64,000 nt of DNA, from contig JAHHHM010000002.1 of NCBI GenBank assembly GCA_019359355.1, positions 124,001 to 188,000 of the forward strand. Direction: 5' to 3'. Within the stretch, counting starts at the first letter, position 1. Every line of letters begins with the position of its first letter. The notes beneath the pieces were generated by a model, which was not told the DNA's origin, ran no database searches, and worked only from the letters and a program-made list of their open reading frames with translations. This document shows, one piece after another, positions 1 to 64,000 of this stretch. The position numbers and the translations under genes are program-made. Source of the DNA: Microcoleus vaginatus WJT46-NPBG5. Its GTDB lineage: Bacteria > Cyanobacteriota > Cyanobacteriia > Cyanobacteriales > Oscillatoriaceae.

Positions 1-243
1 TGCACCGTGCCGCCTACAGATGGTGCTTTCTATTTTTTGCTAAAAATTCACACGCAGCAGAGTGATATGGAGTTAGTCGAAGGTTTAATTCGCGAACATG
101 GGGTGGCGGTGATTCCAGGTACAACGTTTGGCATCAAGGATGGGTGCTACTTACGGGTTGCCTACGGTGCGCTGCAACAGAAAACCGCATCCGAAGGCAT
201 TACACGCTTGGTGTGTGGGTTGCAAGCGATTTTAAATACCTAA
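1..243 (+). CDS. PLP-dependent aminotransferase, C-terminal fragment
   Basis: The reading frame is open from the first base of the window, so only the last 80 residues are present. The visible part (PTDGAFYFLLKI, then a stretch ending GTTFGIKDGCYLRVAYGAL) has the pattern of the small C-terminal domain of fold-type I aminotransferases of the aspartate aminotransferase class: a G-A-F-Y-F strand, a V-x-V-I-P-G-x-x-F-G segment, and an R-V-A-Y-G arginine strand that normally binds the substrate carboxylate. The active-site lysine lies upstream, outside the window, so the substrate cannot be named. The frame ends in TAA and is followed by about 480 bases without a clear gene. Confidence 0.8.
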   Translation, partial: CTVPPTDGAFYFLLKIHTQQSDMELVEGLIREHGVAVIPGTTFGIKDGCYLRVAYGALQQKTASEGITRLVCGLQAILNT

Positions 244-722
244 AGCTCTAAAGACTGAACTGCCGGCGTAGGGCATGAAAACACTAGAAATACGACAACT
301 TCTGCATCAACAAGTAGGGAGTGCCAGTTGGCAAACTGTCCATTCTCTGTGTAGCGCAAACTTCCATCGGCAACCTTAGAAGATATAGCCTGTCTGGATG
401 TGCGTCTGGGTAAAATTGACTGCCGCCTGAACGTTTTTCACCGACTGGGCTTGTGGCACAGTAACGATCCTTTACTTCTTTAAAGTTTTATATATTAAAA
501 GTGTCGAGTTAAAGCACCGCCGAATCCAATTCCTAGCCTTCTTGAAGTGAGTTAAAAGGAGTAATCAAAAAGCCGTAGAATTGAATTTATTCGATAAAAC
601 TCTACAGCCTTTGAGCAAGTCCTTTAACTTAAATGAGCTAGAAATTTACAAGAAACCGATTTGACGGGAAAATTCACTCACTTTCTCCGTAAAACTACCA
701 ACCTTTAATCAGGGCACAGAAA
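244..722. other. Intergenic region with possible decayed ORF
   Basis: No intact gene is visible here. An ATG at 275 opens a 34-codon frame that ends in TAG at about 377-379. A different frame then reads through to about 481 with protein-like composition. The two could be halves of a frameshifted relic, but I recognise no family. The rest is AT-rich and probably holds the promoter of the next gene. Confidence 0.3.
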
Positions 723-1025
723 ATGTTTAACCTTTCTAAGCTATTCGCTCCAAATCCACAAGATACAGACTCCAATTCCGGGTTGGATACAGTAGACTCT
801 TCCAGTTCAGATATCAGCAATTTTTTGGGTTCAGCCGGCGCGGAAGCTACCGTTGATGAAATAATCGAAGGCCCAAGTAAGAAGAAAGGCCGAGTGTACT
901 TTCAAGGAACTTGGTGGCCGGCTGTGTGTACACTGCAAGTCGTTTTAAATCCTGGAGAAGTTGTTAAGGTTGTTGGCATTGATCGCATCACCCTGCTGGT
1001 TGAACCCTTCGGTGACAGTGAATAG
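723..1025 (+). CDS. NfeD-like C-terminal (OB-fold) domain protein
   Basis: A 100-residue protein. The first 50 residues are polar, low-complexity and rich in Ser/Asp. Residues about 53-96 match the soluble OB-fold domain of the NfeD family: G-R-V-Y-F-Q-G-T-W-W-P-A, then L-N-P-G-E-V-V-K-V-V-G-I, then T-L-L-V-E-P. In full-length NfeD proteins this domain follows membrane helices and is linked to stomatin/flotillin-type partners; here there are no membrane segments and no stomatin gene nearby. Only the fold is supported; the role is unknown. The start follows an A-rich stretch with no strong Shine-Dalgarno. Confidence 0.75.
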   Translation: MFNLSKLFAPNPQDTDSNSGLDTVDSSSSDISNFLGSAGAEATVDEIIEGPSKKKGRVYFQGTWWPAVCTLQVVLNPGEVVKVVGIDRITLLVEPFGDSE

Positions 1026-1078
1026 TCTTCTGGTTAGCCGGCTTAAAGTCACTAAAAATAGGTGATTTCCTAAGACTG

Positions 1079-1357
1079 ATGTCCGGTTTACTAACAAATC
1101 TAATAGTTGTTAGAGAACTTGCTAAAGTGGTGAAAATGGTTTGCAACCCACAGAACGATCCGGGCTTTCTCCCGCCTGATGCCGGCCTTGATACTTCTCG
1201 TGCTAGCTACTTCGATGCATTAAACCCTGACCGAAATGATTCTAGTCACGATGCTGAAAATGTAGTAGATGTTCCGGTTCCTGAAGGTTCAGGAACCGCC
1301 GAAAACCCAAACGTTGTTGATCGTCAGATTAATATTATTAATCGCAACGCCGGCTGA
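1079..1357 (+). CDS. Small hypothetical protein
   Basis: A 92-residue open frame starting 53 bases after the NfeD-like gene on the same strand, so the two may be co-transcribed. The first 20 residues are mildly hydrophobic. The rest is polar, rich in Asn, Asp and Pro, and probably disordered; it ends with an Asn/Ile-rich stretch. No domain is recognised. It is supported only by an ATG start, a continuous frame and the CCGG-rich composition shared with its neighbours. It could also be a non-coding frame. Confidence 0.45.
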   Translation: MSGLLTNLIVVRELAKVVKMVCNPQNDPGFLPPDAGLDTSRASYFDALNPDRNDSSHDAENVVDVPVPEGSGTAENPNVVDRQINIINRNAG

Positions 1358-1497
1358 CAGATGAATTCATCACGTTCCACTTTTTTGTAGAGTTCGTAAG
1401 GCCGGCATTGATTGCTTAACTTGTCACTAAATTTTGATCGTTTTAGGATTTCTGATTTTTAAATAAAGCGATCGCAACATCTGAGCTATAGAACCAT

Positions 1498-2133
1498 TTA
1501 TCTTAAGTGATCGGGGATAGTTTCAGGCACAACCCAGTAGTAAAGAACGTGCTTGCGATCCCTATTGTTAACGATCACGACCCGATCCGGTTTCCAGTCA
1601 CCCATATCGAAGCTGTGAGACACGATGCGAGTGCCTGGTTTGAGTTCTTTCAGCAACTTAGGGCGAAGCTTCAAATTTACACTGCGAAGCAGGTAAAGCG
1701 TCACAACGGTTGCCTTACTTAAGTCAGCCTTAAACAAGTCTTGTTGTAAAAACTGAACCCGATCTGTTACTCCAGCTTTTTGGGCGTTATTAAAAGCTTC
1801 TTGAATTAGTTTCGGATTAATATCAATTCCAACGCCTTGGGTGCCGAATTTTTGGGCTGCTGTAATCACGATCCGCCCATCGCCACTACCCAGATCGTAG
1901 AGGATATCATTGCCTGTGACCCCCGCCACCTTAAGCATTTCTTCTACAACTTTAGAAGGGGTCGGCACATAAGGCACATCCGAGAGCTTTTCTTGGGGTT
2001 GAGTAACGGGTGCAGCATTCTGAACTTGAAACTGTTCAGCAGCAACTTTTATTTGTTGAGTATGTGCAGATCTCCCTAAGCCGATAACACTGAGCAATGC
2101 AACTATCGAAAGTAGTATTTGTTGTAAGCGCAT
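1498..2133 (-). CDS. Exported SAM-dependent methyltransferase
   Basis: A 211-residue class I methyltransferase. Motif I is clear at about residues 79-86 (Y-D-L-G-S-G-D-G-R), followed by the acidic end of strand 2 (V-G-I-D-I-N-P) and by F-L-Q-Q-D-L-F where motif II is expected. The N-terminus (MRLQQILLSIVALLSVIGLGRSAHT) looks like a Sec signal peptide, so the protein is probably periplasmic or thylakoid-lumenal, which is unusual for an enzyme that needs SAM. Proteins of this build are common in cyanobacteria and proteobacteria. The substrate is unknown; the fold recalls protein or small-molecule methyltransferases. It stands alone and converges on the 3' side with the small gene at 1079-1357. 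Confidence 0.85.
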   Translation of the reverse strand: MRLQQILLSIVALLSVIGLGRSAHTQQIKVAAEQFQVQNAAPVTQPQEKLSDVPYVPTPSKVVEEMLKVAGVTGNDILYDLGSGDGRIVITAAQKFGTQGVGIDINPKLIQEAFNNAQKAGVTDRVQFLQQDLFKADLSKATVVTLYLLRSVNLKLRPKLLKELKPGTRIVSHSFDMGDWKPDRVVIVNNRDRKHVLYYWVVPETIPDHLR

Positions 2134-2373
2134 CGTTAATTTTATCCTTATAAAGAAGGAGCCGGACTCTCGAACAAACGGTTTCGTGCAATTTAGCAGA
2201 AATCTTCGTGTATTGGTACGTTTGTTGGCAAGATTTGAGTGCGATTAAAATCACAATCATACTATGAATTCGAGCACACTCCTATACTCCTTTAGTCACT
2301 AGACAGTATTTTTTTTTCATATAGAATACGCTGTATGGGTGAATGTTTTAAGGTCTTTTAGGAGTGCATCGAA

Positions 2374-2490
2374 ATGACTACAACAACAACCAAAACTACA
2401 ACCGCCAGTCCAATATTGCGCCAAAACCCTTTTACCACTTACCGTGACCCCAAAACGGGTCGGTGGGTGGTTGTGACGCCTCCGAAGTGA
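2374..2490 (+). CDS. 38-residue conserved-looking small protein
   Basis: A short frame starting ATG at 2374 with an AGGAG-type ribosome site about 10 bases upstream (TTTTAGGAG at 2355-2363). The product begins with a Thr-rich stretch, continues ILRQNPFTTYRDPKTGR and ends WVVVTPPK. The R-D-P-x-T-G-R-W-V-V pattern looks like a structured beta turn, and I have the impression of similar tiny proteins in other cyanobacteria, but cannot verify that here. Function unknown. A longer opposite-strand frame over the same bases is rejected. Confidence 0.55.
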   Translation: MTTTTTKTTTASPILRQNPFTTYRDPKTGRWVVVTPPK

Positions 2491-2786
2491 GGCCGGCAAT
2501 CCATTATTAATCATTCTGGCGCTACAGCTGAGCCGGCTAAATTTAACCACAGCAAGCAAGCTGCACATTATAAGCCAGACAATATAGATATTTTGTAACC
2601 GCCAGCTCCTTTGTGATGCCGGCGGTATTTCTATTGGGTGTGTCACCCCTCAGCATAGGCGGCTGATTTTGATAGCATTCAACTGCTCGTACCAATTGTT
2701 GTAGAAAAGACTAACGGCGGGTTAGAGCGCCTCACTTTCTATTAAAATTAGAAAGAATACGATTATGGCTTGGCTCAACTCAAATT

Positions 2787-2996
2787 ATGACGAAAAATGA
2801 GAATATAATTAGGCTAAATCAGTTTTTAAAATGGCAAGGAATTGCAGACACGGGTGGGCAAGCAAAGCTAATGATTCAAGGTGGAGAAGTTTTAGTCAAC
2901 GGCATCATTGAAACCAGACGTGGCCGGCAATTAGTATCAGGTGATCGCGTCACCGTTGGGGGCGAAACTTTTGAAGTTGATTTAAACAATGCTTGA
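2787..2996 (+). CDS. S4-domain RNA-binding protein (YbcJ/YaaA type)
   Basis: A 69-residue protein consisting almost entirely of one S4 RNA-binding domain: I-R-L-N-Q-F-L-K-W near residues 8-16, then G-G-Q-A-K-L-M-I-Q-G-G-E-V-L-V-N-G, then R-R-G-R-Q-L-V-S-G-D-R-V. This matches the family of small stand-alone S4 proteins (E. coli YbcJ, B. subtilis YaaA/RlbA), which bind structured RNA and are associated with ribosome assembly. The length is usual for the family. It appears to be a single-gene unit that converges with the large minus-strand signalling gene downstream. Confidence 0.88.
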   Translation: MTKNENIIRLNQFLKWQGIADTGGQAKLMIQGGEVLVNGIIETRRGRQLVSGDRVTVGGETFEVDLNNA

Positions 2997-3079
2997 TCCT
3001 TTATAATTTTGTACCAGCAGCCGGTTATTGAACCCTTAAATTATTTCGGGACACCTTCTAATTTTAAACGGATAAAACT

Positions 3080-3192
3080 ACAGATAAACAAATAGTGCCG
3101 GCGGTATTACCCGTAGGGGAACTCAGCGCTCGGCAGGATTTGAGGCTGAGGGAGAAGCCTAAAAACCAGTTAATTTATCTGTGTTTATCTGT
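3080..3192. repeat. Inverted CAGATAAA/TTTATCTG repeats between convergent genes
   Basis: ACAGATAAAC at 3080-3089 is the exact inverse of GTTTATCTGT at 3183-3192, and a second TTATCTGTG copy precedes the latter. The pair lies between the S4 gene (plus) and the LOV-GGDEF-EAL gene (minus). The same motif forms a tighter hairpin at 61506-61539. It may act as a transcription end in both directions, but the 93-base gap makes a simple terminator uncertain. Confidence 0.35.
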
Positions 3193-3264
3193 GTTTAAAA
3201 ATAAACCCTTAGCCTGAAAAAGAGAGACAAAAAATCCCGTGCCTTATCCAATAAAACCCTAGAT

Positions 3265-6228
3265 TCACAAATTAAGAGACACACGCTCAGCTTCTAGCGG
3301 CTTAGAGAAAAAATATCCTTGCCCAAACTCGCATTGAAGTGCTTTTAACTGAGTTAATTGCTCCTGGGTTTCCACGCCTTCTGCGATCGCATTCATTCCT
3401 AGATTTTTCGCCAGCAGTACAATTGTCCGAACAATCTCCAAACTTTCATCATCCACCATCATCTGCTTCACAAAAGAGCGGTCAATTTTTAAAGTATCAA
3501 TCGGAAAGCGGCGTAAATAGCTCAAAGAGGAATAGCCGGTGCCGAAGTCATCCATATATAGCTGAATACCCAACTTTCTCAATTTCCAGAGCATCGCGGA
3601 TGCAGATTCCACATTTTCCATAATCGCACTTTCAGTAATTTCTAGCTTCAAATTGCTGGCATCCAAATCTGTTTCCTTAAGAATTTTAGCGATTTGTTCC
3701 ACTAAATTTGGCTGAGAAAACTGTTTGCCAGAAAGATTCACGCTAATACTCAAAGATCGGTGGTTTGGAAATTGTAACTGCCAAGCCCGAAGTTGGTAGC
3801 AAGCTTTGCGAAGTACCCCCCAGCCAATCAAATTGATCAGTCCGGTTTCTTCAGCTAAGGGGATAAATTCACCCGGAGAAATGACGCCCCGATCTGGATG
3901 TTGCCAGCGCACCAAGGCTTCAAAACCAGTAATTTCCTCAGTTGCTAAAGATACAATTGGCTGATAGTAAACTTCAAATTCCTGACGCTCAATCGCTCGT
4001 CGCAAATCAGTTTCTAATTGCAACAAAGCCACCGCACGGGCGTGCATATTTTTATCAAAAACTTCATGACGTGCTTTGCCCAGCGCTTTCGCCCGATACA
4101 TGGCAATATCAGCATCACGCAGGATATCTTCAGGCTGGTTATAACCTGTTGAACTTAAAGCAATGCCAATACTGACTGTGGTAAAGACTTCATCTGTGTC
4201 TAACTTCAGCGGCAGCGTCAGTTCCTTATGGATGCGCTCAGCAACATGGATGGCCTCACCAACGCCTTTAATATCCTCTAGCAAAATAGCAAATTCATCC
4301 CCCCCCAAACGTGCCACCGTATCGCCACTTCGCAGACTTGCCTCTAATCTTTTAGCGCTCTCTATGAGCATTTTGTCGCCGGCAAGATGTCCTAAACTGT
4401 CGTTAACATTTTTAAAGCGATCAAGATCCAAGAAAAGAACGGCAAATAAATAATTTTCAGATCGTTTGGCACGCTCAAACGCACGCTCTAGGCGTTCCAT
4501 AAACAAGGCGCGGTTAGGCAAATTCGTGAGCGCATCGTAAAATGCGTTGTGCAGCAGTTGTTCTTCAACTTGCTTGCGCTCAGTAATATCTGTTTGAATC
4601 CCGACAAAATGAGTTAAAGTGCCGCTGTTGTCATAAATCGGTGAAATATGCAACTCATTCCAGAACCGGCTGCCATCCTTGCGGTAGTTGCGTAAGACGA
4701 CGCTGGTGCTTTTTCCTTCTTTTAAGGCAGCACGCATTTCCTCTAACGCCGGCTGATTGTTGTCATTTCCTTGTAAAAACCGGCAGTTGTGTCCAATGAC
4801 TTCTGCGCCACTGTAACCCGTAATCCGCTCGAAGGCAGGATTAACATAGATAACCGGCAAATCAGGTAATCTTGTATCTACAATGACAATACCATTACTG
4901 CTAGCGGCGATGGCGCGATCGCGGAGTCGTGAAATTTCCTCGGCTTGTTGACGCTCTGTAACATCGCGAATCACCAGCACCCAGTCACTTGCTTGAGAAC
5001 CGGCTTTCACGCTGAGGGGTTGCGCGACGATTTCAAACACTGAGCGCGTTACACCCTCTAGCACCACTTCATGGCAACTGATTTCTTTGGGATTTGGCTG
5101 TAGCAGGACCTCCAGCGATTGTGTTCCTATGTGAGTCAGTGCGTCCCCAACACTCTGGGTTGTCAGCAGTGCCAGGTATTTGCGAGCGGTTGGGTTAGCC
5201 AAAACGATACGTCTGCCGGCATCCAGTAGCAACACGCCTTCAGGCAAATTTTCAACTAAACTTTCTAAATGTTGTTGCTCTGCCGCCAAGAGTGTCCGCA
5301 ACCGTTGAATCGAGAGGGAAGCTTGAGTGGCAACCGTGTACAGCAATCTGACTTGATCTTCGGTAAATGCGCCTTCGGCTTGTGCGCCGACAAAGAGCAA
5401 CCCCACGACTTCGTTATTATCGGCATCGATGATCGGGACTTGGAAAGACGAACCCAAAGCACTCAGGGGTTTTCGTGTAGCATCAAATGTGTCTGAGTGC
5501 AGCGTGATGATGGCGCATGATTGTTCTTCTCCTTGGGTTTTGTTCCCTCTCATGCGGGTAAAGGTTTTGAACAGACGCTTTTGAATCTGCTCATGAATCG
5601 CCGGCTCGATCTGGCAAGTTGGCTGCATGAAAAAATGGCACAAGTCGCCGGCGCTCAAAATGCTTGCTGAAATGTCATGAGGCACCGCGCGGTAGAGGTG
5701 CGCCAGCATTCGGCGAACCAATTCTTCGTAGTTGAGGGTGTAAGCCAGTTGCCGGGAAAGCTCGTAGAGCACCTCGAACTTGCGTGCTCGCTTTTCGGCT
5801 AATTCTAACTGTAGGGCTTGCTCTTCTATTTCTGTGAGCAACTGCTGTCGGGTGATGGCGCAATCGATGGAATGAATCAGCTCACCTCCATTGAAGGGGT
5901 ACGGGAGAATACAAGCTTGAGTATCAATTTCACTTGGGTTGAGGAAGTTTTGTCCCTCATTTTTTTCTGTAAGCATAATAATGGGTATTTTTAAAGCGTG
6001 AGCGTGAGTTTTGAGCCGGTAGCTCAATTCCCACATAGTTGGCAAACACACATCCAGCAAAATTACGTCAATGCCGCCTTTCGCTAAACGCTCTATTGCG
6101 ATTTCTCCCTGATGAATGTCCAGCAGTTCGACGTGAACACCGGCATAATTGGCTAAAGCATTTTTTATGAAGCAGGCATCTTCCAAGTGATCTTTAATGA
6201 CTAAGACGTTGAGAGGCGGCTCTTTCAC
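3265..6228 (-). CDS. REC-GAF-PAS-LOV-GGDEF-EAL c-di-GMP signalling protein
   Basis: A 987-residue cytosolic sensor/output protein. Order: receiver domain about 1-125 (phosphoacceptor Asp59), a short helical linker, GAF about 150-310, PAS about 320-425, a LOV-type PAS about 437-550, GGDEF about 560-725 and EAL about 740-985. The LOV core has the photoactive signature NCRFLQG with Cys482, plus the flavin-contacting Asn514 (NYRKDG), Asn524 (FWN) and Gln545 (FVGIQ). The cyclase motif GGDEF (642-646) and phosphodiesterase motif EAL (770-772) are both intact, so it could make or degrade c-di-GMP under blue-light control. The receiver looks degenerate: the conserved Lys before PF is Tyr110. The start is GTG at 6228. 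It lies 277 bases downstream of the KaiC-like gene on the same strand. Confidence 0.93.
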   Translation of the reverse strand: MKEPPLNVLVIKDHLEDACFIKNALANYAGVHVELLDIHQGEIAIERLAKGGIDVILLDVCLPTMWELSYRLKTHAHALKIPIIMLTEKNEGQNFLNPSEIDTQACILPYPFNGGELIHSIDCAITRQQLLTEIEEQALQLELAEKRARKFEVLYELSRQLAYTLNYEELVRRMLAHLYRAVPHDISASILSAGDLCHFFMQPTCQIEPAIHEQIQKRLFKTFTRMRGNKTQGEEQSCAIITLHSDTFDATRKPLSALGSSFQVPIIDADNNEVVGLLFVGAQAEGAFTEDQVRLLYTVATQASLSIQRLRTLLAAEQQHLESLVENLPEGVLLLDAGRRIVLANPTARKYLALLTTQSVGDALTHIGTQSLEVLLQPNPKEISCHEVVLEGVTRSVFEIVAQPLSVKAGSQASDWVLVIRDVTERQQAEEISRLRDRAIAASSNGIVIVDTRLPDLPVIYVNPAFERITGYSGAEVIGHNCRFLQGNDNNQPALEEMRAALKEGKSTSVVLRNYRKDGSRFWNELHISPIYDNSGTLTHFVGIQTDITERKQVEEQLLHNAFYDALTNLPNRALFMERLERAFERAKRSENYLFAVLFLDLDRFKNVNDSLGHLAGDKMLIESAKRLEASLRSGDTVARLGGDEFAILLEDIKGVGEAIHVAERIHKELTLPLKLDTDEVFTTVSIGIALSSTGYNQPEDILRDADIAMYRAKALGKARHEVFDKNMHARAVALLQLETDLRRAIERQEFEVYYQPIVSLATEEITGFEALVRWQHPDRGVISPGEFIPLAEETGLINLIGWGVLRKACYQLRAWQLQFPNHRSLSISVNLSGKQFSQPNLVEQIAKILKETDLDASNLKLEITESAIMENVESASAMLWKLRKLGIQLYMDDFGTGYSSLSYLRRFPIDTLKIDRSFVKQMMVDDESLEIVRTIVLLAKNLGMNAIAEGVETQEQLTQLKALQCEFGQGYFFSKPLEAERVSLNL

Positions 6229-6423
6229 CTCATATCCCCCGCTAGCATTTTGATATTTTAATTAAATTTTAATATTTAATTAAATGTTCGTTATAGGTGG
6301 GTTCTGCTTGACGAGCTGAACAGCCTCAACGTCTGTAAATATTTTTAACTATTTTTAGTATTGCTCGATACAGTTACCCAAGACAAGCGTGTATACCCTG
6401 ATATAGCGAGTGTTGAGTGGGTA

Positions 6424-6456
6424 GGAGCGCCCCTAGAGTCTGTAGGGTCGCGCTCC
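6424..6456 (-). terminator. Stem-loop after the KaiC-like gene
   Basis: GGAGCGC at 6424-6430 pairs with GCGCTCC at 6450-6456, with an inner CCCTA/TAGGG pairing and a two-base bulge. It lies about 50 bases past the stop of the KaiC-like gene and before the LOV-GGDEF-EAL gene. No T-tract follows on the minus strand, so it may be an RNA-stabilising or pausing structure rather than a full terminator. Confidence 0.35.
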
Positions 6457-6505
6457 GTGAAAGCGCAGTGGGTTACTTTGTCTTTTTCGTCCCCTTTTGA
6501 GTTTT

Positions 6506-8650
6506 CTATTTGTCACCATAGAAGTTGTCCTGCACCACCACTCCCTTGCCGGCACGGATGGTGTAAGGGAAGGGACGGGTATCGGCGATCGTGCCTCTGG
6601 CTTTACGCACTTGCAGCGCCCGAAAGCCTTGCCCTGCCTGACCCATTTCCCCCCAGTTCGGGATATAAACATCCAACACCGTATCGTAACTGTTGAGCAG
6701 GCTATAGAGGACGTTCTCATCTAAAGTTTTGATGAGAATCGTATCGAGCAACGCTACATCCAGCCGGCGCAACAGGCGGTTTTTACGTTCGATAAAGCTA
6801 ATGAAATCGTTAATTGTGTACTGGATGGCTAGGGGGGTGAGAGAGTCGATGATCAACCGGCACGGTTTGGGGATTAATCGCAGATGCCCCTCGATATCGT
6901 AGAGAAAGCGATCCATATCTGTGAGATCAATGAAGTCTTCACCGGCAGTTGCATGGGTGTCTAAAATCCGCAAATGCCCTGACTCCAGGTAGGACTCGAT
7001 GTTGCTGCCGAATACTTCCATTTGTGGACGCAGCAGATAAGCCGGTGCATCGGTGGTGAGATAAAGGACACTTTCCCCCAATTTCAGTCCTTCCATCGCA
7101 AATTGCTGGGTTAGAGTGGTTTTGCCTACGCCTTGATCCCCACGCACCAACCAAGCAGAACCGTACAGGATGCCGGTTGGCACAATTGCTTTTAAGGGAG
7201 AAAATGTCAGTGCCTGGGGTGCTTTTGTCTCGGTTGCCGGTGCCGCCATCACTGAGAGGAAAAAAACTTCTAAACCTTGTTTTCTAATTTCCATACGGTG
7301 ACGACCGGCAACGTGATCGCTGGCACGCATCTTGTAAACTTCGAGATAACGTTTACGCTGCAAACCAATGATTTCTGTTGAAAGGATAATTGTGCCGTCG
7401 AGAACCGTTTCTTCTACACCAAAACGGGATAGCCGCTGAGCGTCGCCGGCAGGAATATTAGAAATTAGCAATGCCACAGCACCGGCACGCTGTACCAGAG
7501 TTGCCACTTGGAAGGTTTTCTCTCGCTGCACTCCCAAGTCTTTCACTTTATGCAGGAACACCGAAAAGGAATCCATTACTATGCGAGTCGGTTGAAAATT
7601 CTCAACCTCCTGCGCCATCAACTCTAAGTGTTCTTCTACCCGAATATCGGTTTGGGCAATAAATATAATGCGTAATAAACCTTTGGCTTCCAATTCTTGC
7701 GAATTCCAGCCGAAACCATCTGCGATTTGGTGCAGACGCGCGGCAGTTTCTTCAAAAGAAATGATCAGCCCCTTTTCTCCCTCTTGAGCACCATGAATTA
7801 AGAACTGTAAGGCGAGAGTTGTCTTGCCGGTTCCGGAAACGCCAGAGAGCAGAATAGAGCGCCCGCCGGGGATACCCCCTCGTAAAATCGCGTCTAATCC
7901 CGCAATGCCGGTGGAAATTCCCTGCTTTTCCCCTTCTAGCTCTGTTTCCCGGCGCTTGAGTGAGAGCATCGAACTTAAAACGCGCACCCCATGCTCTGTG
8001 ATGAGAAAGGGACATGGCACCATCTCACTCGCCCGACCCCGCAATTTATATACCTGTAAAAACCGGCTCTGTTCCCCTTCCTGGAGCGCAATATTTAAAT
8101 AGAGAATGCCATCGGCAACGGCAAATTCCGCCCCTTCTGCAATATCAGAGCGGTCATATTCTCCTAATAGAAAGGCAGTACACCGCGCACTTGCCAGCCG
8201 CACCGAGAGGTCATAGCAAAAACGGCGAAACTCGCTTACATCTGTCGATAAATCCCGAATTGCCTTAAAAGAATCAATTGCTAGAACTTGCGGCTGATGT
8301 TTTTCAACTAAGTTGAGAATATGATCGGCTAATTCAGCAAGGGAATGTTGGCGGATAAACGGCCCAATATCTTGATAGATTACCCGCTCACCGAACACTT
8401 CTGCGTCAAAAAAGCTGAAGCACTGCATATAGCGCACCACTTTTAAGGTGGGTTCAGAAAGCGTGGTGAGATAAAGTGCTTTGCCGGCACTGTTCGTGCG
8501 GATGTGGTTGAAGAGCATTTGCTGAACCAGGATAGTTTTTCCCGTTCCTGGTTGGCCGGCTACAATATTCAGCGAATAGACAGGGATGCCTCCACCCATG
8601 ACTGTGTCTAAATTGGGCACACCTGTGGGCACCAGTTTGATCTTGCTCAT
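6506..8650 (-). CDS. KaiC-family ATPase with three RecA-like domains
   Basis: A 714-residue KaiC-like protein with three P-loops: GQPGTGKT (32-39), GVSGTGKT (270-277) and GDQGVGKT (504-511), and Walker B strands ending in Asp-Ser at about 126, 360 and 602. Classical KaiC has two domains and about 520 residues. The catalytic glutamate pair of KaiC is present in domain 2 (F-E-E, 299-301), partly in domain 1 (T-L-S-E-P) and absent from domain 3 (T-T-D-A-P). The KaiC phosphosite region corresponds to E-E-T-V-L-D-G-T here, so Ser431-Thr432 chemistry is not conserved as such. It is therefore a KaiC-like ATPase rather than the clock KaiC; no kaiA or kaiB is in the window. ATG starts 3 bases after the stop of the upstream gene, implying translational coupling. 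Confidence 0.9.
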   Translation of the reverse strand: MSKIKLVPTGVPNLDTVMGGGIPVYSLNIVAGQPGTGKTILVQQMLFNHIRTNSAGKALYLTTLSEPTLKVVRYMQCFSFFDAEVFGERVIYQDIGPFIRQHSLAELADHILNLVEKHQPQVLAIDSFKAIRDLSTDVSEFRRFCYDLSVRLASARCTAFLLGEYDRSDIAEGAEFAVADGILYLNIALQEGEQSRFLQVYKLRGRASEMVPCPFLITEHGVRVLSSMLSLKRRETELEGEKQGISTGIAGLDAILRGGIPGGRSILLSGVSGTGKTTLALQFLIHGAQEGEKGLIISFEETAARLHQIADGFGWNSQELEAKGLLRIIFIAQTDIRVEEHLELMAQEVENFQPTRIVMDSFSVFLHKVKDLGVQREKTFQVATLVQRAGAVALLISNIPAGDAQRLSRFGVEETVLDGTIILSTEIIGLQRKRYLEVYKMRASDHVAGRHRMEIRKQGLEVFFLSVMAAPATETKAPQALTFSPLKAIVPTGILYGSAWLVRGDQGVGKTTLTQQFAMEGLKLGESVLYLTTDAPAYLLRPQMEVFGSNIESYLESGHLRILDTHATAGEDFIDLTDMDRFLYDIEGHLRLIPKPCRLIIDSLTPLAIQYTINDFISFIERKNRLLRRLDVALLDTILIKTLDENVLYSLLNSYDTVLDVYIPNWGEMGQAGQGFRALQVRKARGTIADTRPFPYTIRAGKGVVVQDNFYGDK

Positions 8651-8653
8651 GCT

Positions 8654-9073
8654 CTAGCTCTTATCAAGTTTTTGTTTGAACTGTTGCACCAGGGGTTCCA
8701 CCTTGCCTAAGAGAATTTCTCCGGTTAGGTCGATTAGTAGAGCCATGACGTTATCTGTAAACGCCAAAAGTCCCGTCCGAACTGCGGTGCGATCTAAGCC
8801 ATCTAAGGTTGTGTTCAACCCATCCAGGCTAATCCCACTGCTATGGATCTCGATGTCTTGCAGCAGCGCGTGATCGCGACTGGCTTCTAGAAGGGCACTG
8901 CGGAACACAGCAACACAGGCAGTTTCGCCAATGAGCGAGTTGATGCGTTCCCATAGCCGGTCTAAAAGCTCACTAAAAATTTCTAGGATTTCTTGCTTGC
9001 CGGCTTGTGCCATCTCCGCTCGCATTTGGCAGAGTGCTGCTTCGTGCTTATCTTGCTCAGTGGATTCGGTCAT
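8654..9073 (-). CDS. Small protein coupled to the KaiC-like ATPase
   Basis: A 139-residue, largely helical, acidic protein with no recognised domain; its C-terminus (K-V-E-P-L-V-Q-Q-F-K-Q-K-L-D-K-S) looks amphipathic. I chose the ATG at 9073 because an AAGG site sits about 6 bases upstream; a TTG at 9097 in the same frame has no such support. It is the first gene of a two-gene unit with the three-domain KaiC-like ATPase, which begins 3 bases after its stop. Such tight coupling suggests a regulatory or adaptor partner of the ATPase, but that is inference from position. Confidence 0.7.
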   Translation of the reverse strand: MTESTEQDKHEAALCQMRAEMAQAGKQEILEIFSELLDRLWERINSLIGETACVAVFRSALLEASRDHALLQDIEIHSSGISLDGLNTTLDGLDRTAVRTGLLAFTDNVMALLIDLTGEILLGKVEPLVQQFKQKLDKS

Positions 9074-9796
9074 GTCCACCCTTGTTATTACTGACAATAT
9101 AGGCTAATTTATTACAAATTTTTATTGAATCTGTTTGGGTGAGCAGAGATCCCCCTCAGTTTTCCCCAGTACAATTTATTTTCTATATTCTAGCATTTAG
9201 TTACGTTTAGGCAAAGTTTGAGTTTTTTAATTCTCATGAGAATCTGTTATCTCCTCGACGATCCCTTGTGGTTTCTTGTAAAAAATTAATAATTGTTTCA
9301 AAAAAATTATATTAAGTTTTAAACTTAATATAATTGTTCATTTTATTGATAATTTACTGAAAACCTCAGATTTATCTGTTTTCAGAAATTTAAGGATTTG
9401 TGGAGCAAGGTTTTGACAAGGACACTGTCCCTTCCGTCTGTTCGCTCTTATGGAATGATCCTTTCTCCGGATGAGCTGCGTCATCTGATCGGAAAATATT
9501 ATTATGAGGGATCAGTGCAATTCGATGCCGGCATCCAATATTTCTGAAGATCCAGTCGTCATGAATTTTTGTAAATTAGGATATTTTTAACAAAAATAAG
9601 AAGTTAATCGAACTGATCTTTAATTCCTGTGAGTGTTTTTCTAAAAATCTAGCTGGAGCCAAGGATGCGTTGGTAAAATAAAAGGGTGAGAGCGCTCACC
9701 GGCACCTAGCACTTTAGTAAACGAGATGAGAGTTTTCTAGGAATGAAGGTTTGAGCGTCAAGATAGATTTAATTACATTTTTTAGGGGACAACACT
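9074..9796. other. 723-base intergenic region upstream of the KaiC-like operon
   Basis: No gene is visible. The region is AT-rich and holds a 31-base near-perfect palindrome (9306-9336), a short GGACA-C-TGTCC dyad near 9420, and a GGTGAG/CTCACC hairpin with a four-base loop at about 9684-9699. It separates the divergently transcribed KaiC-like operon (minus) and a small membrane-protein gene (plus), so both promoters should lie here. Confidence 0.6.
9306..9336. promoter_or_regulatory. 31-base palindrome, operator- or cruciform-like
   Basis: Two 15-base arms (9306-9320 and 9322-9336) are exact inverse complements around a single T at 9321. The sequence is entirely A/T apart from one G and one C. 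It lies 233 bases upstream of the KaiC-like operon start and 460 bases upstream of the small membrane gene. Symmetry this perfect suggests a dimeric-regulator site or a hairpin; no known regulator consensus is recognised. Confidence 0.45.
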
Positions 9797-9961
9797 ATGT
9801 TTTTACTGTTCTTAGTTTTTACTGTTTTGTTAGTCATTTCTGCAACGCCGCTTTTAGGACTTTTTGACCTTGACTGGTCTTTGCCATTGATGATCGGCTT
9901 GTTCGTTGCTTTCTTTATTGCCGGCTGGGCGCTATTTATTGCCTATCCGCTATTTTCATAA
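9797..9961 (+). CDS. 54-residue membrane protein with two helices
   Basis: A short frame from ATG 9797 to TAA 9961 with an AGGGGA ribosome site about 8 bases upstream. The product is almost wholly hydrophobic: residues 1-21 (MFLLFLVFTVLLVISATPLL) and about 28-52 form two transmembrane helices separated by GLFDLDWS. It resembles the many small cyanobacterial membrane proteins of unknown function. It lies upstream of tRNA-Lys, which is on the other strand. The strong ribosome site and clear helix pattern support a real gene. Confidence 0.65.
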   Translation: MFLLFLVFTVLLVISATPLLGLFDLDWSLPLMIGLFVAFFIAGWALFIAYPLFS

Positions 9962-10134
9962 AATAGATGTGGAGCCATGAGAAAGATTAGTCATTTTAAA
10001 CACGCAGTTTTAGACAAAATCTTTTCTCAAATAATTCTTGATTAAAATTTACGAATGAGCAAGTATAGGGTGCGTGACTCACATACCCTACTCAGTTAGA
10101 GATGAAAACCGGCTACGGAAAGAATGGTGAGAAA

Positions 10135-10206
10135 TGGGTCACGAAGGGCTCGAACCTTCAACCACCGGATTAAGAGTCCGCTGCTCTACCATTGAGCTAG
10201 TGACCC
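10135..10206 (-). tRNA. tRNA-Lys (anticodon CTT)
   Basis: Read on the minus strand from 10206, the sequence folds as a standard tRNA: acceptor arms GGGTCAC and GTGACCC, a D-arm AGCTCAATGGTAGAGC, an anticodon stem-loop GGACT-CTT-AATCC giving anticodon CTT (reads AAG, lysine), and a T-arm with GGTTCGAGCC. The discriminator is A and no CCA is encoded, as is usual in cyanobacteria. Its first 10 bases overlap the end of the upstream hydrolase gene on the same strand. Confidence 0.96.
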
Positions 10207-11036
10207 ACCGAGTTACTTATTGTAGCAGATTGTGCTGCCGGTTCAACCTCTGGGACTTCTATAAATTTTTGACTTCGCAAAATTTTGAACAGGTCAACCT
10301 CAGTTTCTAGCAGGCAAGCGTGTCCGCTGTCAGAAAGCACAACCATTTTAGCATTGGGCAAGCAGTTCACCAGACGTGTTGCTTCCGAAACAGAAGGCAG
10401 CAGCCGATCAGCAGCACCAGCAATCACCAACACCGGCACAGAGATCCCAGCCAGTTCCTCTTCCGTAATCTGAAACTCCCTTAATAACGACAACCGCCAG
10501 ACACTGGTTTTTTGCGGGACTAAGTGCAGCGTCGTCACCATTTCTTGCAGCACATCGGGTTCAATGCGATCATAGGCGGTTAAAAAAGGTACTAGCGCCA
10601 TTGAAGAAGCCGGATAAATGCCGGCAGGCAGCCAGCTAACCAAATGTGATCCGCAATTCAGCCAAGCTTGTCGCCGGAACGAAGAAGCTGGATTGATCAA
10701 AATCAGCCGATCAACCAGATGCGGAGCTCGCTGCATCACCTTTAGCGCTAAACAGCCGCCAAAGGACTCCCCACATAAATAAACAGGCTGCCGTTGCCCT
10801 GATTTCGGTTCTGCCGCAATCAACTCAACCACTTGATTGGCCAGTTCGTCCCAACTTGTTAGATCAGCCGGCGAAATTGCTAGAGATCGGATATCAAAAG
10901 CCACTTCCAAATAACCCAACTGTGTGCGTAACAGCTGACCTGTGCCATCCATTCCCGGCAGGAAAACGAACAGCGGATAGTCGGGTTTTGGGGGTTTGGG
11001 CGTCAGGAAACAAGGACGGCTATTAACTACAGGCAT
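10197..11036 (-). CDS. Alpha/beta hydrolase
   Basis: A 279-residue serine hydrolase. The nucleophile elbow is G-E-S-F-G-G, the acid is in G-A-A-D-R-L-L-P-S and the catalytic His in S-D-S-G-H-A-C-L, all in the expected order. An oxyanion-type F-L-P-G-M-D-G-T-G loop follows the first strand. The style resembles the hydrolase half of plant phytyl-ester-synthase proteins and many cyanobacterial lipid or thioester hydrolases. Directly upstream on the same strand is a PlsC-type acyltransferase, which supports a lipid role. Unusually, its TAG stop (10197-10199) lies inside the tRNA-Lys gene, so maturation of the tRNA would remove the end of the message. The substrate is unknown. Confidence 0.87.
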   Translation of the reverse strand: MPVVNSRPCFLTPKPPKPDYPLFVFLPGMDGTGQLLRTQLGYLEVAFDIRSLAISPADLTSWDELANQVVELIAAEPKSGQRQPVYLCGESFGGCLALKVMQRAPHLVDRLILINPASSFRRQAWLNCGSHLVSWLPAGIYPASSMALVPFLTAYDRIEPDVLQEMVTTLHLVPQKTSVWRLSLLREFQITEEELAGISVPVLVIAGAADRLLPSVSEATRLVNCLPNAKMVVLSDSGHACLLETEVDLFKILRSQKFIEVPEVEPAAQSATISNSVGH

Positions 11037-11132
11037 GATAATCGTTCAAATTCAATACGGTCATCGCTCGCCGGTCATTTGCTTCCCTGACAAATGACAG
11101 AGGACGTTTAACAAAAGACAAATGACATTAAT

Positions 11133-11855
11133 TTAGTAACACCCTTGGTGAAGTAAATCCGCAATTTCTGTGTGTGTGTGACCGAGCAAGTCATCAACCA
11201 CTCTTTTTGCCTTTTTGCCTTGGTAGCTATCTCGCTGGGTTGCAGTAATCCAAAACGGACGCCCGATTAAAACGTTGACCCGCTTATAAATTACCATAGG
11301 GTGCCAGCCCTCTTGCTGGAATGCCGGCTCAGTTGGGTCAAATAAACTCAATAGCTTCACCGGCACCCAGGGGACAATGATTTCTTCACACGAAGCGATT
11401 GCCACTGGCAGCACGACTAAATCCTGCACCTTTGCTCGCAAAGCCAAATGGGCAAAGCCGCGATGAAACTCCGCCATGCCGCCAGGCTGGGTGCTTCGTA
11501 CCATCGTTTGGGCACCTTCAGGAAATAACCCAACCATTTGCCGCGCTTGCAATAGCCCCGTTGCTTGTTGGAAAAATGCTTGCTGCCGGTGTGTCGGTGC
11601 CTCTAGGGGAAACGCCCCGAACTGATTCACCACGTCGCGCAACACCGGCACTTGAGCCATATAGTGATGACACGCAAACCGAATCGATTGCCCTACCCCT
11701 GCCATCAGCACCGGCGCATCCATAAAGCTGCGATGATTGCTCACCACAAGCGCCGGACTGCCACTGGGAATGCGATCCTCATGGTAAACAAACATTCGCG
11801 TGCCGGTTGCCGCCAGCAGCGATTGAGATATACGCAATGGGCTATCTAAAGACAT
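11133..11855 (-). CDS. PlsC-type lysophospholipid acyltransferase
   Basis: A 240-residue protein of the glycerolipid acyltransferase (LPLAT) family. Motif I is N-H-R-S-F-M-D (the NHx4D catalytic box) near residue 46. Motif III reads F-P-E-G-A-Q instead of the usual FPEGTR. There is no strong transmembrane helix, so it is probably membrane-associated. I chose the ATG at 11855; a TTG seven codons upstream is possible. It is followed after about 100 bases by the alpha/beta hydrolase on the same strand, forming an acyl-transfer pair. A second, different PlsC-type gene lies at 22684, so the two probably have different acceptors. Confidence 0.82.
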   Translation of the reverse strand: MSLDSPLRISQSLLAATGTRMFVYHEDRIPSGSPALVVSNHRSFMDAPVLMAGVGQSIRFACHHYMAQVPVLRDVVNQFGAFPLEAPTHRQQAFFQQATGLLQARQMVGLFPEGAQTMVRSTQPGGMAEFHRGFAHLALRAKVQDLVVLPVAIASCEEIIVPWVPVKLLSLFDPTEPAFQQEGWHPMVIYKRVNVLIGRPFWITATQRDSYQGKKAKRVVDDLLGHTHTEIADLLHQGCY

Positions 11856-12618
11856 ACCTGAGAACCCGGAATACAAGGCAAGGATTTAACATCTGCTCTG
11901 CTTTAACGTAACATTCCTTTACGGGCCTTAATCTCCACCTTAAGGTAGGAATCCCAAACCCTTACAGCCCAAGCTTCCTCTGTACCAGATTCGCATCTTT
12001 TTCACACACCCCATTCATAAATTGATAAGCAATGCGGGGAAACAGCGAGAGAGCGAGAAAGGAACTGAGGCAGTAGAAGGAGACAGAAATTGGGGTTGCG
12101 TGTGAACGATAGAGCAATGGGAAAAGACACATATCCCTAAAAATTCAGCTATATGAGCGCTTTAGTACAGAGTAGGCAACCGCTTTAGTGTAATGTGGAT
12201 AACTTTTGAATGCTTGTGGGAATACGTATAGCAGCGTGCCGGTAAAACCTGAATATTTAACAGGATGAAAGAATATATCGCTCAAACCGTCCGGTGCGAC
12301 CTTTGCCTACCAACTCGCCTCTGGGGAAGGCAAACTTGATGCAAAAGCTAAATACTGAACCCTTGAGCTTATTACTAGGCAATCTTCAATTCTTGTGAGT
12401 GCTGACTTTTAATCTATTTAAGATTTATTGACCTATTATGGGTTAAGTCTACAATTGAGGAAGGAAATACTGATACATTTGTCACAGCCTTGTACTGCGG
12501 CTTTCTGCCAATCTACGGCTGAGTCAACCTCCTCAGGAAAATCACAACCCAATAAAGGCTCTAAGCCCATCATAGATGAACACTCATCAAGGAATGAGGG
12601 TTGTTTTAGGCAATTACT
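11856..12618. other. Intergenic region upstream of metG
   Basis: About 760 bases between divergently transcribed genes with no convincing gene. The 3' part carries a weak 64-codon frame that I reject and a stem-loop just before metG (12579-12607). Nothing else is recognised. Confidence 0.5.
12579..12607 (+). promoter_or_regulatory. Stem-loop followed by GTTTT just before metG
   Basis: AACACTCAT (12579-12587) pairs with ATGAGGGTT (12594-12602) with one mismatch and a six-base loop, followed by GTTTT. It ends 12 bases before the metG start. The shape is that of a weak intrinsic terminator or attenuator, or it may simply mark the end of an upstream transcript. No T-box elements are seen. Confidence 0.3.
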
Positions 12619-14769
12619 ATGAATGATACCGATACAAGTAAAACCACATTTGCTCTGACAACCCCTCTGTACTATGTCAACGATTTGCCACACATTGGCA
12701 GCGCCTACACAACGATCGCAGCGGATGCGTTAGCGCGGTTTCAGCGTTTGCGGGGCAAGCCGGTGCTGCTGATTACCGGCACAGACGAACACGGGCAAAA
12801 AATTGAACGCACCGCAGAAGCAGCAGGACGTCCTCCCCAAGAATACTGCGATGAGATCGCAGCAGGATTTGAAGCGCTTTGGCAAAAACTTGACATTCAC
12901 TATGATCGCTTCAGCCGCACCACAGCCAAGCGCCACGAAGCCATCGTCAAGGAATTTTTTGGGCGCGTCTGGGACAAAGGAGACATTTATCTGGGCCAGC
13001 AAAAAGGCTGGTACTGCGTTCCCTGTGAAGAATTTAAAGAAGAGCGGGATCTGCTAGAAGGACACCGCTGTGCCATCCACACCAACAAGGAAGCGGAGTG
13101 GCGCGATGAGCAGAACTACTTCTTCCGCCTCTCTAAATATCAAACTCAACTCGAAACCCTCTACCAAGAGCGCCCAGATTTTATTCAGCCAGACAGCCGG
13201 CGCAATGAAGTGCTGAGCTTTGTAGAGCGGGGACTGCAAGACTTTTCCATCTCTCGCGTCAATCTGGACTGGGGGTTCCCGGTGCCGGTTGATCCCAGCC
13301 ACACCCTTTACGTGTGGTTTGACGCTTTGCTGGGGTATGTGACAGCGCTGCTAGAGCCAGATGAGGAACCGACTCTAGAGAATGCCCTCTCCTCCTGGTG
13401 GCCCATTAACCTGCACCTGATTGGTAAAGACATTCTGCGATTCCATGCGGTTTACTGGCCGGCCATGTTAATGTCAGCAGAACTGCCTGTGCCCGGTTAT
13501 GTCTTTGGCCACGGCTTTTTAACAAAAGATGGCCGTAAGATGGGGAAAAGTCAGGGCAATACCATTGATCCCATCGCCCTGGTTAACCGCTATGGTTCCG
13601 ACGCAGTCCGTTATTACTTTCTTAAGGAGATTGAATTTGGCCAAGATGGCGATTTTAACGAAACTCGGTTTATTAATAATCTCAATGCAGACTTGGCCAA
13701 TGACTTGGGCAATTTGCTCAACCGGACAATAGGGATGGCTCGCAAATACTGCAACGCCTGCGTGCCCAGCGTTGCAGGTGAGAGCGTTCCCAACGAGAAC
13801 CCTCTAAAAGCGATTGGGTTAACTTTGGGGGATGAAGTGGCGAGAGCTTACGAATCCCTGGCGTTTAGTCAAGGCTGCGAAGCGATCTTAACCCTCGTTA
13901 GGGCCTGCAACAAGTATATTGATGAGCAGGCACCTTGGACGCTATATAAACAAGGACAGCATGAGGCTGTTGGGCAGGTACTCTACAGCGTCTTAGAGTC
14001 TGTGCGACTTGCTGCCTATCTGCTATCGCCGGTTATTCCCAATATCAGCAATGATATTTACCGGCAATTGGGTTTTGAGCTGGATTTGAAAGTTCAGCAG
14101 CCAATCAACGTGTCATCTCCTCGCGTGCAACCCACGCCAGTGGGAGCCGGCAGCAGCGAAGTGGCAGTTAAAGCCCAAACATCCCCAAAAACAGTCAATC
14201 TAGCATCCGCTTCCCGCGCATTGGAGCCATCTGAACCCAACCCCCCCTCGCCTGACGAGAGGGCAGTTTGGATAAAAGTGCTCCAGCCATTTTTAAAAGC
14301 GCCTACTTTTTTGGGTGAGTTTTTCAACGACTATAAACAACCTGTGGTGACAGGTGCCGGCGTGCTAGTCGCACTTGTTATTGGCAATGTAATTGTTGAA
14401 CTGATTGAAGGCATTAATGATATCCCTTTAATATCTCCTGCTTTGGAACTGATCGGTATAGGATACACGAGTTGGTTTATTTACCGCTACGGAATCTCTA
14501 GAGCCGGTCGCCAAGCCCTTTATCAGGAGTTTAAAGCGCTCAAGGAACAACTTGTGGGTGCGAGTTCTCTCTCACCGGCAAGCGAAGCCCAACCATTAGC
14601 GCTCAACACTCAAAGTTCTCAACCTTCAACTCCAGACGCTCAAGAAACGGCAGTTGCAGCGTCCTATAGCATCCACGCTTGCTGGGGAACCTTGCCGGCT
14701 AACCAGCCGCTGGGCGAACCCAAGCCGGTGTTTCAGCGCTTGGAGCCGGTCGAATCCATTTCCTCCTAA
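12619..14769 (+). CDS. metG: Methionyl-tRNA synthetase with internal CAAD membrane domain
   Basis: A 716-residue MetRS charging tRNA-Met. The class I signatures are P-H-I-G (24-27) and K-M-G-K-S (307-311). A zinc knuckle is present as C133/C136 and C151/H154. The anticodon-binding helical domain runs from about 370. At about 495 the sequence leaves the usual MetRS path: a Pro/Ser-rich linker leads into residues 565-648 with two transmembrane helices (about 577-596 and 604-622) flanked by charged helices, matching the CAAD domain known to anchor cyanobacterial aminoacyl-tRNA synthetases in thylakoid membranes. After a second linker the normal MetRS end resumes at 689-709 (W-G-T-L-P...P-K-P-V-F-Q-R-L-E), so the membrane unit is inserted, not appended. 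The MetRS assignment is very sure; the CAAD call is strong. Confidence 0.96.
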   Translation: MNDTDTSKTTFALTTPLYYVNDLPHIGSAYTTIAADALARFQRLRGKPVLLITGTDEHGQKIERTAEAAGRPPQEYCDEIAAGFEALWQKLDIHYDRFSRTTAKRHEAIVKEFFGRVWDKGDIYLGQQKGWYCVPCEEFKEERDLLEGHRCAIHTNKEAEWRDEQNYFFRLSKYQTQLETLYQERPDFIQPDSRRNEVLSFVERGLQDFSISRVNLDWGFPVPVDPSHTLYVWFDALLGYVTALLEPDEEPTLENALSSWWPINLHLIGKDILRFHAVYWPAMLMSAELPVPGYVFGHGFLTKDGRKMGKSQGNTIDPIALVNRYGSDAVRYYFLKEIEFGQDGDFNETRFINNLNADLANDLGNLLNRTIGMARKYCNACVPSVAGESVPNENPLKAIGLTLGDEVARAYESLAFSQGCEAILTLVRACNKYIDEQAPWTLYKQGQHEAVGQVLYSVLESVRLAAYLLSPVIPNISNDIYRQLGFELDLKVQQPINVSSPRVQPTPVGAGSSEVAVKAQTSPKTVNLASASRALEPSEPNPPSPDERAVWIKVLQPFLKAPTFLGEFFNDYKQPVVTGAGVLVALVIGNVIVELIEGINDIPLISPALELIGIGYTSWFIYRYGISRAGRQALYQEFKALKEQLVGASSLSPASEAQPLALNTQSSQPSTPDAQETAVAASYSIHACWGTLPANQPLGEPKPVFQRLEPVESISS

Positions 14770-14806
14770 CGCTCGCCAACACAGGCGGCATAGTGCCGGT
14801 GCCTGA

Positions 14807-14831
14807 GCCATCAGGTTTCTATCCTGATGGC
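14807..14831 (+). terminator. Stem-loop after metG
   Basis: GCCATCAGG (14807-14815) is the exact inverse of CCTGATGGC (14823-14831) around a seven-base loop, 38 bases after the metG stop and before the next gene. There is no T-tract behind it, so it may be a weak terminator or an RNA-stabilising hairpin. Confidence 0.5.
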
Positions 14832-14903
14832 AAGGAAACTTAGAGCTAAAACGTTAGGAATGGCTGTATCAATTTTTTCATAACAAACCGAGGTATAACA
14901 ATC

Positions 14904-15512
14904 ATGTTGAGTACACCAGAAAACAGCGATTTATTCACACCTGAACAAGTTTTAGAAAATAGAGGCCGAGTCGCCATTTTTATTGATGGCTCGAATTTGT
15001 TTTACGCCGCTCTGCAGTTGGGAATTGAAATAGACTACACCAAGTTACTTTGCCGCTTAACAGCAGGATCTCGCTTACTGCGCTCTTTTTTCTACACCGG
15101 CGTCGATCCTACCAATGAAAAACAACAAGGATTTTTGCTATGGATGCGCCGCAATGGCTACCGCGTGATCTCGAAAGAGCTGGTGCAACTCCCAGATGGT
15201 TCTAAAAAAGCCAATTTGGATGTTGAAATCGCGGTTGATATGATGGCTTTGGTGGGCGCTTATGACACTGCTGTTTTAGTCAGTGGAGATGGGGATCTCG
15301 CTTATGCAGTGGACGCTGTGAGCTATCGCGGTGTCCGTGTGGAAGTGGTGAGCCTGCGCTCAATGACGAGCGACAGTTTGATCAATGTTGCGGATCGCTA
15401 CATTGATTTAGAAGGAATCAAAGAAGATATCCAAAAAACGCCCCGCCACACCAACTATACTTACCGCCCGCTGTCTGGAATTAGTATGCTGGATGAGCAA
15501 CAAGGAAGATAG
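14904..15512 (+). CDS. NYN-domain protein of the LabA/DUF88 family
   Basis: A 202-residue protein with a full NYN (PIN-like nuclease) domain. Acidic positions fit the family: I-F-I-D-G-S-N-L-F at about residues 25-33, D-V-E-I-A-V-D-M near 110, and V-S-G-D-G-D-L near 130. In Synechococcus, LabA of this family affects circadian output from KaiC; whether this copy does so is unknown, although a KaiC-like operon lies about 6 kb away. A GAGGT ribosome site precedes the ATG. The 3' end overlaps the next gene by 20 bases, implying coupled translation. The family is thought to act on RNA. Confidence 0.9.
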   Translation: MLSTPENSDLFTPEQVLENRGRVAIFIDGSNLFYAALQLGIEIDYTKLLCRLTAGSRLLRSFFYTGVDPTNEKQQGFLLWMRRNGYRVISKELVQLPDGSKKANLDVEIAVDMMALVGAYDTAVLVSGDGDLAYAVDAVSYRGVRVEVVSLRSMTSDSLINVADRYIDLEGIKEDIQKTPRHTNYTYRPLSGISMLDEQQGR

Positions 15513-16698
15513 TAAAAAGCTGTTAAGCAAAAAAAGTAAAAAGTCGAAGCAAGAGGGAAAAGTCGTTACTTTCTTTTGCCTTTTGTCTTTTGCCTTTTTA
15601 CTTTTATTAGGGGCTTGCGGCAAGCAAAAAAGCCCGGTTGCTCAGCCATCTCCAAATCGCCCGAAAGAATTGGATGGCACCTTAATTGTTAACGCTAGCA
15701 CCCTAGAACAAGCTGATGAAAAGGGCCGGCTGAAGTGGAAAGTTAAGGCCACTCAAGCTCAATACAGCCAAGATCAGAAAACCGCTCAGGTTAAAAATCC
15801 TGACGGGGAACTGTATCAAGATGGCAGCTTGGTTTTTCGCATCCAGGGCAAGTCTGGAGAGGTGCAGCAGGATGGCAAGAAGATATTTCTCAGGGAAAAT
15901 ATTATCGCCACCGATACCCGAACTGGAGCAGTGTTGCGTGGGGATGAGCTGGAGTGGCTTCCTGATGAGGATCTTTTAATTGTCCGCAACAATCTCACCG
16001 GCACCCATCAAGAATTGGACGCATCTGCCAAAGAAGGGCGGATGTTCAGTCGGGCGCGTCGCATCGAATTAACGGGACAAGTGGTAGCAACGACAAAAGA
16101 GCCGGTGTTGCAATTGCGAACCGAACACCTAATTTGGGAGATGGATAAGCAATTGGTGCTCGCAGATCGTCCGATTGAGATTGATCGCTATCTAGAAAAC
16201 AACGTTACAGATAGGGCTACCGCTGATCAAGGCGAGGTGGATTTAAAAACTAAAGTTGCCACACTCAAACAAAATGCTTTAGTGACGCTGTTAGAACCGG
16301 CTATGCAAGTCGCCAGCGACTCACTGAGTTGGAACTTAGAAACCGATATCGTCAACTCAGACCGGCCTGTGAAGGTGGTGCATCTTCAAGAGCAATTAAT
16401 CTTTACCAGTGACACTGGTAAACTTGACACAAAGCAACAAATGTGCTATCTAAATGGCAATGTTCAGGGATTTGAGCAGCGCCGGCAGTCCCAACTGAGA
16501 GCGGATAAAGCAACTTGGAATCTTGCCACGCAAGGAATTGAAGCTCAAGGCAATGTCATTTATCGCCAACTCGATCCAGAGTTTACCGTCGCCGGCACCA
16601 AAGCCATTGGCAAATTGAACGACCAAACAGTGACAGTAACCAATCAAGGCGGGCCGGTGGTTACAGAGATTATTCCCCAGCAGGGGAGCAGGGAGTAG
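15493..16698 (+). CDS. lptC: LptC-like LPS-export lipoprotein
   Basis: A 401-residue envelope protein. After a Lys/Ser-rich start, residues about 25-41 form a hydrophobic helix ending in the lipobox L-L-G-A-C, so it should be a lipoprotein. The rest is a long run of beta-strands with repeated patterns such as G-R-L-K-W-K-V-K-A-T and L-R-G-D-E-L-E-W, typical of LptC/OstA beta-jellyroll domains that pass lipopolysaccharide across the periplasm. At 401 residues it is about twice the length of E. coli LptC, consistent with the duplicated form in cyanobacteria. Its start overlaps the NYN gene. The hydrophobic helix is encoded by tandem heptamers (15573-15607). Confidence 0.83.
   Translation: MSNKEDSKKLLSKKSKKSKQEGKVVTFFCLLSFAFLLLLGACGKQKSPVAQPSPNRPKELDGTLIVNASTLEQADEKGRLKWKVKATQAQYSQDQKTAQVKNPDGELYQDGSLVFRIQGKSGEVQQDGKKIFLRENIIATDTRTGAVLRGDELEWLPDEDLLIVRNNLTGTHQELDASAKEGRMFSRARRIELTGQVVATTKEPVLQLRTEHLIWEMDKQLVLADRPIEIDRYLENNVTDRATADQGEVDLKTKVATLKQNALVTLLEPAMQVASDSLSWNLETDIVNSDRPVKVVHLQEQLIFTSDTGKLDTKQQMCYLNGNVQGFEQRRQSQLRADKATWNLATQGIEAQGNVIYRQLDPEFTVAGTKAIGKLNDQTVTVTNQGGPVVTEIIPQQGSRE
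15573..15607 (+). repeat. Five tandem CTTTTxx heptamers inside the lptC signal sequence
   Basis: The heptamers CTTTTGC, CTTTTGT, CTTTTGC, CTTTTTA and CTTTTAT run without a gap from 15573 to 15607. They resemble the short tandem repeated repetitive (STRR) heptamers seen between cyanobacterial genes, but here they code for the hydrophobic core of the lipoprotein signal peptide. Confidence 0.75.
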
Positions 16699-16813
16699 GG
16701 AGTGCTGAGTCCTGAGTGGGAGAGTGGGACAGTGATAAGTGTTGAGCTATGAGTTTTGAGTACCCAATGCCCAATGCCCCATGCCCCATGCCCCATACCC
16801 AATCCCCCATGCC
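16682..16813 (+). repeat. STRR-type heptamer repeats
   Basis: The spacer between the convergent lptC-like and peptidase genes is built of short repeats: GGGAGTA/GGGAGTG, TGAGTCC/TGAGTGG, and, from 16762, CCCAATG, CCCCATG and variants in tandem. This is the classical STRR pattern of filamentous cyanobacteria. Related units recur at 19524, 40104 and 41608. Confidence 0.8.
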
Positions 16814-16814
16814 T

Positions 16815-18116
16815 TTATCCTCCCAATAAAACTTCGTTACGGTTAGCAGCACCGGCACTGGTGAAATCAGGATTGATCGGGTGTTTTGGGCTAATCGCTG
16901 CAACTGGGGTTAAGGGAATTCCCCACTGCTGTTGGAGGCGCTGTAGCAGCTTATCTTGCTGGGTGCGGAAACCATCGACATCTGCACCGCGATTGATAAT
17001 GGCAAAATAAAGAATCCCATGAGTGCGTGTGGGTAGGACACCCGCAAGAGCGCTAACATCCCAAAGCGTGCCGGTTTTCACCACAGATGCCGGTGGGATG
17101 TGCCGGTAGTCCAGGGTGCCACCATCTTGCCCGGAGACAGGAAACAGATCAGCAATCGTCAAATGAGACGGTTGCAGATAACGTTGAATCGCCATAAACA
17201 TGGCACAGGCGGCTCTAGGAGAAACGCGATTTTCTTGGCCAAGTCCTGAACCATTAATTAGCTGAATTTCTTCTGGGGGAACACCAGCAGCTTTTGCGGC
17301 GCGTTCTTTGACAATGGTTGCTCCCCCAACTCCATCGGCTAACATCTGAGCCATTTCATTGTTACTGTAAACGTTCATCTGCCTCAATATTTCAGCCAGG
17401 GGAAGCGAACGGTGCCGCAGTAAAGGAGTGCCGCCGGCTTTGCCAATTTTAACCGTGCCGGCAATCTCAACTTTTGGCTTTGGGGTTCCTGGGGGCAAAC
17501 TGGAAAACACAAATTCTGCATCCTCTTCCCAAAGGCTGGGGTCGAGTGCTTGCTTGAAATGCTCCCCGCTTGTGGTGGGGTCGGGTTCAGCATTCATGGA
17601 AAAGTTGCGAGTAATCACTACATTGCCCGTCACCCGCTTGATCCCCATCTTGTTGAGAGCATTCCCCACGGCGAAAGCTTCTTCCCAGACAAAGAAAGGA
17701 TCGCTGTCGCCGGCAATTACCAAGTCTCCTTGCAAAACCCCATCCTTAACCGGCCCCGTGGCGTTCACAAATGTCTCAAACTGATGAGCATGACCCCACT
17801 TTTCCAAGGCTGCTAAAGACGTTGCAATCTTCGTTAGAGAGGCAGCAGGGAGAGGAACCGTCCCCTGGTTGCTAGCGAGCAAAGTTGAAGCCGATTGAAT
17901 CCATACACCTTGACTGTCTTTAATGATTCCCTTCGCCACCAAAGATTGTAGGTATTGCTTGAGTGTGGCGTCCGTTGCCGGTTCGGGATCGCCGGCAATC
18001 ACAAATCCAGGGATACCTGGGCCGGCTACTAGCGAGAAGGCATCTAGCCCAGGTGTTTGGACTCCTGCCATATCCAGCCACACAGACAGCAAACCTGAAC
18101 TCAATAACGTCAGCAT
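16815..18116 (-). CDS. dacB: D-alanyl-D-alanine carboxypeptidase/endopeptidase (PBP4, family S13)
   Basis: A 433-residue penicillin-binding protein trimming or cutting peptidoglycan cross-bridges in the periplasm. The three active-site boxes appear in order: S-L-T-K (SxxK) in P-A-A-S-L-T-K-I-A-T, S-N-N (SxN) in Y-S-N-N-E-M-A, and K-T-G in V-V-K-T-G-T-L-W. A long insert between the first two boxes fits family S13. The N-terminus is hydrophobic and could be a signal or anchor. A GGGGATCTGAGGA ribosome site precedes ATG at 18116. It is convergent with the lptC-like gene, with STRR repeats between them. Confidence 0.9.
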   Translation of the reverse strand: MLTLLSSGLLSVWLDMAGVQTPGLDAFSLVAGPGIPGFVIAGDPEPATDATLKQYLQSLVAKGIIKDSQGVWIQSASTLLASNQGTVPLPAASLTKIATSLAALEKWGHAHQFETFVNATGPVKDGVLQGDLVIAGDSDPFFVWEEAFAVGNALNKMGIKRVTGNVVITRNFSMNAEPDPTTSGEHFKQALDPSLWEEDAEFVFSSLPPGTPKPKVEIAGTVKIGKAGGTPLLRHRSLPLAEILRQMNVYSNNEMAQMLADGVGGATIVKERAAKAAGVPPEEIQLINGSGLGQENRVSPRAACAMFMAIQRYLQPSHLTIADLFPVSGQDGGTLDYRHIPPASVVKTGTLWDVSALAGVLPTRTHGILYFAIINRGADVDGFRTQQDKLLQRLQQQWGIPLTPVAAISPKHPINPDFTSAGAANRNEVLLGG

Positions 18117-18484
18117 TCCTCAGATCCCCTTACAAAACTTAAACTCGATTACGCTCACAAAGCCCTAAATCTCGTGAGTGCTCAATGCAAAGCTCTAGCG
18201 CTTAGCTCAATAACTTTTATCTTTTACCTTTCACCCTTCACGCTTGAGATTCCTGCTGAATATTACCAAGCACTGATACAAAATGGTGCCGGCTCTCCTC
18301 CCTCACCCTCCCTCACCCTTGCCCCCTCATACATAACTTAAATGTTAAAAATTCCTACAAAGACGCTTGCTTCCTCACCCTCAATCTCTTATTTAAAAAT
18401 TTTTAGTTCAATCTCTAACACCGGCAATGTTTTGAATGCGGCCTACAACTGGTAAAATTTTTAAGGTTTCTATGACTTTGATCA
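18117..18484. other. Divergent promoter region with CCCTCAC repeats
   Basis: A 368-base gap between the PBP4 gene (minus) and plsX (plus). It contains a C/T-rich run with CCCTCAC units near 18300-18325, resembling STRR heptamers, and otherwise AT-rich sequence. Both promoters must lie here; no box is strong enough to place. Confidence 0.5.
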
Positions 18485-19516
18485 ATGGGATCGACGCGAG
18501 CACGGATTGCAATTGACGCGATGGGTGGGGATCACGCCCCCGACGAGATAGTTGCTGGAGCGCTCAAGGCCCAGGAGGAATTGGGCGTAGAAGTTTTGCT
18601 GGTTGGTGATCCCCAGCAAATAGAAGCCTCCCTCAAGCAACACACCAACTCCACACGGCCAGAAATTGTGCCGGCTGAAGGCACGATCGAAATGCATGAG
18701 GAGCCTTTGGGAGCGCTCAAACGCAAACCCAAAGCTTCAATTAATGTGGCAATGGATTTGGTGAAACAGCAGAAAGCTGATGCTGTAGTTTCTGCCGGCC
18801 ACTCAGGAGCGGCAATGGCCGCCGCCCTGTTGCGATTGGGACGGCTACCGGGAATTGACCGACCGGCAATTGGTGCGGTTTTACCAACCATCGTGCCGGA
18901 TCGACCAGTGTTGATTCTCGATGTGGGAGCCAATGTCGATTGTCGTCCCAAGTTTTTAGAGCAGTTTGCAATGATGGGGGCGATTTACAGTCAGTATGTG
19001 CTGGGTGTAAGCGAACCAAAGGTGGGATTGCTCAACATTGGTGAAGAACCTTGTAAAGGCAATGAGCTGGCCCTGCGTACCTACCAAATTCTGAAAGATA
19101 ACCCGCAAATTCCTTTCGTTGGCAATGCCGAAGGCCGCGATGTGCTATCGGCTAAGTTCGATGTCATCGTTTGTGATGGCTTTGCCGGCAACATCTTGCT
19201 AAAGTTTGCCGAAGCGGTGGGAGAAGTCGTGCTGCAAGTGCTGCGTGATGAATTGGTGCAGGGACTTCACGGCAAAATAGGCACAGCACTGTTGAAACCC
19301 AACCTCAAGCGAATCAAGCAGCGAATTGACCATGTTGAACATGGCGGTGGCTTGCTGTTGGGCGTTGCCGGTGTGTGCATCATCAGCCACGGCGCATCCC
19401 AAGCACCCACGATTTATCATGCAATTCGCTTGGCCAAGGAAGCTATTGATAACCAGGTGCTGGAGCGAATTCAGTCCAAGTATCAAAAAAAAGACCGGCA
19501 ATCAGCCGTAAGTTAG
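18485..19516 (+). CDS. plsX: Phosphate acyltransferase PlsX
   Basis: A 343-residue PlsX, which makes acyl-phosphate from acyl-ACP for phospholipid synthesis. The family start I-A-I-D-A-M-G-G-D-H-A-P is at residues 8-19, and later landmarks are V-S-A-G-H-S-G-A-A-M-A, L-L-N-I-G-E-E-P-C-K-G and H-G-G-G-L-L-L-G-V-A-G. The length matches the family. It heads the classical cluster plsX-fabH-fabD; the gap to fabH (133 bases) is filled with STRR repeats, so internal promoters are possible. Confidence 0.97.
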   Translation: MGSTRARIAIDAMGGDHAPDEIVAGALKAQEELGVEVLLVGDPQQIEASLKQHTNSTRPEIVPAEGTIEMHEEPLGALKRKPKASINVAMDLVKQQKADAVVSAGHSGAAMAAALLRLGRLPGIDRPAIGAVLPTIVPDRPVLILDVGANVDCRPKFLEQFAMMGAIYSQYVLGVSEPKVGLLNIGEEPCKGNELALRTYQILKDNPQIPFVGNAEGRDVLSAKFDVIVCDGFAGNILLKFAEAVGEVVLQVLRDELVQGLHGKIGTALLKPNLKRIKQRIDHVEHGGGLLLGVAGVCIISHGASQAPTIYHAIRLAKEAIDNQVLERIQSKYQKKDRQSAVS

Positions 19517-19523
19517 GGACTAA

Positions 19524-19608
19524 GGGCATGGGGCATGGGGCATGGATCATGGGACTAGGGGCTAGAAACTAGAAACTAGGGACTCAAGACTCAGAACTCA
19601 GGACTCAC
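19524..19608 (+). repeat. STRR-type heptamer repeats between plsX and fabH
   Basis: Tandem units GGGCATG/GGGCATG/GGGCATG, then CTAGAAA/CTAGAAA/CTAGGGA, then CTCAAGA/CTCAGAA/CTCAGGA fill most of this gap. They are the same type as at 16682 and 41570. Confidence 0.78.
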
Positions 19609-19649
19609 TGCTATCCCCTAGTGCCCTCACTCACCAATGGAGAGTAACT

Positions 19650-20648
19650 TTGAATCAATTAGGGTTAGGCGTTGCCCTCACGGGAAGTGGCTCAGCAACA
19701 CCGGCAGCTAGCCTTGATAATCACCGGCTCAGTCAGATTGTGGAAACGTCGGATGAGTGGATCAGCGCTCGCACCGGCATTCGCGCCCGCCATTTAGCCG
19801 ACACACAAGAATCTTTGTGCGATCTGGCAACTGAGGCATCCCGACAAGCCATCGCAATGGCAGGGATCTCGCCGGCAGAGATTGATCTGATTATTCTGGC
19901 AACCTCTAGCGCAGATGACTTATTCGGCACGGCTGGTAAAATTCAGGCCCAGTTAGGTGCCCTCCAAGCCGTTGCCTTTGATATGACAGCAGCCTGTTCT
20001 GGCTTTATTTTTGGCCTCGTGACAGCCAGCCAGTTCATCCGCACCGGCGTCTACAAAAACGTCCTACTGATTGGCGCGGATATCCTCTCTCGCTGGGTGA
20101 ATTGGTCAGACCGGCGCACTTGCATATTATTTGGAGATGGTGCCGGTGCTGTAATCTTACAGGCCGATGAACGCGACCGCTTGCTGGGATTTGAACTCCG
20201 CAGCGATGGCACCCAAAACAGCAGCCTTCAACTTGCATACGAACCCCAACCGCAAGCGTTGCTCGAAGGCATCACCATCGCCAAAGGCACCTATCAACCG
20301 ATTACGATGAACGGCCAAGATATCTACCGCTTTGCCGTGAGAAAAGTGCCAGAAGTCATCGAAAAAGCTTTACATCGGGCAAATCTGGGTGTTGAGCAAA
20401 TCGACTGGCTGCTGCTGCATCAAGCGAATCAGCGCATCCTTGATGCTGTGGCGGAACGTCTAAAAATTCCCCCTCAAAAAATCATCAGCAATCTGGAAAA
20501 CTACGGCAATACTTCAGCCGCTTCAATTCCTTTAGCACTTGATGAAGCCGTGCGCGAAGGCAAAATTAAAGCCGGCGATATTATTGCCAGCGCCGGCTTT
20601 GGAGCCGGTTTAAGTTGGGGCGCGACCATTTTTGAATGGGGCCGGTAA
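19650..20648 (+). CDS. fabH: 3-oxoacyl-ACP synthase III (FabH)
   Basis: A 332-residue FabH that starts fatty acid synthesis from acetyl-CoA and malonyl-ACP. The catalytic triad is visible: Cys in T-A-A-C-S-G-F, His in L-L-H-Q-A-N-Q-R-I and Asn in N-Y-G-N-T-S-A-A-S. The start appears to be TTG at 19650 with a GGAGAG site 5-6 bases before it; the nearby ATG at 19637 is in another frame. It lies between plsX and fabD on the same strand. Confidence 0.96.
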   Translation: MNQLGLGVALTGSGSATPAASLDNHRLSQIVETSDEWISARTGIRARHLADTQESLCDLATEASRQAIAMAGISPAEIDLIILATSSADDLFGTAGKIQAQLGALQAVAFDMTAACSGFIFGLVTASQFIRTGVYKNVLLIGADILSRWVNWSDRRTCILFGDGAGAVILQADERDRLLGFELRSDGTQNSSLQLAYEPQPQALLEGITIAKGTYQPITMNGQDIYRFAVRKVPEVIEKALHRANLGVEQIDWLLLHQANQRILDAVAERLKIPPQKIISNLENYGNTSAASIPLALDEAVREGKIKAGDIIASAGFGAGLSWGATIFEWGR

Positions 20649-20681
20649 ATCAATTAATAAGTAATCACTGAAATCTGACGA

Positions 20682-21563
20682 ATGACAAAAACTGCATGGG
20701 TGTTTCCCGGACAAGGTTCTCAAGCCATTGGGATGGGAGTCGATTTACTAGACGTGCCGGCAGCCAAAGCTAAATTTGAGGCGGCTGAGGGCATTTTGGG
20801 CTGGTCTGTTCCAGAGATTTGTCAAAGTGAGGAAGATAAATTATCCCGCACCCTTTACACTCAGCCTTGCCTTTATGTCGTTGAGAGCATTCTGGCTGAT
20901 TTGATGCGAGAAAAAGGACATCAACCGGATTTGGTTGCCGGCCACAGTTTGGGCGAATATGTTGCCCTTTACGCGGCAAAGGTACTTGACTTTGAACAAG
21001 GTTTGTGCTTAGTTAAACGTCGTGCCGAACTGATGGATGGTGCCGCCGGCGGACAGATGGCAGCACTAATGGGGTTTGATCGGGAGCAGCTTGATCGAGA
21101 AATTGAGCAAACGCCTGACATTGTCCTAGCAAACGATAACAGTTCCGCTCAAGTGGTCATTTCTGGCACCCCAGAAGCAGTGGAACAAGTTTTGGCCAAT
21201 GTCAAGTGCAAACGTGGCGTTAAATTGAACGTTTCGGGTGCCTTTCACTCTCCCCTGATGGCACCGGCAGCAGCCGAGTTTCAGCAAGTTTTGGATTCCA
21301 TCCCCTTTGTAGATGCCGCAGTGCCGGTACTCTCAAACGTAGATCCGACGCCGGCAGTCGAGGCAGCCGCCTTAAAAGATCGCCTGATGCGGCAAATGAC
21401 CGGCTCAGTACGGTGGCGAGAAATCATGCTGAGATTGCCCTCAGAAGGCATTGAGCGAGCCGTCGAAATAGGCCCTGGTAAAGTTCTCACCGGCTTAATT
21501 AAACGCACTTGCCCTGATATCGCTTTAGAAAATATCAGTGGCGTTGAGCAATTGCCTGATTAA
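20682..21563 (+). CDS. fabD: Malonyl-CoA-ACP transacylase (FabD)
   Basis: A 293-residue FabD that loads malonyl groups onto ACP. It has F-P-G-Q-G-S-Q at residues 8-14, the nucleophile in V-A-G-H-S-L-G-E-Y, and the second His in G-A-F-H-S-P-L-M. The length is as in the family. It follows fabH by 33 bases and is almost certainly in the same transcript. Confidence 0.97.
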   Translation: MTKTAWVFPGQGSQAIGMGVDLLDVPAAKAKFEAAEGILGWSVPEICQSEEDKLSRTLYTQPCLYVVESILADLMREKGHQPDLVAGHSLGEYVALYAAKVLDFEQGLCLVKRRAELMDGAAGGQMAALMGFDREQLDREIEQTPDIVLANDNSSAQVVISGTPEAVEQVLANVKCKRGVKLNVSGAFHSPLMAPAAAEFQQVLDSIPFVDAAVPVLSNVDPTPAVEAAALKDRLMRQMTGSVRWREIMLRLPSEGIERAVEIGPGKVLTGLIKRTCPDIALENISGVEQLPD

Positions 21564-21667
21564 AATAGGGAAAAGGCCGAGCGAACTCTAGGATAAAGAA
21601 GTCTACCGTCGCCTTTGAATGCGGGAAAATTTCAGTCCCGCGAAACAGCCTAATTAAAAAAAATCCA

Positions 21668-22591
21668 ATGGCTAAAAGTAGCGGTTCTTCTGCAATTATC
21701 TTCATCTTGATGTTTCTCGCCCTCGCAGCCGGGGGCTACTGGTTCTTTTTCATGAGGCAGCCGGCAACCGAGGAGAACAGCACACTCCCCAGCGCACCAC
21801 CGGCTGCGCCAGTTGTCGGTACAGCGCCGGCTAATAGCGTTCGCTTTCCCCCGCCGGCAGCCGGTTCTGTCCCCGCCGGCACTACGCTCAGAATAGATGG
21901 TTCTACCAGCATGGTAACCATTAATGAAAACCTCAAGAGAAGCTTTCAACAGCAGTTTCCCGGCACAACAGTCACAACAAGAGCCGGCGGTACGGAGAAC
22001 GGCATTGAGAATCTTTTAGCAGGAAACGTTGAGATCGCTGCCATATCACGCCCCTTGACATCTGGAGAAACCAACCAGGGTTTACTCGCTGTGCCGGTGG
22101 CAACGGATCAAATTGCAGTTGTGGTGAGCAAAAGCAATTTATTCACCGGCAACTTAACCGGCAATCAAGTCAAAGATATTTTTCAAGGAAAAATCAACAA
22201 CTGGTCAATCGTTGGCGGGCCGGCAGAAGAAATTCAGGTGATTAATCGCCCCGCCATTAGTGGCACCCATCAAGCGTTTAAAGAACTGGTACTCAAGGGG
22301 GGAGATTTTGGCGACACCCCGAATTTTACGACACTGCCAAGGGATGAAACAACCGGCCTGCTACGAGCACTTGGCAGTAATGGCATTGGCTATGCAACCT
22401 ACGCTCAAGTTGCCAACCAGCAAACAGTGCGAACCGTTCCGATCAACGGGGGAATACCAGGAAGCGCCAATTATCCCTACCAACGGACGCTATTTTATAT
22501 CTACAAACAGCCGGCTAGTCCTGCTGTTAAAGCATTTCTCGGCTACACAACTTCGCCGCAAGGACAGCAAGCGATGTTAGGTGCGAATTGA
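21668..22591 (+). CDS. PstS-like phosphate-binding protein
   Basis: A 307-residue substrate-binding protein. Residues about 9-28 form a membrane anchor, followed by a Pro/Ala-rich linker to about 75. The body matches the PBP-like phosphate-binding domain: L-R-I-D-G-S-T-S-M-V near the start of the domain, T-T-R-A-G-G-T-E-N-G-I, and I-N-R-P-A-I-S-G-T-H-Q-A-F. In PstS these contact phosphate. No pstCAB genes are nearby, so it may be a stand-alone phosphate sensor or scavenger in the periplasm. The Pro/Ala linker is very rich in CCGG motifs. The ligand call is by family only. Confidence 0.85.
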   Translation: MAKSSGSSAIIFILMFLALAAGGYWFFFMRQPATEENSTLPSAPPAAPVVGTAPANSVRFPPPAAGSVPAGTTLRIDGSTSMVTINENLKRSFQQQFPGTTVTTRAGGTENGIENLLAGNVEIAAISRPLTSGETNQGLLAVPVATDQIAVVVSKSNLFTGNLTGNQVKDIFQGKINNWSIVGGPAEEIQVINRPAISGTHQAFKELVLKGGDFGDTPNFTTLPRDETTGLLRALGSNGIGYATYAQVANQQTVRTVPINGGIPGSANYPYQRTLFYIYKQPASPAVKAFLGYTTSPQGQQAMLGAN

Positions 22592-22683
22592 GAAACAATA
22601 TTTGTTTAAACGTAATAAGCTATTGAGTGTTGAATGATGAATGAATTGAACACTCAAAAATCATAACTCAGAGAGTGTTTTCT

Positions 22684-23322
22684 GTGACCAAAACCCGTGA
22701 ACCTGTTGAGAGTTTAATCCTCTACCACTTATTTAAGTGGTCAGTTGTTGCGCCGGTGCTCCACACTTATCTTCGGGGTCGCATTTATGGCGCAGAGAAT
22801 GTGCCAAAAGAAGGGCCGCTGATTGTGGTGTGCAATCATGCCAGTTATTTTGACCCGCCAATTGTATCTTCCTCCCTGCAGCGACCTGTCGCGTTTATGG
22901 CGAAAGAGGAGTTGTTTCAAGTTCCGATTTTAAAGCAAGCAATTGAGCTTTATGGAGCTTATCCGGTGAGTCGGGGTGCCGGAGATCGAAAGGCAATTCG
23001 GGCGGCGCTGACTTCGTTGGAAAATGGGTGGGCAACCGGCGTTTTTTTACAAGGAACGCGCACAACCGATGGGCGAATTACAGAACCTAAACTGGGCGCA
23101 GCACTGATTGCGGCGAAGGCAAAAGTGCCGCTGCTGCCGGTGAGTTTGTGGGGGACTGAGGCAATTTTACAACCAGGTTCTGCGATACCGCGTCCGGTGC
23201 CGGTGACAGTGCGAATTGGCCAGTTAATTGAGACACCTAGTTCCACAAACCGGCAGGAGTTAGAGGAGGTGACGCACCAGTGTACAGAGGCGATCAATGG
23301 GATGCTTGATTTAGGGCGTTGA
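22684..23322 (+). CDS. plsC: 1-acyl-glycerol-3-phosphate acyltransferase (PlsC type)
   Basis: A 212-residue LPLAT acyltransferase, probably forming phosphatidic acid at the membrane. The catalytic box N-H-A-S-Y-F-D (NHx4D) is at about residues 57-63. Motif III reads F-L-Q-G-T-R rather than FPEGTR, so the usual Glu is Gln. I chose the GTG at 22684 because GAGAG at 22671-22675 gives normal spacing; a GTG nine bases upstream overlaps that site. It follows the plsX-fabH-fabD genes and fits lipid assembly, although the PstS-like gene lies between. Confidence 0.88.
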   Translation: MTKTREPVESLILYHLFKWSVVAPVLHTYLRGRIYGAENVPKEGPLIVVCNHASYFDPPIVSSSLQRPVAFMAKEELFQVPILKQAIELYGAYPVSRGAGDRKAIRAALTSLENGWATGVFLQGTRTTDGRITEPKLGAALIAAKAKVPLLPVSLWGTEAILQPGSAIPRPVPVTVRIGQLIETPSSTNRQELEEVTHQCTEAINGMLDLGR

Positions 23323-23637
23323 GGGAATTTGGGGATTGAGAAATCTCCCCTTTCCAGTCACAAAACAATTGATAGGAGACAGTGACAGGGAACCCCCCAA
23401 TGTCTTCCAAAACCCCCAGTTTGTCATAAATTAAGGCTTTTCTGCCAAAGTCATCTCGACTTTCTCAGTCTTTACCAGAGAATGTTCTTAAAGAGAATAT
23501 TGACACCCAACAGAGCAGCCCTTTTGGAGGGGGTTTGGGGGACGCAACCGTCCCCCAATTGGGGGTTTGGGGGGAAGCCCCCCAATGTCTTTCTGACTTG
23601 CCTTAGTCTTTCATCCCATTGAGAAGCCCTATATTTG
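23323..23637. repeat. Intergenic GGGGG/CCCCC inverted repeats
   Basis: The gap carries several G-run/C-run dyads. GGGGGACG (23537-23544) pairs with CGTCCCCC (23549-23556) around a four-base loop, and another stem of the type TTGGGGGG...CCCCCCAA follows at about 23567-23585. The string CCCCCCAATGTCTT occurs at about 23395 and again at about 23580. These look like small repetitive elements or bidirectional terminators between convergent genes. Confidence 0.6.
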
Positions 23638-24771
23638 CTAGAAATCTACACCTCGCTTCAGTTCTACTCCTTGATTGGCGTAATGCTTGTGGCAAAAGAC
23701 TTCGGAGTGAACGCTTGCGAGGTCAAAGTAGGCGGGAATATTATGACACCGGCCTGTGATAATGATTTCTGTGTCGCGTGGTTTACGCAGCAAAGCTTCC
23801 ACAATCGGTTCCACCGGCAGCAGTTCTAAATCGACGGTGGGGTTGAGTTCATCAAGGATAATGGTTTTGTAGAGTCCAGATGCCATAGCAGCTCTAGCAA
23901 TTTCCCAGCCTCTTTCTGCTTCGACATAGTCGAGTTCTTGTTGCTGTCCCCGCCAGACAATGGCATCTCGCCCACAGCGCTGATGATCGACTAAGTTAGG
24001 ATAAATTTGCTGTAAGGCAGCGATGGCGGCGTCTTCGGTGTAGCCGCTCCCGCCTTTGAGCCACTGCATAATCAAGACACGGTGGGATTTATCTTGACTG
24101 ATGCCTCTGCCAATCGCCTGCAAGGCTTTGCCTAGGGCACTTGTGGATTTGCCTTTGCCAGCGCCGGTGTAGATTTCAATGCCTTCTATGCCGTGTTCTT
24201 CAGCGCTTTTGTGGTAATGGGGTTTCATTTCGGAGTGCAGATCGGCAATCTCCAGTAAAGCTGCCGGTGCCGAGCGACCTGTGGCGATAATTTCTAAGTG
24301 CTCTGGTTTATGCTTGAGAGTGTGGATAACTTCATCCACCGGCAGCAAGCCTAAATCAAGGACAGGATTGAGTTCATCTAGCACCACAACTGAATACAAA
24401 CCAGAGGCAATTGCACCTTTTGCGACATCCCAACCGCGTTGCGCTTCCAGCCGATCAAAGCGGGTAATATCCTCAGGGCCAAAAAATTCTGCTCTGCCGG
24501 TGCGAACTTGATCGATCAGATGGGGGAAACCCCGTTGCAGCGCTTCTATCGCTCCGTCTTCATCGTAGTCTCGCTCCGGCCCTTTAAGGAAGCGCAACAG
24601 CAGAACTCTAGTTGTCTGGGACGTGTTGATCCCTAAGCCAATCGAGCGCAAAACTACGCCCAGTGCTGCTTGGGATTTTCCCTTGCCGGCTCCGTCGTAG
24701 ACGTGAATCTGGCCAACGATACGCTCTTGACGCGCTTGAGCCGTGCGAATGCCAATACCAATCCTGGTCAT
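23638..24771 (-). CDS. Tandem CobO/CobA-type P-loop protein (duplicated cob(I)alamin adenosyltransferase fold)
   Basis: A 377-residue protein consisting of two consecutive copies of the CobO-type adenosyltransferase fold. Each half has I-x-V/I-Y-D/T-G-A-G-K-G-K-S (P-loops near residues 24 and 205), a L-L-R-F-L-K-G / I-M-Q-W-L-K-G strand, and a V-V-L-D-E-L-N-P / I-I-L-D-E-L-N-P Walker-B-like motif, ending with E-I-I-A-T-G-R / E-I-I-I-T-G-R. Standard CobO enzymes are about 190 residues and dimeric, so this is a fused pair. The start at 24771 (MTRIGIG) is preferred over an upstream in-frame ATG at 24852. No other cobalamin genes are near. Whether it adenosylates corrinoids or has another role is open. 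Confidence 0.82.
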   Translation of the reverse strand: MTRIGIGIRTAQARQERIVGQIHVYDGAGKGKSQAALGVVLRSIGLGINTSQTTRVLLLRFLKGPERDYDEDGAIEALQRGFPHLIDQVRTGRAEFFGPEDITRFDRLEAQRGWDVAKGAIASGLYSVVVLDELNPVLDLGLLPVDEVIHTLKHKPEHLEIIATGRSAPAALLEIADLHSEMKPHYHKSAEEHGIEGIEIYTGAGKGKSTSALGKALQAIGRGISQDKSHRVLIMQWLKGGSGYTEDAAIAALQQIYPNLVDHQRCGRDAIVWRGQQQELDYVEAERGWEIARAAMASGLYKTIILDELNPTVDLELLPVEPIVEALLRKPRDTEIIITGRCHNIPAYFDLASVHSEVFCHKHYANQGVELKRGVDF

Positions 24772-24886
24772 AGTTTCAAGTGTGTGCCGGTGCAGTTTAA
24801 TCTTAGCGGAGGTCTTGTACCGTTCTATACAAGTAAAGATAGAAACATCCAAAGCTTAGCCTTTTACCTTCATTCTCAGCCGTGCC

Positions 24887-25501
24887 ATGTTTCTTACTGT
24901 TTTACCCCTGCGAGCCATTGTATTTCAAGTCTTATTTCTACTGATTGCCATCGCCATAGAAGCTTTGGTTTTGCACCGCCGGCTCGAAATTGCCCGCAGA
25001 AAAAGTGTTGAATATGCCGCTTTCATGAATTTACTTTCAGCGATTTTAGGATGGATCGTTTTTTTCTTCATGGTTTCCCGGTTACCGCGAGAGTTAAAAG
25101 CTCAACTACTCAGTTACATTTTTTACGATAATTTTTCGGCACTTTACCGCGCATCCAATCCTATGCCTTGGTTGCTTTTAATGAGTTTTGCCACGTTTAT
25201 GGCAACCTTTATCATTAAAAACAAAACCCTGGAAGTGTTCCAGATTTTTTTAGAGCGTCATTCCCCTCAAGACAGTGCGAAGCCGGCTAACCTTAACGAA
25301 TTTTCTATGGAAGCTATTCTGACCATTGGAAATAAAATTATTTTCGGTTCGACACCGCTCACTAAAAGCTTGACTCACAAAAGTCCCGAACGAATTACGC
25401 TTTTTAGCCGGCGGCAATCTCTAGCGATTTTATGGGGACACCTATGCAGTAACAGTATAATCTTAGTAATTTTATTTCTACGAACTCAATTGCCTGAATA
25501 A
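24887..25501 (+). CDS. fraC: Filament integrity protein FraC
   Basis: A 204-residue membrane protein with three predicted helices at about residues 7-27, 43-63 and 88-108, followed by a soluble C-terminal part with one more hydrophobic stretch near 185-198. By itself it would be hard to name, but gene order decides: the next two genes have the features of FraD and FraE, giving the fraC-fraD-fraE order known from Anabaena, where these proteins keep filaments intact and form cell-cell septal junctions. It ends one base before the GTG of the next gene. Confidence 0.82.
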   Translation: MFLTVLPLRAIVFQVLFLLIAIAIEALVLHRRLEIARRKSVEYAAFMNLLSAILGWIVFFFMVSRLPRELKAQLLSYIFYDNFSALYRASNPMPWLLLMSFATFMATFIIKNKTLEVFQIFLERHSPQDSAKPANLNEFSMEAILTIGNKIIFGSTPLTKSLTHKSPERITLFSRRQSLAILWGHLCSNSIILVILFLRTQLPE

Positions 25502-25502
25502 C

Positions 25503-26579
25503 GTGAAAGAAACCTTCGATCTTTTTCAGCGCTTGCTGGATTTCCTCAAACCCAATCGTCCTTTTTCCTGGCGAACCTTACTTTTACTTAGTGGGTTCTC
25601 TTGGTCGATGGCATTTTTGTCAAGATCGTTGGCTGACGCCCTCAATACTGAAACAACGGCAACGTCGGACATCATATCATTTTTTGGTTGGATATTTTTA
25701 ATTATAGGGCTTGATTGGTGGACGATGGATCACCCCTACAGGTTTGCCGGCTTTTCTCTAGGATCTTGGGTAACGGGAGCTTTAGTTTGTTTGTTTTTAT
25801 ATGTGTTTTTGTTTGACGAAGTTGCTAATGAGGTTCCGTCTGTTCCCTTCGTGAGCTGGCCGATCATTTCTGCCTTAATTACAGTCACCCACATATTTTA
25901 TCCGGCTCGCGCTAGCTACAGGGCAACTCTAACTACGCAAAGATTGATTATTATAGTTTTATGCCACTTTTTAATTAGTTGTTGGATTCAATTTAATTTT
26001 TTAATTCGAGATTGGTTAGAAGATTATCCAACTTTATTAGTCGAAAATTTCACAAGAAGTGGGTTTGTCGTACAGCTAGATTCTTCAGCAAAAGCATTAA
26101 CAAGAGGCGAAGAAATGCTAAATTCGATTGAGCAAATTGTAGAAAATAAACTAGAAGGCAAATCTTGGCCAGAGGCGCAACAATGGCTAGTAGAAATTCA
26201 ACAGCAGCTCCAGAAGAAAAAACCTTGGCGAGAGGTTAAGGAATGGTTACTCACTTTCGAGAGACCGTCAAATAACCTACAAAATAAACTTCAAGTTGGC
26301 CTTTCTGATGCTGAAGAAGATTTCTGGTGGTACATTCAAGGCGATGTCAATGAATCTAATTTACAATATACCTTAAATTTTCAAGCGATTTGGGAAGGGC
26401 CGAGAGCAACTGAAGAACAGTATTACTTCAGAAAAACTTGTTGGGTTGAGCCGATTAAGCAATCCCCAACTCGCGCGACAAGCCAGCTTCCTGCTTTCCC
26501 TGAAACTGTAGGCGGCTCCCTGGAATGCGAAGAGGTTGAACCTCCTATTGCCGAAGAGTCTACTGAACTAGAGAATTAA
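25503..26579 (+). CDS. fraD: Septal protein FraD
   Basis: A 358-residue protein with five predicted transmembrane helices in residues about 22-175, then a charged, helical C-terminal half with coiled-coil character (E-I-Q-Q-Q-L-Q-K-K-K-P-W) and a periplasmic-type domain. This layout matches FraD of Anabaena, a septal junction component (FraD there is about 340 residues). The start is GTG at 25503, one base past the fraC stop, so translation is coupled. The C-terminal tail after about residue 320 is poorly ordered. The organism appears non-heterocystous, so its role here is probably septum or filament maintenance. Confidence 0.84.
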   Translation: MKETFDLFQRLLDFLKPNRPFSWRTLLLLSGFSWSMAFLSRSLADALNTETTATSDIISFFGWIFLIIGLDWWTMDHPYRFAGFSLGSWVTGALVCLFLYVFLFDEVANEVPSVPFVSWPIISALITVTHIFYPARASYRATLTTQRLIIIVLCHFLISCWIQFNFLIRDWLEDYPTLLVENFTRSGFVVQLDSSAKALTRGEEMLNSIEQIVENKLEGKSWPEAQQWLVEIQQQLQKKKPWREVKEWLLTFERPSNNLQNKLQVGLSDAEEDFWWYIQGDVNESNLQYTLNFQAIWEGPRATEEQYYFRKTCWVEPIKQSPTRATSQLPAFPETVGGSLECEEVEPPIAEESTELEN

Positions 26580-26625
26580 ATTAAAATAGCAGAAATAATC
26601 TGTAACTGAAGAGAGGATAGTGACA

Positions 26626-27399
26626 GTGAATTTGTCCAGAATTTTAACAATTGCAATTCATGTTTTTTGGGAAGTGCTTCGTGAACGAGTGCTTTACATA
26701 GTTGGTTTTTTTCTTATTGTCTTTCCATCTGCCATTTTATTACTAAAAGAATTTTCAGTTGGCACAGAAAAAAAAATTATTCTAGATTTTGGGATTGCAT
26801 TAATCGGTTTACTGGGTTTAGTTGTTGCGGTTTTTGTTGGCACCGGCTTGATTAACAAAGAAATCGAAAAGCGAACCGTACTTGTCACTATCGCTAAGCC
26901 GGTTAGCCGTTCAGAGTTTATTATTGGCAAACACCTTGGCTTGTCAGCAGTGTTGGCTTTACTGGTTACACTCATGACAGTTATTTATTTGGTTATATTG
27001 AGTTTATATCAGGTAAAATATCCCATAGGTAGCATTTTAGTAGCCGCCCTCTACCTCTTCTTTGAGCTGTCTTTGCTGGCAGCAGTCGCCATTCTATTTG
27101 GTGTCTTTACCAGTTCATTGCTAGCAACCTCACTTACGATTGCTGTTTATCTGATGGGGCATTTAAGCCGAGATTTATTGCAATTGGGCGACATTAGCAA
27201 AAACCCTACCATCAAAAGTGTTACGCAAGGTATTTATTTAGTCTTGCCAGACTTAGCCAGACTGGATCTAAAAAATCAGGCAGTTTACGGTATTTTACCC
27301 CCGCCGGCAGAATTGTTTTTCAACGCCGGCTACGGACTACTTTACATTATCCTGTTGCTGACAATCGCCAACCTGATATTCTGGCGTCGAGAATTTTAA
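26626..27399 (+). CDS. fraE: ABC-2 type permease FraE
   Basis: A 257-residue ABC-2 family membrane protein with six predicted helices, starting MNLSRILTIAIHVFWEVLRE and ending in I-F-W-R-R-E-F. It completes the fraC-fraD-fraE operon. The GTG at 26626 is chosen because GAGAGGA at 26611-26617 gives a spacing of 8 bases; a GTG six bases upstream is too close. In Anabaena FraE is required for filament integrity and diazotrophic growth. No ABC ATPase gene is adjacent, so the partner must lie elsewhere. Confidence 0.86.
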   Translation: MNLSRILTIAIHVFWEVLRERVLYIVGFFLIVFPSAILLLKEFSVGTEKKIILDFGIALIGLLGLVVAVFVGTGLINKEIEKRTVLVTIAKPVSRSEFIIGKHLGLSAVLALLVTLMTVIYLVILSLYQVKYPIGSILVAALYLFFELSLLAAVAILFGVFTSSLLATSLTIAVYLMGHLSRDLLQLGDISKNPTIKSVTQGIYLVLPDLARLDLKNQAVYGILPPPAELFFNAGYGLLYIILLLTIANLIFWRREF

Positions 27400-27441
27400 T
27401 CAAAGCTAAAATTAAAATACTTAAGGAAAAACAACAAAATT

Positions 27442-28272
27442 ATGTTGATGGATAAACTCGAACAACTTAAAGCAATTTTTTCCGAAATGGATCGGGCTTT
27501 GATTGCCTATTCTGGAGGAATTGATAGCACTTTAATCGCAAAAATTGCTTGGGACGAACTCGGAGAACGAGCCTTAGCGGTGACGGCAGTATCTCCTTCA
27601 TTACTGCCAGAAGATTTAGAAGATGCCCGTATCCAAGCGGCTGAAATGGGGATTGCTCATGAGGAAATTGAAACCCATGAAATGGCAAATCCCAATTACA
27701 CATCTAATCCCGTTAATCGTTGCTATTTTTGCAAAAGTGAACTGCACGACACCTTAAAACCTCTGGCAATTCAACGGGGATATCCTTATGTAGTAGATGG
27801 AGTTAATGCAGATGATTTGCATGACTACCGGCCCGGAATTCAGGCGGCAAAAGAACGGGGTGCCCGATCACCTTTAGCAGAAGTTGGTGTTAGCAAAGCA
27901 GAAGTGCGCCAACTCGCCAAACACTTGAGTTTGCCGTGGTGGGATAAGCCGGCACAACCTTGCCTCAGTTCTCGTTTTCCCTATGGAGAAGAAATTACAG
28001 TTGCTAAACTGCAAAGAGTGGGTCGTTCGGAAAGATATTTACGTCAGTTAGGATGGCAAAATCTCCGGGTTCGTTCTGAAGGGGAAACGGCAAGAATTGA
28101 ACTGCCGGCAGAACAAATTAAGGAATTTGCAATGACAACTGATTTGCCGACACTGGTGGCAGCTTTTCAAGAATTCGGCTTTCTTTATGTCACCTTAGAT
28201 TTGGAAGGCTACCGCAGCGGCAAGCTCAATCAAGTTTTAACCAAAAACTTGATTTCCTCTAGTAATATCTGA
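27442..28272 (+). CDS. larE: ATP-dependent sacrificial sulfur transferase LarE
   Basis: A 276-residue PP-loop enzyme. The ATP site is A-Y-S-G-G-I-D-S-T-L at residues about 23-32; a C-Y-F-C-K motif sits near residue 95, and P-C-L-S-S-R near 173 carries the cysteine that in Lactobacillus LarE gives up its sulfur during synthesis of the nickel-pincer cofactor of lactate racemase. LarB and LarC genes are not in the window. The ATG at 27442 or 27448 could be the start. It lies 42 bases downstream of fraE and could be co-transcribed. Confidence 0.93.
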   Translation: MLMDKLEQLKAIFSEMDRALIAYSGGIDSTLIAKIAWDELGERALAVTAVSPSLLPEDLEDARIQAAEMGIAHEEIETHEMANPNYTSNPVNRCYFCKSELHDTLKPLAIQRGYPYVVDGVNADDLHDYRPGIQAAKERGARSPLAEVGVSKAEVRQLAKHLSLPWWDKPAQPCLSSRFPYGEEITVAKLQRVGRSERYLRQLGWQNLRVRSEGETARIELPAEQIKEFAMTTDLPTLVAAFQEFGFLYVTLDLEGYRSGKLNQVLTKNLISSSNI

Positions 28273-28357
28273 GGATATATTGCCAAAAGATTGCTGTTGT
28301 ATTAATCGGCAGTCTTTCTGTTTTCTCTCATACTTGTTTTGATAGAGGAAAAAGCCG

Positions 28358-29044
28358 GTGAGTGTGAAGCCAAGAAATATAATGCCGTGGGGACATAGCC
28401 TGGATGAATATATCAGGATGTTCGACCTCTCAGCAGCAGATCGGCAGCGATTGATTCTTGATTGTGCCGGCGGCGCTGCCAGTTTTAATGTGGAGATGAC
28501 ACGCCTGGGTTACAAAATAATTTCTTGCGATCCCATTTATCAGTTTAGTACCTCTGAAATTACCCAGCACATCGAGGAAAGTTATTCAAATGTGATCAAA
28601 AGCGTGCAAGCACATCGAGACGGCTATATTTGGCGAGAAATTCAGTCGCCAACGCAACTTGAGGAAGCAGGAATGACGGCGATGCAGCAATTTCTGGACG
28701 ATTTACCGGCAGGACTTCAGCAAGGACGCTATATGCCGACTGAGTTGCCGGTTTTACCCTTCAAAACCGGCCAATTTAATTTAGCATTATCTGGTCATTT
28801 TTTGTTTACAAATTCCGATACGCTTTCACAAGAGTTTCATTTAGCGACACTCTTAGAAATGTGCCGCGTTGCAACAGAAGTGCGGGTTTTTCCGCTGTTA
28901 ATGCTATCTGGCAAAGTGTCGCCGTGGGTTGAGCCGGTGAAGAAGGAATTGGAATCGCGGGGATACAAAGTAGAAATCCAGCCGGTGCCTTATGAATTTC
29001 AGAAGGGTGGCGAGCAAATGTTACGTGTGAGTGTGCCGGGTTAA
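28358..29044 (+). CDS. Class I SAM-dependent methyltransferase-like protein
   Basis: A 228-residue protein. The segment L-I-L-D-C-A-G-G-A-A-S-F-N (about residues 31-43) corresponds to motif I of class I methyltransferases, and I-I-S-C-D-P-I-Y to the end of strand 2. Later, F-N-L-A-L-S-G-H-F-L-F is where motif IV normally sits. The start appears to be GTG at 28358. Such proteins are widespread in cyanobacteria with unknown substrates. The glycine loop is less canonical than D-x-G-x-G-x-G, so enzyme activity is likely but not certain. Confidence 0.75.
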   Translation: MSVKPRNIMPWGHSLDEYIRMFDLSAADRQRLILDCAGGAASFNVEMTRLGYKIISCDPIYQFSTSEITQHIEESYSNVIKSVQAHRDGYIWREIQSPTQLEEAGMTAMQQFLDDLPAGLQQGRYMPTELPVLPFKTGQFNLALSGHFLFTNSDTLSQEFHLATLLEMCRVATEVRVFPLLMLSGKVSPWVEPVKKELESRGYKVEIQPVPYEFQKGGEQMLRVSVPG

Positions 29045-29103
29045 ACCCAATTTAAAAGAGCTTTAAAAAGCTTGATCAACTCCTTATATTCCTAACTTTG
29101 ATA

Positions 29104-30069
29104 TCAAGTTGCCGGCTGATAAATTTGACGCAACTGTGAAAGTGTACTTACGGTTTTTAACCCATTAAGAATTGCTCTTAATCTCTCCACTTCCTGAATT
29201 TCTGAAATCTCCGGTAAAATTATCAATCCTTCACGGCCAAACTTCAGATCCAAACCCAATTCAATACTTTCCAGCAAAATCTCCCTCATCTGCTGGCGAC
29301 TCTGCTCAATTCCTTTCTCGATTCCAATTCTTTCAACACTGGTGATGTAAGGCATCCGTCGTTCCTCCTGTAGCTGACTGACTTCTCGCCAAAAATCTTG
29401 TTCTAACTGTGCCGGCAAATTCATTATCCAGTCAATAAACCCAAAGAGATTAATCACATCTTCCCGCTCATAACCTTGTTCATACAAGCGTCGGGTGAGA
29501 TAAAGCTTGCTAGAAAATCTTCCTCGTGCGTCGTTGCGAGTCTCTTGAGCTTTTAAATGAGCCATCACGACTGTAGCAAACGGGTTCCGGCTAAGTTCTA
29601 GCGCTTGCCAGCTTTCCTGATAGTCTAGCAACTTCACGACGGGAAATCTAAAATTGACTTCACAACCCCATAGCTCATCGCTGAAGCGATCAGGACGCCA
29701 ACCGGCCCTCTCGTCACCCAATACCGCTAAACTGGCGATTGAGCGCTTGTAACGGTCAAAAATGCGGTAATGGTAAACATACATCCGCTCGGCAAAATTG
29801 CTTTCTTCCTGATTTTGGACTTCGATATGCACCAAAACCCAAGTTTCTTCGCCACCGGCACGGTAAATTTTAACTAACTTATCGACTAAGCGCCGGCCTA
29901 GTTCGGCATCGCGCACAACTTGTTGCAATTCTTTATCTAAAAATTCATAGCCGCGCTGCCAATCTATATCCCCATGCGCTTGAGGAAAAAAGAATGCGAT
30001 AAATTCTTCAAAATAACGCTCTAAAGCATCTTTCCAAGGCGTATCGTATTCTGTTTGCGGTTCGCTCAT
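29104..30069 (-). CDS. PD-(D/E)XK nuclease-family protein (Rpn/YhgA-like)
   Basis: A 321-residue protein of the cyanobacterial Rpn-like family often labelled as a transposase-like or DUF4351-type protein. The nuclease core shows D-W-Q-R-G-Y-E-F-L-D-K-E near residue 30 and W-V-L-V-H-I-E-V-Q-N-Q near residue 75, the E-x-Q pattern of these nucleases. The second half is helical (L-Y-L-T-R-R-L-Y-E-Q-G-Y, then an oligomerisation-like tail). Members move between genomes and are often in many copies. I chose ATG at 30069 because the sequence before it does not look like protein. It is divergent from aroC. Confidence 0.85.
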   Translation of the reverse strand: MSEPQTEYDTPWKDALERYFEEFIAFFFPQAHGDIDWQRGYEFLDKELQQVVRDAELGRRLVDKLVKIYRAGGEETWVLVHIEVQNQEESNFAERMYVYHYRIFDRYKRSIASLAVLGDERAGWRPDRFSDELWGCEVNFRFPVVKLLDYQESWQALELSRNPFATVVMAHLKAQETRNDARGRFSSKLYLTRRLYEQGYEREDVINLFGFIDWIMNLPAQLEQDFWREVSQLQEERRMPYITSVERIGIEKGIEQSRQQMREILLESIELGLDLKFGREGLIILPEISEIQEVERLRAILNGLKTVSTLSQLRQIYQPAT

Positions 30070-30211
30070 AGTTTGGCTTAGGATGGGAAAGCTTTTGGCT
30101 GAATGCGCTCGTGTGGGGAGTGTTTGTATTATAAGCCGGCCTCCACAGGACAGCGGCATTCTCTAACATCAATCGCTGTTAAAATACAATTTCTTGGCAT
30201 TTTTTAACATC

Positions 30212-31300
30212 ATGGGCAACACCTTTGGGCATTTGTTTCGCATCACCACTTTTGGCGAATCCCACGGCGGCGGCGTCGGCGTCGTGATTGATGGGTGTCC
30301 CCCACGACTCGAAATTTCAGCAGAAGAAATCCAGGTGGAACTTGACCGGCGCAAGCCAGGACAAAGTAAAATCACCACACCTCGCAAAGAAGCAGACACC
30401 TGCGAAATTATTTCTGGGATTTTTGAAGGAAAAACGCTGGGAACGCCCATCACAATTTTGGTCAGAAATCAAGATACCCGCCCCCAAGATTATGATGAGA
30501 TGGCGCAAACCTACCGCCCCTCTCATGCAGATGCCACCTACGATGCAAAATATGGTATCCGCAATTGGCAAGGTGGGGGGCGTTCCTCCGCACGGGAAAC
30601 CATTGGACGGGTGGCTGCCGGCGCAATTGCTAAAAAAATCCTCAAACAAGTTGCCGGGGTGGAAATTGTTGGTTATGTTAAACGGATCAAAGATTTAGAA
30701 GGAACAATCGATCCCAGCACCGTCACCCTTGAACAAGTGGAGAGCAATATTGTTCGCTGTCCCGACTCTGAATGTGCAGAACGCATGATTGATATGATCG
30801 ATGGGGTGCGCCGGCAAGGAGATTCTATTGGCGGCGTTTTGGAATGTGTCGCCCGCAATGTCCCCAAGGGATTAGGTGAGCCGGTGTTCGATAAAATAGA
30901 AGCAGACTTGGCCAAAGGCGTGATGTCTTTACCGGCAAGTAAAGGCTTTGAAATTGGTTCCGGATTTGCCGGCACCCTGCTTACCGGCAGCGAACATAAC
31001 GACGAATTTTATACCGACGAAGCCGGGGAAATTCGCACCCTCACCAATCGTTCTGGCGGCATTCAAGGCGGAATTACCAACGGAGAAAATATTATTTTAC
31101 GAGTTGCTTTCAAGCCAACTGCTACAATTCGTAAAGAACAGCGCACAGTGACGACCAGCGGGGAAGAGACTATACTGGCAGCTAAGGGCCGGCATGATCC
31201 CTGCGTTTTGCCTAGGGCTGTGCCAATGGTAGAAGCAATGGTTGCCTTAGTGCTATGCGATCATTTATTGCGCCATCAGGGTCAGTGCAAAGTGCTCTAA
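30212..31300 (+). CDS. aroC: Chorismate synthase
   Basis: A 362-residue enzyme making chorismate from EPSP in the shikimate pathway. It begins [20 protein letters not shown], the normal start of the family, with further signatures [19 protein letters not shown] and [11 protein letters not shown]. The in-frame TTG 18 bases upstream is not needed. It stands alone, divergent from the PD-(D/E)XK gene, with about 140 bases between them for both promoters. Confidence 0.97.
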
Positions 31301-31371
31301 CAACCCAAATGGGTTTTCAGCCTCTACTTCCAACTTATCCTGACTGAAATCCAAAATCTTGGAGGTTTGCA

Positions 31372-31704
31372 ATGCAAGATGTCGGGGTTTGGATCAGGGC
31401 AGTTGCGATTTTCTTCGATAGCGCAAGGCTTTCAACCTTTTCTTGGATCTTGGCTGCCGGCATCGGCATGGGGACAAATACCAACTTCCCATTTCCAGGC
31501 GCAGCAGTGTTCGTCCCGCAAGCAATCAAGGGTGCAGATACCGTCAGGAAAACCTTGTTTTTCCGTCATCAACTTCGTCAAGTTCTCTCAAAATTTGAGA
31601 GAATTTTGGGTTACATTCAATTACTTTTTTGCGGATTCAAACCCCTAAAAAGTAAAAGTAACCGGGCGTATATTTTCACTCAAATATCGTGGACGTTTGA
31701 GTGA
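31372..31704 (+). CDS. Doubtful hypothetical protein
   Basis: A 110-codon frame with an unusually good GGAGG site six bases before the ATG. The translation has a hydrophobic segment (about residues 24-50) and then a basic region, but no recognised domain. Its last part runs into AT-rich sequence and a CTCTCAAA...TTTGAGAG dyad (about 31585-31605), so it may be a chance frame. It is included because of the ribosome site. Confidence 0.25.
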   Translation: MQDVGVWIRAVAIFFDSARLSTFSWILAAGIGMGTNTNFPFPGAAVFVPQAIKGADTVRKTLFFRHQLRQVLSKFERILGYIQLLFCGFKPLKSKSNRAYIFTQISWTFE

Positions 31705-31837
31705 CAGTGGGCTAGACTCAAAAAGTCCATCCACGGGTCGTTGCCAGGGTGAAACTGTCAAAAGATGCAGCGTTGTACTCTGCACCCTAGCCTGCGGCCA
31801 AGAAGCAGTCTTACCGCGCAAAGCTATTAACTTCAAC

Positions 31838-32722
31838 ATGGCAAACAGTCATTCCTCCGATTTTGTTGTCCAGTTCTGGGGTGTTAGAGGCAGTGTTCCG
31901 TCCCCCGGAAAAGATACGGTTCGCTACGGCGGCAACACCTCCTGTATGGAAATGCGCTTGGGTGATAAACGCCTGATTTTTGATGGCGGCACCGGCTTGC
32001 AAAGGCTGGGGCAACACCTGCTCAAAGAAATGCCGGTTACAGCCGATATATTTTTTACCCACTATCACTGGGATCACATTCAAGGGTTTCCGTTTTTTAC
32101 CCCAGCTTTTATTCAAGGCAATAGTTTCCACATTCATGGTGCTGTTCCCCCTGATGCGGAGTCGATGAAACAGCATTTTATCGAACGGGTGCTTCACCCC
32201 AACTCGCCGGTGCCAATCTCGGGGATGCAAGCAGATCTAAAGTTTTCTGAAGTGATGCCCGGTGATGTGATCACACTGGACGATATCACTCTAGAAACCG
32301 GCCATCTTAACCACCCCAATAATGCAATGGGATACCGGGTAACGTGGCGGGGACATACCGTGTTCTACTGTACTGATACCGAGCATTACCCGGATCGCAT
32401 CGATGAAAGTGTGCTGCATCTGGCTCGTGATGCGGATTTATTCATTTACGATGCCATGTACACCGATGAGGAGTATCACAACCCCAAATCTCCGAAAATC
32501 GGCTGGGGGCACTCAACTTGGCAGGAGGGGGCGAGAATTGCCAAGGAAGCTGGGGTGAAGCGATTTGTTGTGTTTCACCACGAACCGACTCACTCGGATG
32601 AGTTTCTGGATCGGATGGCAGAGGAAGTCTACGCAGTTTGCCCGAATGCGGTACTCGCGTATGAGGGGATGATTCTGGACGTGACTGAACCATCCCGCTT
32701 GATGCAGCGGGTGAAAAGTTAG
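31838..32722 (+). CDS. MBL-fold metallo-hydrolase
   Basis: A 294-residue metallo-beta-lactamase-fold protein. The metal site F-T-H-Y-H-W-D-H (HxHxDH) is near residue 75; further ligands are in L-E-T-G-H-L-N-H, Y-C-T-D-T-E-H-Y and F-H-H-E-P-T-H. It starts F-W-G-V-R-G-S-V-P-S-P, typical of the group of MBL hydrolases often found with c-di-GMP or cAMP phosphodiesterase annotations in cyanobacteria. The start at ATG 31838 is preferred; an open frame continues upstream but does not look like protein. The substrate is unknown. Confidence 0.88.
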   Translation: MANSHSSDFVVQFWGVRGSVPSPGKDTVRYGGNTSCMEMRLGDKRLIFDGGTGLQRLGQHLLKEMPVTADIFFTHYHWDHIQGFPFFTPAFIQGNSFHIHGAVPPDAESMKQHFIERVLHPNSPVPISGMQADLKFSEVMPGDVITLDDITLETGHLNHPNNAMGYRVTWRGHTVFYCTDTEHYPDRIDESVLHLARDADLFIYDAMYTDEEYHNPKSPKIGWGHSTWQEGARIAKEAGVKRFVVFHHEPTHSDEFLDRMAEEVYAVCPNAVLAYEGMILDVTEPSRLMQRVKS

Positions 32723-32803
32723 GCAGCCGGCCTGTAGTTTATGTCTCACGCACCGAGTTTAAGGATGCGTGAGGCAGTCAGAGATTTTTGGGGCTGGCCG
32801 GCA

Positions 32804-33847
32804 TTACAACCGGCTCGCACAAATAGCCGCCCCAATCAGTCCGACTTGTGGATTAAGCACAACATGAACCGGCACTCGCTCTACTAAGGGAGTCACCCGG
32901 CCTTTTTGGGTAAACGCTTGCATAAACCGGCCTTTGTCTAAAATCAAGGGCATGATTTTGGCAGCAATTCCCCCGGCAACATACAATCCCCCATAAGGTA
33001 GAAGTTTGAGCGCAAGATTGCCGGCTTCAGCGCCGTAAGCTTCAACGAACATCTCCATCGTCTCCTCACACAGGGAGTCACGCTTGGCCAAAGCTGCGGC
33101 TGCAATGGTTGCCGCAGGGTCAACCGTTTTCTCCTTGCGCCCTGTCTGTTGCTCCCATGTTCTCACCACTTCCGCAACATCTGGCGATTCATCTGCAATT
33201 TGCCGATCCCGTAAAAATTGGTAAATGGCCACAACCCCTTGACCAGAAACCACTCGCTCAACGGAAACACGCGAAATTTGGTACTTATCGAGCAGGTATT
33301 GCAGCAGATCAAACTCTAACTCGTTGCGGGGGGCAAAGTCAGCATGGCCACCTTCGGAGGCGAAAACTTGATATCTGTCTCCCTGCCGAATTAAAAATCC
33401 TTCTCCCAAGCCGGTGCCGGCACCAATAATAGCAATCGGCGCATCCGGCTGGAATTGACCTGTTTGCAAGGGGTGTAAGTCTGCCGGTGTTAAACCTGAG
33501 ACGCCATAACCCACTGCGGCAAAATCGTTAATTAAACGAACTGCCGACATTCCCAATTCTTGTTCAAGCCGGTGAGCATCAAGTAACCAAGGCAAGTTTG
33601 TCAACTTTGCAGTATTGTTGACAACCGGCCCAGCGATGGCAAAACACGCCTTTTCGGGGGCAAATTTTTCACCTAACTCTTTTCCTGCCGACGCCAAAAA
33701 CTCCCGCACCATTGGCACCAAATCAGCATACTCGCGGCTGGTGTAAGTTGCCTGATGGAGGGTTTGTAATTCTGTGCCGGTGGATGCTTTCACCAGGCGC
33801 AGGATTGTCTTTGTGCCGCCGGTGTCTCCTGCAAGGAATAATGTCAT
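32804..33847 (-). CDS. glk: Glucokinase
   Basis: A 347-residue ATP-dependent glucokinase. The nucleotide loop G-D-T-G-G-T-K-T is at residues 7-14, followed by G-P-V-V-N-N, the sugar-binding segment I-N-D-F-A-A-V-G-Y-G near 103, G-A-G-T-G-L-G-E-G near 142 and the catalytic region E-G-G-H-A-D-F near 165. The pattern fits the Glk (group A) family rather than ROK kinases. It starts at ATG 33847 and appears to be transcribed alone, convergent with the MBL gene. Confidence 0.93.
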   Translation of the reverse strand: MTLFLAGDTGGTKTILRLVKASTGTELQTLHQATYTSREYADLVPMVREFLASAGKELGEKFAPEKACFAIAGPVVNNTAKLTNLPWLLDAHRLEQELGMSAVRLINDFAAVGYGVSGLTPADLHPLQTGQFQPDAPIAIIGAGTGLGEGFLIRQGDRYQVFASEGGHADFAPRNELEFDLLQYLLDKYQISRVSVERVVSGQGVVAIYQFLRDRQIADESPDVAEVVRTWEQQTGRKEKTVDPAATIAAAALAKRDSLCEETMEMFVEAYGAEAGNLALKLLPYGGLYVAGGIAAKIMPLILDKGRFMQAFTQKGRVTPLVERVPVHVVLNPQVGLIGAAICASRL

Positions 33848-34008
33848 AGCTTTTACTTAACGGTCATCAGGGATGGGGAATCGGGCAACGGACAAAAGAT
33901 TAACACGGGTGAGTTTAGGACATTGATTAATACTGAAATCTCATGTTAATCAGCAAAATCTGCCCTTGCGAATTGACAGCAAACAACTGTGTGCTGATAA
34001 ATAATAAA

Positions 34009-34653
34009 TTAATTAAAGCGGATGATTGTCTCGCTTTGACTGAGGTGGGAAGTATCACCATTGAGTTCTATCACCCAATCGTGGGCGTGCCGCACTAATT
34101 TAAATAAACAGCATAACGCTACCTTCAATTCCGGGTTAGCACTTCTGCCGGCTAACCCCATTGTCGCACCGAGAACTGAAGCGCCGTGCCCCACCAGCAG
34201 AATATCTCCTGGGAATTCAGCCGCAAGGTGTCTTGCGGTTTGAGCAGATCGTTCTAAGCACGCTTCGTCAGTTTCGGGATACTCAGCGACAACGCGAGAT
34301 GTATAGCTGATGTCGATCTTGGGAAATCGCTGATGTAATGCTTCAATTGACAGTCTTTCTGGCATCACCGGCATCCAATCTGGATTCAGCCACTCGCTTA
34401 AACCGGACTCAAGTTTGAGCGGCAAATCGAGGACTTCGGCAACTTCATGGGCGGTTTGCACAGTTCGCAGAAACGGCGAGGCAAAAATATGCGTGATGCC
34501 TTCGCCGGCAAGGCGTTTAGCCAATTGCTTCGCTTGCACAACTCCATCTTCGGAAAGGGGCGGATCGTAAGGGCGCTCAGCAGTATTAAACCACTCAGGG
34601 TTAACAAAGTCGAGACGATTTGCGTGTCTTGCAATCCAAACAGTTTGGGACAT
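34009..34653 (-). CDS. Histidine phosphatase family protein
   Basis: A 214-residue phosphoglycerate-mutase-fold protein. The catalytic box is I-A-R-H-A-N-R at residues 6-12, followed by P-L-S-E-D-G, the second Arg in F-A-S-P-F-L-R-T-V-Q-T, and the second His in L-L-V-G-H-G-A-S. All four catalytic positions are present. R-H-A-N-R replaces the usual R-H-G-E, as in eukaryotic UBASH3/TFIIIC-type and many bacterial relatives. I chose ATG 34653 because the family motif then lies near residue 8. The substrate is unknown. Confidence 0.88.
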   Translation of the reverse strand: MSQTVWIARHANRLDFVNPEWFNTAERPYDPPLSEDGVVQAKQLAKRLAGEGITHIFASPFLRTVQTAHEVAEVLDLPLKLESGLSEWLNPDWMPVMPERLSIEALHQRFPKIDISYTSRVVAEYPETDEACLERSAQTARHLAAEFPGDILLVGHGASVLGATMGLAGRSANPELKVALCCLFKLVRHAHDWVIELNGDTSHLSQSETIIRFN

Positions 34654-34723
34654 GAACTTAGTTCGTGAACTCAACAGCTACTTTGGCCGGCTTCAAGCTT
34701 TCACTATACTCTGACTTTACCCT

Positions 34724-35785
34724 TCATTTTTTGGAAGTGAAGCTTAATTCAGAAAGATTGACTTTTTGCTCTAATTGTACTTGATTTTTTTTATCGCGTA
34801 TTTGCAATTTTAAACGCACCGGCTTGCTATTCCAATCTACTTCAACTAATCCGAAATGCAGATCCTTGAAAAACTTGCCTTGACGGTATTTATTTGGCTC
34901 TTTCTTTAATTCTTCCCAACTATGAGTGAGTCCGCTGGAAGTAATTTCATACAGGGGATAAGGGAGAAAGTCGGTTTTCATTTTAGAAATTTCTGCAAAA
35001 TGCCGGTCACCACTTAGAAAAATTACGCCTGAAAGTTTCGTTTTCCTAATCAAATCCAACAACCGTTGCCGCGCTTTAGGGAAGTTTTCCCATTTTTCTT
35101 CTTTGTGGTCTTCTGGTAAAACTTGAATACTTGAAACGATTACATTAATTTGTGCTTTACTATTATTGAGTTCTTTCTCTAGCCAATTCCATTGTTGCTC
35201 ACCTAGAATATCACGATTTTTGCCTGGAGCATCTCGATGATAACGAGTATCGAGTAAAATCACTTTTATTTGCTTGCCGGCTATGCCATAAGTGTAGGCA
35301 GTATAAACTCCAGCTTGCTGCCGGCGAACACTATCTGCCGGCTCATCGAGAAAGTCTAATAACTCCTGTTGACTTTCTGCTTTCTTTTTATATTCCTTGC
35401 CGGCATTATTCTTGCCATAATCATGATCATCCCAGGTGCCGATAACAGGAGTCGTTTTAAGTAATGCTTGGTAGCCCGGATTTGATTTGGCAGCTTGATA
35501 TTTACGCTGTAGAACCTTCATATTGTTGGTATCGGCATAGACAATATCTCCAAGCCAAATCCAGATATCGGGTTTACTGTTAATAATGGGTTGCCACAAG
35601 GGTTGGGGAAGGTCATGTTTATTGCAAGAACCAAAGACAATGCGAGAAACAATAGTCGGTTGTGCCGGCTTTTCTACCGGCTGTGTTTGTTGGGGGGTGT
35701 TAGATACTTCGGGAGTGTCTATGCAACCGAAAAGCATGAACACTGTTGTGATGACAAACAAGAGATGAGAGGTGTGCCGGTGCAT
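34724..35785 (-). CDS. PhoD-like metallophosphatase lipoprotein
   Basis: A 353-residue exported protein. The first 21 residues form a signal peptide with a lipobox F-G-C, so it is probably an outer or inner membrane lipoprotein. The body matches the PhoD family: F-G-S-C-N-K near residue 52, W-L-G-D-I-V-Y-A near 78, T-W-D-D-H-D-Y-G near 117, and F-L-S-G-D-R-H-F-A-E near 253, all metal ligands of PhoD alkaline phosphatases/phosphodiesterases. It could recover phosphate from phosphate esters or lipids in the envelope. Confidence 0.9.
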   Translation of the reverse strand: MHRHTSHLLFVITTVFMLFGCIDTPEVSNTPQQTQPVEKPAQPTIVSRIVFGSCNKHDLPQPLWQPIINSKPDIWIWLGDIVYADTNNMKVLQRKYQAAKSNPGYQALLKTTPVIGTWDDHDYGKNNAGKEYKKKAESQQELLDFLDEPADSVRRQQAGVYTAYTYGIAGKQIKVILLDTRYHRDAPGKNRDILGEQQWNWLEKELNNSKAQINVIVSSIQVLPEDHKEEKWENFPKARQRLLDLIRKTKLSGVIFLSGDRHFAEISKMKTDFLPYPLYEITSSGLTHSWEELKKEPNKYRQGKFFKDLHFGLVEVDWNSKPVRLKLQIRDKKNQVQLEQKVNLSELSFTSKK

Positions 35786-35927
35786 ACAGTTTGTGCTAAA
35801 AATCTATAAAATATTACCATCTTTAAAGTCTATTTTGGATTGGCCGAGATTAGGAGGTTAAAACATTTTTTAAGTATTAAAAGAAAAATATAGTGTTAAA
35901 AGTAGGAGATTTGATAAACAAAATCGG

Positions 35928-36134
35928 TTGATCAGCCGGCATTTACAGTTAGCATTAGTGCGGTGGAAAGAAAATTATGCAGATGTGAATGCTGGCTGGT
36001 TGCGTTGGGCAACTTTGGATGGGCTTTTGCTGCCAATACCCCAGAAGGAGGTTGAGGCAGCTCAACAGCGCGCGGCGGAACTAGAAGCGCAGTTGACTCG
36101 TTATCGGGAAAGCTTTAGTGAATTGCCGGAGTGA
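35928..36134 (+). pseudogene. C-terminal remnant of a Uma2-type (DUF820) endonuclease
   Basis: A 68-codon frame without a good start (TTG) whose translation ends LRWATLDGLLLPIPQ, then a helical tail rich in A-E-Q-R and R-Y-R-E-S-F-S-E-L-P-E. This is the typical C-terminus of the Uma2 restriction-endonuclease-like family, which is expanded in cyanobacteria. The N-terminal catalytic part is missing; the upstream sequence is AT-rich and shows no related code. I take it as a deletion remnant. Confidence 0.55.
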
Positions 36135-36177
36135 TGGTAAATAATGCCGGCATCTCTGTTAAAACTGGCATATTATT

Positions 36178-37206
36178 TCACTGAGCAATAGGCGTTACTG
36201 AAACTAATTTAGTTTCTTCATCAATGATTATTTTCGCCGGCACAAATTGCTCAATCACCCAAGCATTCGTTGTCAAATGAGTGCTAATTTCCGCCACCCG
36301 ATACTGACTCGCCTCCGTTGCCAAAGCTGCCGGTAATAGCAACTGATCTGCCAGGTGTACATCCACCGGCGCACCGTTATGATGAAAATCTAGTAATTCC
36401 TCAGCCGCCATTTCTGCCACCTTTTCAGCCGGCACCCCCACACGCCCCACCGCACCAAATCCAGCTAAACTCTTTTCATATTCAGCCGTTAAAAAAATGC
36501 CGGCACCCGGTGCTATACCGCTTTCTCGCAACGCCTGCACCTTGACGATTAGGTTTTGAGATCGCAACAAATTCTCAGCACGGTTTGCCATCCGCTGCGG
36601 AATGTGAGACGCAAGTTCCGTCACCACCGCCAGTCCCCGAATTCGCCGCAAATTGCCGCGTTCGATTAAATTTAAACCACTCAAGCTGTTACCGCCACTT
36701 AAGCGTAATTCCACCTCTCCCCCGCCTTTGGGATACCAACCCCAAGCACTGAGACGCACCCTAGCCTCTACGCCCATCCCAGCCAGCACCGGCAGATAAA
36801 CTTGTTCAATGTAGGTAAATGAGGGACTAAAGTGAACGTGAGTGCCTCCCCGCAGCTTCACCACCGAGTCACCCTTCGTTAGTGCCAGAGGTAGCAAAAT
36901 CGTCTGCAAAATTAAAGTCACAGCACCGGCTGTCATAATATCAAAGCTATACTGTCCTGCTTGCACAGAGTCGGTAGGCGTGAATTCCAACATCATCGAA
37001 CCCAACTTATCGCCGCGCAATTGGGCATTGCAAATCGCGGCGGCTGCCCGCACACAAGTTAAGTGCTGGGCTGCCATTCCAGGCTTGGGGCGTCCCGCAC
37101 GAATACCTTCAATGCGGATAGGGGTGCCAGTGATCGCAGACAAACTCAGGGAAGTGCGAAGAACCTGTCCGCCACCTTCACCATAAGAGCCATCAATGTG
37201 AATCAT
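36178..37206 (-). CDS. rtcA: RNA 3'-terminal phosphate cyclase
   Basis: A 342-residue RtcA, which converts RNA 3'-phosphates to 2',3'-cyclic phosphates in RNA repair. It begins MIHIDGSYGEGGGQVLRTSL, the family's opening, with G-R-P-K-P-G-M-A-A-Q-H near residue 40, F-S-P-S-F-T-Y near 127 and the conserved V-D-V-H-L-A-D-Q-L-L-L-P near 290, which carries the nucleotidylated His region. No rtcB or rtcR is in the window. It appears to be a single transcript. Confidence 0.96.
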   Translation of the reverse strand: MIHIDGSYGEGGGQVLRTSLSLSAITGTPIRIEGIRAGRPKPGMAAQHLTCVRAAAAICNAQLRGDKLGSMMLEFTPTDSVQAGQYSFDIMTAGAVTLILQTILLPLALTKGDSVVKLRGGTHVHFSPSFTYIEQVYLPVLAGMGVEARVRLSAWGWYPKGGGEVELRLSGGNSLSGLNLIERGNLRRIRGLAVVTELASHIPQRMANRAENLLRSQNLIVKVQALRESGIAPGAGIFLTAEYEKSLAGFGAVGRVGVPAEKVAEMAAEELLDFHHNGAPVDVHLADQLLLPAALATEASQYRVAEISTHLTTNAWVIEQFVPAKIIIDEETKLVSVTPIAQ

Positions 37207-37660
37207 AAAATTTTTTTGTTTGGTTAATTACAGCTATCTTGCCTTGATCACAATTTGATTTTTATCGCTCATCTAAAAATCAAATAATATAGTTTCATCC
37301 CATTTTATGTTAAAATCGCGGGCAAATTTATCAGAAACTCATCTTCAAAAGTTTTAACTTTCTTCCTCTACAAAGCTCTTTAAGCAAGAAGCGAGTAATC
37401 AGCAACTCAGCATTTAATAGCAAAGCCGGTTATACGCTACTAAAAATACTGGCATGATCAACTCACCTATCAAACCCAGATTTGCCACAACGCTGCAATT
37501 GCTGTAAACAAAAACAGTTCTCGATCCATCTCCCCCTGCCCATCTCTCACTCTCACCCTCCTTCGCCGCTAAATCTCGTTGCCACAACAACCCAAAGCCG
37601 GACAAAGACATTTCACCCGTATGATGGAAAAAGAAACAGGCAAGATTTGAACGGCTTAAC
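37207..37660. other. 454-base divergent intergenic region
   Basis: No gene is visible between rtcA (minus) and tab2 (plus). The region is AT-rich near 37210-37330, with a C/T-rich run of CTCTCAC/CTCACCC units at about 37528-37560 like the STRR repeats elsewhere. Both promoters should be here. Confidence 0.5.
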
Positions 37661-38542
37661 ATGGCAACGGTTTGGGAATTAGATTTCTACTCTCGGCCTA
37701 TTTTGGACGAGCAACAAAAAAAGCTTTGGGAACTTGTCGTGTGCGAAAGTCCTTTGGACGCGCGCCGCGCCCCGGAGTCGCTGTTTCGCTACGCGCAGTT
37801 TTGTCCCAGTAGCCAGGTCAATTCTGCTTGGTTGCGGGCGGCACTTGAAGAAGCGATCTCTAAAGCACCGGCACCGCCGGCAAAAATTCGCTTCTTTCGC
37901 CGGCAGATGAATAACATGATCCTCAAAGCGTGCCAAGAGTTGGGCCTTGACGCCAAACCCAGCCGGCACACGATTGCACTGCACAGGTGGCTGCAGCAGC
38001 GGATGCAAGAGGTTTATCCCAAGGAACCCGGTTTTCAACTGATGGCACCGGCAGCTTCTGTCCGCATGGACTCACCGGCACCCCGCGCATTGCCAGACGC
38101 CTTAGTTGGCCAGCAGTGGGCCTTTGTCACCTTAGAAGCCAGCGCCTTTGAGGAGATGCACGAATGGGAAATTGACTTCGGCGAAGCTTTCCCAATTTTA
38201 GGCGAACACAGCTTGGTGCCCCAATTGACGCCAGAAACCCCCATTCCTGGCGTCATTATTTTCTCACCCAGAGCCTTAGCCTTAGCCGGCTGGATTTCCG
38301 GGCTAGAGTTGGCTTTCCTCAAAGTTGACCTGAACTCACCCGCCAGAATTGTGTTGGAAACAGGTGCCAGTGACCGATGGATTCTGGCCAACCTCACCAA
38401 CCCGCAACTTCAAGCAGAGGCGAAAGGATTTGACGACGCTAAGCAAAAAGCACAAATGGTGCATTTTTTAGCAGTCCAGTCCAGCCCAGAATCAGAATCT
38501 TTTGCCGGATTTTGGCTGTTAGAGGAACTCAATCTATCGTAA
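37661..38542 (+). CDS. Tab2/Atab2 family RNA-binding protein
   Basis: A 293-residue protein starting V-W-E-L-D-F-Y-S-R-P-I-L, the hallmark of the Tab2 family. In Chlamydomonas and Arabidopsis, Tab2/Atab2 bind psaB mRNA and support photosystem I translation; the family occurs in oxygenic phototrophs only, so it supports a cyanobacterial origin. Length and the conserved W-L-Q-Q-R region near 110 fit. It stands alone on the plus strand. Confidence 0.9.
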   Translation: MATVWELDFYSRPILDEQQKKLWELVVCESPLDARRAPESLFRYAQFCPSSQVNSAWLRAALEEAISKAPAPPAKIRFFRRQMNNMILKACQELGLDAKPSRHTIALHRWLQQRMQEVYPKEPGFQLMAPAASVRMDSPAPRALPDALVGQQWAFVTLEASAFEEMHEWEIDFGEAFPILGEHSLVPQLTPETPIPGVIIFSPRALALAGWISGLELAFLKVDLNSPARIVLETGASDRWILANLTNPQLQAEAKGFDDAKQKAQMVHFLAVQSSPESESFAGFWLLEELNLS

Positions 38543-38556
38543 AGTGATTTCAGTGC

Positions 38557-38786
38557 AATTAGCTGTTAGCTGTTAGATCGGGTTTATCAAGTACCTGGCG
38601 ATTAAAAATCGCGACCATATAAGCAAAGTCACTTTAAGCGGACTGTGGATATAAAGCCAGTGTCCCTTGAACTGTTTTGTTCGTGTGGCCGCCAAATTCA
38701 TTTGCTTTGATCGACAGGAAACCTACTTTACCTACACTCGAGTAACAGTTGTCTAATGGTTAATTGCTAACAGCTAATCGCTAAAA
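38557..38786. repeat. TTAGCTG heptamers in inverted orientation flanking about 200 bases
   Basis: A run of TTAGCTG/TTAGCTG/TTAGATC at about 38559-38579 is matched in reverse by CTAACAG/CTAATCG/CTAAAA at about 38765-38787. The segment between holds no gene. This may be a STRR pair or a decayed small element upstream of the TldD/PmbA gene. Confidence 0.5.
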
Positions 38787-38792
38787 ATTGAT

Positions 38793-40103
38793 ATGGGTTC
38801 TGAGAATTTGCAACTAGAAGCGTCGGCAGAACAGCTGCTGGAATTAGCGGCAAAATCAGGGGCGGAAGCTGCTGAGGTATTTCAATCGCGATCGCTATCG
38901 CGACCCGTGTTTTTTGAAGCCAACCGGCTCAAACAGCTAGAAAGCGCCCAATCTGAAGGGACGGCGCTGAGGCTATGGCACGGGGGGCGTCCGGGGCTAG
39001 CTGTTGCCTACGGGCCGGTAGATGCCCAAAACTTGGTGGATCGTGCCATTGCCCTCAGTCAGCTTAATCAACCGGAAAATATTGAACTCACCGCAGCTCA
39101 AGCATCTTCTTACCCCGATGTCGGAGAAGCCGTGCCGGTTGAGGTGCTGGTGAATTGGGGCAAAGAAGCAATTGCCTTGGTTCGCGACCCTTATCCAGAG
39201 GTTTTGTGTAGCGCTGAGTGGGATTGTGAAGTGGAAAGCACTCGCTTGCTCAACTCGCTTGGCTTAGATTGCAGCTACACCGACACCACACTCAGCTGTT
39301 ACCTCTCCGGTGAATGGGTGCGCGGCGATGATTTTTTAAGTGTTGGTGATGGTCAAACCCAGCGGGGACACCTAGAACCGGCAATGCTTGCCCAGCGAAT
39401 TTTGCAGCGGTTAGATTGGTCAAAGGAAAATGTGTCATCGCCTACAGGTCGTGTGCCGGTCTTGTTTACCTCTAAAGCCGCTGATATGCTCTGGGGTACA
39501 GTCCAGGCTGCGCTTAATGGCAAGCTGGTGATCGAAAAATCCTCGCCTTGGAGTGATCACCTTGGCGAAACTGTGATTTCTAACGCCCTTACCATTTCCC
39601 AAGACCCAGATGTCGGCCCATTTAGCTGTCCTTTTGACGATGAAGGCACCCCAACTCACTCTCTAGTGTTTATTCAAAATGGCATTTTGCAGCTGTTCTA
39701 CACCGATCACACTACGGGACGAATTTTAGGTAGCGGCACCACCGGCAACGGATTTCGCCCCGGTTTAGGCAGTTATCCCACGCCAGGTTTATTTAATTTA
39801 CTCATACAGCCCGGAACGCGAGACTTGGGGCAATTGATCGCCCAGCTAGATGACGCAATTATGGTCGATCAAATGCTGGGCGGCGGTGCCGGCCTTTCTG
39901 GCGACTTTTCGATTAATGTCGATCTCGGCTACCGAATTAAAAACGGCGAAATTATCGGTCGTGTTAAAGACACAATGGTAGCCGGCAACGTTTACACCGC
40001 CCTTAAGCAAGTGCTCGAACTTGGCAGTGATGCTGATTGGAACGGTGCTTGTTACACTCCCTCTATTATTGTGGAGGGGCTGTCTACCACCGGCAGGAGT
40101 TAA
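38793..40103 (+). CDS. TldD/PmbA family protein (PmbA/TldE-like)
   Basis: A 436-residue protein of the TldD/PmbA family, which degrades or matures small peptides. The N-terminal domain begins E-Q-L-L-E-L-A-A-K-S-G-A-E-A-A-E-V, and the C-terminal domain has G-R-V-P-V-L-F-T, G-L-G-S-Y-P-T-P-G-L-F-N and V-A-G-N-V-Y. No HExxxH metal site is visible, so it corresponds to the TldE/PmbA partner rather than TldD. A TldD gene would be expected elsewhere in the genome. It converges with hisS; a long inverted repeat lies between. Confidence 0.87.
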   Translation: MGSENLQLEASAEQLLELAAKSGAEAAEVFQSRSLSRPVFFEANRLKQLESAQSEGTALRLWHGGRPGLAVAYGPVDAQNLVDRAIALSQLNQPENIELTAAQASSYPDVGEAVPVEVLVNWGKEAIALVRDPYPEVLCSAEWDCEVESTRLLNSLGLDCSYTDTTLSCYLSGEWVRGDDFLSVGDGQTQRGHLEPAMLAQRILQRLDWSKENVSSPTGRVPVLFTSKAADMLWGTVQAALNGKLVIEKSSPWSDHLGETVISNALTISQDPDVGPFSCPFDDEGTPTHSLVFIQNGILQLFYTDHTTGRILGSGTTGNGFRPGLGSYPTPGLFNLLIQPGTRDLGQLIAQLDDAIMVDQMLGGGAGLSGDFSINVDLGYRIKNGEIIGRVKDTMVAGNVYTALKQVLELGSDADWNGACYTPSIIVEGLSTTGRS

Positions 40104-40126
40104 GGGGCATGGGGCATCGGGCAAGG
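40104..40126 (+). repeat. Short GGGCATG repeats after the TldD/PmbA gene
   Basis: GGGGCAT/GGGGCAT/CGGGCAA directly follow the stop codon, of the same type as the STRR block at 19524. Confidence 0.55.
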
Positions 40127-40146
40127 CTGCGCCAACCTAAAGGTAT

Positions 40147-40201
40147 GGGCCTAGGCAACGAGTGAAAAATCTTTCGCTTGTTTCACTCGTTGCCTAGGCC
40201 C
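40147..40201. terminator. 21-bp perfect inverted repeat between convergent genes
   Basis: The 21 bases at 40147-40167 are the exact inverse complement of 40181-40201, with a 13-base loop. The arm contains GGGCCTAGGCAACG. It lies between the TldD/PmbA gene (plus) and hisS (minus), so it could end transcription from both sides; there is no T-tract. A very small mobile or repeat element is another explanation. Confidence 0.6.
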
Positions 40202-40267
40202 TGATATAAATGAGTTCAGGATTGCCGGCTTGACGATGCCGCCCCACACAACTTGAAGCCGGCACCT

Positions 40268-41545
40268 TTACCCCTCCAGCCGGCAGCGCCACTCTTCTGT
40301 TTTTTCCAGTAAATCACTTTGCGAGAGAGAACTTTGCTCACCTGTGGCTAACCACTTGAGTTGCACAGTCTGACTATCAGCCTCTGCATCCCCTAACACC
40401 AAACAAGCCTTCGCCCCACTGCGATCGGCCCGTTTAAATTGCTTGCCAAAGGCACTGCCGCTTAAGTCTAACTCCACACTAAAGCCAGCACCCCGTAGCT
40501 TTTGAGCGAGTGTTAAGGCTTGTGTCTCTGCGCGATCGCCCCTGGAAACCAGATAAAAATCGAGCGCCGGTGTCGCTTGCGTTTGCAACTGTTGCAGCAG
40601 GATAATCAAGCGTTCCATACCAATCGCCCAGCCGACAGCCGGTGTTTGTGGCCCACCCAATTCTGTCACCAAGCCATCATAGCGCCCACCGCCACAGACC
40701 GTGGCTTGAGCACCTAAATCATCTGACTGAATTTCAAAGGCTGTGTGGGTGTAATAATCTAAGCCTCGTACCAGCCGGGGATTGAGTTCGTAAGCAATTC
40801 CCAAATCACTTAATAACTGCCGCACTTGATCAAAGTGCCGGCGCGACTCATCACCCAGATAATCTAAAATACTGGGTGCATCCTTGGCAATTTCCTGGGT
40901 GCGTTCCACCTTACTATCTAAAATTCGCAGAGGATTACGAGTCAGCCGGTCTTGAGAATCGGGATCTAACGCTTCTTTGTAAGGTGTTAAATAGTCGATT
41001 AAAGCTTGCCGATAGCGCTGCCGGTCTTCTGGATTTCCTACAGAGTTAAGGGACAGGCGCAGATTCTTTAATCCCAGCGTTTGCAAAATGTCAGTTGCCA
41101 GCGCAATCACCTCTGCATCTGCCCTGGAATCCGCGCTGCCTAAAACCTCCACCCCAATCTGATGAAATTGGCGCTGCCGGCCTGCTTGTGGGTTTTCGTA
41201 GCGAAACATCGGGCCGGTGTACCAAAGCCGCTGAACGCCGCCCTGGGCGTAGAGACTATTTTGGATAAAAGCCCTTACCACTCCAGCAGTTCCTTCAGGG
41301 CGCAGCGTGAGAGAACGGGGGGGAGTCGCCTTGTCGTTGAAGGTATACATTTCCTTCCCCACAACATCTGTCGCTTCCCCAATTCCCCGCTCAAACAGCG
41401 CTGTATCCTCAAAAATGGGACTGCGAATTTCCCGATAAGCGGCGCTGTTCAAAATCTTTCTCGCCACAAATTCGACCCGCTGCCAATAGCCAATTTCTTC
41501 GGGCAGGATGTCCCGCGTTCCCCTTACTGCTTGAATTGCGCCCAT
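40268..41545 (-). CDS. hisS: Histidyl-tRNA synthetase
   Basis: A 425-residue class II synthetase charging tRNA-His. It begins with [10 protein letters not shown], has motif 2 as [16 protein letters not shown], and the histidine signature [11 protein letters not shown] near residue 260; the C-terminal anticodon-binding domain starts near 325. Length is normal. It appears to be a single gene. Confidence 0.97.
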
Positions 41546-41569
41546 TACTCAAAAATAAAATGTCAAAAG

Positions 41570-41636
41570 TCAAAAGTTAGCCAAAGAAGTGAAAAGCCAA
41601 ACCTGAGTCCTGAGTCCTGAGTAAATTTCTCAGTCC
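41570..41636 (-). repeat. STRR-type heptamers between hisS and a small gene
   Basis: GTCAAAA/GTCAAAA/GTTAGCC followed by CTGAGTC/CTGAGTC/CTGAGTA fill this 90-base gap between the hisS start and the end of the next minus-strand gene. They match the units at 16700. Confidence 0.75.
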
Positions 41637-41933
41637 CTAGTCTCCCTTCACTTCCAAAGCGCCATAGCGATTGCTATAGTAAGCTAAAATTCGATCCACT
41701 TGCTGACGATCCGCCCAATCAACATCTTCGGCGTAGTGAATCCACAAACTGCCAACTTGACTTTGACTGTAATCAAACTGCTGGGACTGTTGGGGTGTCA
41801 AACCCGTTTCCACGCCGGCGACTTGACGCAAATGCGCCGCAATTTCCCGGTACACGGCTAAAGGCAGTCGCGGCCATTGGACTTCGTACCGCAGCTGTTT
41901 TTCCCCAGCGGTCTGCAGTGTTTGCTCGCTCAT
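41637..41933 (-). CDS. Conserved-type small hypothetical protein
   Basis: A 98-residue protein with W-P-R-L-P-L-A-V-Y-R-E-I-A-A-H-L near residue 20 and Y-S-Q-S-Q-V-G-S-L-W-I-H-Y near 55. The mixed helical and strand pattern and normal codon use support a real gene. No domain is recognised. It lies 12 bases after the PedR-like gene on the same strand, so the two form an operon, suggesting a link with redox-regulated transcription; that is inference. Confidence 0.7.
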   Translation of the reverse strand: MSEQTLQTAGEKQLRYEVQWPRLPLAVYREIAAHLRQVAGVETGLTPQQSQQFDYSQSQVGSLWIHYAEDVDWADRQQVDRILAYYSNRYGALEVKGD

Positions 41934-41945
41934 GCTACAAACTGC

Positions 41946-42236
41946 TCACTCTTGCTCCACAACCACCTCATTATGAGTGCTAGGCAGGGGAATTATGCAA
42001 CAGTTGACTTCATTAATACAAACCTTACCCGATTGCAAAGCCCACCGCACCAAGGCCACACGGTTATGAGTCGCCGTTTTGGTCAAGATATTGCTGATAT
42101 GATTATCAACCGTGCGTTTGCTGATTTCTAGCTGCTCGGCAATCTCTTGGTTTGTCAAGCCGGCAGCTACCAATTCAACGACTTGCAACTCTCGTAGGGA
42201 AAGGGACGCATGGTTCTGAGACTCGACGCCAGCCAT
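41946..42236 (-). CDS. pedR: Small LuxR-type regulator, PedR-like
   Basis: A 96-residue protein consisting of a LuxR-type helix-turn-helix (L-S-L-R-E-L-Q-V-V-E-L-V-A-A-G-L-T-N-Q-E-I-A, then S-K-R-T-V-D-N-H-I-S-N-I) and a short tail with two adjacent Cys (N-C-C-I-I-P). It lacks a receiver domain. This size and tail match PedR of Synechocystis, which senses photosynthetic electron transport through thioredoxin-sensitive cysteines. I chose ATG 42236 over an in-frame TTG upstream. The symbol is assigned by similarity recalled from the family. Confidence 0.82.
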   Translation of the reverse strand: MAGVESQNHASLSLRELQVVELVAAGLTNQEIAEQLEISKRTVDNHISNILTKTATHNRVALVRWALQSGKVCINEVNCCIIPLPSTHNEVVVEQE

Positions 42237-43134
42237 AACGCATTCCAAGCTCTGTAGATTTACCTATCATTTTAGTATTTCTTATGGGATATAGGCAAAA
42301 ACTTACATGAGGAGAATTGAAAGCGGGAATTTCTGAACCTGTCAAAGCCCAAAATTTTCAAAGCGTGGCGTGGACAGGGCTAAGAACTCCTGAGTTTACC
42401 TTTCTAACCTCCAGGCTTTAGGTGCGGGTGTTGCCGCCGGCAGTCTTGCTCAGTAGCGACTAACACATAAGATTTAATTATAAAAATGCGGCATTTGCCG
42501 TTTTTGCTGATTTCCCGTTGTTGAGCTGGGCTGTGACAAGCCTTTCAAGAACGAGTCATTATCCCTGTGAGTAATCACTATTGGAGGCGCTGTAAGCCGA
42601 ACTTGGCTGATATCCCTTGGTTGTACTGCCGGCAGGTTCAGGCGCTACAGCTACAGGTGTGACATTGTGCTTATTTGTAAGTGCCGGCTTTCACTGAACT
42701 GCAAACCAAAGTATTTGCCTTGCTCAAGCGAGCCGGTTTTGCCTAGCAATAGTCTTTGCAAATGCTGAGTCTGCTTAATATATAGCCAGAATTTAGAGTA
42801 GGTGTACCGACTCATTTGTCAGATGTCTTTTGCCGCTATCCTTCTGGGGAGTGAGAGCAAAACCCGCCGATATGGCCCAGCAGTCTCATCCATTCTGAGT
42901 TCATTCGGATTAATTAAAAGGAAGTTATAAAAAAAGAAAGTTTGAAAGCCTTGCTGATTAAAGGTTTCCCCATAAATCCTGAACCATACTAAGTGCCCCA
43001 TTTAGAGTTTACAGCAAACTTTTTTTGAGCGTTTAACGCTGCAATGGGAGGAGAGGACGTTTCTATCTGTAGATTGATTTCTTTTTTAAAGGCAATTGAT
43101 ACATTTAGTTAAGAGATTCAGTGGAGTTAAATTT
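42237..43134. other. About 900 bases without an intact gene
   Basis: No intact gene is visible. Short protein-like stretches occur (about 42580-42660 and 42680-42750), each ending in a stop after 20-27 codons, which may be relics of a lost gene. A 60-codon minus-strand frame at 42819-43001 is not convincing. The right end must contain the promoter of the WGxxGxxG gene. Confidence 0.45.
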
Positions 43135-43437
43135 ATGAACAGTTCAAAAGTTTCCCAAGCCCTAAAAGCCGGTGTTATTGCTGCTAGCTTAGCCTTTGTG
43201 CCTGCGGTTCTTCCCGCCTCTGCCCAAACCAATACAACGACAACTTCTCCCGATACGACTTACACAGCTCCCACTCAAGACGTTAATACTACCGAAGATG
43301 ATCGCGACTTTGACTGGGGTTGGTTAGGTTTGTTAGGTCTTGCTGGTTTAGCCGGTTTGGCTCGTAAGCGCCAAGAACCTGTCCGTACCTACACCACCGA
43401 GCGCGACCCGGATGCGGTGCGTTCTGACTATCGTTAA
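43135..43437 (+). CDS. Exported WGxxGxxG-type surface protein
   Basis: A 100-residue secreted protein. Residues 1-31 are a Sec signal peptide ending A-S-A-Q-T. A Thr/Asp-rich low-complexity part follows, then D-F-D-W-G-W-L-G-L-L-G-L-A-G-L-A-G-L-A-R-K-R, a hydrophobic tract followed by basic residues. This is the WGxxGxxG sorting-type tail known from cyanobacteria, which by analogy with PEP-CTERM signals should hold the protein in the membrane until processed. A GTGGAG ribosome site lies 8 bases before ATG 43135; an upstream in-frame start at 43096 is less likely. The 12-residue acidic/basic end after the tail is odd for a cleaved signal. Confidence 0.8.
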   Translation: MNSSKVSQALKAGVIAASLAFVPAVLPASAQTNTTTTSPDTTYTAPTQDVNTTEDDRDFDWGWLGLLGLAGLAGLARKRQEPVRTYTTERDPDAVRSDYR

Positions 43438-43739
43438 GCCTCTGTGGACTTACGCAGCCTAACTTTCACCGACTGCCGGTTGAATTTAGCAATTTAGTGA
43501 AGTTTGATCTGAGATATCTGTTCTCACAAGATGCGTAAGTCCTTTCTTTTTTTAGAACGCTCCTCCATAAAACTACTCCTTCAGTAGTCCTAAACATATA
43601 AGGTTCGTCTTTTATTCGGCCATTAATTTTGTGCCGCGTTGTTTGTTTACTTGGTTAGAATACCTTAGCTTTTTAAGGTTTGAGTTCCGCTTTCAGCAGT
43701 TGAATCAATGTTAATTTGAAATCAGTTTTAAGGAAATAT

Positions 43740-43767
43740 CCCCCATTTTCTCATGAAGAAATGGGGG
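43740..43767 (-). terminator. CCCCCATTT/AAATGGGGG hairpin
   Basis: CCCCCATTT (43740-43748) pairs exactly with AAATGGGGG (43759-43767) around a ten-base loop. It lies 23 bases past the stop of the minus-strand gene at 43791 and is T-rich on the plus side, so it may end transcription in either direction. Confidence 0.6.
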
Positions 43768-43790
43768 GTTTCAATTGTTTTGATAATTTT

Positions 43791-44426
43791 TTATTGAGTT
43801 GCACTATTAACCGTCATCGAAAGCCATTTGGGATAGCCATAAGAACTGGTAGTTTGAACCGGCAGCCCACTATAAGTTTTAGCCACCCACTTAACCACTT
43901 CATGCAGGGTAGCTATCATGTTTTTGTCTTCTCCAAACGCTTCAAAAGCCAGACTCCACCACGCCTCACCATTAACGTTCAACTGGGTAAGTTCAACCGT
44001 GCAGCCCTGGTTGATGTTTGCATTCACCGGCACTGAAATTATAGATTCATCCGCTAAAACTTGATACTGACGCTGCGTTCGGCTTTTTTTTACCCTCACC
44101 CACTCGCCAGTTTCCATCGGTACTGCGGCTATCAAACTTTGTGCCGGTGGCGCTTCACAAATCCACTTCAACCATTTTTCAGCCTTACCTTCCCCCGCAT
44201 TTCCAAAACTCAATTCACCTAATTCTGCTTGTCGCCATTTAACTTCCAAACGCTCCTCTCTGAGTTTGATATTTAAATACTCACAGCCAGCAGCGTAGAA
44301 ATATAAATCCTCACGTTCTTCTGGCGGTTCCAAATCTTCGCCGGCACCTTCCGATTGGAACCAATTTATCATTTTCTCTGGTAGTATTCCCTGATAAAAC
44401 CAGCGCAATTCAGCAGTTGCGAACAT
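43791..44426 (-). CDS. Hypothetical protein, possible CYTH-like fold
   Basis: A 211-residue protein with no sure family. It starts FATAELRWFYQGILPEKMINW and continues with alternating strands rich in E/K/R (L-N-I-K-L-R-E-E-R-L-E-V-K-W-R), then E-W-V-R-V-K-K-S-R-T-Q-R-Q-Y. Repeated pairs of charged residues on strands recall the tunnel of CYTH/triphosphatase folds, but the ExExK box is not clear. The codon use is like its neighbours. It stands alone on the minus strand between two hairpins. Function unknown. Confidence 0.65.
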   Translation of the reverse strand: MFATAELRWFYQGILPEKMINWFQSEGAGEDLEPPEEREDLYFYAAGCEYLNIKLREERLEVKWRQAELGELSFGNAGEGKAEKWLKWICEAPPAQSLIAAVPMETGEWVRVKKSRTQRQYQVLADESIISVPVNANINQGCTVELTQLNVNGEAWWSLAFEAFGEDKNMIATLHEVVKWVAKTYSGLPVQTTSSYGYPKWLSMTVNSATQ

Positions 44427-44481
44427 ATTGCCAAAGTAGATTAATCGCTTCTAGACCAGAAATCTTAAACACAATTAAATG

Positions 44482-44546
44482 TCCGCCTCACAGATAATTT
44501 ATCTGTGTTAATCTGTGGTTTTACATTCAGATGAGGCGGATTTTTT
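44482..44546. terminator. TCCGCCTCA/TGAGGCGGA hairpin with T-run
   Basis: TCCGCCTCA (44482-44490) pairs with TGAGGCGGA (44532-44540), followed on the plus strand by TTTTTT. A CAGATAA/ATCTG stem is nested in the loop. The neighbouring genes are both on the minus strand, so this probably ends the phytochelatin synthase transcript, even though the T-run is on the other strand. Confidence 0.5.
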
Positions 44547-44571
44547 GCAGAAAAATTTTCAGAAAAATGAT

Positions 44572-45321
44572 TTAACGAGGACTCACTAAGAGAAAGCCTC
44601 GCGTTTTACCTGAATCCGAATCTGTCGTATTCATTGCCTTCCAAAGTTCAGCGGTTGTCACCCAAACCGGCGGGTATTTGTAACGTGACACATCCAAAAT
44701 TAAAAAGCGATCACTCTGTTCGTTATAAGCCGCCAGAGGAGAAATATGCCCCCCTTTTTCTTGCCCAATATCACTTCGCAAGTAGTTAACTAAAACAAAA
44801 TTTCCGGGTTCTTGTAAATTTTTCACAGCTTGAGTCCGAAACTCCTCCAAACTGCTATCGCTGGTGTAGTGAGTCTCCGCTGTGACAGGATAGCTTTCTA
44901 ACAACTGTCCCAACTGCCCCAGCGTCATACCCTGACGTGAGACAACTTCAGGCGTAACTACTTTCCGGGTTTGTTCGTTAAAAAAGTTGTTTTGGGTAAA
45001 CATCCGGAAAGAGCCAAATTCAGGTGCCTCCGGTGCCGGCACAGATAAGGCATTCAGCACCATGACACTGCTGGCGACGCCGCAGTAAGCCAAGTTATCT
45101 TGAGTGACAAACTGCATACTCAAAGGCCAGTAGTCCTGTCGGGCTTTGCTGTCCATTAACAGCTTTTCTCCCTCTGCTGAGTTGAGGTTAATCAGGTTAC
45201 TGGGCACCGGCAGCGTTTGGGCAAGTGCGCCACCGCCGGTGAGGCAAAGTCCCAGAATAAATGCTTGTAGCGGTTGGCGGATGAACTTCAATCTAGCAAT
45301 CTTGCTCGCACTGGGATTCAT
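44572..45321 (-). CDS. Phytochelatin synthase family protein
   Basis: A 249-residue papain-fold enzyme of the bacterial phytochelatin synthase type, close in size to the Nostoc enzyme. The catalytic triad is Cys80 (A-Y-C-G-V-A-S-S), His192 (G-G-H-I-S-P-L) and Asp210 (L-I-L-D-V-S-R-Y-K-Y-P-P-V-W); the spacing matches the known enzymes. Bacterial members mainly cleave glutathione to gamma-Glu-Cys and make few or no phytochelatins. The N-terminus has a hydrophobic stretch ending A-L-A-Q, a likely signal peptide, so it may work in the periplasm. The C-terminal metal-sensing domain of plant enzymes is absent. Confidence 0.92.
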   Translation of the reverse strand: MNPSASKIARLKFIRQPLQAFILGLCLTGGGALAQTLPVPSNLINLNSAEGEKLLMDSKARQDYWPLSMQFVTQDNLAYCGVASSVMVLNALSVPAPEAPEFGSFRMFTQNNFFNEQTRKVVTPEVVSRQGMTLGQLGQLLESYPVTAETHYTSDSSLEEFRTQAVKNLQEPGNFVLVNYLRSDIGQEKGGHISPLAAYNEQSDRFLILDVSRYKYPPVWVTTAELWKAMNTTDSDSGKTRGFLLVSPR

Positions 45322-45958
45322 ATAGTGTTCCTTATCGCCGCTGCGTTGAAGCGCAAAGGCTTACAAATAATTGGGTTGGTTGAATTATAGAGATAATTTA
45401 TCCGTGAAGCTACTGATTTTTTTCTTTGCCGGCAAAAACCATGCTGTCACTGTAAAACAACTCTTGAGCCGGCGAGTGTTGGGTTCCAGGCGTGAGCTTA
45501 ACAATAAAAAATTATCTTTACAAGACTTATTAGGTGAGCGGTTAAAAATTATGCCCGGAACAATCTTTGGCAACTGTGAATGAAAAGAGTGTGCTGCCCC
45601 CAAAGGTTTTGCGGGGACAATCACAGCTTACTATCAGGAGCCTACTATGACGCAAAGATGTGAACTTGAAAAACCTTCAATCGCCCAGCGCTCTGCTCGC
45701 ACGCTTCATTTGAGCGGATTTTCATTAAATAAATTTTTTAGAAGTTAGTGCGACGTTCAAAGGTGGAACTATACACAAGGAGTGCATCTCATTTAGCTAA
45801 CAGCTGGCAGATAAAGAAGGGCCGATTTTAGAAAGCGCCCTCATCCTTGTAAATATTTTTTCTCTCAAAGTACGCCAGCATTCCACCTAGAACGCGAGTC
45901 GCCTCTTCTAGCAAATTCAATTGACTCTTAATGCTGTTTCACACAATAAGCTAACTTC
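45322..45958. other. 637-base intergenic region
   Basis: No clear gene. A 33-codon frame with a good ribosome site is listed separately at 45647. The rest is AT-rich and must hold the divergent promoters of the phytochelatin synthase (minus) and the M23 peptidase (plus). Confidence 0.45.
45647..45748 (+). CDS. Possible 33-residue small protein
   Basis: ATG at 45647 follows AGGAG (45636-45640) with six bases between, ideal for initiation, and the frame ends at TAG 45748. The product is basic and mixed, starting MTQRCELEKPSIAQRSARTL. No domain is known. It may also be a chance frame; only the ribosome site supports it. Confidence 0.28.
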   Translation: MTQRCELEKPSIAQRSARTLHLSGFSLNKFFRS

Positions 45959-46954
45959 ATGCATCTCCGCTTTGTTGCCATTAGCACACTTGCTGTCCTT
46001 GCCGCCCAGCAGTTAATCTGCAATACCAGCACCAGTCAGAGCGCCGCAGCCCAGACGCCGGTAGACTCAAGCAGCCAGGTTGCCACTCCCCACAAGTCGA
46101 ACTCTGCTTTTAAAACCCGAATCACCCAGACACAAACAGCCGCTGATTCGAGGTATAACTCAATTAATCAAGCCGAACCCACTGTAGTGTTTGCCACCGG
46201 CACAGAAACTGCCACTCAAATCACTCATACAGCAGAAGGGGCGGCAATTTTACTGCCGGTGACTCAACCGCAAACCTCATCACCGGCACCCCAGTTGGCT
46301 TCACAGTCCGGAAATAGCCGCCAACAAAGAGTTCCAGTTGAGCGAGTGCGCCCAGCACCCGTAAATTCCCAGCCGCCTGCTGCTGCCTCGGCAAATAAAG
46401 CCACAACCAAGGCCGGCAGAATTAATACTCGTCTTGATAGCTTGAGAGATAATATTCAAACCTATCGCTCTAATAATGGCGCTGAATTGCCGCCCCTCTC
46501 TGCCCCAGATACCTATTTGCCAAACTCTCCTGTGCAGGGATATATCTGGCCGGCTCAAGGGGAGTTAAGTTCAGGCTATGGCTGGCGCTGGGGACGGATG
46601 CACAACGGCATTGATATTGCCGGCCCAATTGGAACGCCGATCCTTGCTGCCGCTGCCGGAGTTGTGACCTATGCCGCTTGGGATGAAGGCGGTTATGGCA
46701 ATCTGGTTGAAATTCAGCATCCGGATGGAAGTATCACGCGCTACGCCCACAATGACCGGATTTGGGTACGTGCCGGTCAGCGAGTGCAGCAAGGTCAGCA
46801 AATCTCTGAGATGGGCAGCACCGGCTACAGCACCGGCCCTCACTTGCACTTTGAACTGCGTGTAGCCGGTCAAGGCGCTGTTGATCCTATCGCTTATCTC
46901 GGTAATTCTCATGCTTACAATTCCTCACAAACACGGAGCAATCGAGCGTGGTAA
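45959..46954 (+). CDS. M23 family (LytM-type) metallopeptidase
   Basis: A 331-residue exported peptidase cutting peptidoglycan cross-links. It has a signal peptide (about residues 1-33, ending A-A-A-Q-T), a long low-complexity linker rich in Ser/Thr/Gln/Pro to about 190, then the LytM/M23 domain: S-S-G-Y-G-W-R-W-G-R-M-H-N-G-I-D-I-A near 207 with the HxxxD metal site and H-L-H-F-E-L near 300. Both zinc motifs are intact, so it should be active rather than a regulatory EnvC-type protein. A stem-loop terminator follows. Confidence 0.92.
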   Translation: MHLRFVAISTLAVLAAQQLICNTSTSQSAAAQTPVDSSSQVATPHKSNSAFKTRITQTQTAADSRYNSINQAEPTVVFATGTETATQITHTAEGAAILLPVTQPQTSSPAPQLASQSGNSRQQRVPVERVRPAPVNSQPPAAASANKATTKAGRINTRLDSLRDNIQTYRSNNGAELPPLSAPDTYLPNSPVQGYIWPAQGELSSGYGWRWGRMHNGIDIAGPIGTPILAAAAGVVTYAAWDEGGYGNLVEIQHPDGSITRYAHNDRIWVRAGQRVQQGQQISEMGSTGYSTGPHLHFELRVAGQGAVDPIAYLGNSHAYNSSQTRSNRAW

Positions 46955-46977
46955 TCCCTATTTTTTCTAATTAAACC

Positions 46978-47030
46978 AAAAATCAAAATTTCAAGGCAAA
47001 AGAACTCATTTATTTCTTTTGCCTTTTTTG
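46978..47030 (+). terminator. Intrinsic terminator after the M23 gene
   Basis: AAGGCAAAAG (46993-47002) pairs exactly with CTTTTGCCTT, followed by a T-run; the flanks AATCAAAA and TTTTGATT extend the stem. It lies about 40 bases past the stop of the M23 gene. Confidence 0.78.
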
Positions 47031-47274
47031 ATTTTGTAAAAGCAGTTTGCAAGCAGTTTTAAAAGTTCATTTTGCTATAGGGTAATCTTAAATAGGGTTT
47101 AAATTTTTTAGAACAGAATGCTTGCGAAACAAGCTTTTCAGGCTAATTTTCATTAGCAAATTATTTAGATTTTATAGAAATTTTGCCGGAGAGAGCAATC
47201 TGAAATCGGTTGTAATAGCTCTAGCCGGCAAGATGTCCGCACTACTACTTTTTTAAATAGATGGACAAGCCTGT

Positions 47275-47424
47275 ATGGAAGCCGGCCTTGATCGCTTCGC
47301 CTCTACAGAACTTAAACAAATTACTTTGCGACATGAGGGCCGGCGCAACCAGCAGCTAGCACAGGAAGTAGAAATTCTGGAATTTGGCCCCGTGGGTGGG
47401 ATTGCTGCATCTTTCCCAGACTAG
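47275..47424 (+). CDS. Possible 49-residue small protein or gene remnant
   Basis: A 50-codon frame with ATG at 47275 and TAG at 47422. The product begins MEAGLDRFASTELKQITLRH and has a balanced composition like a globular protein. No ribosome site is obvious and the frame is closed 7 codons upstream. It may be a remnant or a small gene upstream of the 47479 gene. Confidence 0.3.
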   Translation: MEAGLDRFASTELKQITLRHEGRRNQQLAQEVEILEFGPVGGIAASFPD

Positions 47425-47478
47425 GTTAAACTGGCTAAAAAGGTCTGGTCTGTCAGTGCACTATTCGTGCTGCTAGCG

Positions 47479-49569
47479 ATGGAATACTGGGAATTTCTGA
47501 TCCAAAAAGAAGGCGATCGCGCTTGGCTGCCCCTCGAATCTCCCGATGTGGAAATTTTAGAAGGCCGGTATCGGGTTGTGGCTCGTTCTGAGCGTGCGAA
47601 TGAGACGGTGGAAATTCGCGTGACTCATGATTGCACCGATGAAGTCCCGCCAAAACGACGAGTTCAAAAGCGTTCGCGCCGCACTAGCGCTGAAGGATTG
47701 GTCGTGGTTATTCCCTTTACGCGCCTAAAACCGGGGTTGTGGGAGTTGCGATGCACCGGCGGCGATGTCATGTCCGATCTGATGGGGAGTAGCTGGCAGC
47801 AATCTGTCAAGCTGGAAGTGTTGCCCATTGATGCCGAAGATGCTGCGCCTCTAGAGTCGAATGAGCCGGCATTGTCAGAAAGTGCGGATCTCCCAGAAGT
47901 GCCGGCAACACTTATAGAGGATATTGAGCCGACACCCCCAGAACCAACCGTCCCCCAACCGATTGTTTCCCCTCTGCGATTAGTGCCGGTGAAGCTGGCG
48001 GCGCAGAAGCTGCAGTCAGTGAGCAACAATTCTGAGGAAGAGTCCGACAATTCCAGGGATTTACCCGATGAGCCGGCAGCCACTACAGGAAGCCGGCAAC
48101 CGCTACAGCTAAGCCTGAACCGAACCACCTATATGGTGCGTCAGGGGCAACCGCTGACTGTATCTGGGCGCGTTGAGGTTGCCGATGGCGTTACGGATGC
48201 GCTTCCCTTGAGATCGGCAGAAGTGCTGATTCAACTGCGCGATCCTCAAAGTTCGCAGTTAGTGTTGAGTGTGCGGCAATCACTGCCTCAAATTCAGCCG
48301 CCGGTGCCATTTGCCTACGCCCTAGAAATTCCGGTGGAGAGCGATACCCGTCTGATTTTGGGGCAAATTAGTGTTTATGATGGCAGTCCCGATGCGCTAG
48401 ACACGAAATCTTTTACAATTACAGCCGATGTCGAGGACTTGCTGGGTGCGATCTCGGAAGAGTTAAGCGACCAAGATGTTGTGGATCTATCGGAATACCC
48501 TTACCCGAAGCACCACATCGAAGCGCTTCACCAGTCTTTCACAGAACTGGTTGACACGATGCAAAACCCTCAGCCGGTTCAGTTTCAACCTTCAACAGAT
48601 CGGGTGTTACCCCCCCTGCTGCATAAACCTGAAGCGGGCAAGACTGTCTCGAAACCGCTGGATTTGCCGACTTTTTCCCGTCCAAACCCGCCTAATAGCA
48701 AGGTGGTGCCGATCAACCGCAGCCAAAAAGGCGTAGAGGCACCGGCTGAAACCAGCGAAACTCCAGAGGAAACGCTGCCGGCGGAAACACAGCCTAATTT
48801 AGAAGTCTTACCCAACCAAGCAGAAGCGGAAACGGCGGAGGTTGAACCGCCTGAAATGTCGGTTGTAGAACAACCACGGGCAGCCGCACCCTCATCGCCG
48901 GTGGATGCGGCTTTTAAATCATTGAAGCTGCCAGAACGCTTCTGGACGCGGCTCAATGCTTTGGCCAATGATGAGGAGTTGTCAGAATGGCTGAAAACAG
49001 AAGTATCCTCTTTTCAAGAAGGAGAGCCTAGTGAGGAGAGTGGGATTGAGCCGGTAGAATCGCCTCCTCAGACGGTTTCTGAGTGGGAAGCGCGAGAAAT
49101 TGTGGTCGATGATGAACCGCTAGAACCGGCACGTCCCTCTAATCTCAGGCGTTTGCGAAGCATTGAACCCCCTGCGGCTGAAGAGGCAAATCCGGCTTTG
49201 TTGCCTGAAGATGAGCCGGTTCCCGCGCCGGTTTTAGAAGTGCCTAAAGAGAATTTACTGGCAGGCCGGCCGGTTAAAGTGGCAGTGAGACTGCCTGAAA
49301 TTGTGCCCCGCATTTATGTCAAGGTTTGGCTACAAGACCGGCAAGCGCGTTCCGTACTCGATGGCCCTTACTGGTTGACGGAATTTTCCAGCAGCATCTG
49401 GGGCGAGTTAGAAGCAACCGTTGAATTAGCGGTTCCCTATGGCAGTTTAGACGTTCAGGTGGAAGCGGTGGCAATGGAAATGCAGACTCAGCGGGAAAGC
49501 CGTAAAGTCAGCGTTGAGCGCCGCGTTGTCCCTCCAGCGCCTCCGTCCCTGCCATTAGAGAATGAGTAG
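47479..49569 (+). CDS. Large hypothetical protein with Pro/Glu-rich linkers
   Basis: A 696-residue protein starting MEYWEFLIQKEGDRAWLPLE. Three beta-rich parts are seen: about 1-115 (L-K-P-G-L-W-E-L-R-C), about 215-330, an Ig-like part with the pattern Y-M-V-R-Q-G-Q-P-L-T-V-S-G-R-V-E-V, and about 590-690 with V-K-V-A-V-R-L-P. They are joined by long Pro/Glu/Ala-rich linkers. There is no signal peptide or membrane helix. This architecture recalls other large cyanobacterial proteins of unknown function. I do not recognise a family. ATG 47479 is preferred over GTG 47467. Confidence 0.75.
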   Translation: MEYWEFLIQKEGDRAWLPLESPDVEILEGRYRVVARSERANETVEIRVTHDCTDEVPPKRRVQKRSRRTSAEGLVVVIPFTRLKPGLWELRCTGGDVMSDLMGSSWQQSVKLEVLPIDAEDAAPLESNEPALSESADLPEVPATLIEDIEPTPPEPTVPQPIVSPLRLVPVKLAAQKLQSVSNNSEEESDNSRDLPDEPAATTGSRQPLQLSLNRTTYMVRQGQPLTVSGRVEVADGVTDALPLRSAEVLIQLRDPQSSQLVLSVRQSLPQIQPPVPFAYALEIPVESDTRLILGQISVYDGSPDALDTKSFTITADVEDLLGAISEELSDQDVVDLSEYPYPKHHIEALHQSFTELVDTMQNPQPVQFQPSTDRVLPPLLHKPEAGKTVSKPLDLPTFSRPNPPNSKVVPINRSQKGVEAPAETSETPEETLPAETQPNLEVLPNQAEAETAEVEPPEMSVVEQPRAAAPSSPVDAAFKSLKLPERFWTRLNALANDEELSEWLKTEVSSFQEGEPSEESGIEPVESPPQTVSEWEAREIVVDDEPLEPARPSNLRRLRSIEPPAAEEANPALLPEDEPVPAPVLEVPKENLLAGRPVKVAVRLPEIVPRIYVKVWLQDRQARSVLDGPYWLTEFSSSIWGELEATVELAVPYGSLDVQVEAVAMEMQTQRESRKVSVERRVVPPAPPSLPLENE

Positions 49570-49987
49570 TGAAGGCAGATGCTCCTGAAAAAGCTCTAAA
49601 AGTCACAGCAACTATGACCTGAAACAAAGTACAAGAATCTGATCTAAAATCAGCTTTCTTAGTAACTAGAAGATTCTAGAAGTTCTATATTTTGTTGAAT
49701 TCCTAGATGGGAACAAAAAGCGTCTAATTGTGCAACTCTTGGAAGATGATATTCTTCGTTAGGCCGGCGATAATTTATGAGGAGCATCTCTTTTTCACTG
49801 GTAAACGCAGCTGAGTGCTTAATTATGGTAGCTTAGTGTCGCTCTGTTGATTTTCAAAATTAAACAGAGTGGCATTTTAAATAGCGATCACAGCATTATT
49901 TTAAAATTATGGCTAGGTTTAATGTGTAGCTACATAATTGCCTGATAAGCAAGTAACTTTCACAAATCAAAGGACAAATCAAACACA
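49570..49987. other. 418-base AT-rich gap before the defence gene
   Basis: No intact gene. A 30-codon stretch, 49670-49762, reads as a plausible protein end (K-I-L-E-V-L-Y-F-V-E-F-L, then L-I-V-Q-L-L-E-D-D-I-L-R) with a stop directly upstream; it may be the relic of an antitoxin-like gene. The region is clearly more AT-rich than the flanking genes. Confidence 0.35.
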
Positions 49988-51649
49988 ATGGAAGCCGCGC
50001 CAGCCAAAGTTATTCAGTATTTCAACGGCGAAAAACAGAATCTCATTCCTCTTTTTCAGCGTCCTTATACCTGGACTGAAGACAATTGGAAGACACTCTG
50101 GGACGATCTGATGATGCAGTATGACATGGGCGACACTGGAACCCATTTTATGGGCGCGATTGTCTCAGTCCCAGCACGCAGCGTACCTGTAGGAGTCAGT
50201 AAGTATCTCATTATTGATGGACAGCAGCGCCTTACAACTGTGTCTTTACTTCTGTGCGTTCTGCGCGATTGTCTTGATTCCAATTCAGCCTCACGCATAC
50301 AGGAAGTTTACCTGACCAATCGCTTCCGCGAACCGGAGGACACCTTAAAGTTTGTGCCAACGCAAGCAGATCGAGATGTGTATCGCGCCATCGCCCTCGA
50401 CCGCCAGGTTCCAGAAAATAATAAAGATGTTCGGATGGCTGCTGCCTACCACTTTTTCAAGGACAAATTGCATAAAGGCACTGACGTTAACGACGATCCC
50501 GTAGATATTGGCAAAGTGTTAATCACCCTAGAGCAATGTCTCCAAGTTGTAATGATTAATCTTGGTGACGATGACGATCCGTATTTAATTTTTGAGAGCC
50601 TAAATTTTAAGGGTGAACCACTTACCCAAGCTGACTTAGTGAGAAATTATTTATTGATGCGCTTCCGCCACTCAATTTCTACTGATGGAGAGCAGGAACG
50701 GATTCACTCAAAATATTGGATTCCACTTGAGAAGATGCTTAAATCATATCTCACTGAATTCCTTCGCCACTACACAATGAAGGATGGGGATGATATTAAG
50801 CAGGGTGGTATTTATGCGGCTATAAAGGCGAAATTGAAAAACATGGAATCAACGGAAGCCGTCGAAGCAGAGGCTCAGTCTATGCTAAGGTTCGGCAAAT
50901 TTTACGCTAGATTTCTCTTCCCAGATCAAGAAGAAACAACGAGCATTCGTGAGTGCTTGGAGAATATCAACGAACTTCAAGTAACGACCTCCTATCCTCT
51001 ATTACTCCGTCTATTTGATGCTCGTCAGACTGGGCATCTCAGCGACGTTGAATTGGAGAAATGCCTTAGATTAATCGAGTCCTTTGTCGTTCGGCGGGCT
51101 GTTTGCAAAATCCCGACTAACTCGTTGAACAAACTGTTTATTCAATTGGCTAAAAACTTCCCGGAGGCGGATCATACCAAATGGTTGCACCGTTCTTTAT
51201 CATCATCGCGTCGTTTTCCCAAAGATGCTGAGTTTGACACAGCCTTTATGAACCAACCACAATATGGAAGTAGAACAACTCGTTTTATCCTTTGCCGTCT
51301 TGAAAAATCTTTTAACCACAAAGAAAGTGTGGATCTTTCAAAGGCAACAATAGAACACATTATGCCTCAAACACTGAATCAGGCATGGAAAGATGAGTTA
51401 GGTGCAGAGGCAGAGCAAGTTCATAATACTATGGTTGATACCTTTGGAAATTTGACTTTAACTGGCTACAATTCAGAGTTAAGTAATCTTCCATTTTCCG
51501 AGAAGAAAGCTAAACTCGAAAATACACATATCGAGCTAAATCGTTGGATTCTTCAGCAAGGGAATTGGCGGGCAGCAGAGATTGAGGAGCGAGCAAAAAG
51601 TTTGCTAGTTAGAGCTAATGATATTTGGCTGAGTCCCTTAGATATATGA
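49988..51649 (+). CDS. DUF262/DUF1524 (GmrSD-like) type IV restriction protein
   Basis: A 553-residue protein with the two domains of GmrSD-type modification-dependent restriction enzymes fused in one chain. The N-terminal DUF262 part has P-L-F-Q-R-P-Y-T-W (about residues 18-26) and I-I-D-G-Q-Q-R-L-T-T (about 76-85), the nucleotide-dependent NTPase site; the C-terminal DUF1524 part has I-E-H-I-M-P-Q (about 454-460) and F-G-N-L-T-L-T-G-Y-N-S, an HNH-type nuclease core. Family members cut phage DNA with modified bases. It sits alone between AT-rich gaps with no methylase, fitting a stand-alone defence gene acquired by transfer. The CCGG motif is much rarer here than in neighbouring genes. Confidence 0.88.
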   Translation: MEAAPAKVIQYFNGEKQNLIPLFQRPYTWTEDNWKTLWDDLMMQYDMGDTGTHFMGAIVSVPARSVPVGVSKYLIIDGQQRLTTVSLLLCVLRDCLDSNSASRIQEVYLTNRFREPEDTLKFVPTQADRDVYRAIALDRQVPENNKDVRMAAAYHFFKDKLHKGTDVNDDPVDIGKVLITLEQCLQVVMINLGDDDDPYLIFESLNFKGEPLTQADLVRNYLLMRFRHSISTDGEQERIHSKYWIPLEKMLKSYLTEFLRHYTMKDGDDIKQGGIYAAIKAKLKNMESTEAVEAEAQSMLRFGKFYARFLFPDQEETTSIRECLENINELQVTTSYPLLLRLFDARQTGHLSDVELEKCLRLIESFVVRRAVCKIPTNSLNKLFIQLAKNFPEADHTKWLHRSLSSSRRFPKDAEFDTAFMNQPQYGSRTTRFILCRLEKSFNHKESVDLSKATIEHIMPQTLNQAWKDELGAEAEQVHNTMVDTFGNLTLTGYNSELSNLPFSEKKAKLENTHIELNRWILQQGNWRAAEIEERAKSLLVRANDIWLSPLDI

Positions 51650-52141
51650 TTTTTGATTAAAACCATCATCATCCAGTAAAAAAGCATTAAAACAACACTG
51701 TACTGTTGCAGTAGATGGCCGAACTTTTTTAGTGGAGATACAAAGGTTACTCGCAGCAGATGAACAGTACCGTTAAACCCCTAGATTAATCACCCAGCCA
51801 TGTATCCTGACACCTCATATACCCATATAGGTGTAGAGGAATCGTTGTAGCGGGCAAGATGCCGGCACTCCAAGCCTATCAAGCAGATGATGATTGACAA
51901 ATTACAGAGAACTGCGAGATCACTAATTACCCAGAGCCAAAAATCTGCCCAAAAAATATAAAATTTGAAATTTGCATCATCCAATTTGGGATGCAATTAT
52001 TCTACGCCGACTTGTAATCCTAGGTGGGTGCGAGGTCAGCGCTTGAGTGCTTCAGATCGGTTTATCACTAAAGATGGATGAGCCGGCACCGGCTATTTGC
52101 TAAATTGCTGGTGGCTATAAACTAAAAGAACCTCTCAAACT
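51650..52141. other. 492-base gap after the defence gene
   Basis: No gene is supported. A 68-codon minus-strand frame at 51790-51996 lacks a ribosome site and composition like real genes. The gap is AT-rich on the left and regains CCGG motifs on the right, suggesting the border of an inserted segment. Confidence 0.45.
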
Positions 52142-52396
52142 ATGGCATCACCCACACCCCTTCAGGGTCTTGAGCTGATTGACTGCGCGAAAGCAAATGC
52201 CGCTCAGGGAATCGAAACTGCCGCGCACCTATGTGGTTACGGTACGGATCTCAACACGTTTAAGCGAGAATTGAAGCAAGCTTGCCAGAATATCGGTGTC
52301 AAAATTGAAGAGTTAAGCGATTTAATCACCGATCAGCAGATCGTCAGAGAAGCCGGTGGCATTGAGGTTGCGCCCGATACGCCGGGAGAGCTTTAA
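52142..52396 (+). CDS. Small hypothetical protein
   Basis: An 84-residue, mostly helical protein beginning MASPTPLQGLELIDCAKANA, with a two-helix core (T-F-K-R-E-L-K-Q-A-C-Q-N-I-G-V-K-I-E-E-L) and an acidic C-terminal tail. Codon use and composition are normal. Similar small proteins seem common in cyanobacteria but no function is known. It converges with the next gene, 22 bases between the stops. Confidence 0.65.
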   Translation: MASPTPLQGLELIDCAKANAAQGIETAAHLCGYGTDLNTFKRELKQACQNIGVKIEELSDLITDQQIVREAGGIEVAPDTPGEL

Positions 52397-52418
52397 AATT
52401 GATGTTTGGGTTCTACGT

Positions 52419-53990
52419 TTAAGTTTTCACTTGCATTTGTGCCAAAACATTGCGCGTCATTTGCTCGGCTGCGGGGTTGAGACGGGATGAACGCAAATCT
52501 GGTGCGTTAAAGTCGTCTAATCCCCAACTCCACTGCATAGAGCCGGTGGCAAAAACAAGGGCACCGCTATCAGTTGTATAAGCCGTCATATCAGCATAGC
52601 GGGTTCCACCTTCATGAGAATAGGGCGAGTGGCAAAGGCGAATTATATTTTTTGGGGCGTTGCCAAACATTCGATCCACTTCATAACCGAGAAGTCCAGG
52701 TAAGCGATCGCCCTTGGTTAAATTTGTGCCGGCAAGTAGCCACTCTGGGGCATTATCTATAACCAGATCAGCATTGACTTGAAAGGTTTCGTACATAACG
52801 CCAATAAAGGCATCTTCGGGGCGATTTACGGGTTGATATCGCCACAAAGTTGTTGCCCGGACATTTATTTCGGGGTCTCCATTTCGGATATAAGGATCTT
52901 TCGCAATCATTTCTTTATAGCCAACAATGGTGCGGTTTAAATCCCGCGTAATTCGACTCGGTTCAAATCGAATTTGCCAGAAACAAGTGTTGGATGAAAA
53001 AAATCCTAAACTAACACCTTTATCCCGTGCTGATTCTACATTTTGCCGCATTTGCCACGACCAATATTCATCATGCCCGACGGAAAGAAAAACTTTGTGT
53101 GCCGGCAGCAAACGAGAATTGAAGTGGGTATCAATATTGGTGGCATAGGTTACATCATAGCCTTCTCTCTCTAGCCAGCGCACCATGTTGTATTCCCAAC
53201 CGGCACTGGAGACTCTTCTGTAGGGTTGAATGTTGGTTAAAAATTCGCCTGCACCGACACCATAAGCAGCTTTAGGGTTAGGGCTAATAGCGTAAGGCCG
53301 GTTAAATGATACTTTATAAGCTTGTTTGCTTTTACTGTTCCATCGGTAAAGAGATTTGCCGCCCCAGTTATTGTAAGCTTGAAAGGTTGTCACGCTCGAT
53401 TGAAAGAGAATATCAGAGGCTCGTCTATCATCGCGCACAACAAAAATAATGTAACTTTGTTTGCCGCTTTGGCCGGCAGTCAGTTTTGCTAAATAAATCC
53501 CACTTGCCCAATCTGTCGGGTCATTTGGGTTATTAGGAATTTCCAGAATATAAGGCTCGTTCCAGTTGCATTCTATCAATCCAGAGGCTTTATCTTCAAT
53601 GGGTGGCGGCTGTCTAATTCCTGTTTTAGTAACTGGCTCACCCATGCGACGTGCGCCGGCACCTCCATACCAACCCATGCGGAAAATCTCAACTGTATAA
53701 TTGGGTTCTTTGGTATTAACAAAAAGCTTAATTTGTGAACCACGATTCACACTGGTGAGAGATGCGTAACCTTCAATTTCTCGCTTTCTCGCTGGGTTGG
53801 TTAGTTGCCAGTCCTTTGTGCCATCTTTTTGGTTTTCTGCTGCGGTGGGATTGGCTGCCGGTGTCGTGGTTCCTGTATCCTTGTCGGTGAAGTCTTGGCT
53901 TTGGTGCGAGTGTGCCGGCTGCCGGTTGAGAAACGGGGCAGCTAATCCAACTAGAAAGGCTTTTAAGAGTGTTCTGCGGCTAGATTTCAT
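52419..53990 (-). CDS. Tat-exported N,N-dimethylformamidase beta-subunit-like protein
   Basis: A 523-residue protein with a twin-arginine signal S-R-R-T-L-L-K-A-F followed by a hydrophobic core, so it should be exported folded. The body matches the large-subunit domain of N,N-dimethylformamidases: E-I-F-R-M-G-W-Y-G-G-A-G-A-R-R near residue 105, V-G-H-D-E-Y-W-S near 275, then F-F-S-S-N-T-C-F-W-Q. The Y-G-G-x-G-A-R-x-x motif and H-D-E-Y-W are typical of the family. The natural substrate is unknown; many cyanobacteria carry such a protein without the small subunit. ATG 53990 was chosen because it opens the Tat signal. Confidence 0.85.
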   Translation of the reverse strand: MKSSRRTLLKAFLVGLAAPFLNRQPAHSHQSQDFTDKDTGTTTPAANPTAAENQKDGTKDWQLTNPARKREIEGYASLTSVNRGSQIKLFVNTKEPNYTVEIFRMGWYGGAGARRMGEPVTKTGIRQPPPIEDKASGLIECNWNEPYILEIPNNPNDPTDWASGIYLAKLTAGQSGKQSYIIFVVRDDRRASDILFQSSVTTFQAYNNWGGKSLYRWNSKSKQAYKVSFNRPYAISPNPKAAYGVGAGEFLTNIQPYRRVSSAGWEYNMVRWLEREGYDVTYATNIDTHFNSRLLPAHKVFLSVGHDEYWSWQMRQNVESARDKGVSLGFFSSNTCFWQIRFEPSRITRDLNRTIVGYKEMIAKDPYIRNGDPEINVRATTLWRYQPVNRPEDAFIGVMYETFQVNADLVIDNAPEWLLAGTNLTKGDRLPGLLGYEVDRMFGNAPKNIIRLCHSPYSHEGGTRYADMTAYTTDSGALVFATGSMQWSWGLDDFNAPDLRSSRLNPAAEQMTRNVLAQMQVKT

Positions 53991-54100
53991 CTGAATATGA
54001 CCATGAATTTTTGTAGCAAGTAACTGGTTCAATATTTGTTTAATTTCAGTTACTGCCACTAATTCGATAATAGGAGATTTAGCATTAATCTAATCCCCAA

Positions 54101-56212
54101 TCAATCACACCGGCACAACTTAATTGTCATGTCACTGCTACAACTTACCAGAATTTGACCATCCGGACTGAAAGCTACAGCAGAAACTTTCTCCGAGTGT
54201 TCAGTTAGGGTTTGCAGCAATTCTCCTGTCTGCAAATTCCACAATTTAACTGTGTGATCGCTACTGCCACTTGCCAGAAGTTTCCCATTAGAACTGATGG
54301 CAATCGAATGCACCGGCAAGGAATGACCGGCAAGGGTACGCAATAACTCTCCTGTCCTCAAATTCCATAGCTTTACAGTGCCATTATGACTGCTACTCGC
54401 CAGCACTTTTCCATCAGAACTGATTGCCACTGAATAAACTTTTCCCGCAGGATCAGTTAGGGTATGAATAACTTTGCCGGTATCCAGACGCCGCAACTGA
54501 ATTAAACCGGCTTCTTCGATTTCCTCGATTTCATCTTCATCGATTCCCTTGAGACCGGCACTTGCTAAAATTTGCCCATCTGGACTAATCGCAACTGAAT
54601 CAATCACATCTGGCCCTAAATCGTGGATAAGTTCTCCAGTTATCAAATTCCATATCTGGATTGAACCTGTTTCATCCACGGGATCTTCACCGCCACTGAC
54701 GAGAATTTTACCATCAGGACTAATGGCAACCGATAAAGCCCAACATGAAGTTTCTAGGGTGCGAATTTGTTGGCCGGTTTTTAAATTCCATATCTCAATA
54801 TCGGCATTTGCAGAGGCAATAATCTCGGTATGTGGGCTAAAAGCTAGGGCGGAAACTGACATCGCTTCTGACTGCATAGCCAGAGTTTGAAGTTCTTCAC
54901 CCGTCTTTAAATTCCACAGTTTAATTTCTTTGTGACTTCCCGTTGCTAGCTGGTTTCCGCCGGCACTGATGGCAAGGCAGGTGACGGCGCTTGAATGTCC
55001 AGTAAGCGTCTTCACACATCGCCAAAGTTTCGATTTGGATTTTGATACCGGCTCTACAAGAACAGCTTGCACTGGCTCAACTTCTCGTCTTTTTTCAGCC
55101 GGTTTCTCCTCTGGACCCGGCTGAATAATTGGTTCTCTCTTTCTTTCTGGTTCACCAGACACTCTACCGCTGCTAAGCTGCTTTTCTTGGTTTAAACGCT
55201 CAGCTAAATTATCAACAGATTCCTGTAAATCTGCATACTGACTTCGTAGTTTTGTAATTTCTTCTCGAATTGGATTGAAATCGAGCCGGCTTTGCAGCGA
55301 TTTCGCAATTCCTTCTTGAATTAAATTATAATCAAACGTTTCACTTGAGGAGTTTCGGCTTGCCATTCGTGCCGGCAGCGCTGCGAGTTCTTCTGAAAGT
55401 TGCTCTAAAGCTGCTTCTATATTCCTCAAATCAATAGATTCTGAAGGAGCCGGCGTAGCAGCTAAATTCTGCTGCTCTTCATTGAGTCGCTGCTGCATCT
55501 GTGTCAGCGCTTCTCTTAACTCTGCAACCTGCCTTTCCGTTGCAACTTCAAACGTTCCTATTCGCCGGTTAAATTGCTCGCTATGGGCGTCTAAATAGCC
55601 CATGAAACCTGTCAGCGCCCCTTCTATCGGTGCTACTGTTTGCTTGAGAATAATTTGCTGCTGCTGTAGCGTTTCCATTTGGGTAAAAAGCCGCATGAGA
55701 TCTTGTCTTGGTGCTCCATTTTGAGCTTCATGCTGCTGGTGAGCAATTTGTTCAATGGCTCGAATTAACCCTATTCTTAATTCCTCAATTTGCTGCTCTA
55801 AATCAGAATCAGCCGCCACCGGCTCAAAATTTTGCTTCTCTGTATCGAGCCGGTGATTAATCTCTGCCAGTTGTGCTTGCAGGGTTGGCAAATCCGTAAT
55901 TTGTTCCGATAGCTGCCGCAAAACGGTTATATTTGCCCCGGCATCCTGAACCGGCATTGCTGAAAGTTGCCGGCGCACAGACTCCACCTCGCCTAAAAGT
56001 TGGCGCTGTACCTGGATAATCTCAGTTGTGCCACCGGCTGCCGGCAAATTCTCCAGCCGGCGACGATTCAGCAGATTCAGCAACAACGACAAGGAAATCG
56101 GTGTCGCTGCATAGACAACCTGCTGTGACGCCACAGCAACAACAGTCCCCACCGCCGATCCAGCGATTGAGAGATATTCAGCAATTTCTAGCCACTGACG
56201 GTGATTTCGCAT
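54101..56212 (-). CDS. Membrane-module, coiled-coil, WD40 protein
   Basis: A 703-residue protein in three parts. Residues 7-52 are a hydrophobic module (W-L-E-I-A-E-Y-L-S-I-A-G-S-A-V-G-T...S-L-L-L-N-L-L-N-R-R-R), probably two short membrane helices. Residues about 60-345 are predicted coiled coil. After a Pro/Glu-rich linker, residues about 395-703 form seven WD40 repeats, most with ...S-V-A-I-S-P-D-G-K-I-L-A-S and V-K-L-W-N-L. Seven repeats make one propeller. The N-terminal module is shared with the genes at 56562 and 58077, and the coiled coil with that at 61569. It is probably a membrane-tethered scaffold. Function unknown. Confidence 0.85.
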   Translation of the reverse strand: MRNHRQWLEIAEYLSIAGSAVGTVVAVASQQVVYAATPISLSLLLNLLNRRRLENLPAAGGTTEIIQVQRQLLGEVESVRRQLSAMPVQDAGANITVLRQLSEQITDLPTLQAQLAEINHRLDTEKQNFEPVAADSDLEQQIEELRIGLIRAIEQIAHQQHEAQNGAPRQDLMRLFTQMETLQQQQIILKQTVAPIEGALTGFMGYLDAHSEQFNRRIGTFEVATERQVAELREALTQMQQRLNEEQQNLAATPAPSESIDLRNIEAALEQLSEELAALPARMASRNSSSETFDYNLIQEGIAKSLQSRLDFNPIREEITKLRSQYADLQESVDNLAERLNQEKQLSSGRVSGEPERKREPIIQPGPEEKPAEKRREVEPVQAVLVEPVSKSKSKLWRCVKTLTGHSSAVTCLAISAGGNQLATGSHKEIKLWNLKTGEELQTLAMQSEAMSVSALAFSPHTEIIASANADIEIWNLKTGQQIRTLETSCWALSVAISPDGKILVSGGEDPVDETGSIQIWNLITGELIHDLGPDVIDSVAISPDGQILASAGLKGIDEDEIEEIEEAGLIQLRRLDTGKVIHTLTDPAGKVYSVAISSDGKVLASSSHNGTVKLWNLRTGELLRTLAGHSLPVHSIAISSNGKLLASGSSDHTVKLWNLQTGELLQTLTEHSEKVSAVAFSPDGQILVSCSSDMTIKLCRCD

Positions 56213-56561
56213 GAAAGACTTCTAATCGGCTCCATTCTTTATGATAATTGTCAGCCGGTTTGCCTCCATCTCACTACAGTAGAAATATAAAATTTCCCCT
56301 GTTGAGACTTTGCCGGCACCGCTTCTATCCAATCGCGGTAAATTTGCTAGGAATAAGCCAGGTTATTTCAACACTTAAATTGCATATTTTATTTTTTTAA
56401 GAAAAGTGCCTATCAATTATCTGGGTTTATTTTATTTTGTGGTGATTGTTTCTCAGGATTTCACCTTATTCACAACGACCTAAGCCAATTGTCTTGAGGG
56501 CTGATTTTCCCGAATCAAGCGAACTAAAATGCAATTTAAATGTTTTTTCTTAGCCAACTTT
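56213..56561. other. 349-base intergenic region
   Basis: An AT-rich spacer between two genes of the same family on the minus strand. No gene, strong terminator or recognised site is visible. It must contain the promoter of the WD40 gene. Confidence 0.45.
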
Positions 56562-57383
56562 TTAAGAACGTCCAGCCTTAGCCGATTGCTTCTGGAGCTG
56601 CTTCACCTCCGAAACCAAGCGCTGTAGGTAGGGTTTGATAATCTCTCGATTCTTGTGTTCCAGTTGCTCCATACGCCCCATCAGCTCATCAATTTGCGCC
56701 TGCCAAGCGGCGTGGATCTGGGCGAGGACTGCTTCAATATCATTAAAATCTGAGGGTTCATTTTCACGCTCTTGCATCTGGGTGGTGGTGTTTTTCAGAT
56801 CCGCAATCGCTTCTTGAATCAAGAAGAATTGGACATTCAGCCGTTCCCAGTCGTCTTCTTTAAATGCATGAGTCTCCAAACGTTCAGTGACACCTTGCAG
56901 TTGGGAGAGAGCTTGGTAAATGGGGTTGAGATCGGTAGATTCTGAATGAGAAACACTTTGGCGCACCTCAGCCAACTGCTGACGAACTTCCACCATCGCA
57001 GCCGCAGTGCTTTCCGCCAACTCATTTAACGACTGCCGCAGGTGAGCAATTTCATCTTGAATCACCGGCGAGTCAAATAACTCTGGAGGTTGGGAAAAGG
57101 GAAATAAATCATCAAAGCTGGAAGTCAGGGAATTGATCGCAGCCGGTTCAGGTAGACGCGGTTGTTGCGCCATTCGAGAGCGATTGAGCAGGTTGAGAGA
57201 CACCGCTAAAGTGAGCGGAGCCGCCGCGAATACAAACTGCTGGGAGACTGCTGCCGCCAGTGTTCCCACAGCCGAGCCGGCAACCGATGCGTACTCTGCC
57301 AGCTCTAACCAATGCCGCCGGCTTAGAGGGTTTGCCGCAGTAGGGTTTGTCACAGTTTGGAGTGAGGGTTCTATCTTCTGCAT
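56562..57383 (-). CDS. Membrane-module and coiled-coil protein, same family
   Basis: A 273-residue protein. After about 24 polar residues comes the shared module (W-L-E-L-A-E-Y-A-S-V-A-G-S-A-V-G-T...L-N-L-L-N-R-S-R), then coiled coil. The C-terminus has L-E-H-K-N-R-E-I-I-K-P-Y-L-Q-R-L-V and E-V-K-Q-L-Q-K-Q-S, nearly the same as the end part of the 58077 protein. There is no effector domain, so it looks like a shorter scaffold or a partner of the longer members. Function unknown. Confidence 0.82.
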   Translation of the reverse strand: MQKIEPSLQTVTNPTAANPLSRRHWLELAEYASVAGSAVGTLAAAVSQQFVFAAAPLTLAVSLNLLNRSRMAQQPRLPEPAAINSLTSSFDDLFPFSQPPELFDSPVIQDEIAHLRQSLNELAESTAAAMVEVRQQLAEVRQSVSHSESTDLNPIYQALSQLQGVTERLETHAFKEDDWERLNVQFFLIQEAIADLKNTTTQMQERENEPSDFNDIEAVLAQIHAAWQAQIDELMGRMEQLEHKNREIIKPYLQRLVSEVKQLQKQSAKAGRS

Positions 57384-57480
57384 AATTTCAGGTCGCTTAA
57401 AATGCCTTCCCGCAATTTTAGGCGCGATTGCACCGAGTTTTCAGCAAACATTCAGGTTTGAGAACGGATGTTGAAGTTTT

Positions 57481-58017
57481 TCAACGATCACTTTGCGGCT
57501 GAACTTCCCAACGCATAAGGCGTGGAATCTGCGATAGGTGTACGCCGTAGTTAAAAATCCAAAGGACGATCTCGACAGCCAATAACCTCTGTACCCAAAT
57601 TAACCCAGTATCAAAACTAACCAGTGTCCATCCACTATAGAGTTGCCAGAAGCGGTAAGGCAGGTAGAGACAAGGAACCAACACCCACACGCACGATTGA
57701 AATTGTTTCAAGGTTACACGTTCAGATAAAATTTGCAACCCTAGCATGACAAAGTAGGGAATCAAGGCTTGCAACACATTTTGATTGCCCCACCACACGC
57801 CCCACACAATCATTACCACCAAAGGAAGCGCCAAGCCTACCACCAACACAACAGCTAACCATGCAGAAAACCACGCCGGCAGCGGTTGCGGAAGGCTAAA
57901 AGGCTTTGATTCTCTCCACAAAAAACCAACAAACCCTAAAAAAGAGGTGGAAATAACCAGAAAGAGGAGATTTTCGAGCAGAATGTTGAGGTTAGTGGAA
58001 GATGTCATCTGCAACAT
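57481..58017 (-). CDS. Polytopic membrane protein
   Basis: A 178-residue protein with five predicted transmembrane helices (about residues 15-33, 46-70, 78-95, 105-125 and 138-158) and a short basic tail. It has no recognised domain. It lies on the minus strand between two members of the module/coiled-coil family, 59 and 97 bases from them, so it is probably part of the same transcription unit and may interact with their membrane modules; this is inference. Confidence 0.75.
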   Translation of the reverse strand: MLQMTSSTNLNILLENLLFLVISTSFLGFVGFLWRESKPFSLPQPLPAWFSAWLAVVLVVGLALPLVVMIVWGVWWGNQNVLQALIPYFVMLGLQILSERVTLKQFQSCVWVLVPCLYLPYRFWQLYSGWTLVSFDTGLIWVQRLLAVEIVLWIFNYGVHLSQIPRLMRWEVQPQSDR

Positions 58018-58076
58018 TTAGGCACAAAATAGACAATCAGCCGGTTTAAATTTCCTAGATGCTAGGCTGCATTGGC

Positions 58077-59003
58077 TTAGGTTTCGATACTTCTAACCCG
58101 CTGCGGCTCAATTCCGGGAACGCGGTGCCTTTCGGCGATATTTTCTGAGAGCCTAGATAGGGCGGAGTGCATCCCTTGTATCTGGTGCGGCTCGATTTGA
58201 GTTTCAAGTTCTTTAGCAAGATTCTCAATCTGCACGCTCAAGTCGGCGAGTGCAGCTTTCATCGGTTCGGTGCCCGATTGCTGTTGCAGTTGTTTCACCT
58301 CCATGACGAGGCGCTTGATATAGGGCTTGACAATCTGCTGGTTCTTTAGCTCTAGCTGTTCGACTCGCTGTTGCAATTGGGCGATCTGAGCCGGCACTTC
58401 ATCTGCTGAGGTGAGTGGAGATGTTGGGTTTGACAATTCTGCCTGCTGTACCGGCTGCCTTACCATCTGCCGCAAGGACTCAATTTCTTCAGCCAGACTT
58501 TGACGAACTTCCGCGATATTCACATTCGTGCTGTCGCGTAACCGAACAATTGCTCTACGAACAATTGCAAACTCTTCTTGAATCTGGGGATCTTGTAAAG
58601 ACGCAGATGAACGCTCAAGGCGATGTTGTAGCTGAACCCACAGCGTACTCAGCCTGAGCATTGAGGCTTCGAGATCCCGAAGGCGTTCGGATGCCGGTGT
58701 AATTTGTGTTGAGCTTCGCACCGATTGAATGTCGCCCCGCAGTTCGTGTTCTAACAGCGAAATGGCTGCGCTCGTGCTTTGCTCAATCGCCCTTGTCTGT
58801 GCCAGAAATCGCTGCCGGTTAACCATATTTAGCGAGAGGGCGAGCGTCAGCGGGGCTGCAGCATATACAACTTGTCCCGATACGGCAGCGACAATCGTTC
58901 CCACCCCGGAGGCAACCAGAGAGGCATATTCGGCCAGCTCTAGCCGCTGACCCTGGTTCTGAGAGTTCCTCACAGCTTTGATTGATGGTTCTGTATTCCG
59001 CAT
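58077..59003 (-). CDS. Membrane-module and coiled-coil protein, same family
   Basis: A 308-residue protein. The module (R-L-E-L-A-E-Y-A-S-L-V-A-S-G-V-G-T...L-N-M-V-N-R-Q-R) is at residues about 17-62, then coiled coil with V-E-Q-L-E-L-K-N-Q-Q-I-V-K-P-Y-I-K-R-L-V and E-V-K-Q-L-Q-Q-Q-S near residues 212-244, and a further helical tail. It is the first gene of the unit 59003 to 56562 that also includes the polytopic protein. I chose ATG 59003 rather than an upstream TTG because its start then parallels its paralogues. Confidence 0.82.
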   Translation of the reverse strand: MRNTEPSIKAVRNSQNQGQRLELAEYASLVASGVGTIVAAVSGQVVYAAAPLTLALSLNMVNRQRFLAQTRAIEQSTSAAISLLEHELRGDIQSVRSSTQITPASERLRDLEASMLRLSTLWVQLQHRLERSSASLQDPQIQEEFAIVRRAIVRLRDSTNVNIAEVRQSLAEEIESLRQMVRQPVQQAELSNPTSPLTSADEVPAQIAQLQQRVEQLELKNQQIVKPYIKRLVMEVKQLQQQSGTEPMKAALADLSVQIENLAKELETQIEPHQIQGMHSALSRLSENIAERHRVPGIEPQRVRSIET

Positions 59004-59021
59004 GGCTGTAGTGTAGTTCAA

Positions 59022-59510
59022 GATTGCACCTCAAAATGTCAGTTGTCTTTTATCCTTTATCCCTTCACACAGGCGGGACAGCGCTTGTCCCTTCATCCAC
59101 CGGCAGTCCTCTTACTTCTTTCCTCTCCCTACTGTCCCCCTTTCTTCCCTTGTCCCCTAACTTGTGCCAATTTCCAAAGTGTCCACTCTCACCGGCATCC
59201 ACTGGTGGCTACTAAAAATTTGTTACCACTGGCACACCCAGTTAAAAATTTTTGATGCGTAAGGCTTCGCGCCTCTTTTTCAAAAAGGGTTTGAACCTGA
59301 TTGTCATTCAGGTTTTTGAGTCGGCTGAAGGAGTGGCACAAAACTGGCATACCCGCCCCCTTAAATTTTTTACTTTATATGCAGAAATAGAGGGCGTGAA
59401 TCGCATTTTAGTAGCACCCGATGTTACTAAGTTCCTCAACCCTCTGACAGTAAATTTCTGTCCTAGTTACCGTGAATCGTTAAAACAAAAAATGGGAGAT
59501 AGCCTCAGCC
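59022..59510. other. 489-base divergent intergenic region
   Basis: A C/T-rich run with units such as TCTTTTATCC/TTTATCCC and CCCCTTTC-type repeats covers about 59043-59160; the right part is less repetitive and contains a weak 99-codon frame that I reject because the better-supported gene at 59511 overlaps it. Confidence 0.45.
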
Positions 59511-59717
59511 ATGTTACAAGAGAGCAACCGGCAACTGATGGCCATGATTAACGATTTAGATGCGTTGATCTCCGAGATAGATAACAACCCGCGCCTGTCC
59601 TCTTGGGTTGTTCGTTTGGTACTCAAGTCGATTAAGGATAAAGCGAAGAAAGCGGCCATCGAGACGACGAACGCAGAAGCATATCTAGAGGATCTGCTCG
59701 ACGCTTTTCCTAATTAA
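59511..59717 (+). CDS. Small hypothetical protein
   Basis: A 68-residue, mainly helical and charged protein starting MLQESNRQLMAMINDLDALI, with K-D-K-A-K-K-A-A-I-E in the centre and an acidic end. It has the look of a small coiled-coil or adaptor protein. No domain is recognised. A GGGAG site lies 12 bases before the ATG. It is on the plus strand, divergent from the module/coiled-coil cluster. Confidence 0.5.
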   Translation: MLQESNRQLMAMINDLDALISEIDNNPRLSSWVVRLVLKSIKDKAKKAAIETTNAEAYLEDLLDAFPN

Positions 59718-60041
59718 TTCACCGGCAACCACACTTTCAGCCCAGGCAAGACGGCTGCCGGCAACCTGCAAACGTGCCGGGGTCAGTGTTTAACCGGGTG
59801 CCGTACCTTTGTCCCTATCTGCGGGTTAAAATTGCAGTCTGGGCACTCAGTCTGCTAGATGTTAGTATAACTTCCGATTTGATACGATTTTGAATGATGT
59901 TTCTGTGATCTCCCGTTGACCGAAGCCGGCCAGATTGGGTAGTTTTTAGAGCCGGCAAGAAAATGCATAACATCTTTACCCGCCGGCAGCAATCGTTGAG
60001 ATGAGAGTCCCGGATTAGGAAATTAGAAAATTTTTGGGAAA
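59718..60041. other. 324-base intergenic region
   Basis: A spacer with unusually many CCGG motifs (at least six in the first 270 bases) and no gene. It separates the convergent small gene and the amidohydrolase. Confidence 0.45.
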
Positions 60042-60902
60042 TTAAGTGGTTCCGTCGGCAGTGGTGAGTGTGCTATAAAGTTCAGGCCGGCGATCACGGA
60101 ATAAGCCGAATGAGGCACGACTTAGGGCAATTTCGGCTAGGTTAAATGTGGCGTAAATAATGCCTTCGTCTGCCCGTGCGAGTTCTGCAACTTTGTCTCC
60201 CCGGTGGTTGGCAATAAAGGAATGACCATAAAAAGTTTGTCCGCCTTCGCACCCAACACGGTTTGCTGCAACAACCGGCACGGTATTGGCGACGGCATGG
60301 CCAATCATCACTCGCTGCCAAGGATCTTTGGTATCGAGGGTTAAATCTTGGGGTTCGGTGCCAATGGCTGTGGGATAAAGTAAAAGTTCAGCACCCATGA
60401 GTACCATTGAGCGAGCACATTCTGGAAACCACTGATCCCAGCAAATGCCCACACCAAGCCGGCCAAAGCGAGTTTTCCAGACTCGGAAGCCGGTATTTCC
60501 AGGACGGAAGTAAAATTTTTCTTCATAGCCTGGGCCGTCGGGAATGTGGCTTTTGCGGTAAACTCCTAAGACTGAGCCACCGGCATCGATGATCGCCACA
60601 CTGTTGTAGTAAGTAGGGCCGGTTTTTTCAAAAAATGACACCGGCACAACGACGTTTAATTCCTCAGCTAACTGCTGAAAGTGGGCAATCGTGGGATGTC
60701 CTTCTAGGGTATGGGCGTTGTTAAAGAATTGCTCTCGTTCCTCTCGAGGAAAGTAATGTCCCTCAAACAGTTCCGGGGGCAAAATTATTTGGGCACCTTT
60801 GCCGGCTGCCTCCCGTACGAGATGACTGATGCGGGTGATATTCGTGGATTTGTCTTCCGAGAAGGCTGTTTGGATGGCTGCAACGGTAGTGTTTTGAGTC
60901 AT
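60042..60902 (-). CDS. aguB: N-carbamoylputrescine amidase (nitrilase family)
   Basis: A 286-residue carbon-nitrogen hydrolase that turns N-carbamoylputrescine into putrescine in polyamine synthesis. The catalytic triad is Glu in L-P-P-E-L-F-E-G-H-Y-F (near residue 43), Lys in Y-R-K-S-H-I-P (near 118), and Cys in G-V-G-I-C-W-D-Q-W-F-P-E (near 155). The residues around D-G-P-G-Y-E-E-K-F-Y-F and E-P fit AguB rather than other nitrilases. The partner aguA (agmatine deiminase) is not in the window. Confidence 0.93.
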   Translation of the reverse strand: MTQNTTVAAIQTAFSEDKSTNITRISHLVREAAGKGAQIILPPELFEGHYFPREEREQFFNNAHTLEGHPTIAHFQQLAEELNVVVPVSFFEKTGPTYYNSVAIIDAGGSVLGVYRKSHIPDGPGYEEKFYFRPGNTGFRVWKTRFGRLGVGICWDQWFPECARSMVLMGAELLLYPTAIGTEPQDLTLDTKDPWQRVMIGHAVANTVPVVAANRVGCEGGQTFYGHSFIANHRGDKVAELARADEGIIYATFNLAEIALSRASFGLFRDRRPELYSTLTTADGTT

Positions 60903-61164
60903 GTCAGTTTTTTTAGCGTTGAAGGCTGATACATCTATTCAGGCTTGCCGGTGAGATGCCGGTTATAAAAAAGTTCAATTCCCCATGCTTCATGCCTTCG
61001 CAAAGGTGTGATACACATCACTGGGATAGAAAAACTCTGTCACGTGGTTATTTTGTTTCTATCACGCTCTCTCCCTTTAACTATCACAAACGATGAATGG
61101 GTTGCATCACGCAAGACTTCAGAAAAAGGCGAGATATTAGATACATCGAATTCAACCCATCATC

Positions 61165-61386
61165 ATGACTTCTCCCACACTCCTTCTTCCCTCCGCTATC
61201 TCCGATCTCTTTGCTCAAGTGACTATCTCTGGTTATATTACGCTTGCTGATCGTTATGGGTTGATGGCAGCGGTTTTGGATGAATCGCTGGATGAGGAGG
61301 AAAGATTTTCCATTGACCGGCTGCTGCATTCTGTAAGCCGGGGACGGGTGAAAATTGTGGATGAACTTTCTACTGTTATGGAATAA
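61165..61386 (+). CDS. Small hypothetical protein
   Basis: A 73-residue protein with V-T-I-S-G-Y-I-T-L-A-D-R-Y-G-L-M-A-A-V-L and E-E-R-F-S-I-D-R-L-L-H-S-V. The mix of strands and helices and conserved-looking G-Y-I-T-L-A-D-R-Y support a real gene of the kind found across filamentous cyanobacteria. Function unknown. It converges with the large TPR gene, separated by a terminator. Confidence 0.65.
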   Translation: MTSPTLLLPSAISDLFAQVTISGYITLADRYGLMAAVLDESLDEEERFSIDRLLHSVSRGRVKIVDELSTVME

Positions 61387-61505
61387 GTTGTTATTTTCTA
61401 GGGTTTTTGGTTGATGCTCTGTGCCTTCGGTGATGATGGGTACTCTTGAAGGTGGCAGGGCTATTTTGTTGGGCAATAAAGGATTAGATATTTTTAACCG
61501 CAAAT

Positions 61506-61541
61506 AAACGCAGATAAATCATTGTATTTATCTGCGTTTTT
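61506..61541. terminator. Bidirectional intrinsic terminator
   Basis: AAACGCAGATAAA (61506-61518) and TTTATCTGCGTTT (61527-61539) form a perfect 13-bp stem with an eight-base loop, followed by a T-run on the plus strand and preceded by A on the other. It lies between the convergent genes at 61165 and 61569, so it can end both transcripts. Confidence 0.8.
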
Positions 61542-61568
61542 GTTGGGATTTTGCAGTCTGTAGATTTG

Positions 61569-64000
61569 CTACGATTGCAGTTTTTTGAGGGTGTTTAGGG
61601 CTTGTTGGGCGCTGTTGGTATCTCCTTTATTGGAAAAGATGTGGGCGGCGTTTTGTAAATCTTCAATGGCTTTTTGCCGCTCTCCGATTTCTGCACGGGC
61701 TAATCCTCGGTTATGATAGGCACCGGCATGATCACGATGGTGCGTCAGGGTGTGGTTAAAGTCTGCAATTGCACCGGCATAATCTCCGCCGGCAGCGAAG
61801 GCAATCCCTCGGTTGAAGTATGCAACGGCATCATCCGGATTAATCTGTATTGCGTGATTGTAATCTTCAATGGCTGCCTGCCGGTTTCCTAGGTCATAGT
61901 ATGCTAATCCCCGGTTGTTGTGTGCGATTGCATCTTCGGGATTGAGTTGCAAGGCTTGGGTGTAATCTGCAACTGCGTTTTGATATTGCCCTAATAGCCG
62001 ATACGCTTCACCGCGCTGGAAGTAGGCGTCTGCATCGTCAGGCAGCAGGCGAATGGCTTCGGTGAAGTCTGTAATTGCGCCGGCGTATTCTGCTATATGA
62101 GATCGGGAAAACCCTCGGTTGAAGTAATAAGCGCCCTCGTTGGGATTCATCAGCAAGGCTTGGGTGTAATCCTCAATGGCAGCGGCGTGCTCTCCGAGAT
62201 TTGAGCGGGCAACGCCTCGGTTGTTATAGACGTTGGCATTGTTGGGATCGAGTTCCAATGCTTGCGTGTAATCTTCAATCGCAGATGGGGCATCGCCGCT
62301 ATCTAAGCGCTCAAAGCCGCGTTTGCGGTAGGAGTAGGCGTTATTGGGATTGAGAACGGGATCGTCAAAACGGTCGATTAAACCTTGGATAATCCGGGGA
62401 TCGGTGGTGAGGACGCCGACTTCTCGTTCCGGGAAACCGGCCCCGGCGCTGAGGAAGTTGTGAGTTGTGAGCATGGCACTGGTGCTATCACTCACCAAGT
62501 AGTTTTCGTGGGTTCCTAAAACTTTTAACCGCAGTTGGCTGGGATATTTGCTCTGCAACTGTTCCAAGTCGTTGAGCGCGTCATACAAAGTATCGCTCTC
62601 CTCGTTGCTTTGCCACTGCCGGCCTGTTTTTCGCGGAAACTCACCGCTCTCAATATCTTTGAGGTTGCCCCAGCCAATATCGAGCCGGCCATTTTGCTCT
62701 AGAAATACCTCAAATTTCCTCAGCAAGTCGCTATCGAGGCTGGATCGGCTTACCCAGGGGCAAACAACAATCAGTCGCTCTTGGGTGGTTTCTAGGGCTT
62801 CTTCCAACACGGAGCGAATCCCCGGACGGTCAAATACTAACTTGAATTCCCAAGTTTGTAGGGCTTTGAGCAGTTGACTAATCTCACCCAACTGATTTTC
62901 TACGGCTTGAGTCACCAACTGTTGAATATTCGCCAGTTCGGTGGTTGCGCCGGCTAACCCGCTCTCAACATTTGGATTGAATCCAGACGTGACGGGCAAT
63001 AGTGCTGACACATTGAGTGAGGGAAAATCTGAGGCAGGGCGATTAGATACATTTTGCAAATCTGTTTGCAGTCGGGTGATTGCTTCTTCTAAAGCGGCGA
63101 TGTGGCCGGTTTCTAAGCGATCTAGGGCGGCGTGCAATCCGGAAATATCTCCTTGCAGGGAATCAACATCAACCGATTGAATCTCGGCAATGCGACTTTC
63201 CATCTGAGACTTCGCTTCCGCAACTGCTTCGGCAATCTTACTCAAGACGCTTTCCACCTCAGCCAGATCGGCAGATTCAGTCAATGCCGGCTCAGAGGAG
63301 TAATTTTGCGTTTCTACGTTGATGCGCCGATAAAGTTGGGTGAGGGATTCGCGCAACTCTTCTATTTGCTGCCTTTCGGGACGCTGGTTAAACTGCTCAC
63401 TCAGGGTGTTGAGCGGTTCTTGCAGTTCCGCAGCGATGCGCTCTTGAAGTTCTACCGGCAGGGTTTCTACTTGTTGTTGCAAGGATTGAACGTCTTCGCG
63501 CAATTGCTGCCAATCTGTCGTTGCACCGGCTGTGTGTTGGCGCAGATCACTGACTAACTTTTGGATGTCTCCCAGATGTTGCTGAACTTCGGCTTTTGTT
63601 GCCAAATGCTCTAGAGAGCTTTCTAGCTGCCCCAGAGCGGTTCTCAACTCCCCCAATTGCTGCTCTACCTCCACAGAGGCGGGTGCAGATTGTTGTTGGG
63701 CGAAGGCTGTTTGCAGGTAAGCGATTCTTTCCCAAGCCTCGGTGATGGCTCTTTCTAATTCCTCTATCTTGGCGCTAGATGGGCTGTTGTCTAGGCGTGT
63801 GGTAACGCCGGCAACCGATTCTAGCAAGTCCGCATACTGTTCTCTCAACTGCAAAAGGTTGCCCGGTACGGGTTCGAGATCCGCGAAATTGTGGATTTCT
63901 GCTTCTAGCTGGGCAAGCCGGCTTTCCAACCGGGTTTTTGCCTCTGCGACAGATTCGGCGATTTTATTTAAAACTTCTTCAACGCCGGTGAAATCGACGG
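61569..64000 (-). CDS. Coiled-coil, PLD-like, TPR protein (N-terminus outside the window)
   Basis: The frame is still open at the right edge; the visible part is about 810 residues. The N-terminal half is coiled coil with an internal repeat (E-V-L-N-K-I-A-E-S-V-A-E-A-K and V-L-S-K-I-A-E-A-V-A-E-A-K, about 220 residues apart). A phospholipase-D-like domain follows (about 385-520 of the visible part) with I-V-V-C-P-W-V-S-R-S and T-H-E-N-Y-L-V-S-D, where the HxK motif has Asn for Lys. At least seven TPR units (R-G-x-A-x-x-x-L-G...A-I-x-D-Y-x-x-A-L-x-L-N-P) end the protein. The coiled-coil blocks match those of the WD40 protein at 54101, so it probably belongs to the same family and should start with the same membrane module. 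Confidence 0.85.
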   Translation of the reverse strand, partial: VDFTGVEEVLNKIAESVAEAKTRLESRLAQLEAEIHNFADLEPVPGNLLQLREQYADLLESVAGVTTRLDNSPSSAKIEELERAITEAWERIAYLQTAFAQQQSAPASVEVEQQLGELRTALGQLESSLEHLATKAEVQQHLGDIQKLVSDLRQHTAGATTDWQQLREDVQSLQQQVETLPVELQERIAAELQEPLNTLSEQFNQRPERQQIEELRESLTQLYRRINVETQNYSSEPALTESADLAEVESVLSKIAEAVAEAKSQMESRIAEIQSVDVDSLQGDISGLHAALDRLETGHIAALEEAITRLQTDLQNVSNRPASDFPSLNVSALLPVTSGFNPNVESGLAGATTELANIQQLVTQAVENQLGEISQLLKALQTWEFKLVFDRPGIRSVLEEALETTQERLIVVCPWVSRSSLDSDLLRKFEVFLEQNGRLDIGWGNLKDIESGEFPRKTGRQWQSNEESDTLYDALNDLEQLQSKYPSQLRLKVLGTHENYLVSDSTSAMLTTHNFLSAGAGFPEREVGVLTTDPRIIQGLIDRFDDPVLNPNNAYSYRKRGFERLDSGDAPSAIEDYTQALELDPNNANVYNNRGVARSNLGEHAAAIEDYTQALLMNPNEGAYYFNRGFSRSHIAEYAGAITDFTEAIRLLPDDADAYFQRGEAYRLLGQYQNAVADYTQALQLNPEDAIAHNNRGLAYYDLGNRQAAIEDYNHAIQINPDDAVAYFNRGIAFAAGGDYAGAIADFNHTLTHHRDHAGAYHNRGLARAEIGERQKAIEDLQNAAHIFSNKGDTNSAQQALNTLKKLQS

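Follow-up and report, generated by a model that had tools for sequence, protein, structure and literature searches.

A cyanobacterial protein family with a shared N-terminal hydrophobic module, variable C-terminal domains and conserved linkage to mgtE

The window, i.e., the whole stretch of 64,000 nucleotides that was analysed, corresponds to bases 124001-188000 of contig C24 in a genome of 6.46 Mb. Towards its end lies a cluster of genes on the minus strand whose products start with a common module of 46 residues, the putative membrane anchor. The first of them, g1 (54101..56212), is an open reading frame (ORF) for a protein of 703 residues, in which the module (residues 8-53; 56054..56191, located by gap-free alignment and hydropathy) is followed by a coiled coil and a WD40 region (residues 403-703; 54104..55006). 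The seven-bladed WD40 end proposed in the first-pass annotation was recovered both by Pfam (WD40, 2.3e-56) and by a local repeat model, which counts seven repeats. The product of g2 (56562..57383; 273 residues) consists of the module (residues 26-71; 57171..57308), a coil and a KPYLQRLVSEVKQLQ tail, and Pfam gives no match above its cut-off for this protein. The conserved KPYLQRLVSEVKQLQ stretch is encoded at 56592..56636, and in an alignment of 14 relatives of g2 the residues K250, P251, L253, R255, L256, V260, K261, and L263 are invariant. In g3 (58077..59021; 314 residues), the module (residues 27-72; 58806..58943) precedes a coil, KPYIKRLVMEVKQLQ, and a further predicted coil. The two proteins have the motif KPY..RLV..VKQLQ in common, as had been noticed earlier. 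Between g2 and g3, also on the minus strand, an ORF at 57481..58017 encodes a hydrophobic protein of 178 residues that matches Pfam DUF7733. It is probably a passenger, since the g3-g2 gap of 66 bases in two other loci (L071 and L082) leaves no space for such a gene. A GmrSD-type restriction gene is found nearby (49988-51649).

Only the C-terminal part of g4 lies inside the window (61569..64000, minus strand; coils, PLD-like domain, and TPRs, according to the ORF, Pfam, and BLASTP). The whole protein counts 1586 residues, and its start is located 2,329 bases beyond the window end, at L009:15330. Reading past base 64000 revealed that g4 does not begin with something unrelated, which would have spoken against a common anchor, but with the same module (L009:15178-15315). 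The module is followed by a long coil (71-residue repeats at L009:13560-14415), which grows by units of this length, with 4.1 copies counted here and 5.7 in another genome of this genus. BLASTP connects g4 to g1 over module plus coil (2e-20) and over the coil block with ELREALTQ in one and ELRESLTQ in the other (8e-14), in agreement with the earlier observation that the WD40 protein and the fourth gene share coil blocks. The PLD-like domain (about residues 1170-1325; 62355..62822, minus strand) is absent from the Pfam list for g4 and was recognized by BLASTP to g5 (4e-41), and the TPR array (about residues 1330-1560; 61650..62342, minus strand) matches Pfam TPR_1 at 9.9e-46. The ending in PLD-like plus TPR, as initially read, is therefore correct, with the amendment that the active-site motif of the PLD-like domain is degenerate.

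Upstream of g4, beyond the window, are g5 (395 residues; module, coil, and PLD-like domain) and g6 (566 residues; module, coil, and WD40 domain with Pfam 1.9e-80 and seven repeats by the local model), so that the extended cluster comprises six genes. A seventh module gene, g7 (201 residues), is located elsewhere in the genome, on contig C34. Two sets of genes recur in family f1, i.e., g3-g2-g1 (L071, L079, L082) and g6-g5-g4 (L081; L070, where g5 is cut to 177 residues; partly L074 and L078). The tandem arrangement described in the first-pass annotation thus holds for the own genus and family. Elsewhere, however, module genes are mostly single in the stretches examined; groups of two or three occur in L087 and L086. 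A promoter and terminator scan gave a result no better than that for shuffled sequences.

The modules of g1, g2, and g3 had been reported to align without gaps and to be identical at 23 of the 46 positions, in the pattern LE-AEY-S---S-VGT--A--S-Q-V-AA-P--L---LN--NR-R. This was reproduced exactly, and in 20,000 composition-preserving shuffles of the three modules, the number of identical columns was 0.74 on average and 7 at most. Thirteen of the 46 positions are common to g1-g7, and a profile of these seven members found all of them in their own genome at E <= 3.2e-28, with the next best match at 0.48. Among 51 diverse copies of the module, E7 and G17 are invariant, and P33, N41, N44, and R45 are conserved in at least 90%. 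Even with E relaxed to 0.1, each Pfam or NCBIfam model matches at most two of these 51 copies, and no match is convincing; the PDB contains no relative of the module (best E 0.87). Nothing was found in print on the module, or on a link between MgtE and WD40 proteins (see below), in the open-access literature searched. We are therefore dealing with a cyanobacterial family without a description in the libraries or literature searched, and with an anchor family without a Pfam or NCBIfam entry. In annotation, its members are probably named after their WD40 or TPR tails.

The module is composed of two hydrophobic stretches, each of ~16 residues and rich in small and aliphatic ones, on either side of a polar QQ turn. 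Over 147 module ORFs, the mean net charge is +1.4 in the 10 residues before the module, ~0 in the turn, and +2.0 after it, with the proviso that these ORFs were read from stop to stop, without assignment of start codons, and that some of the residues before the module may not be translated. This charge pattern, with positive flanks and an almost neutral turn, suggests a hairpin with both termini in the cytoplasm. The positively charged flanks fit the positive-inside rule. The best 17-residue hydropathy means of the modules, 1.7-2.6, are only moderate, and the module is the most hydrophobic stretch of g1-g7, with nothing elsewhere in these proteins as hydrophobic. E7 and R45 are placed symmetrically about Q26, and from this symmetry one could imagine a salt bridge between them that closes the hairpin. 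The AlphaFold model of g5 has helices at residues 2-28 and 32-98, with a pLDDT of about 50 over the hairpin, i.e., at low confidence; the model of g2 is poorer (about 31-36 over the hairpin), too poor to use. In both models, module and coil are predicted to be helical, again at low confidence. As the module begins at residues 6-28 of g1-g7, there is no room in front of it for an N-terminal effector or EAD domain. In a few relatives, up to about 130 residues precede the module, as counted in stop-to-stop frames without assigned start codons.

The module was found in 27 of 30 genomes chosen by kinship, the own genome included (E <= 0.01), and in 75 of 386 genomes sampled evenly across the phylum (E <= 1e-4), all 75 of which belong to the class of the window genome. 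Up to eight copies per genome were present among the matches listed. A search with g1 against records of named organisms gave 101 relatives, of which 80 were considered; for almost all of these, the match lies in the WD40 part, and no module was found in the stretches around these 80. When the search was extended to the complete genomes of 40 of these loci, the module was present in 22, i.e., in 22 of the 30 labelled cyanobacteria. It was absent from all 10 non-cyanobacterial genomes (Anaerolineae, Streptomyces, Planctomycetaceae, and others), each of which has a WD40 relative of g1. Module-bearing strains include Planktothrix paucivesiculata PCC 9631, Planktothrix sp. PCC 11201, Phormidesmis priestleyi BC1401, Nodosilinea sp. 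LEGE 07298, Fischerella muscicola PCC 73103, and Calothrix sp. NIES-4105. Searches of phages and plasmids with g2 as the only query, and of viral contigs with only the module of g7, gave no match.

Many different tails are connected to the module. Local models assigned a WD40 tail to 43 of the 147 ORFs, PLD-like plus TPR to 14, PLD-like to 12, and TPR to 14, and none of these to 64, where each ORF stands for one distinct set of the first 41 module residues, so that near-identical orthologues are counted separately; some frames are truncated at the ends of their loci. A finer sort of these 64 gave 25 of the KPY type, 5 of an RYHW type, 28 others, 1 unsorted, and 5 with other Pfam tails; coil-only tails are also present among the 147. 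The Pfam tails, determined in 33 module proteins in all, include pentapeptide repeats (L033, L043, L272), GUN4 (L066), HTH_25 (L239), and FtsZ (L028). HTH_25 is the domain type of RodZ. The FtsZ fusion (L028/L054), which was seen once, is a single frame of 568 residues with module and coil, and it coexists in the same genome with an ordinary FtsZ of 429 residues that is 54% identical to the fused copy over residues 247-557. The fused copy reads GKGTGTG at the position of the canonical FtsZ motif GGGTGTG. On a tree of the modules, the tail labels change 44 times, compared with a possible minimum of 10 and a mean of 90 after shuffling; thus, they are clustered, yet not in one clade each, and the starred branches force at least three changes for WD40 and for PLD. 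Since the tree is based on only 51 columns, it is weak, and no weight is put on it. This tail repertoire lends strong support to the claim that a single anchor is combined with many outputs, and the profile search of cyanobacterial genomes, with its recurring tails and the linkage to mgtE discussed below, confirms that architecture and context are conserved. However, docking or sensor domains would be a more fitting name for the tails than outputs, given that cyanobacterial Ser/Thr kinases carry this set, i.e., WD40, TPR, pentapeptide, or GUN4, mostly C-terminally, according to the available text of the source (PMC2176072).

The PLD-like domains of the family have mostly lost the HKD active site. 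In 26 PLD-class sequences, the His of HxKxxxxD is present in 11, the Lys in 1, and the Asp in all 26; N is usual in place of the Lys, and a Glu follows the His position in 24. An earlier set of 22 sequences gave the same picture (His 12, Lys 1, Asp 22). In the own genome, the motif reads HENYLVSD in g4 and HENFLVCD in g5, i.e., with the His kept and the Lys lost. For g5, the match to Pfam PLDc_2 (26.8 bits) is slightly below the cut-off of 27, and Foldseek with its model indicated a PLD fold, with TrmBL2, NucT, Nuc, and FAM83 at E-values of 1e-9 to 2e-7. Archaeal TrmBL2 ranks first by E-value; the TM-scores, normalized to the target, are 0.69-0.71 for NucT and Nuc, 0.58-0.66 for FAM83, and about 0.4 for TrmBL2 (rmsd 12.6-21), so that the catalytic NucT and Nuc give the best fit to g5 among these four by this measure. 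PADLOC matched the PLD-like region of g5 to MkoB (3.7e-19) and MkoC (6.4e-11). Judged from the motifs, the PLD fold probably serves mainly for binding, and g4 and g5, with the His present and the Lys absent, may have residual activity.

Clustering of the neighbours in 60 long loci revealed that a gene for MgtE adjoins WD40-type members in 11 loci from 8 genera and 7 families. By number of genera, this cluster ranks third after response-regulator and kinase-like proteins (13 genera) and pentapeptide proteins (9 genera), which we tentatively take for promiscuous domain families and whose distances to the module gene vary widely. The tightest same-strand linkage is that of mgtE. It was further studied in 75 of the 90 genomes with the module in the kinship and phylum samples, among the matches listed (G019, G020, G024, G028, G047, G055, G072, G105, G109, G172, G174, G197, G257, G263, and G296 were left out). 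These 75 were chosen for having the module and include close relatives. They contributed 196 module entries and 99 MgtE entries, the latter in 69 genomes and including four open frames of <175 residues that are probably fragments; the other six genomes gave no MgtE match at all. In 30 of the 75 genomes, from 14 families and including the own genome, mgtE lies close upstream of a module gene on the same strand; the remaining 45 have no such pair. As lineages are not independent, the 14 families weigh more than the 30 genomes. The distance between the MgtE domain and the module gene is 47-458 bases in 29 pairs and 1,152 bases, perhaps with a gene in between, in one. In 13 further pairs within 6 kb, the module gene is always downstream and on the same strand. 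By chance, with ~1.4 MgtE genes per genome and a same-strand target of 1.5 kb in 6 Mb, well under one pair would be expected for the 196 entries. In the own genome, MgtE (C24:194091-194459) is followed by g6, g5, and g4, and one linked MgtE gene that was scanned by Pfam has the domains MgtE_N, CBS, and MgtE. Rfam gave no match in L009, L070, L081, and L087, hence no Rfam-known Mg2+ riboswitch is present there.

An earlier count suggested that the linkage was restricted to the WD40 class, as MgtE was found within 500 bp upstream on the same strand in 18 of 43 WD40-class entries and in 0 of the 103 other entries with at least 400 bp upstream (104 others in all). This view has been superseded. 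Six loci of family f2 contain an MgtE-linked protein with the module and without WD40, four of which end in a conserved tail with the appearance of a helix-turn-helix, and these short proteins were mostly outside the earlier sample. The link therefore follows the module. For most tail classes, no MgtE-module pair was found. On the module tree, the MgtE-linked entries require 10 changes, compared with 18.2 after shuffling; they are clustered but do not form one clade. A survey of WD40 genes in seven cyanobacterial species reports, in its available text, no neighbours broadly conserved across all seven and some conserved within a family (PMC5587647). As such conservation was lacking there, the link to mgtE looks new within the literature searched.

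Taking together the common module and its distribution, the variety of tails, the conserved linkage to mgtE, and the loss of the PLD motif, we consider it likely, with a probability of roughly 0.6, that the family consists of membrane-anchored scaffolds with C-terminal docking domains and that MgtE is the probable partner in the branch whose context is best conserved. The 46 residues would fold into a short hairpin of helices, which most likely enters or crosses the membrane and turns back, so that its two ends stay in the cytoplasm, and which probably packs with its copies in other family members. The coiled coil would be a spacer and drive oligomerization. The C-terminal docking domain, whether WD40, TPR, degenerate PLD-like, pentapeptide, GUN4, FtsZ-like, or HTH, would bind a partner, which would thereby be held at a chosen site of the membrane. 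In one old branch, this partner would probably be MgtE, the Mg2+ channel, the gene for which is located close upstream in many lineages and, here, in the order mgtE, g6, g5, g4. Co-transcription of these genes is plausible from their arrangement. Linkage to mgtE is not the same as contact with MgtE, and physical contact, as well as any effect on Mg2+ flux, is what we infer from it. A bolder and doubtful extension would be that cyanobacteria possess a toolkit of dedicated membrane scaffolds, all based on a single hairpin anchor, and that the founder of this toolkit is an accessory subunit of MgtE; paralogues would co-assemble via hairpin and coils and bring WD40, TPR, and pseudo-PLD platforms, and GUN4 and FtsZ in single lineages, to the same membrane patches, thus coupling Mg2+ supply to the photosynthetic or cell-surface machinery.

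The first-pass annotation had left the choice between a signalling, a conflict, and an organizing system; we keep its shared anchor and, of these three, the organizing role. In a conflict system directed against invaders, the constant anchor would be combined with variable effectors, e.g., a PLD nuclease, an arrangement comparable to Mokosh or to the cyanobacterial TRADD-N and EAD systems. The PADLOC matches of g5 are in line with this, and so are the GmrSD-type gene in the vicinity, the matches of the g4 coils to several coil-rich PADLOC models (LmuB, 9e-24; JetC), and the combination of a constant piece with variable TPR, pentapeptide, GUN4, and HTH tails, which is the TRADD-N pattern in the available text of PMC8195603. 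However, the PADLOC matches of g1, g3, g4, and g6 appear to be matches to coils or repeats, no TIR, caspase, REase, or STAND domain was found among the matches listed for the 33 Pfam-scanned proteins, and the conserved neighbour is mgtE. Considering that the active site is mostly lost and that no match was found in phages and plasmids with g2 or in viral contigs with the g7 module, we rejected this as the main reading despite the PADLOC matches, and it appears quite improbable. Equally improbable is a front end for signalling that is connected to chemoreceptors or kinases, with the tails as sensors. The short g7 type does adjoin a gene for an MCP receptor in three genera of family f1 (with CHASE3 and MCPsignal by Pfam in L010), the largest neighbour cluster consists, as judged by eye, of response regulators and kinase-like proteins, and the tails are those of the Ser/Thr kinases mentioned above (PMC2176072). 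Yet, the MCP pairing is confined to one family, the regulator cluster varies in both distance and strand, and the matches listed for the 33 scanned proteins include no kinase, GGDEF, PAS, or receiver domain.

Slightly less improbable is an organizer of cell shape or division, in which the proteins tether cytoskeletal filaments to the membrane. The FtsZ paralogue with module and coil, the HTH_25 member, and the coil-rich architecture would fit such a role, but each of these fusions was seen once, no division gene was recognized by eye among the 22 largest neighbour clusters listed, and the tight linkage is to mgtE. Finally, the module might be a soluble pair of oligomerization helices. The moderate hydropathy, the polar QQ in the middle, and the low-confidence models would permit a peripheral or soluble pair; two stretches of ~16 small and aliphatic residues with positive flanks, more hydrophobic than anything else in g1-g7, argue against it. 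We consider this unlikely, if marginally less so than the division organizer. The reading as membrane-anchored scaffolds is retained. Under this reading, the mgtE link hints at a concrete function, accessible to testing, of a group of WD40 proteins in bacteria. If MgtE indeed has a membrane-anchored WD40 partner, the control of Mg2+ in photosynthetic cells would have a new layer. As the fusions with FtsZ and GUN4 suggest, the anchor was also employed to bring very different machines to membranes.

Scaffolds that combine a constant anchor with exchangeable docking domains are a kind already known. FAM83 (DUF1669) and TrmB/TrmBL2 are non-catalytic PLD folds, FAM83 being a scaffold, and the module family resembles them in its PLD fold, as detected by Foldseek, and in the degenerate catalytic motif; it differs in that identity is only 9-18% and that its PLD-like domain is placed on an anchor and a coil, often with TPRs. 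By description only, it can also be likened to the cyanobacterial coiled-coil-rich filament proteins, which reportedly have scaffolding roles, and to ZipN, which is said to be a membrane tether of FtsZ. Mokosh systems work with a helicase or kinase partner. The family resembles their MkoB and MkoC in sequence over the PLD region, but no helicase or kinase is present beside its PLD-like domain and the HKD motif is mostly lost. A PLD-like domain is listed for Mokosh types I and II in a table of PMC10952713. According to the available texts, TRADD-N and EAD/EACC systems, cyanobacterial ones among others, likewise join a constant piece to variable tails that include pentapeptide, TPR, GUN4, and HTH (PMC8195603, PMC7159879). 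The constant piece of TRADD-N is an RRM-fold domain, usually located between variable N-terminal effector domains and the tails (PMC8195603), whereas the module family starts with a putative hydrophobic hairpin, to which a coil is joined, and in the scanned members no effector enzyme was seen. The cyanobacterial Ser/Thr kinases share the tail repertoire, as far as described in the available text (PMC2176072); where they have a kinase domain, the module family has the putative anchor and the coil.

In many genomes, a hairpin module gene is found close downstream of mgtE, which encodes a Mg2+ channel. This arrangement was present in 30 of the 75 module-bearing genomes examined, spread over 14 families. 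In the genome of the window, the gene preceding g6, a module gene beyond the window, has its MgtE domain at contig C24:194091-194459, ~6 kb past the window end. In the cyanobacterial family f2, the MgtE-linked module protein is short (L275:3237-4160; relatives in L276, L279, and L280), and all four loci share a conserved C-terminal tail (...IDELAQRFQRQPSAIRSRLQKLGL...). This tail looks like a helix-turn-helix, and Pfam offered no name for it when the L275 protein was scanned. A second, broken MgtE-like stretch is found in the genome of the window (C13:33010-33363), where a 152-aa frame contains one stop.

Other genes also accompany the module. Module gene g7, located elsewhere in the genome, adjoins a gene for a CHASE3-MCP chemoreceptor (L010:7619-8224 and 8649-10190, respectively); in both L076 and L080, a g7-type gene likewise has a relative of the chemoreceptor gene as its neighbour. 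Alignment of g7 with six relatives revealed the conserved C-terminal tail PQ(D/Q/E)(V/I)(L/V)(R/K)(R/K)Y(H/Q)W. Downstream of g1, a module gene with a WD40 tail, lies a DMFA2_C gene (N,N-dimethylformamidase beta-like, E 1e-120; window 52419-54059), relatives of which are found <5 kb from module genes in five genera of two families. An 84-aa ORF follows (52142-52396) for which Pfam gave no match at E 1e-5; in both L053 and L074, its relatives are also located close to module genes. A GmrSD-type restriction gene (49988-51649) is found ~2.5 kb from the module-gene cluster.

In genome G010, which possesses an ordinary FtsZ elsewhere, a second FtsZ paralogue is joined to the hairpin module and a coil (L028:40-1743 / L054:6003-7706). 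In G011, a GUN4 tetrapyrrole-binding domain is combined with the module and a strongly repeated coil (L066:7565-9343). The coil of g4, the gene crossing the window end, contains an array of a 213-base (71-residue) repeat (L009:13560-14415), also found in a g4-type coil in another genome of the genus (L068:12814-14030). The copy number of the unit is unequal between the two, and the g4 array resembles a ruler of variable length.
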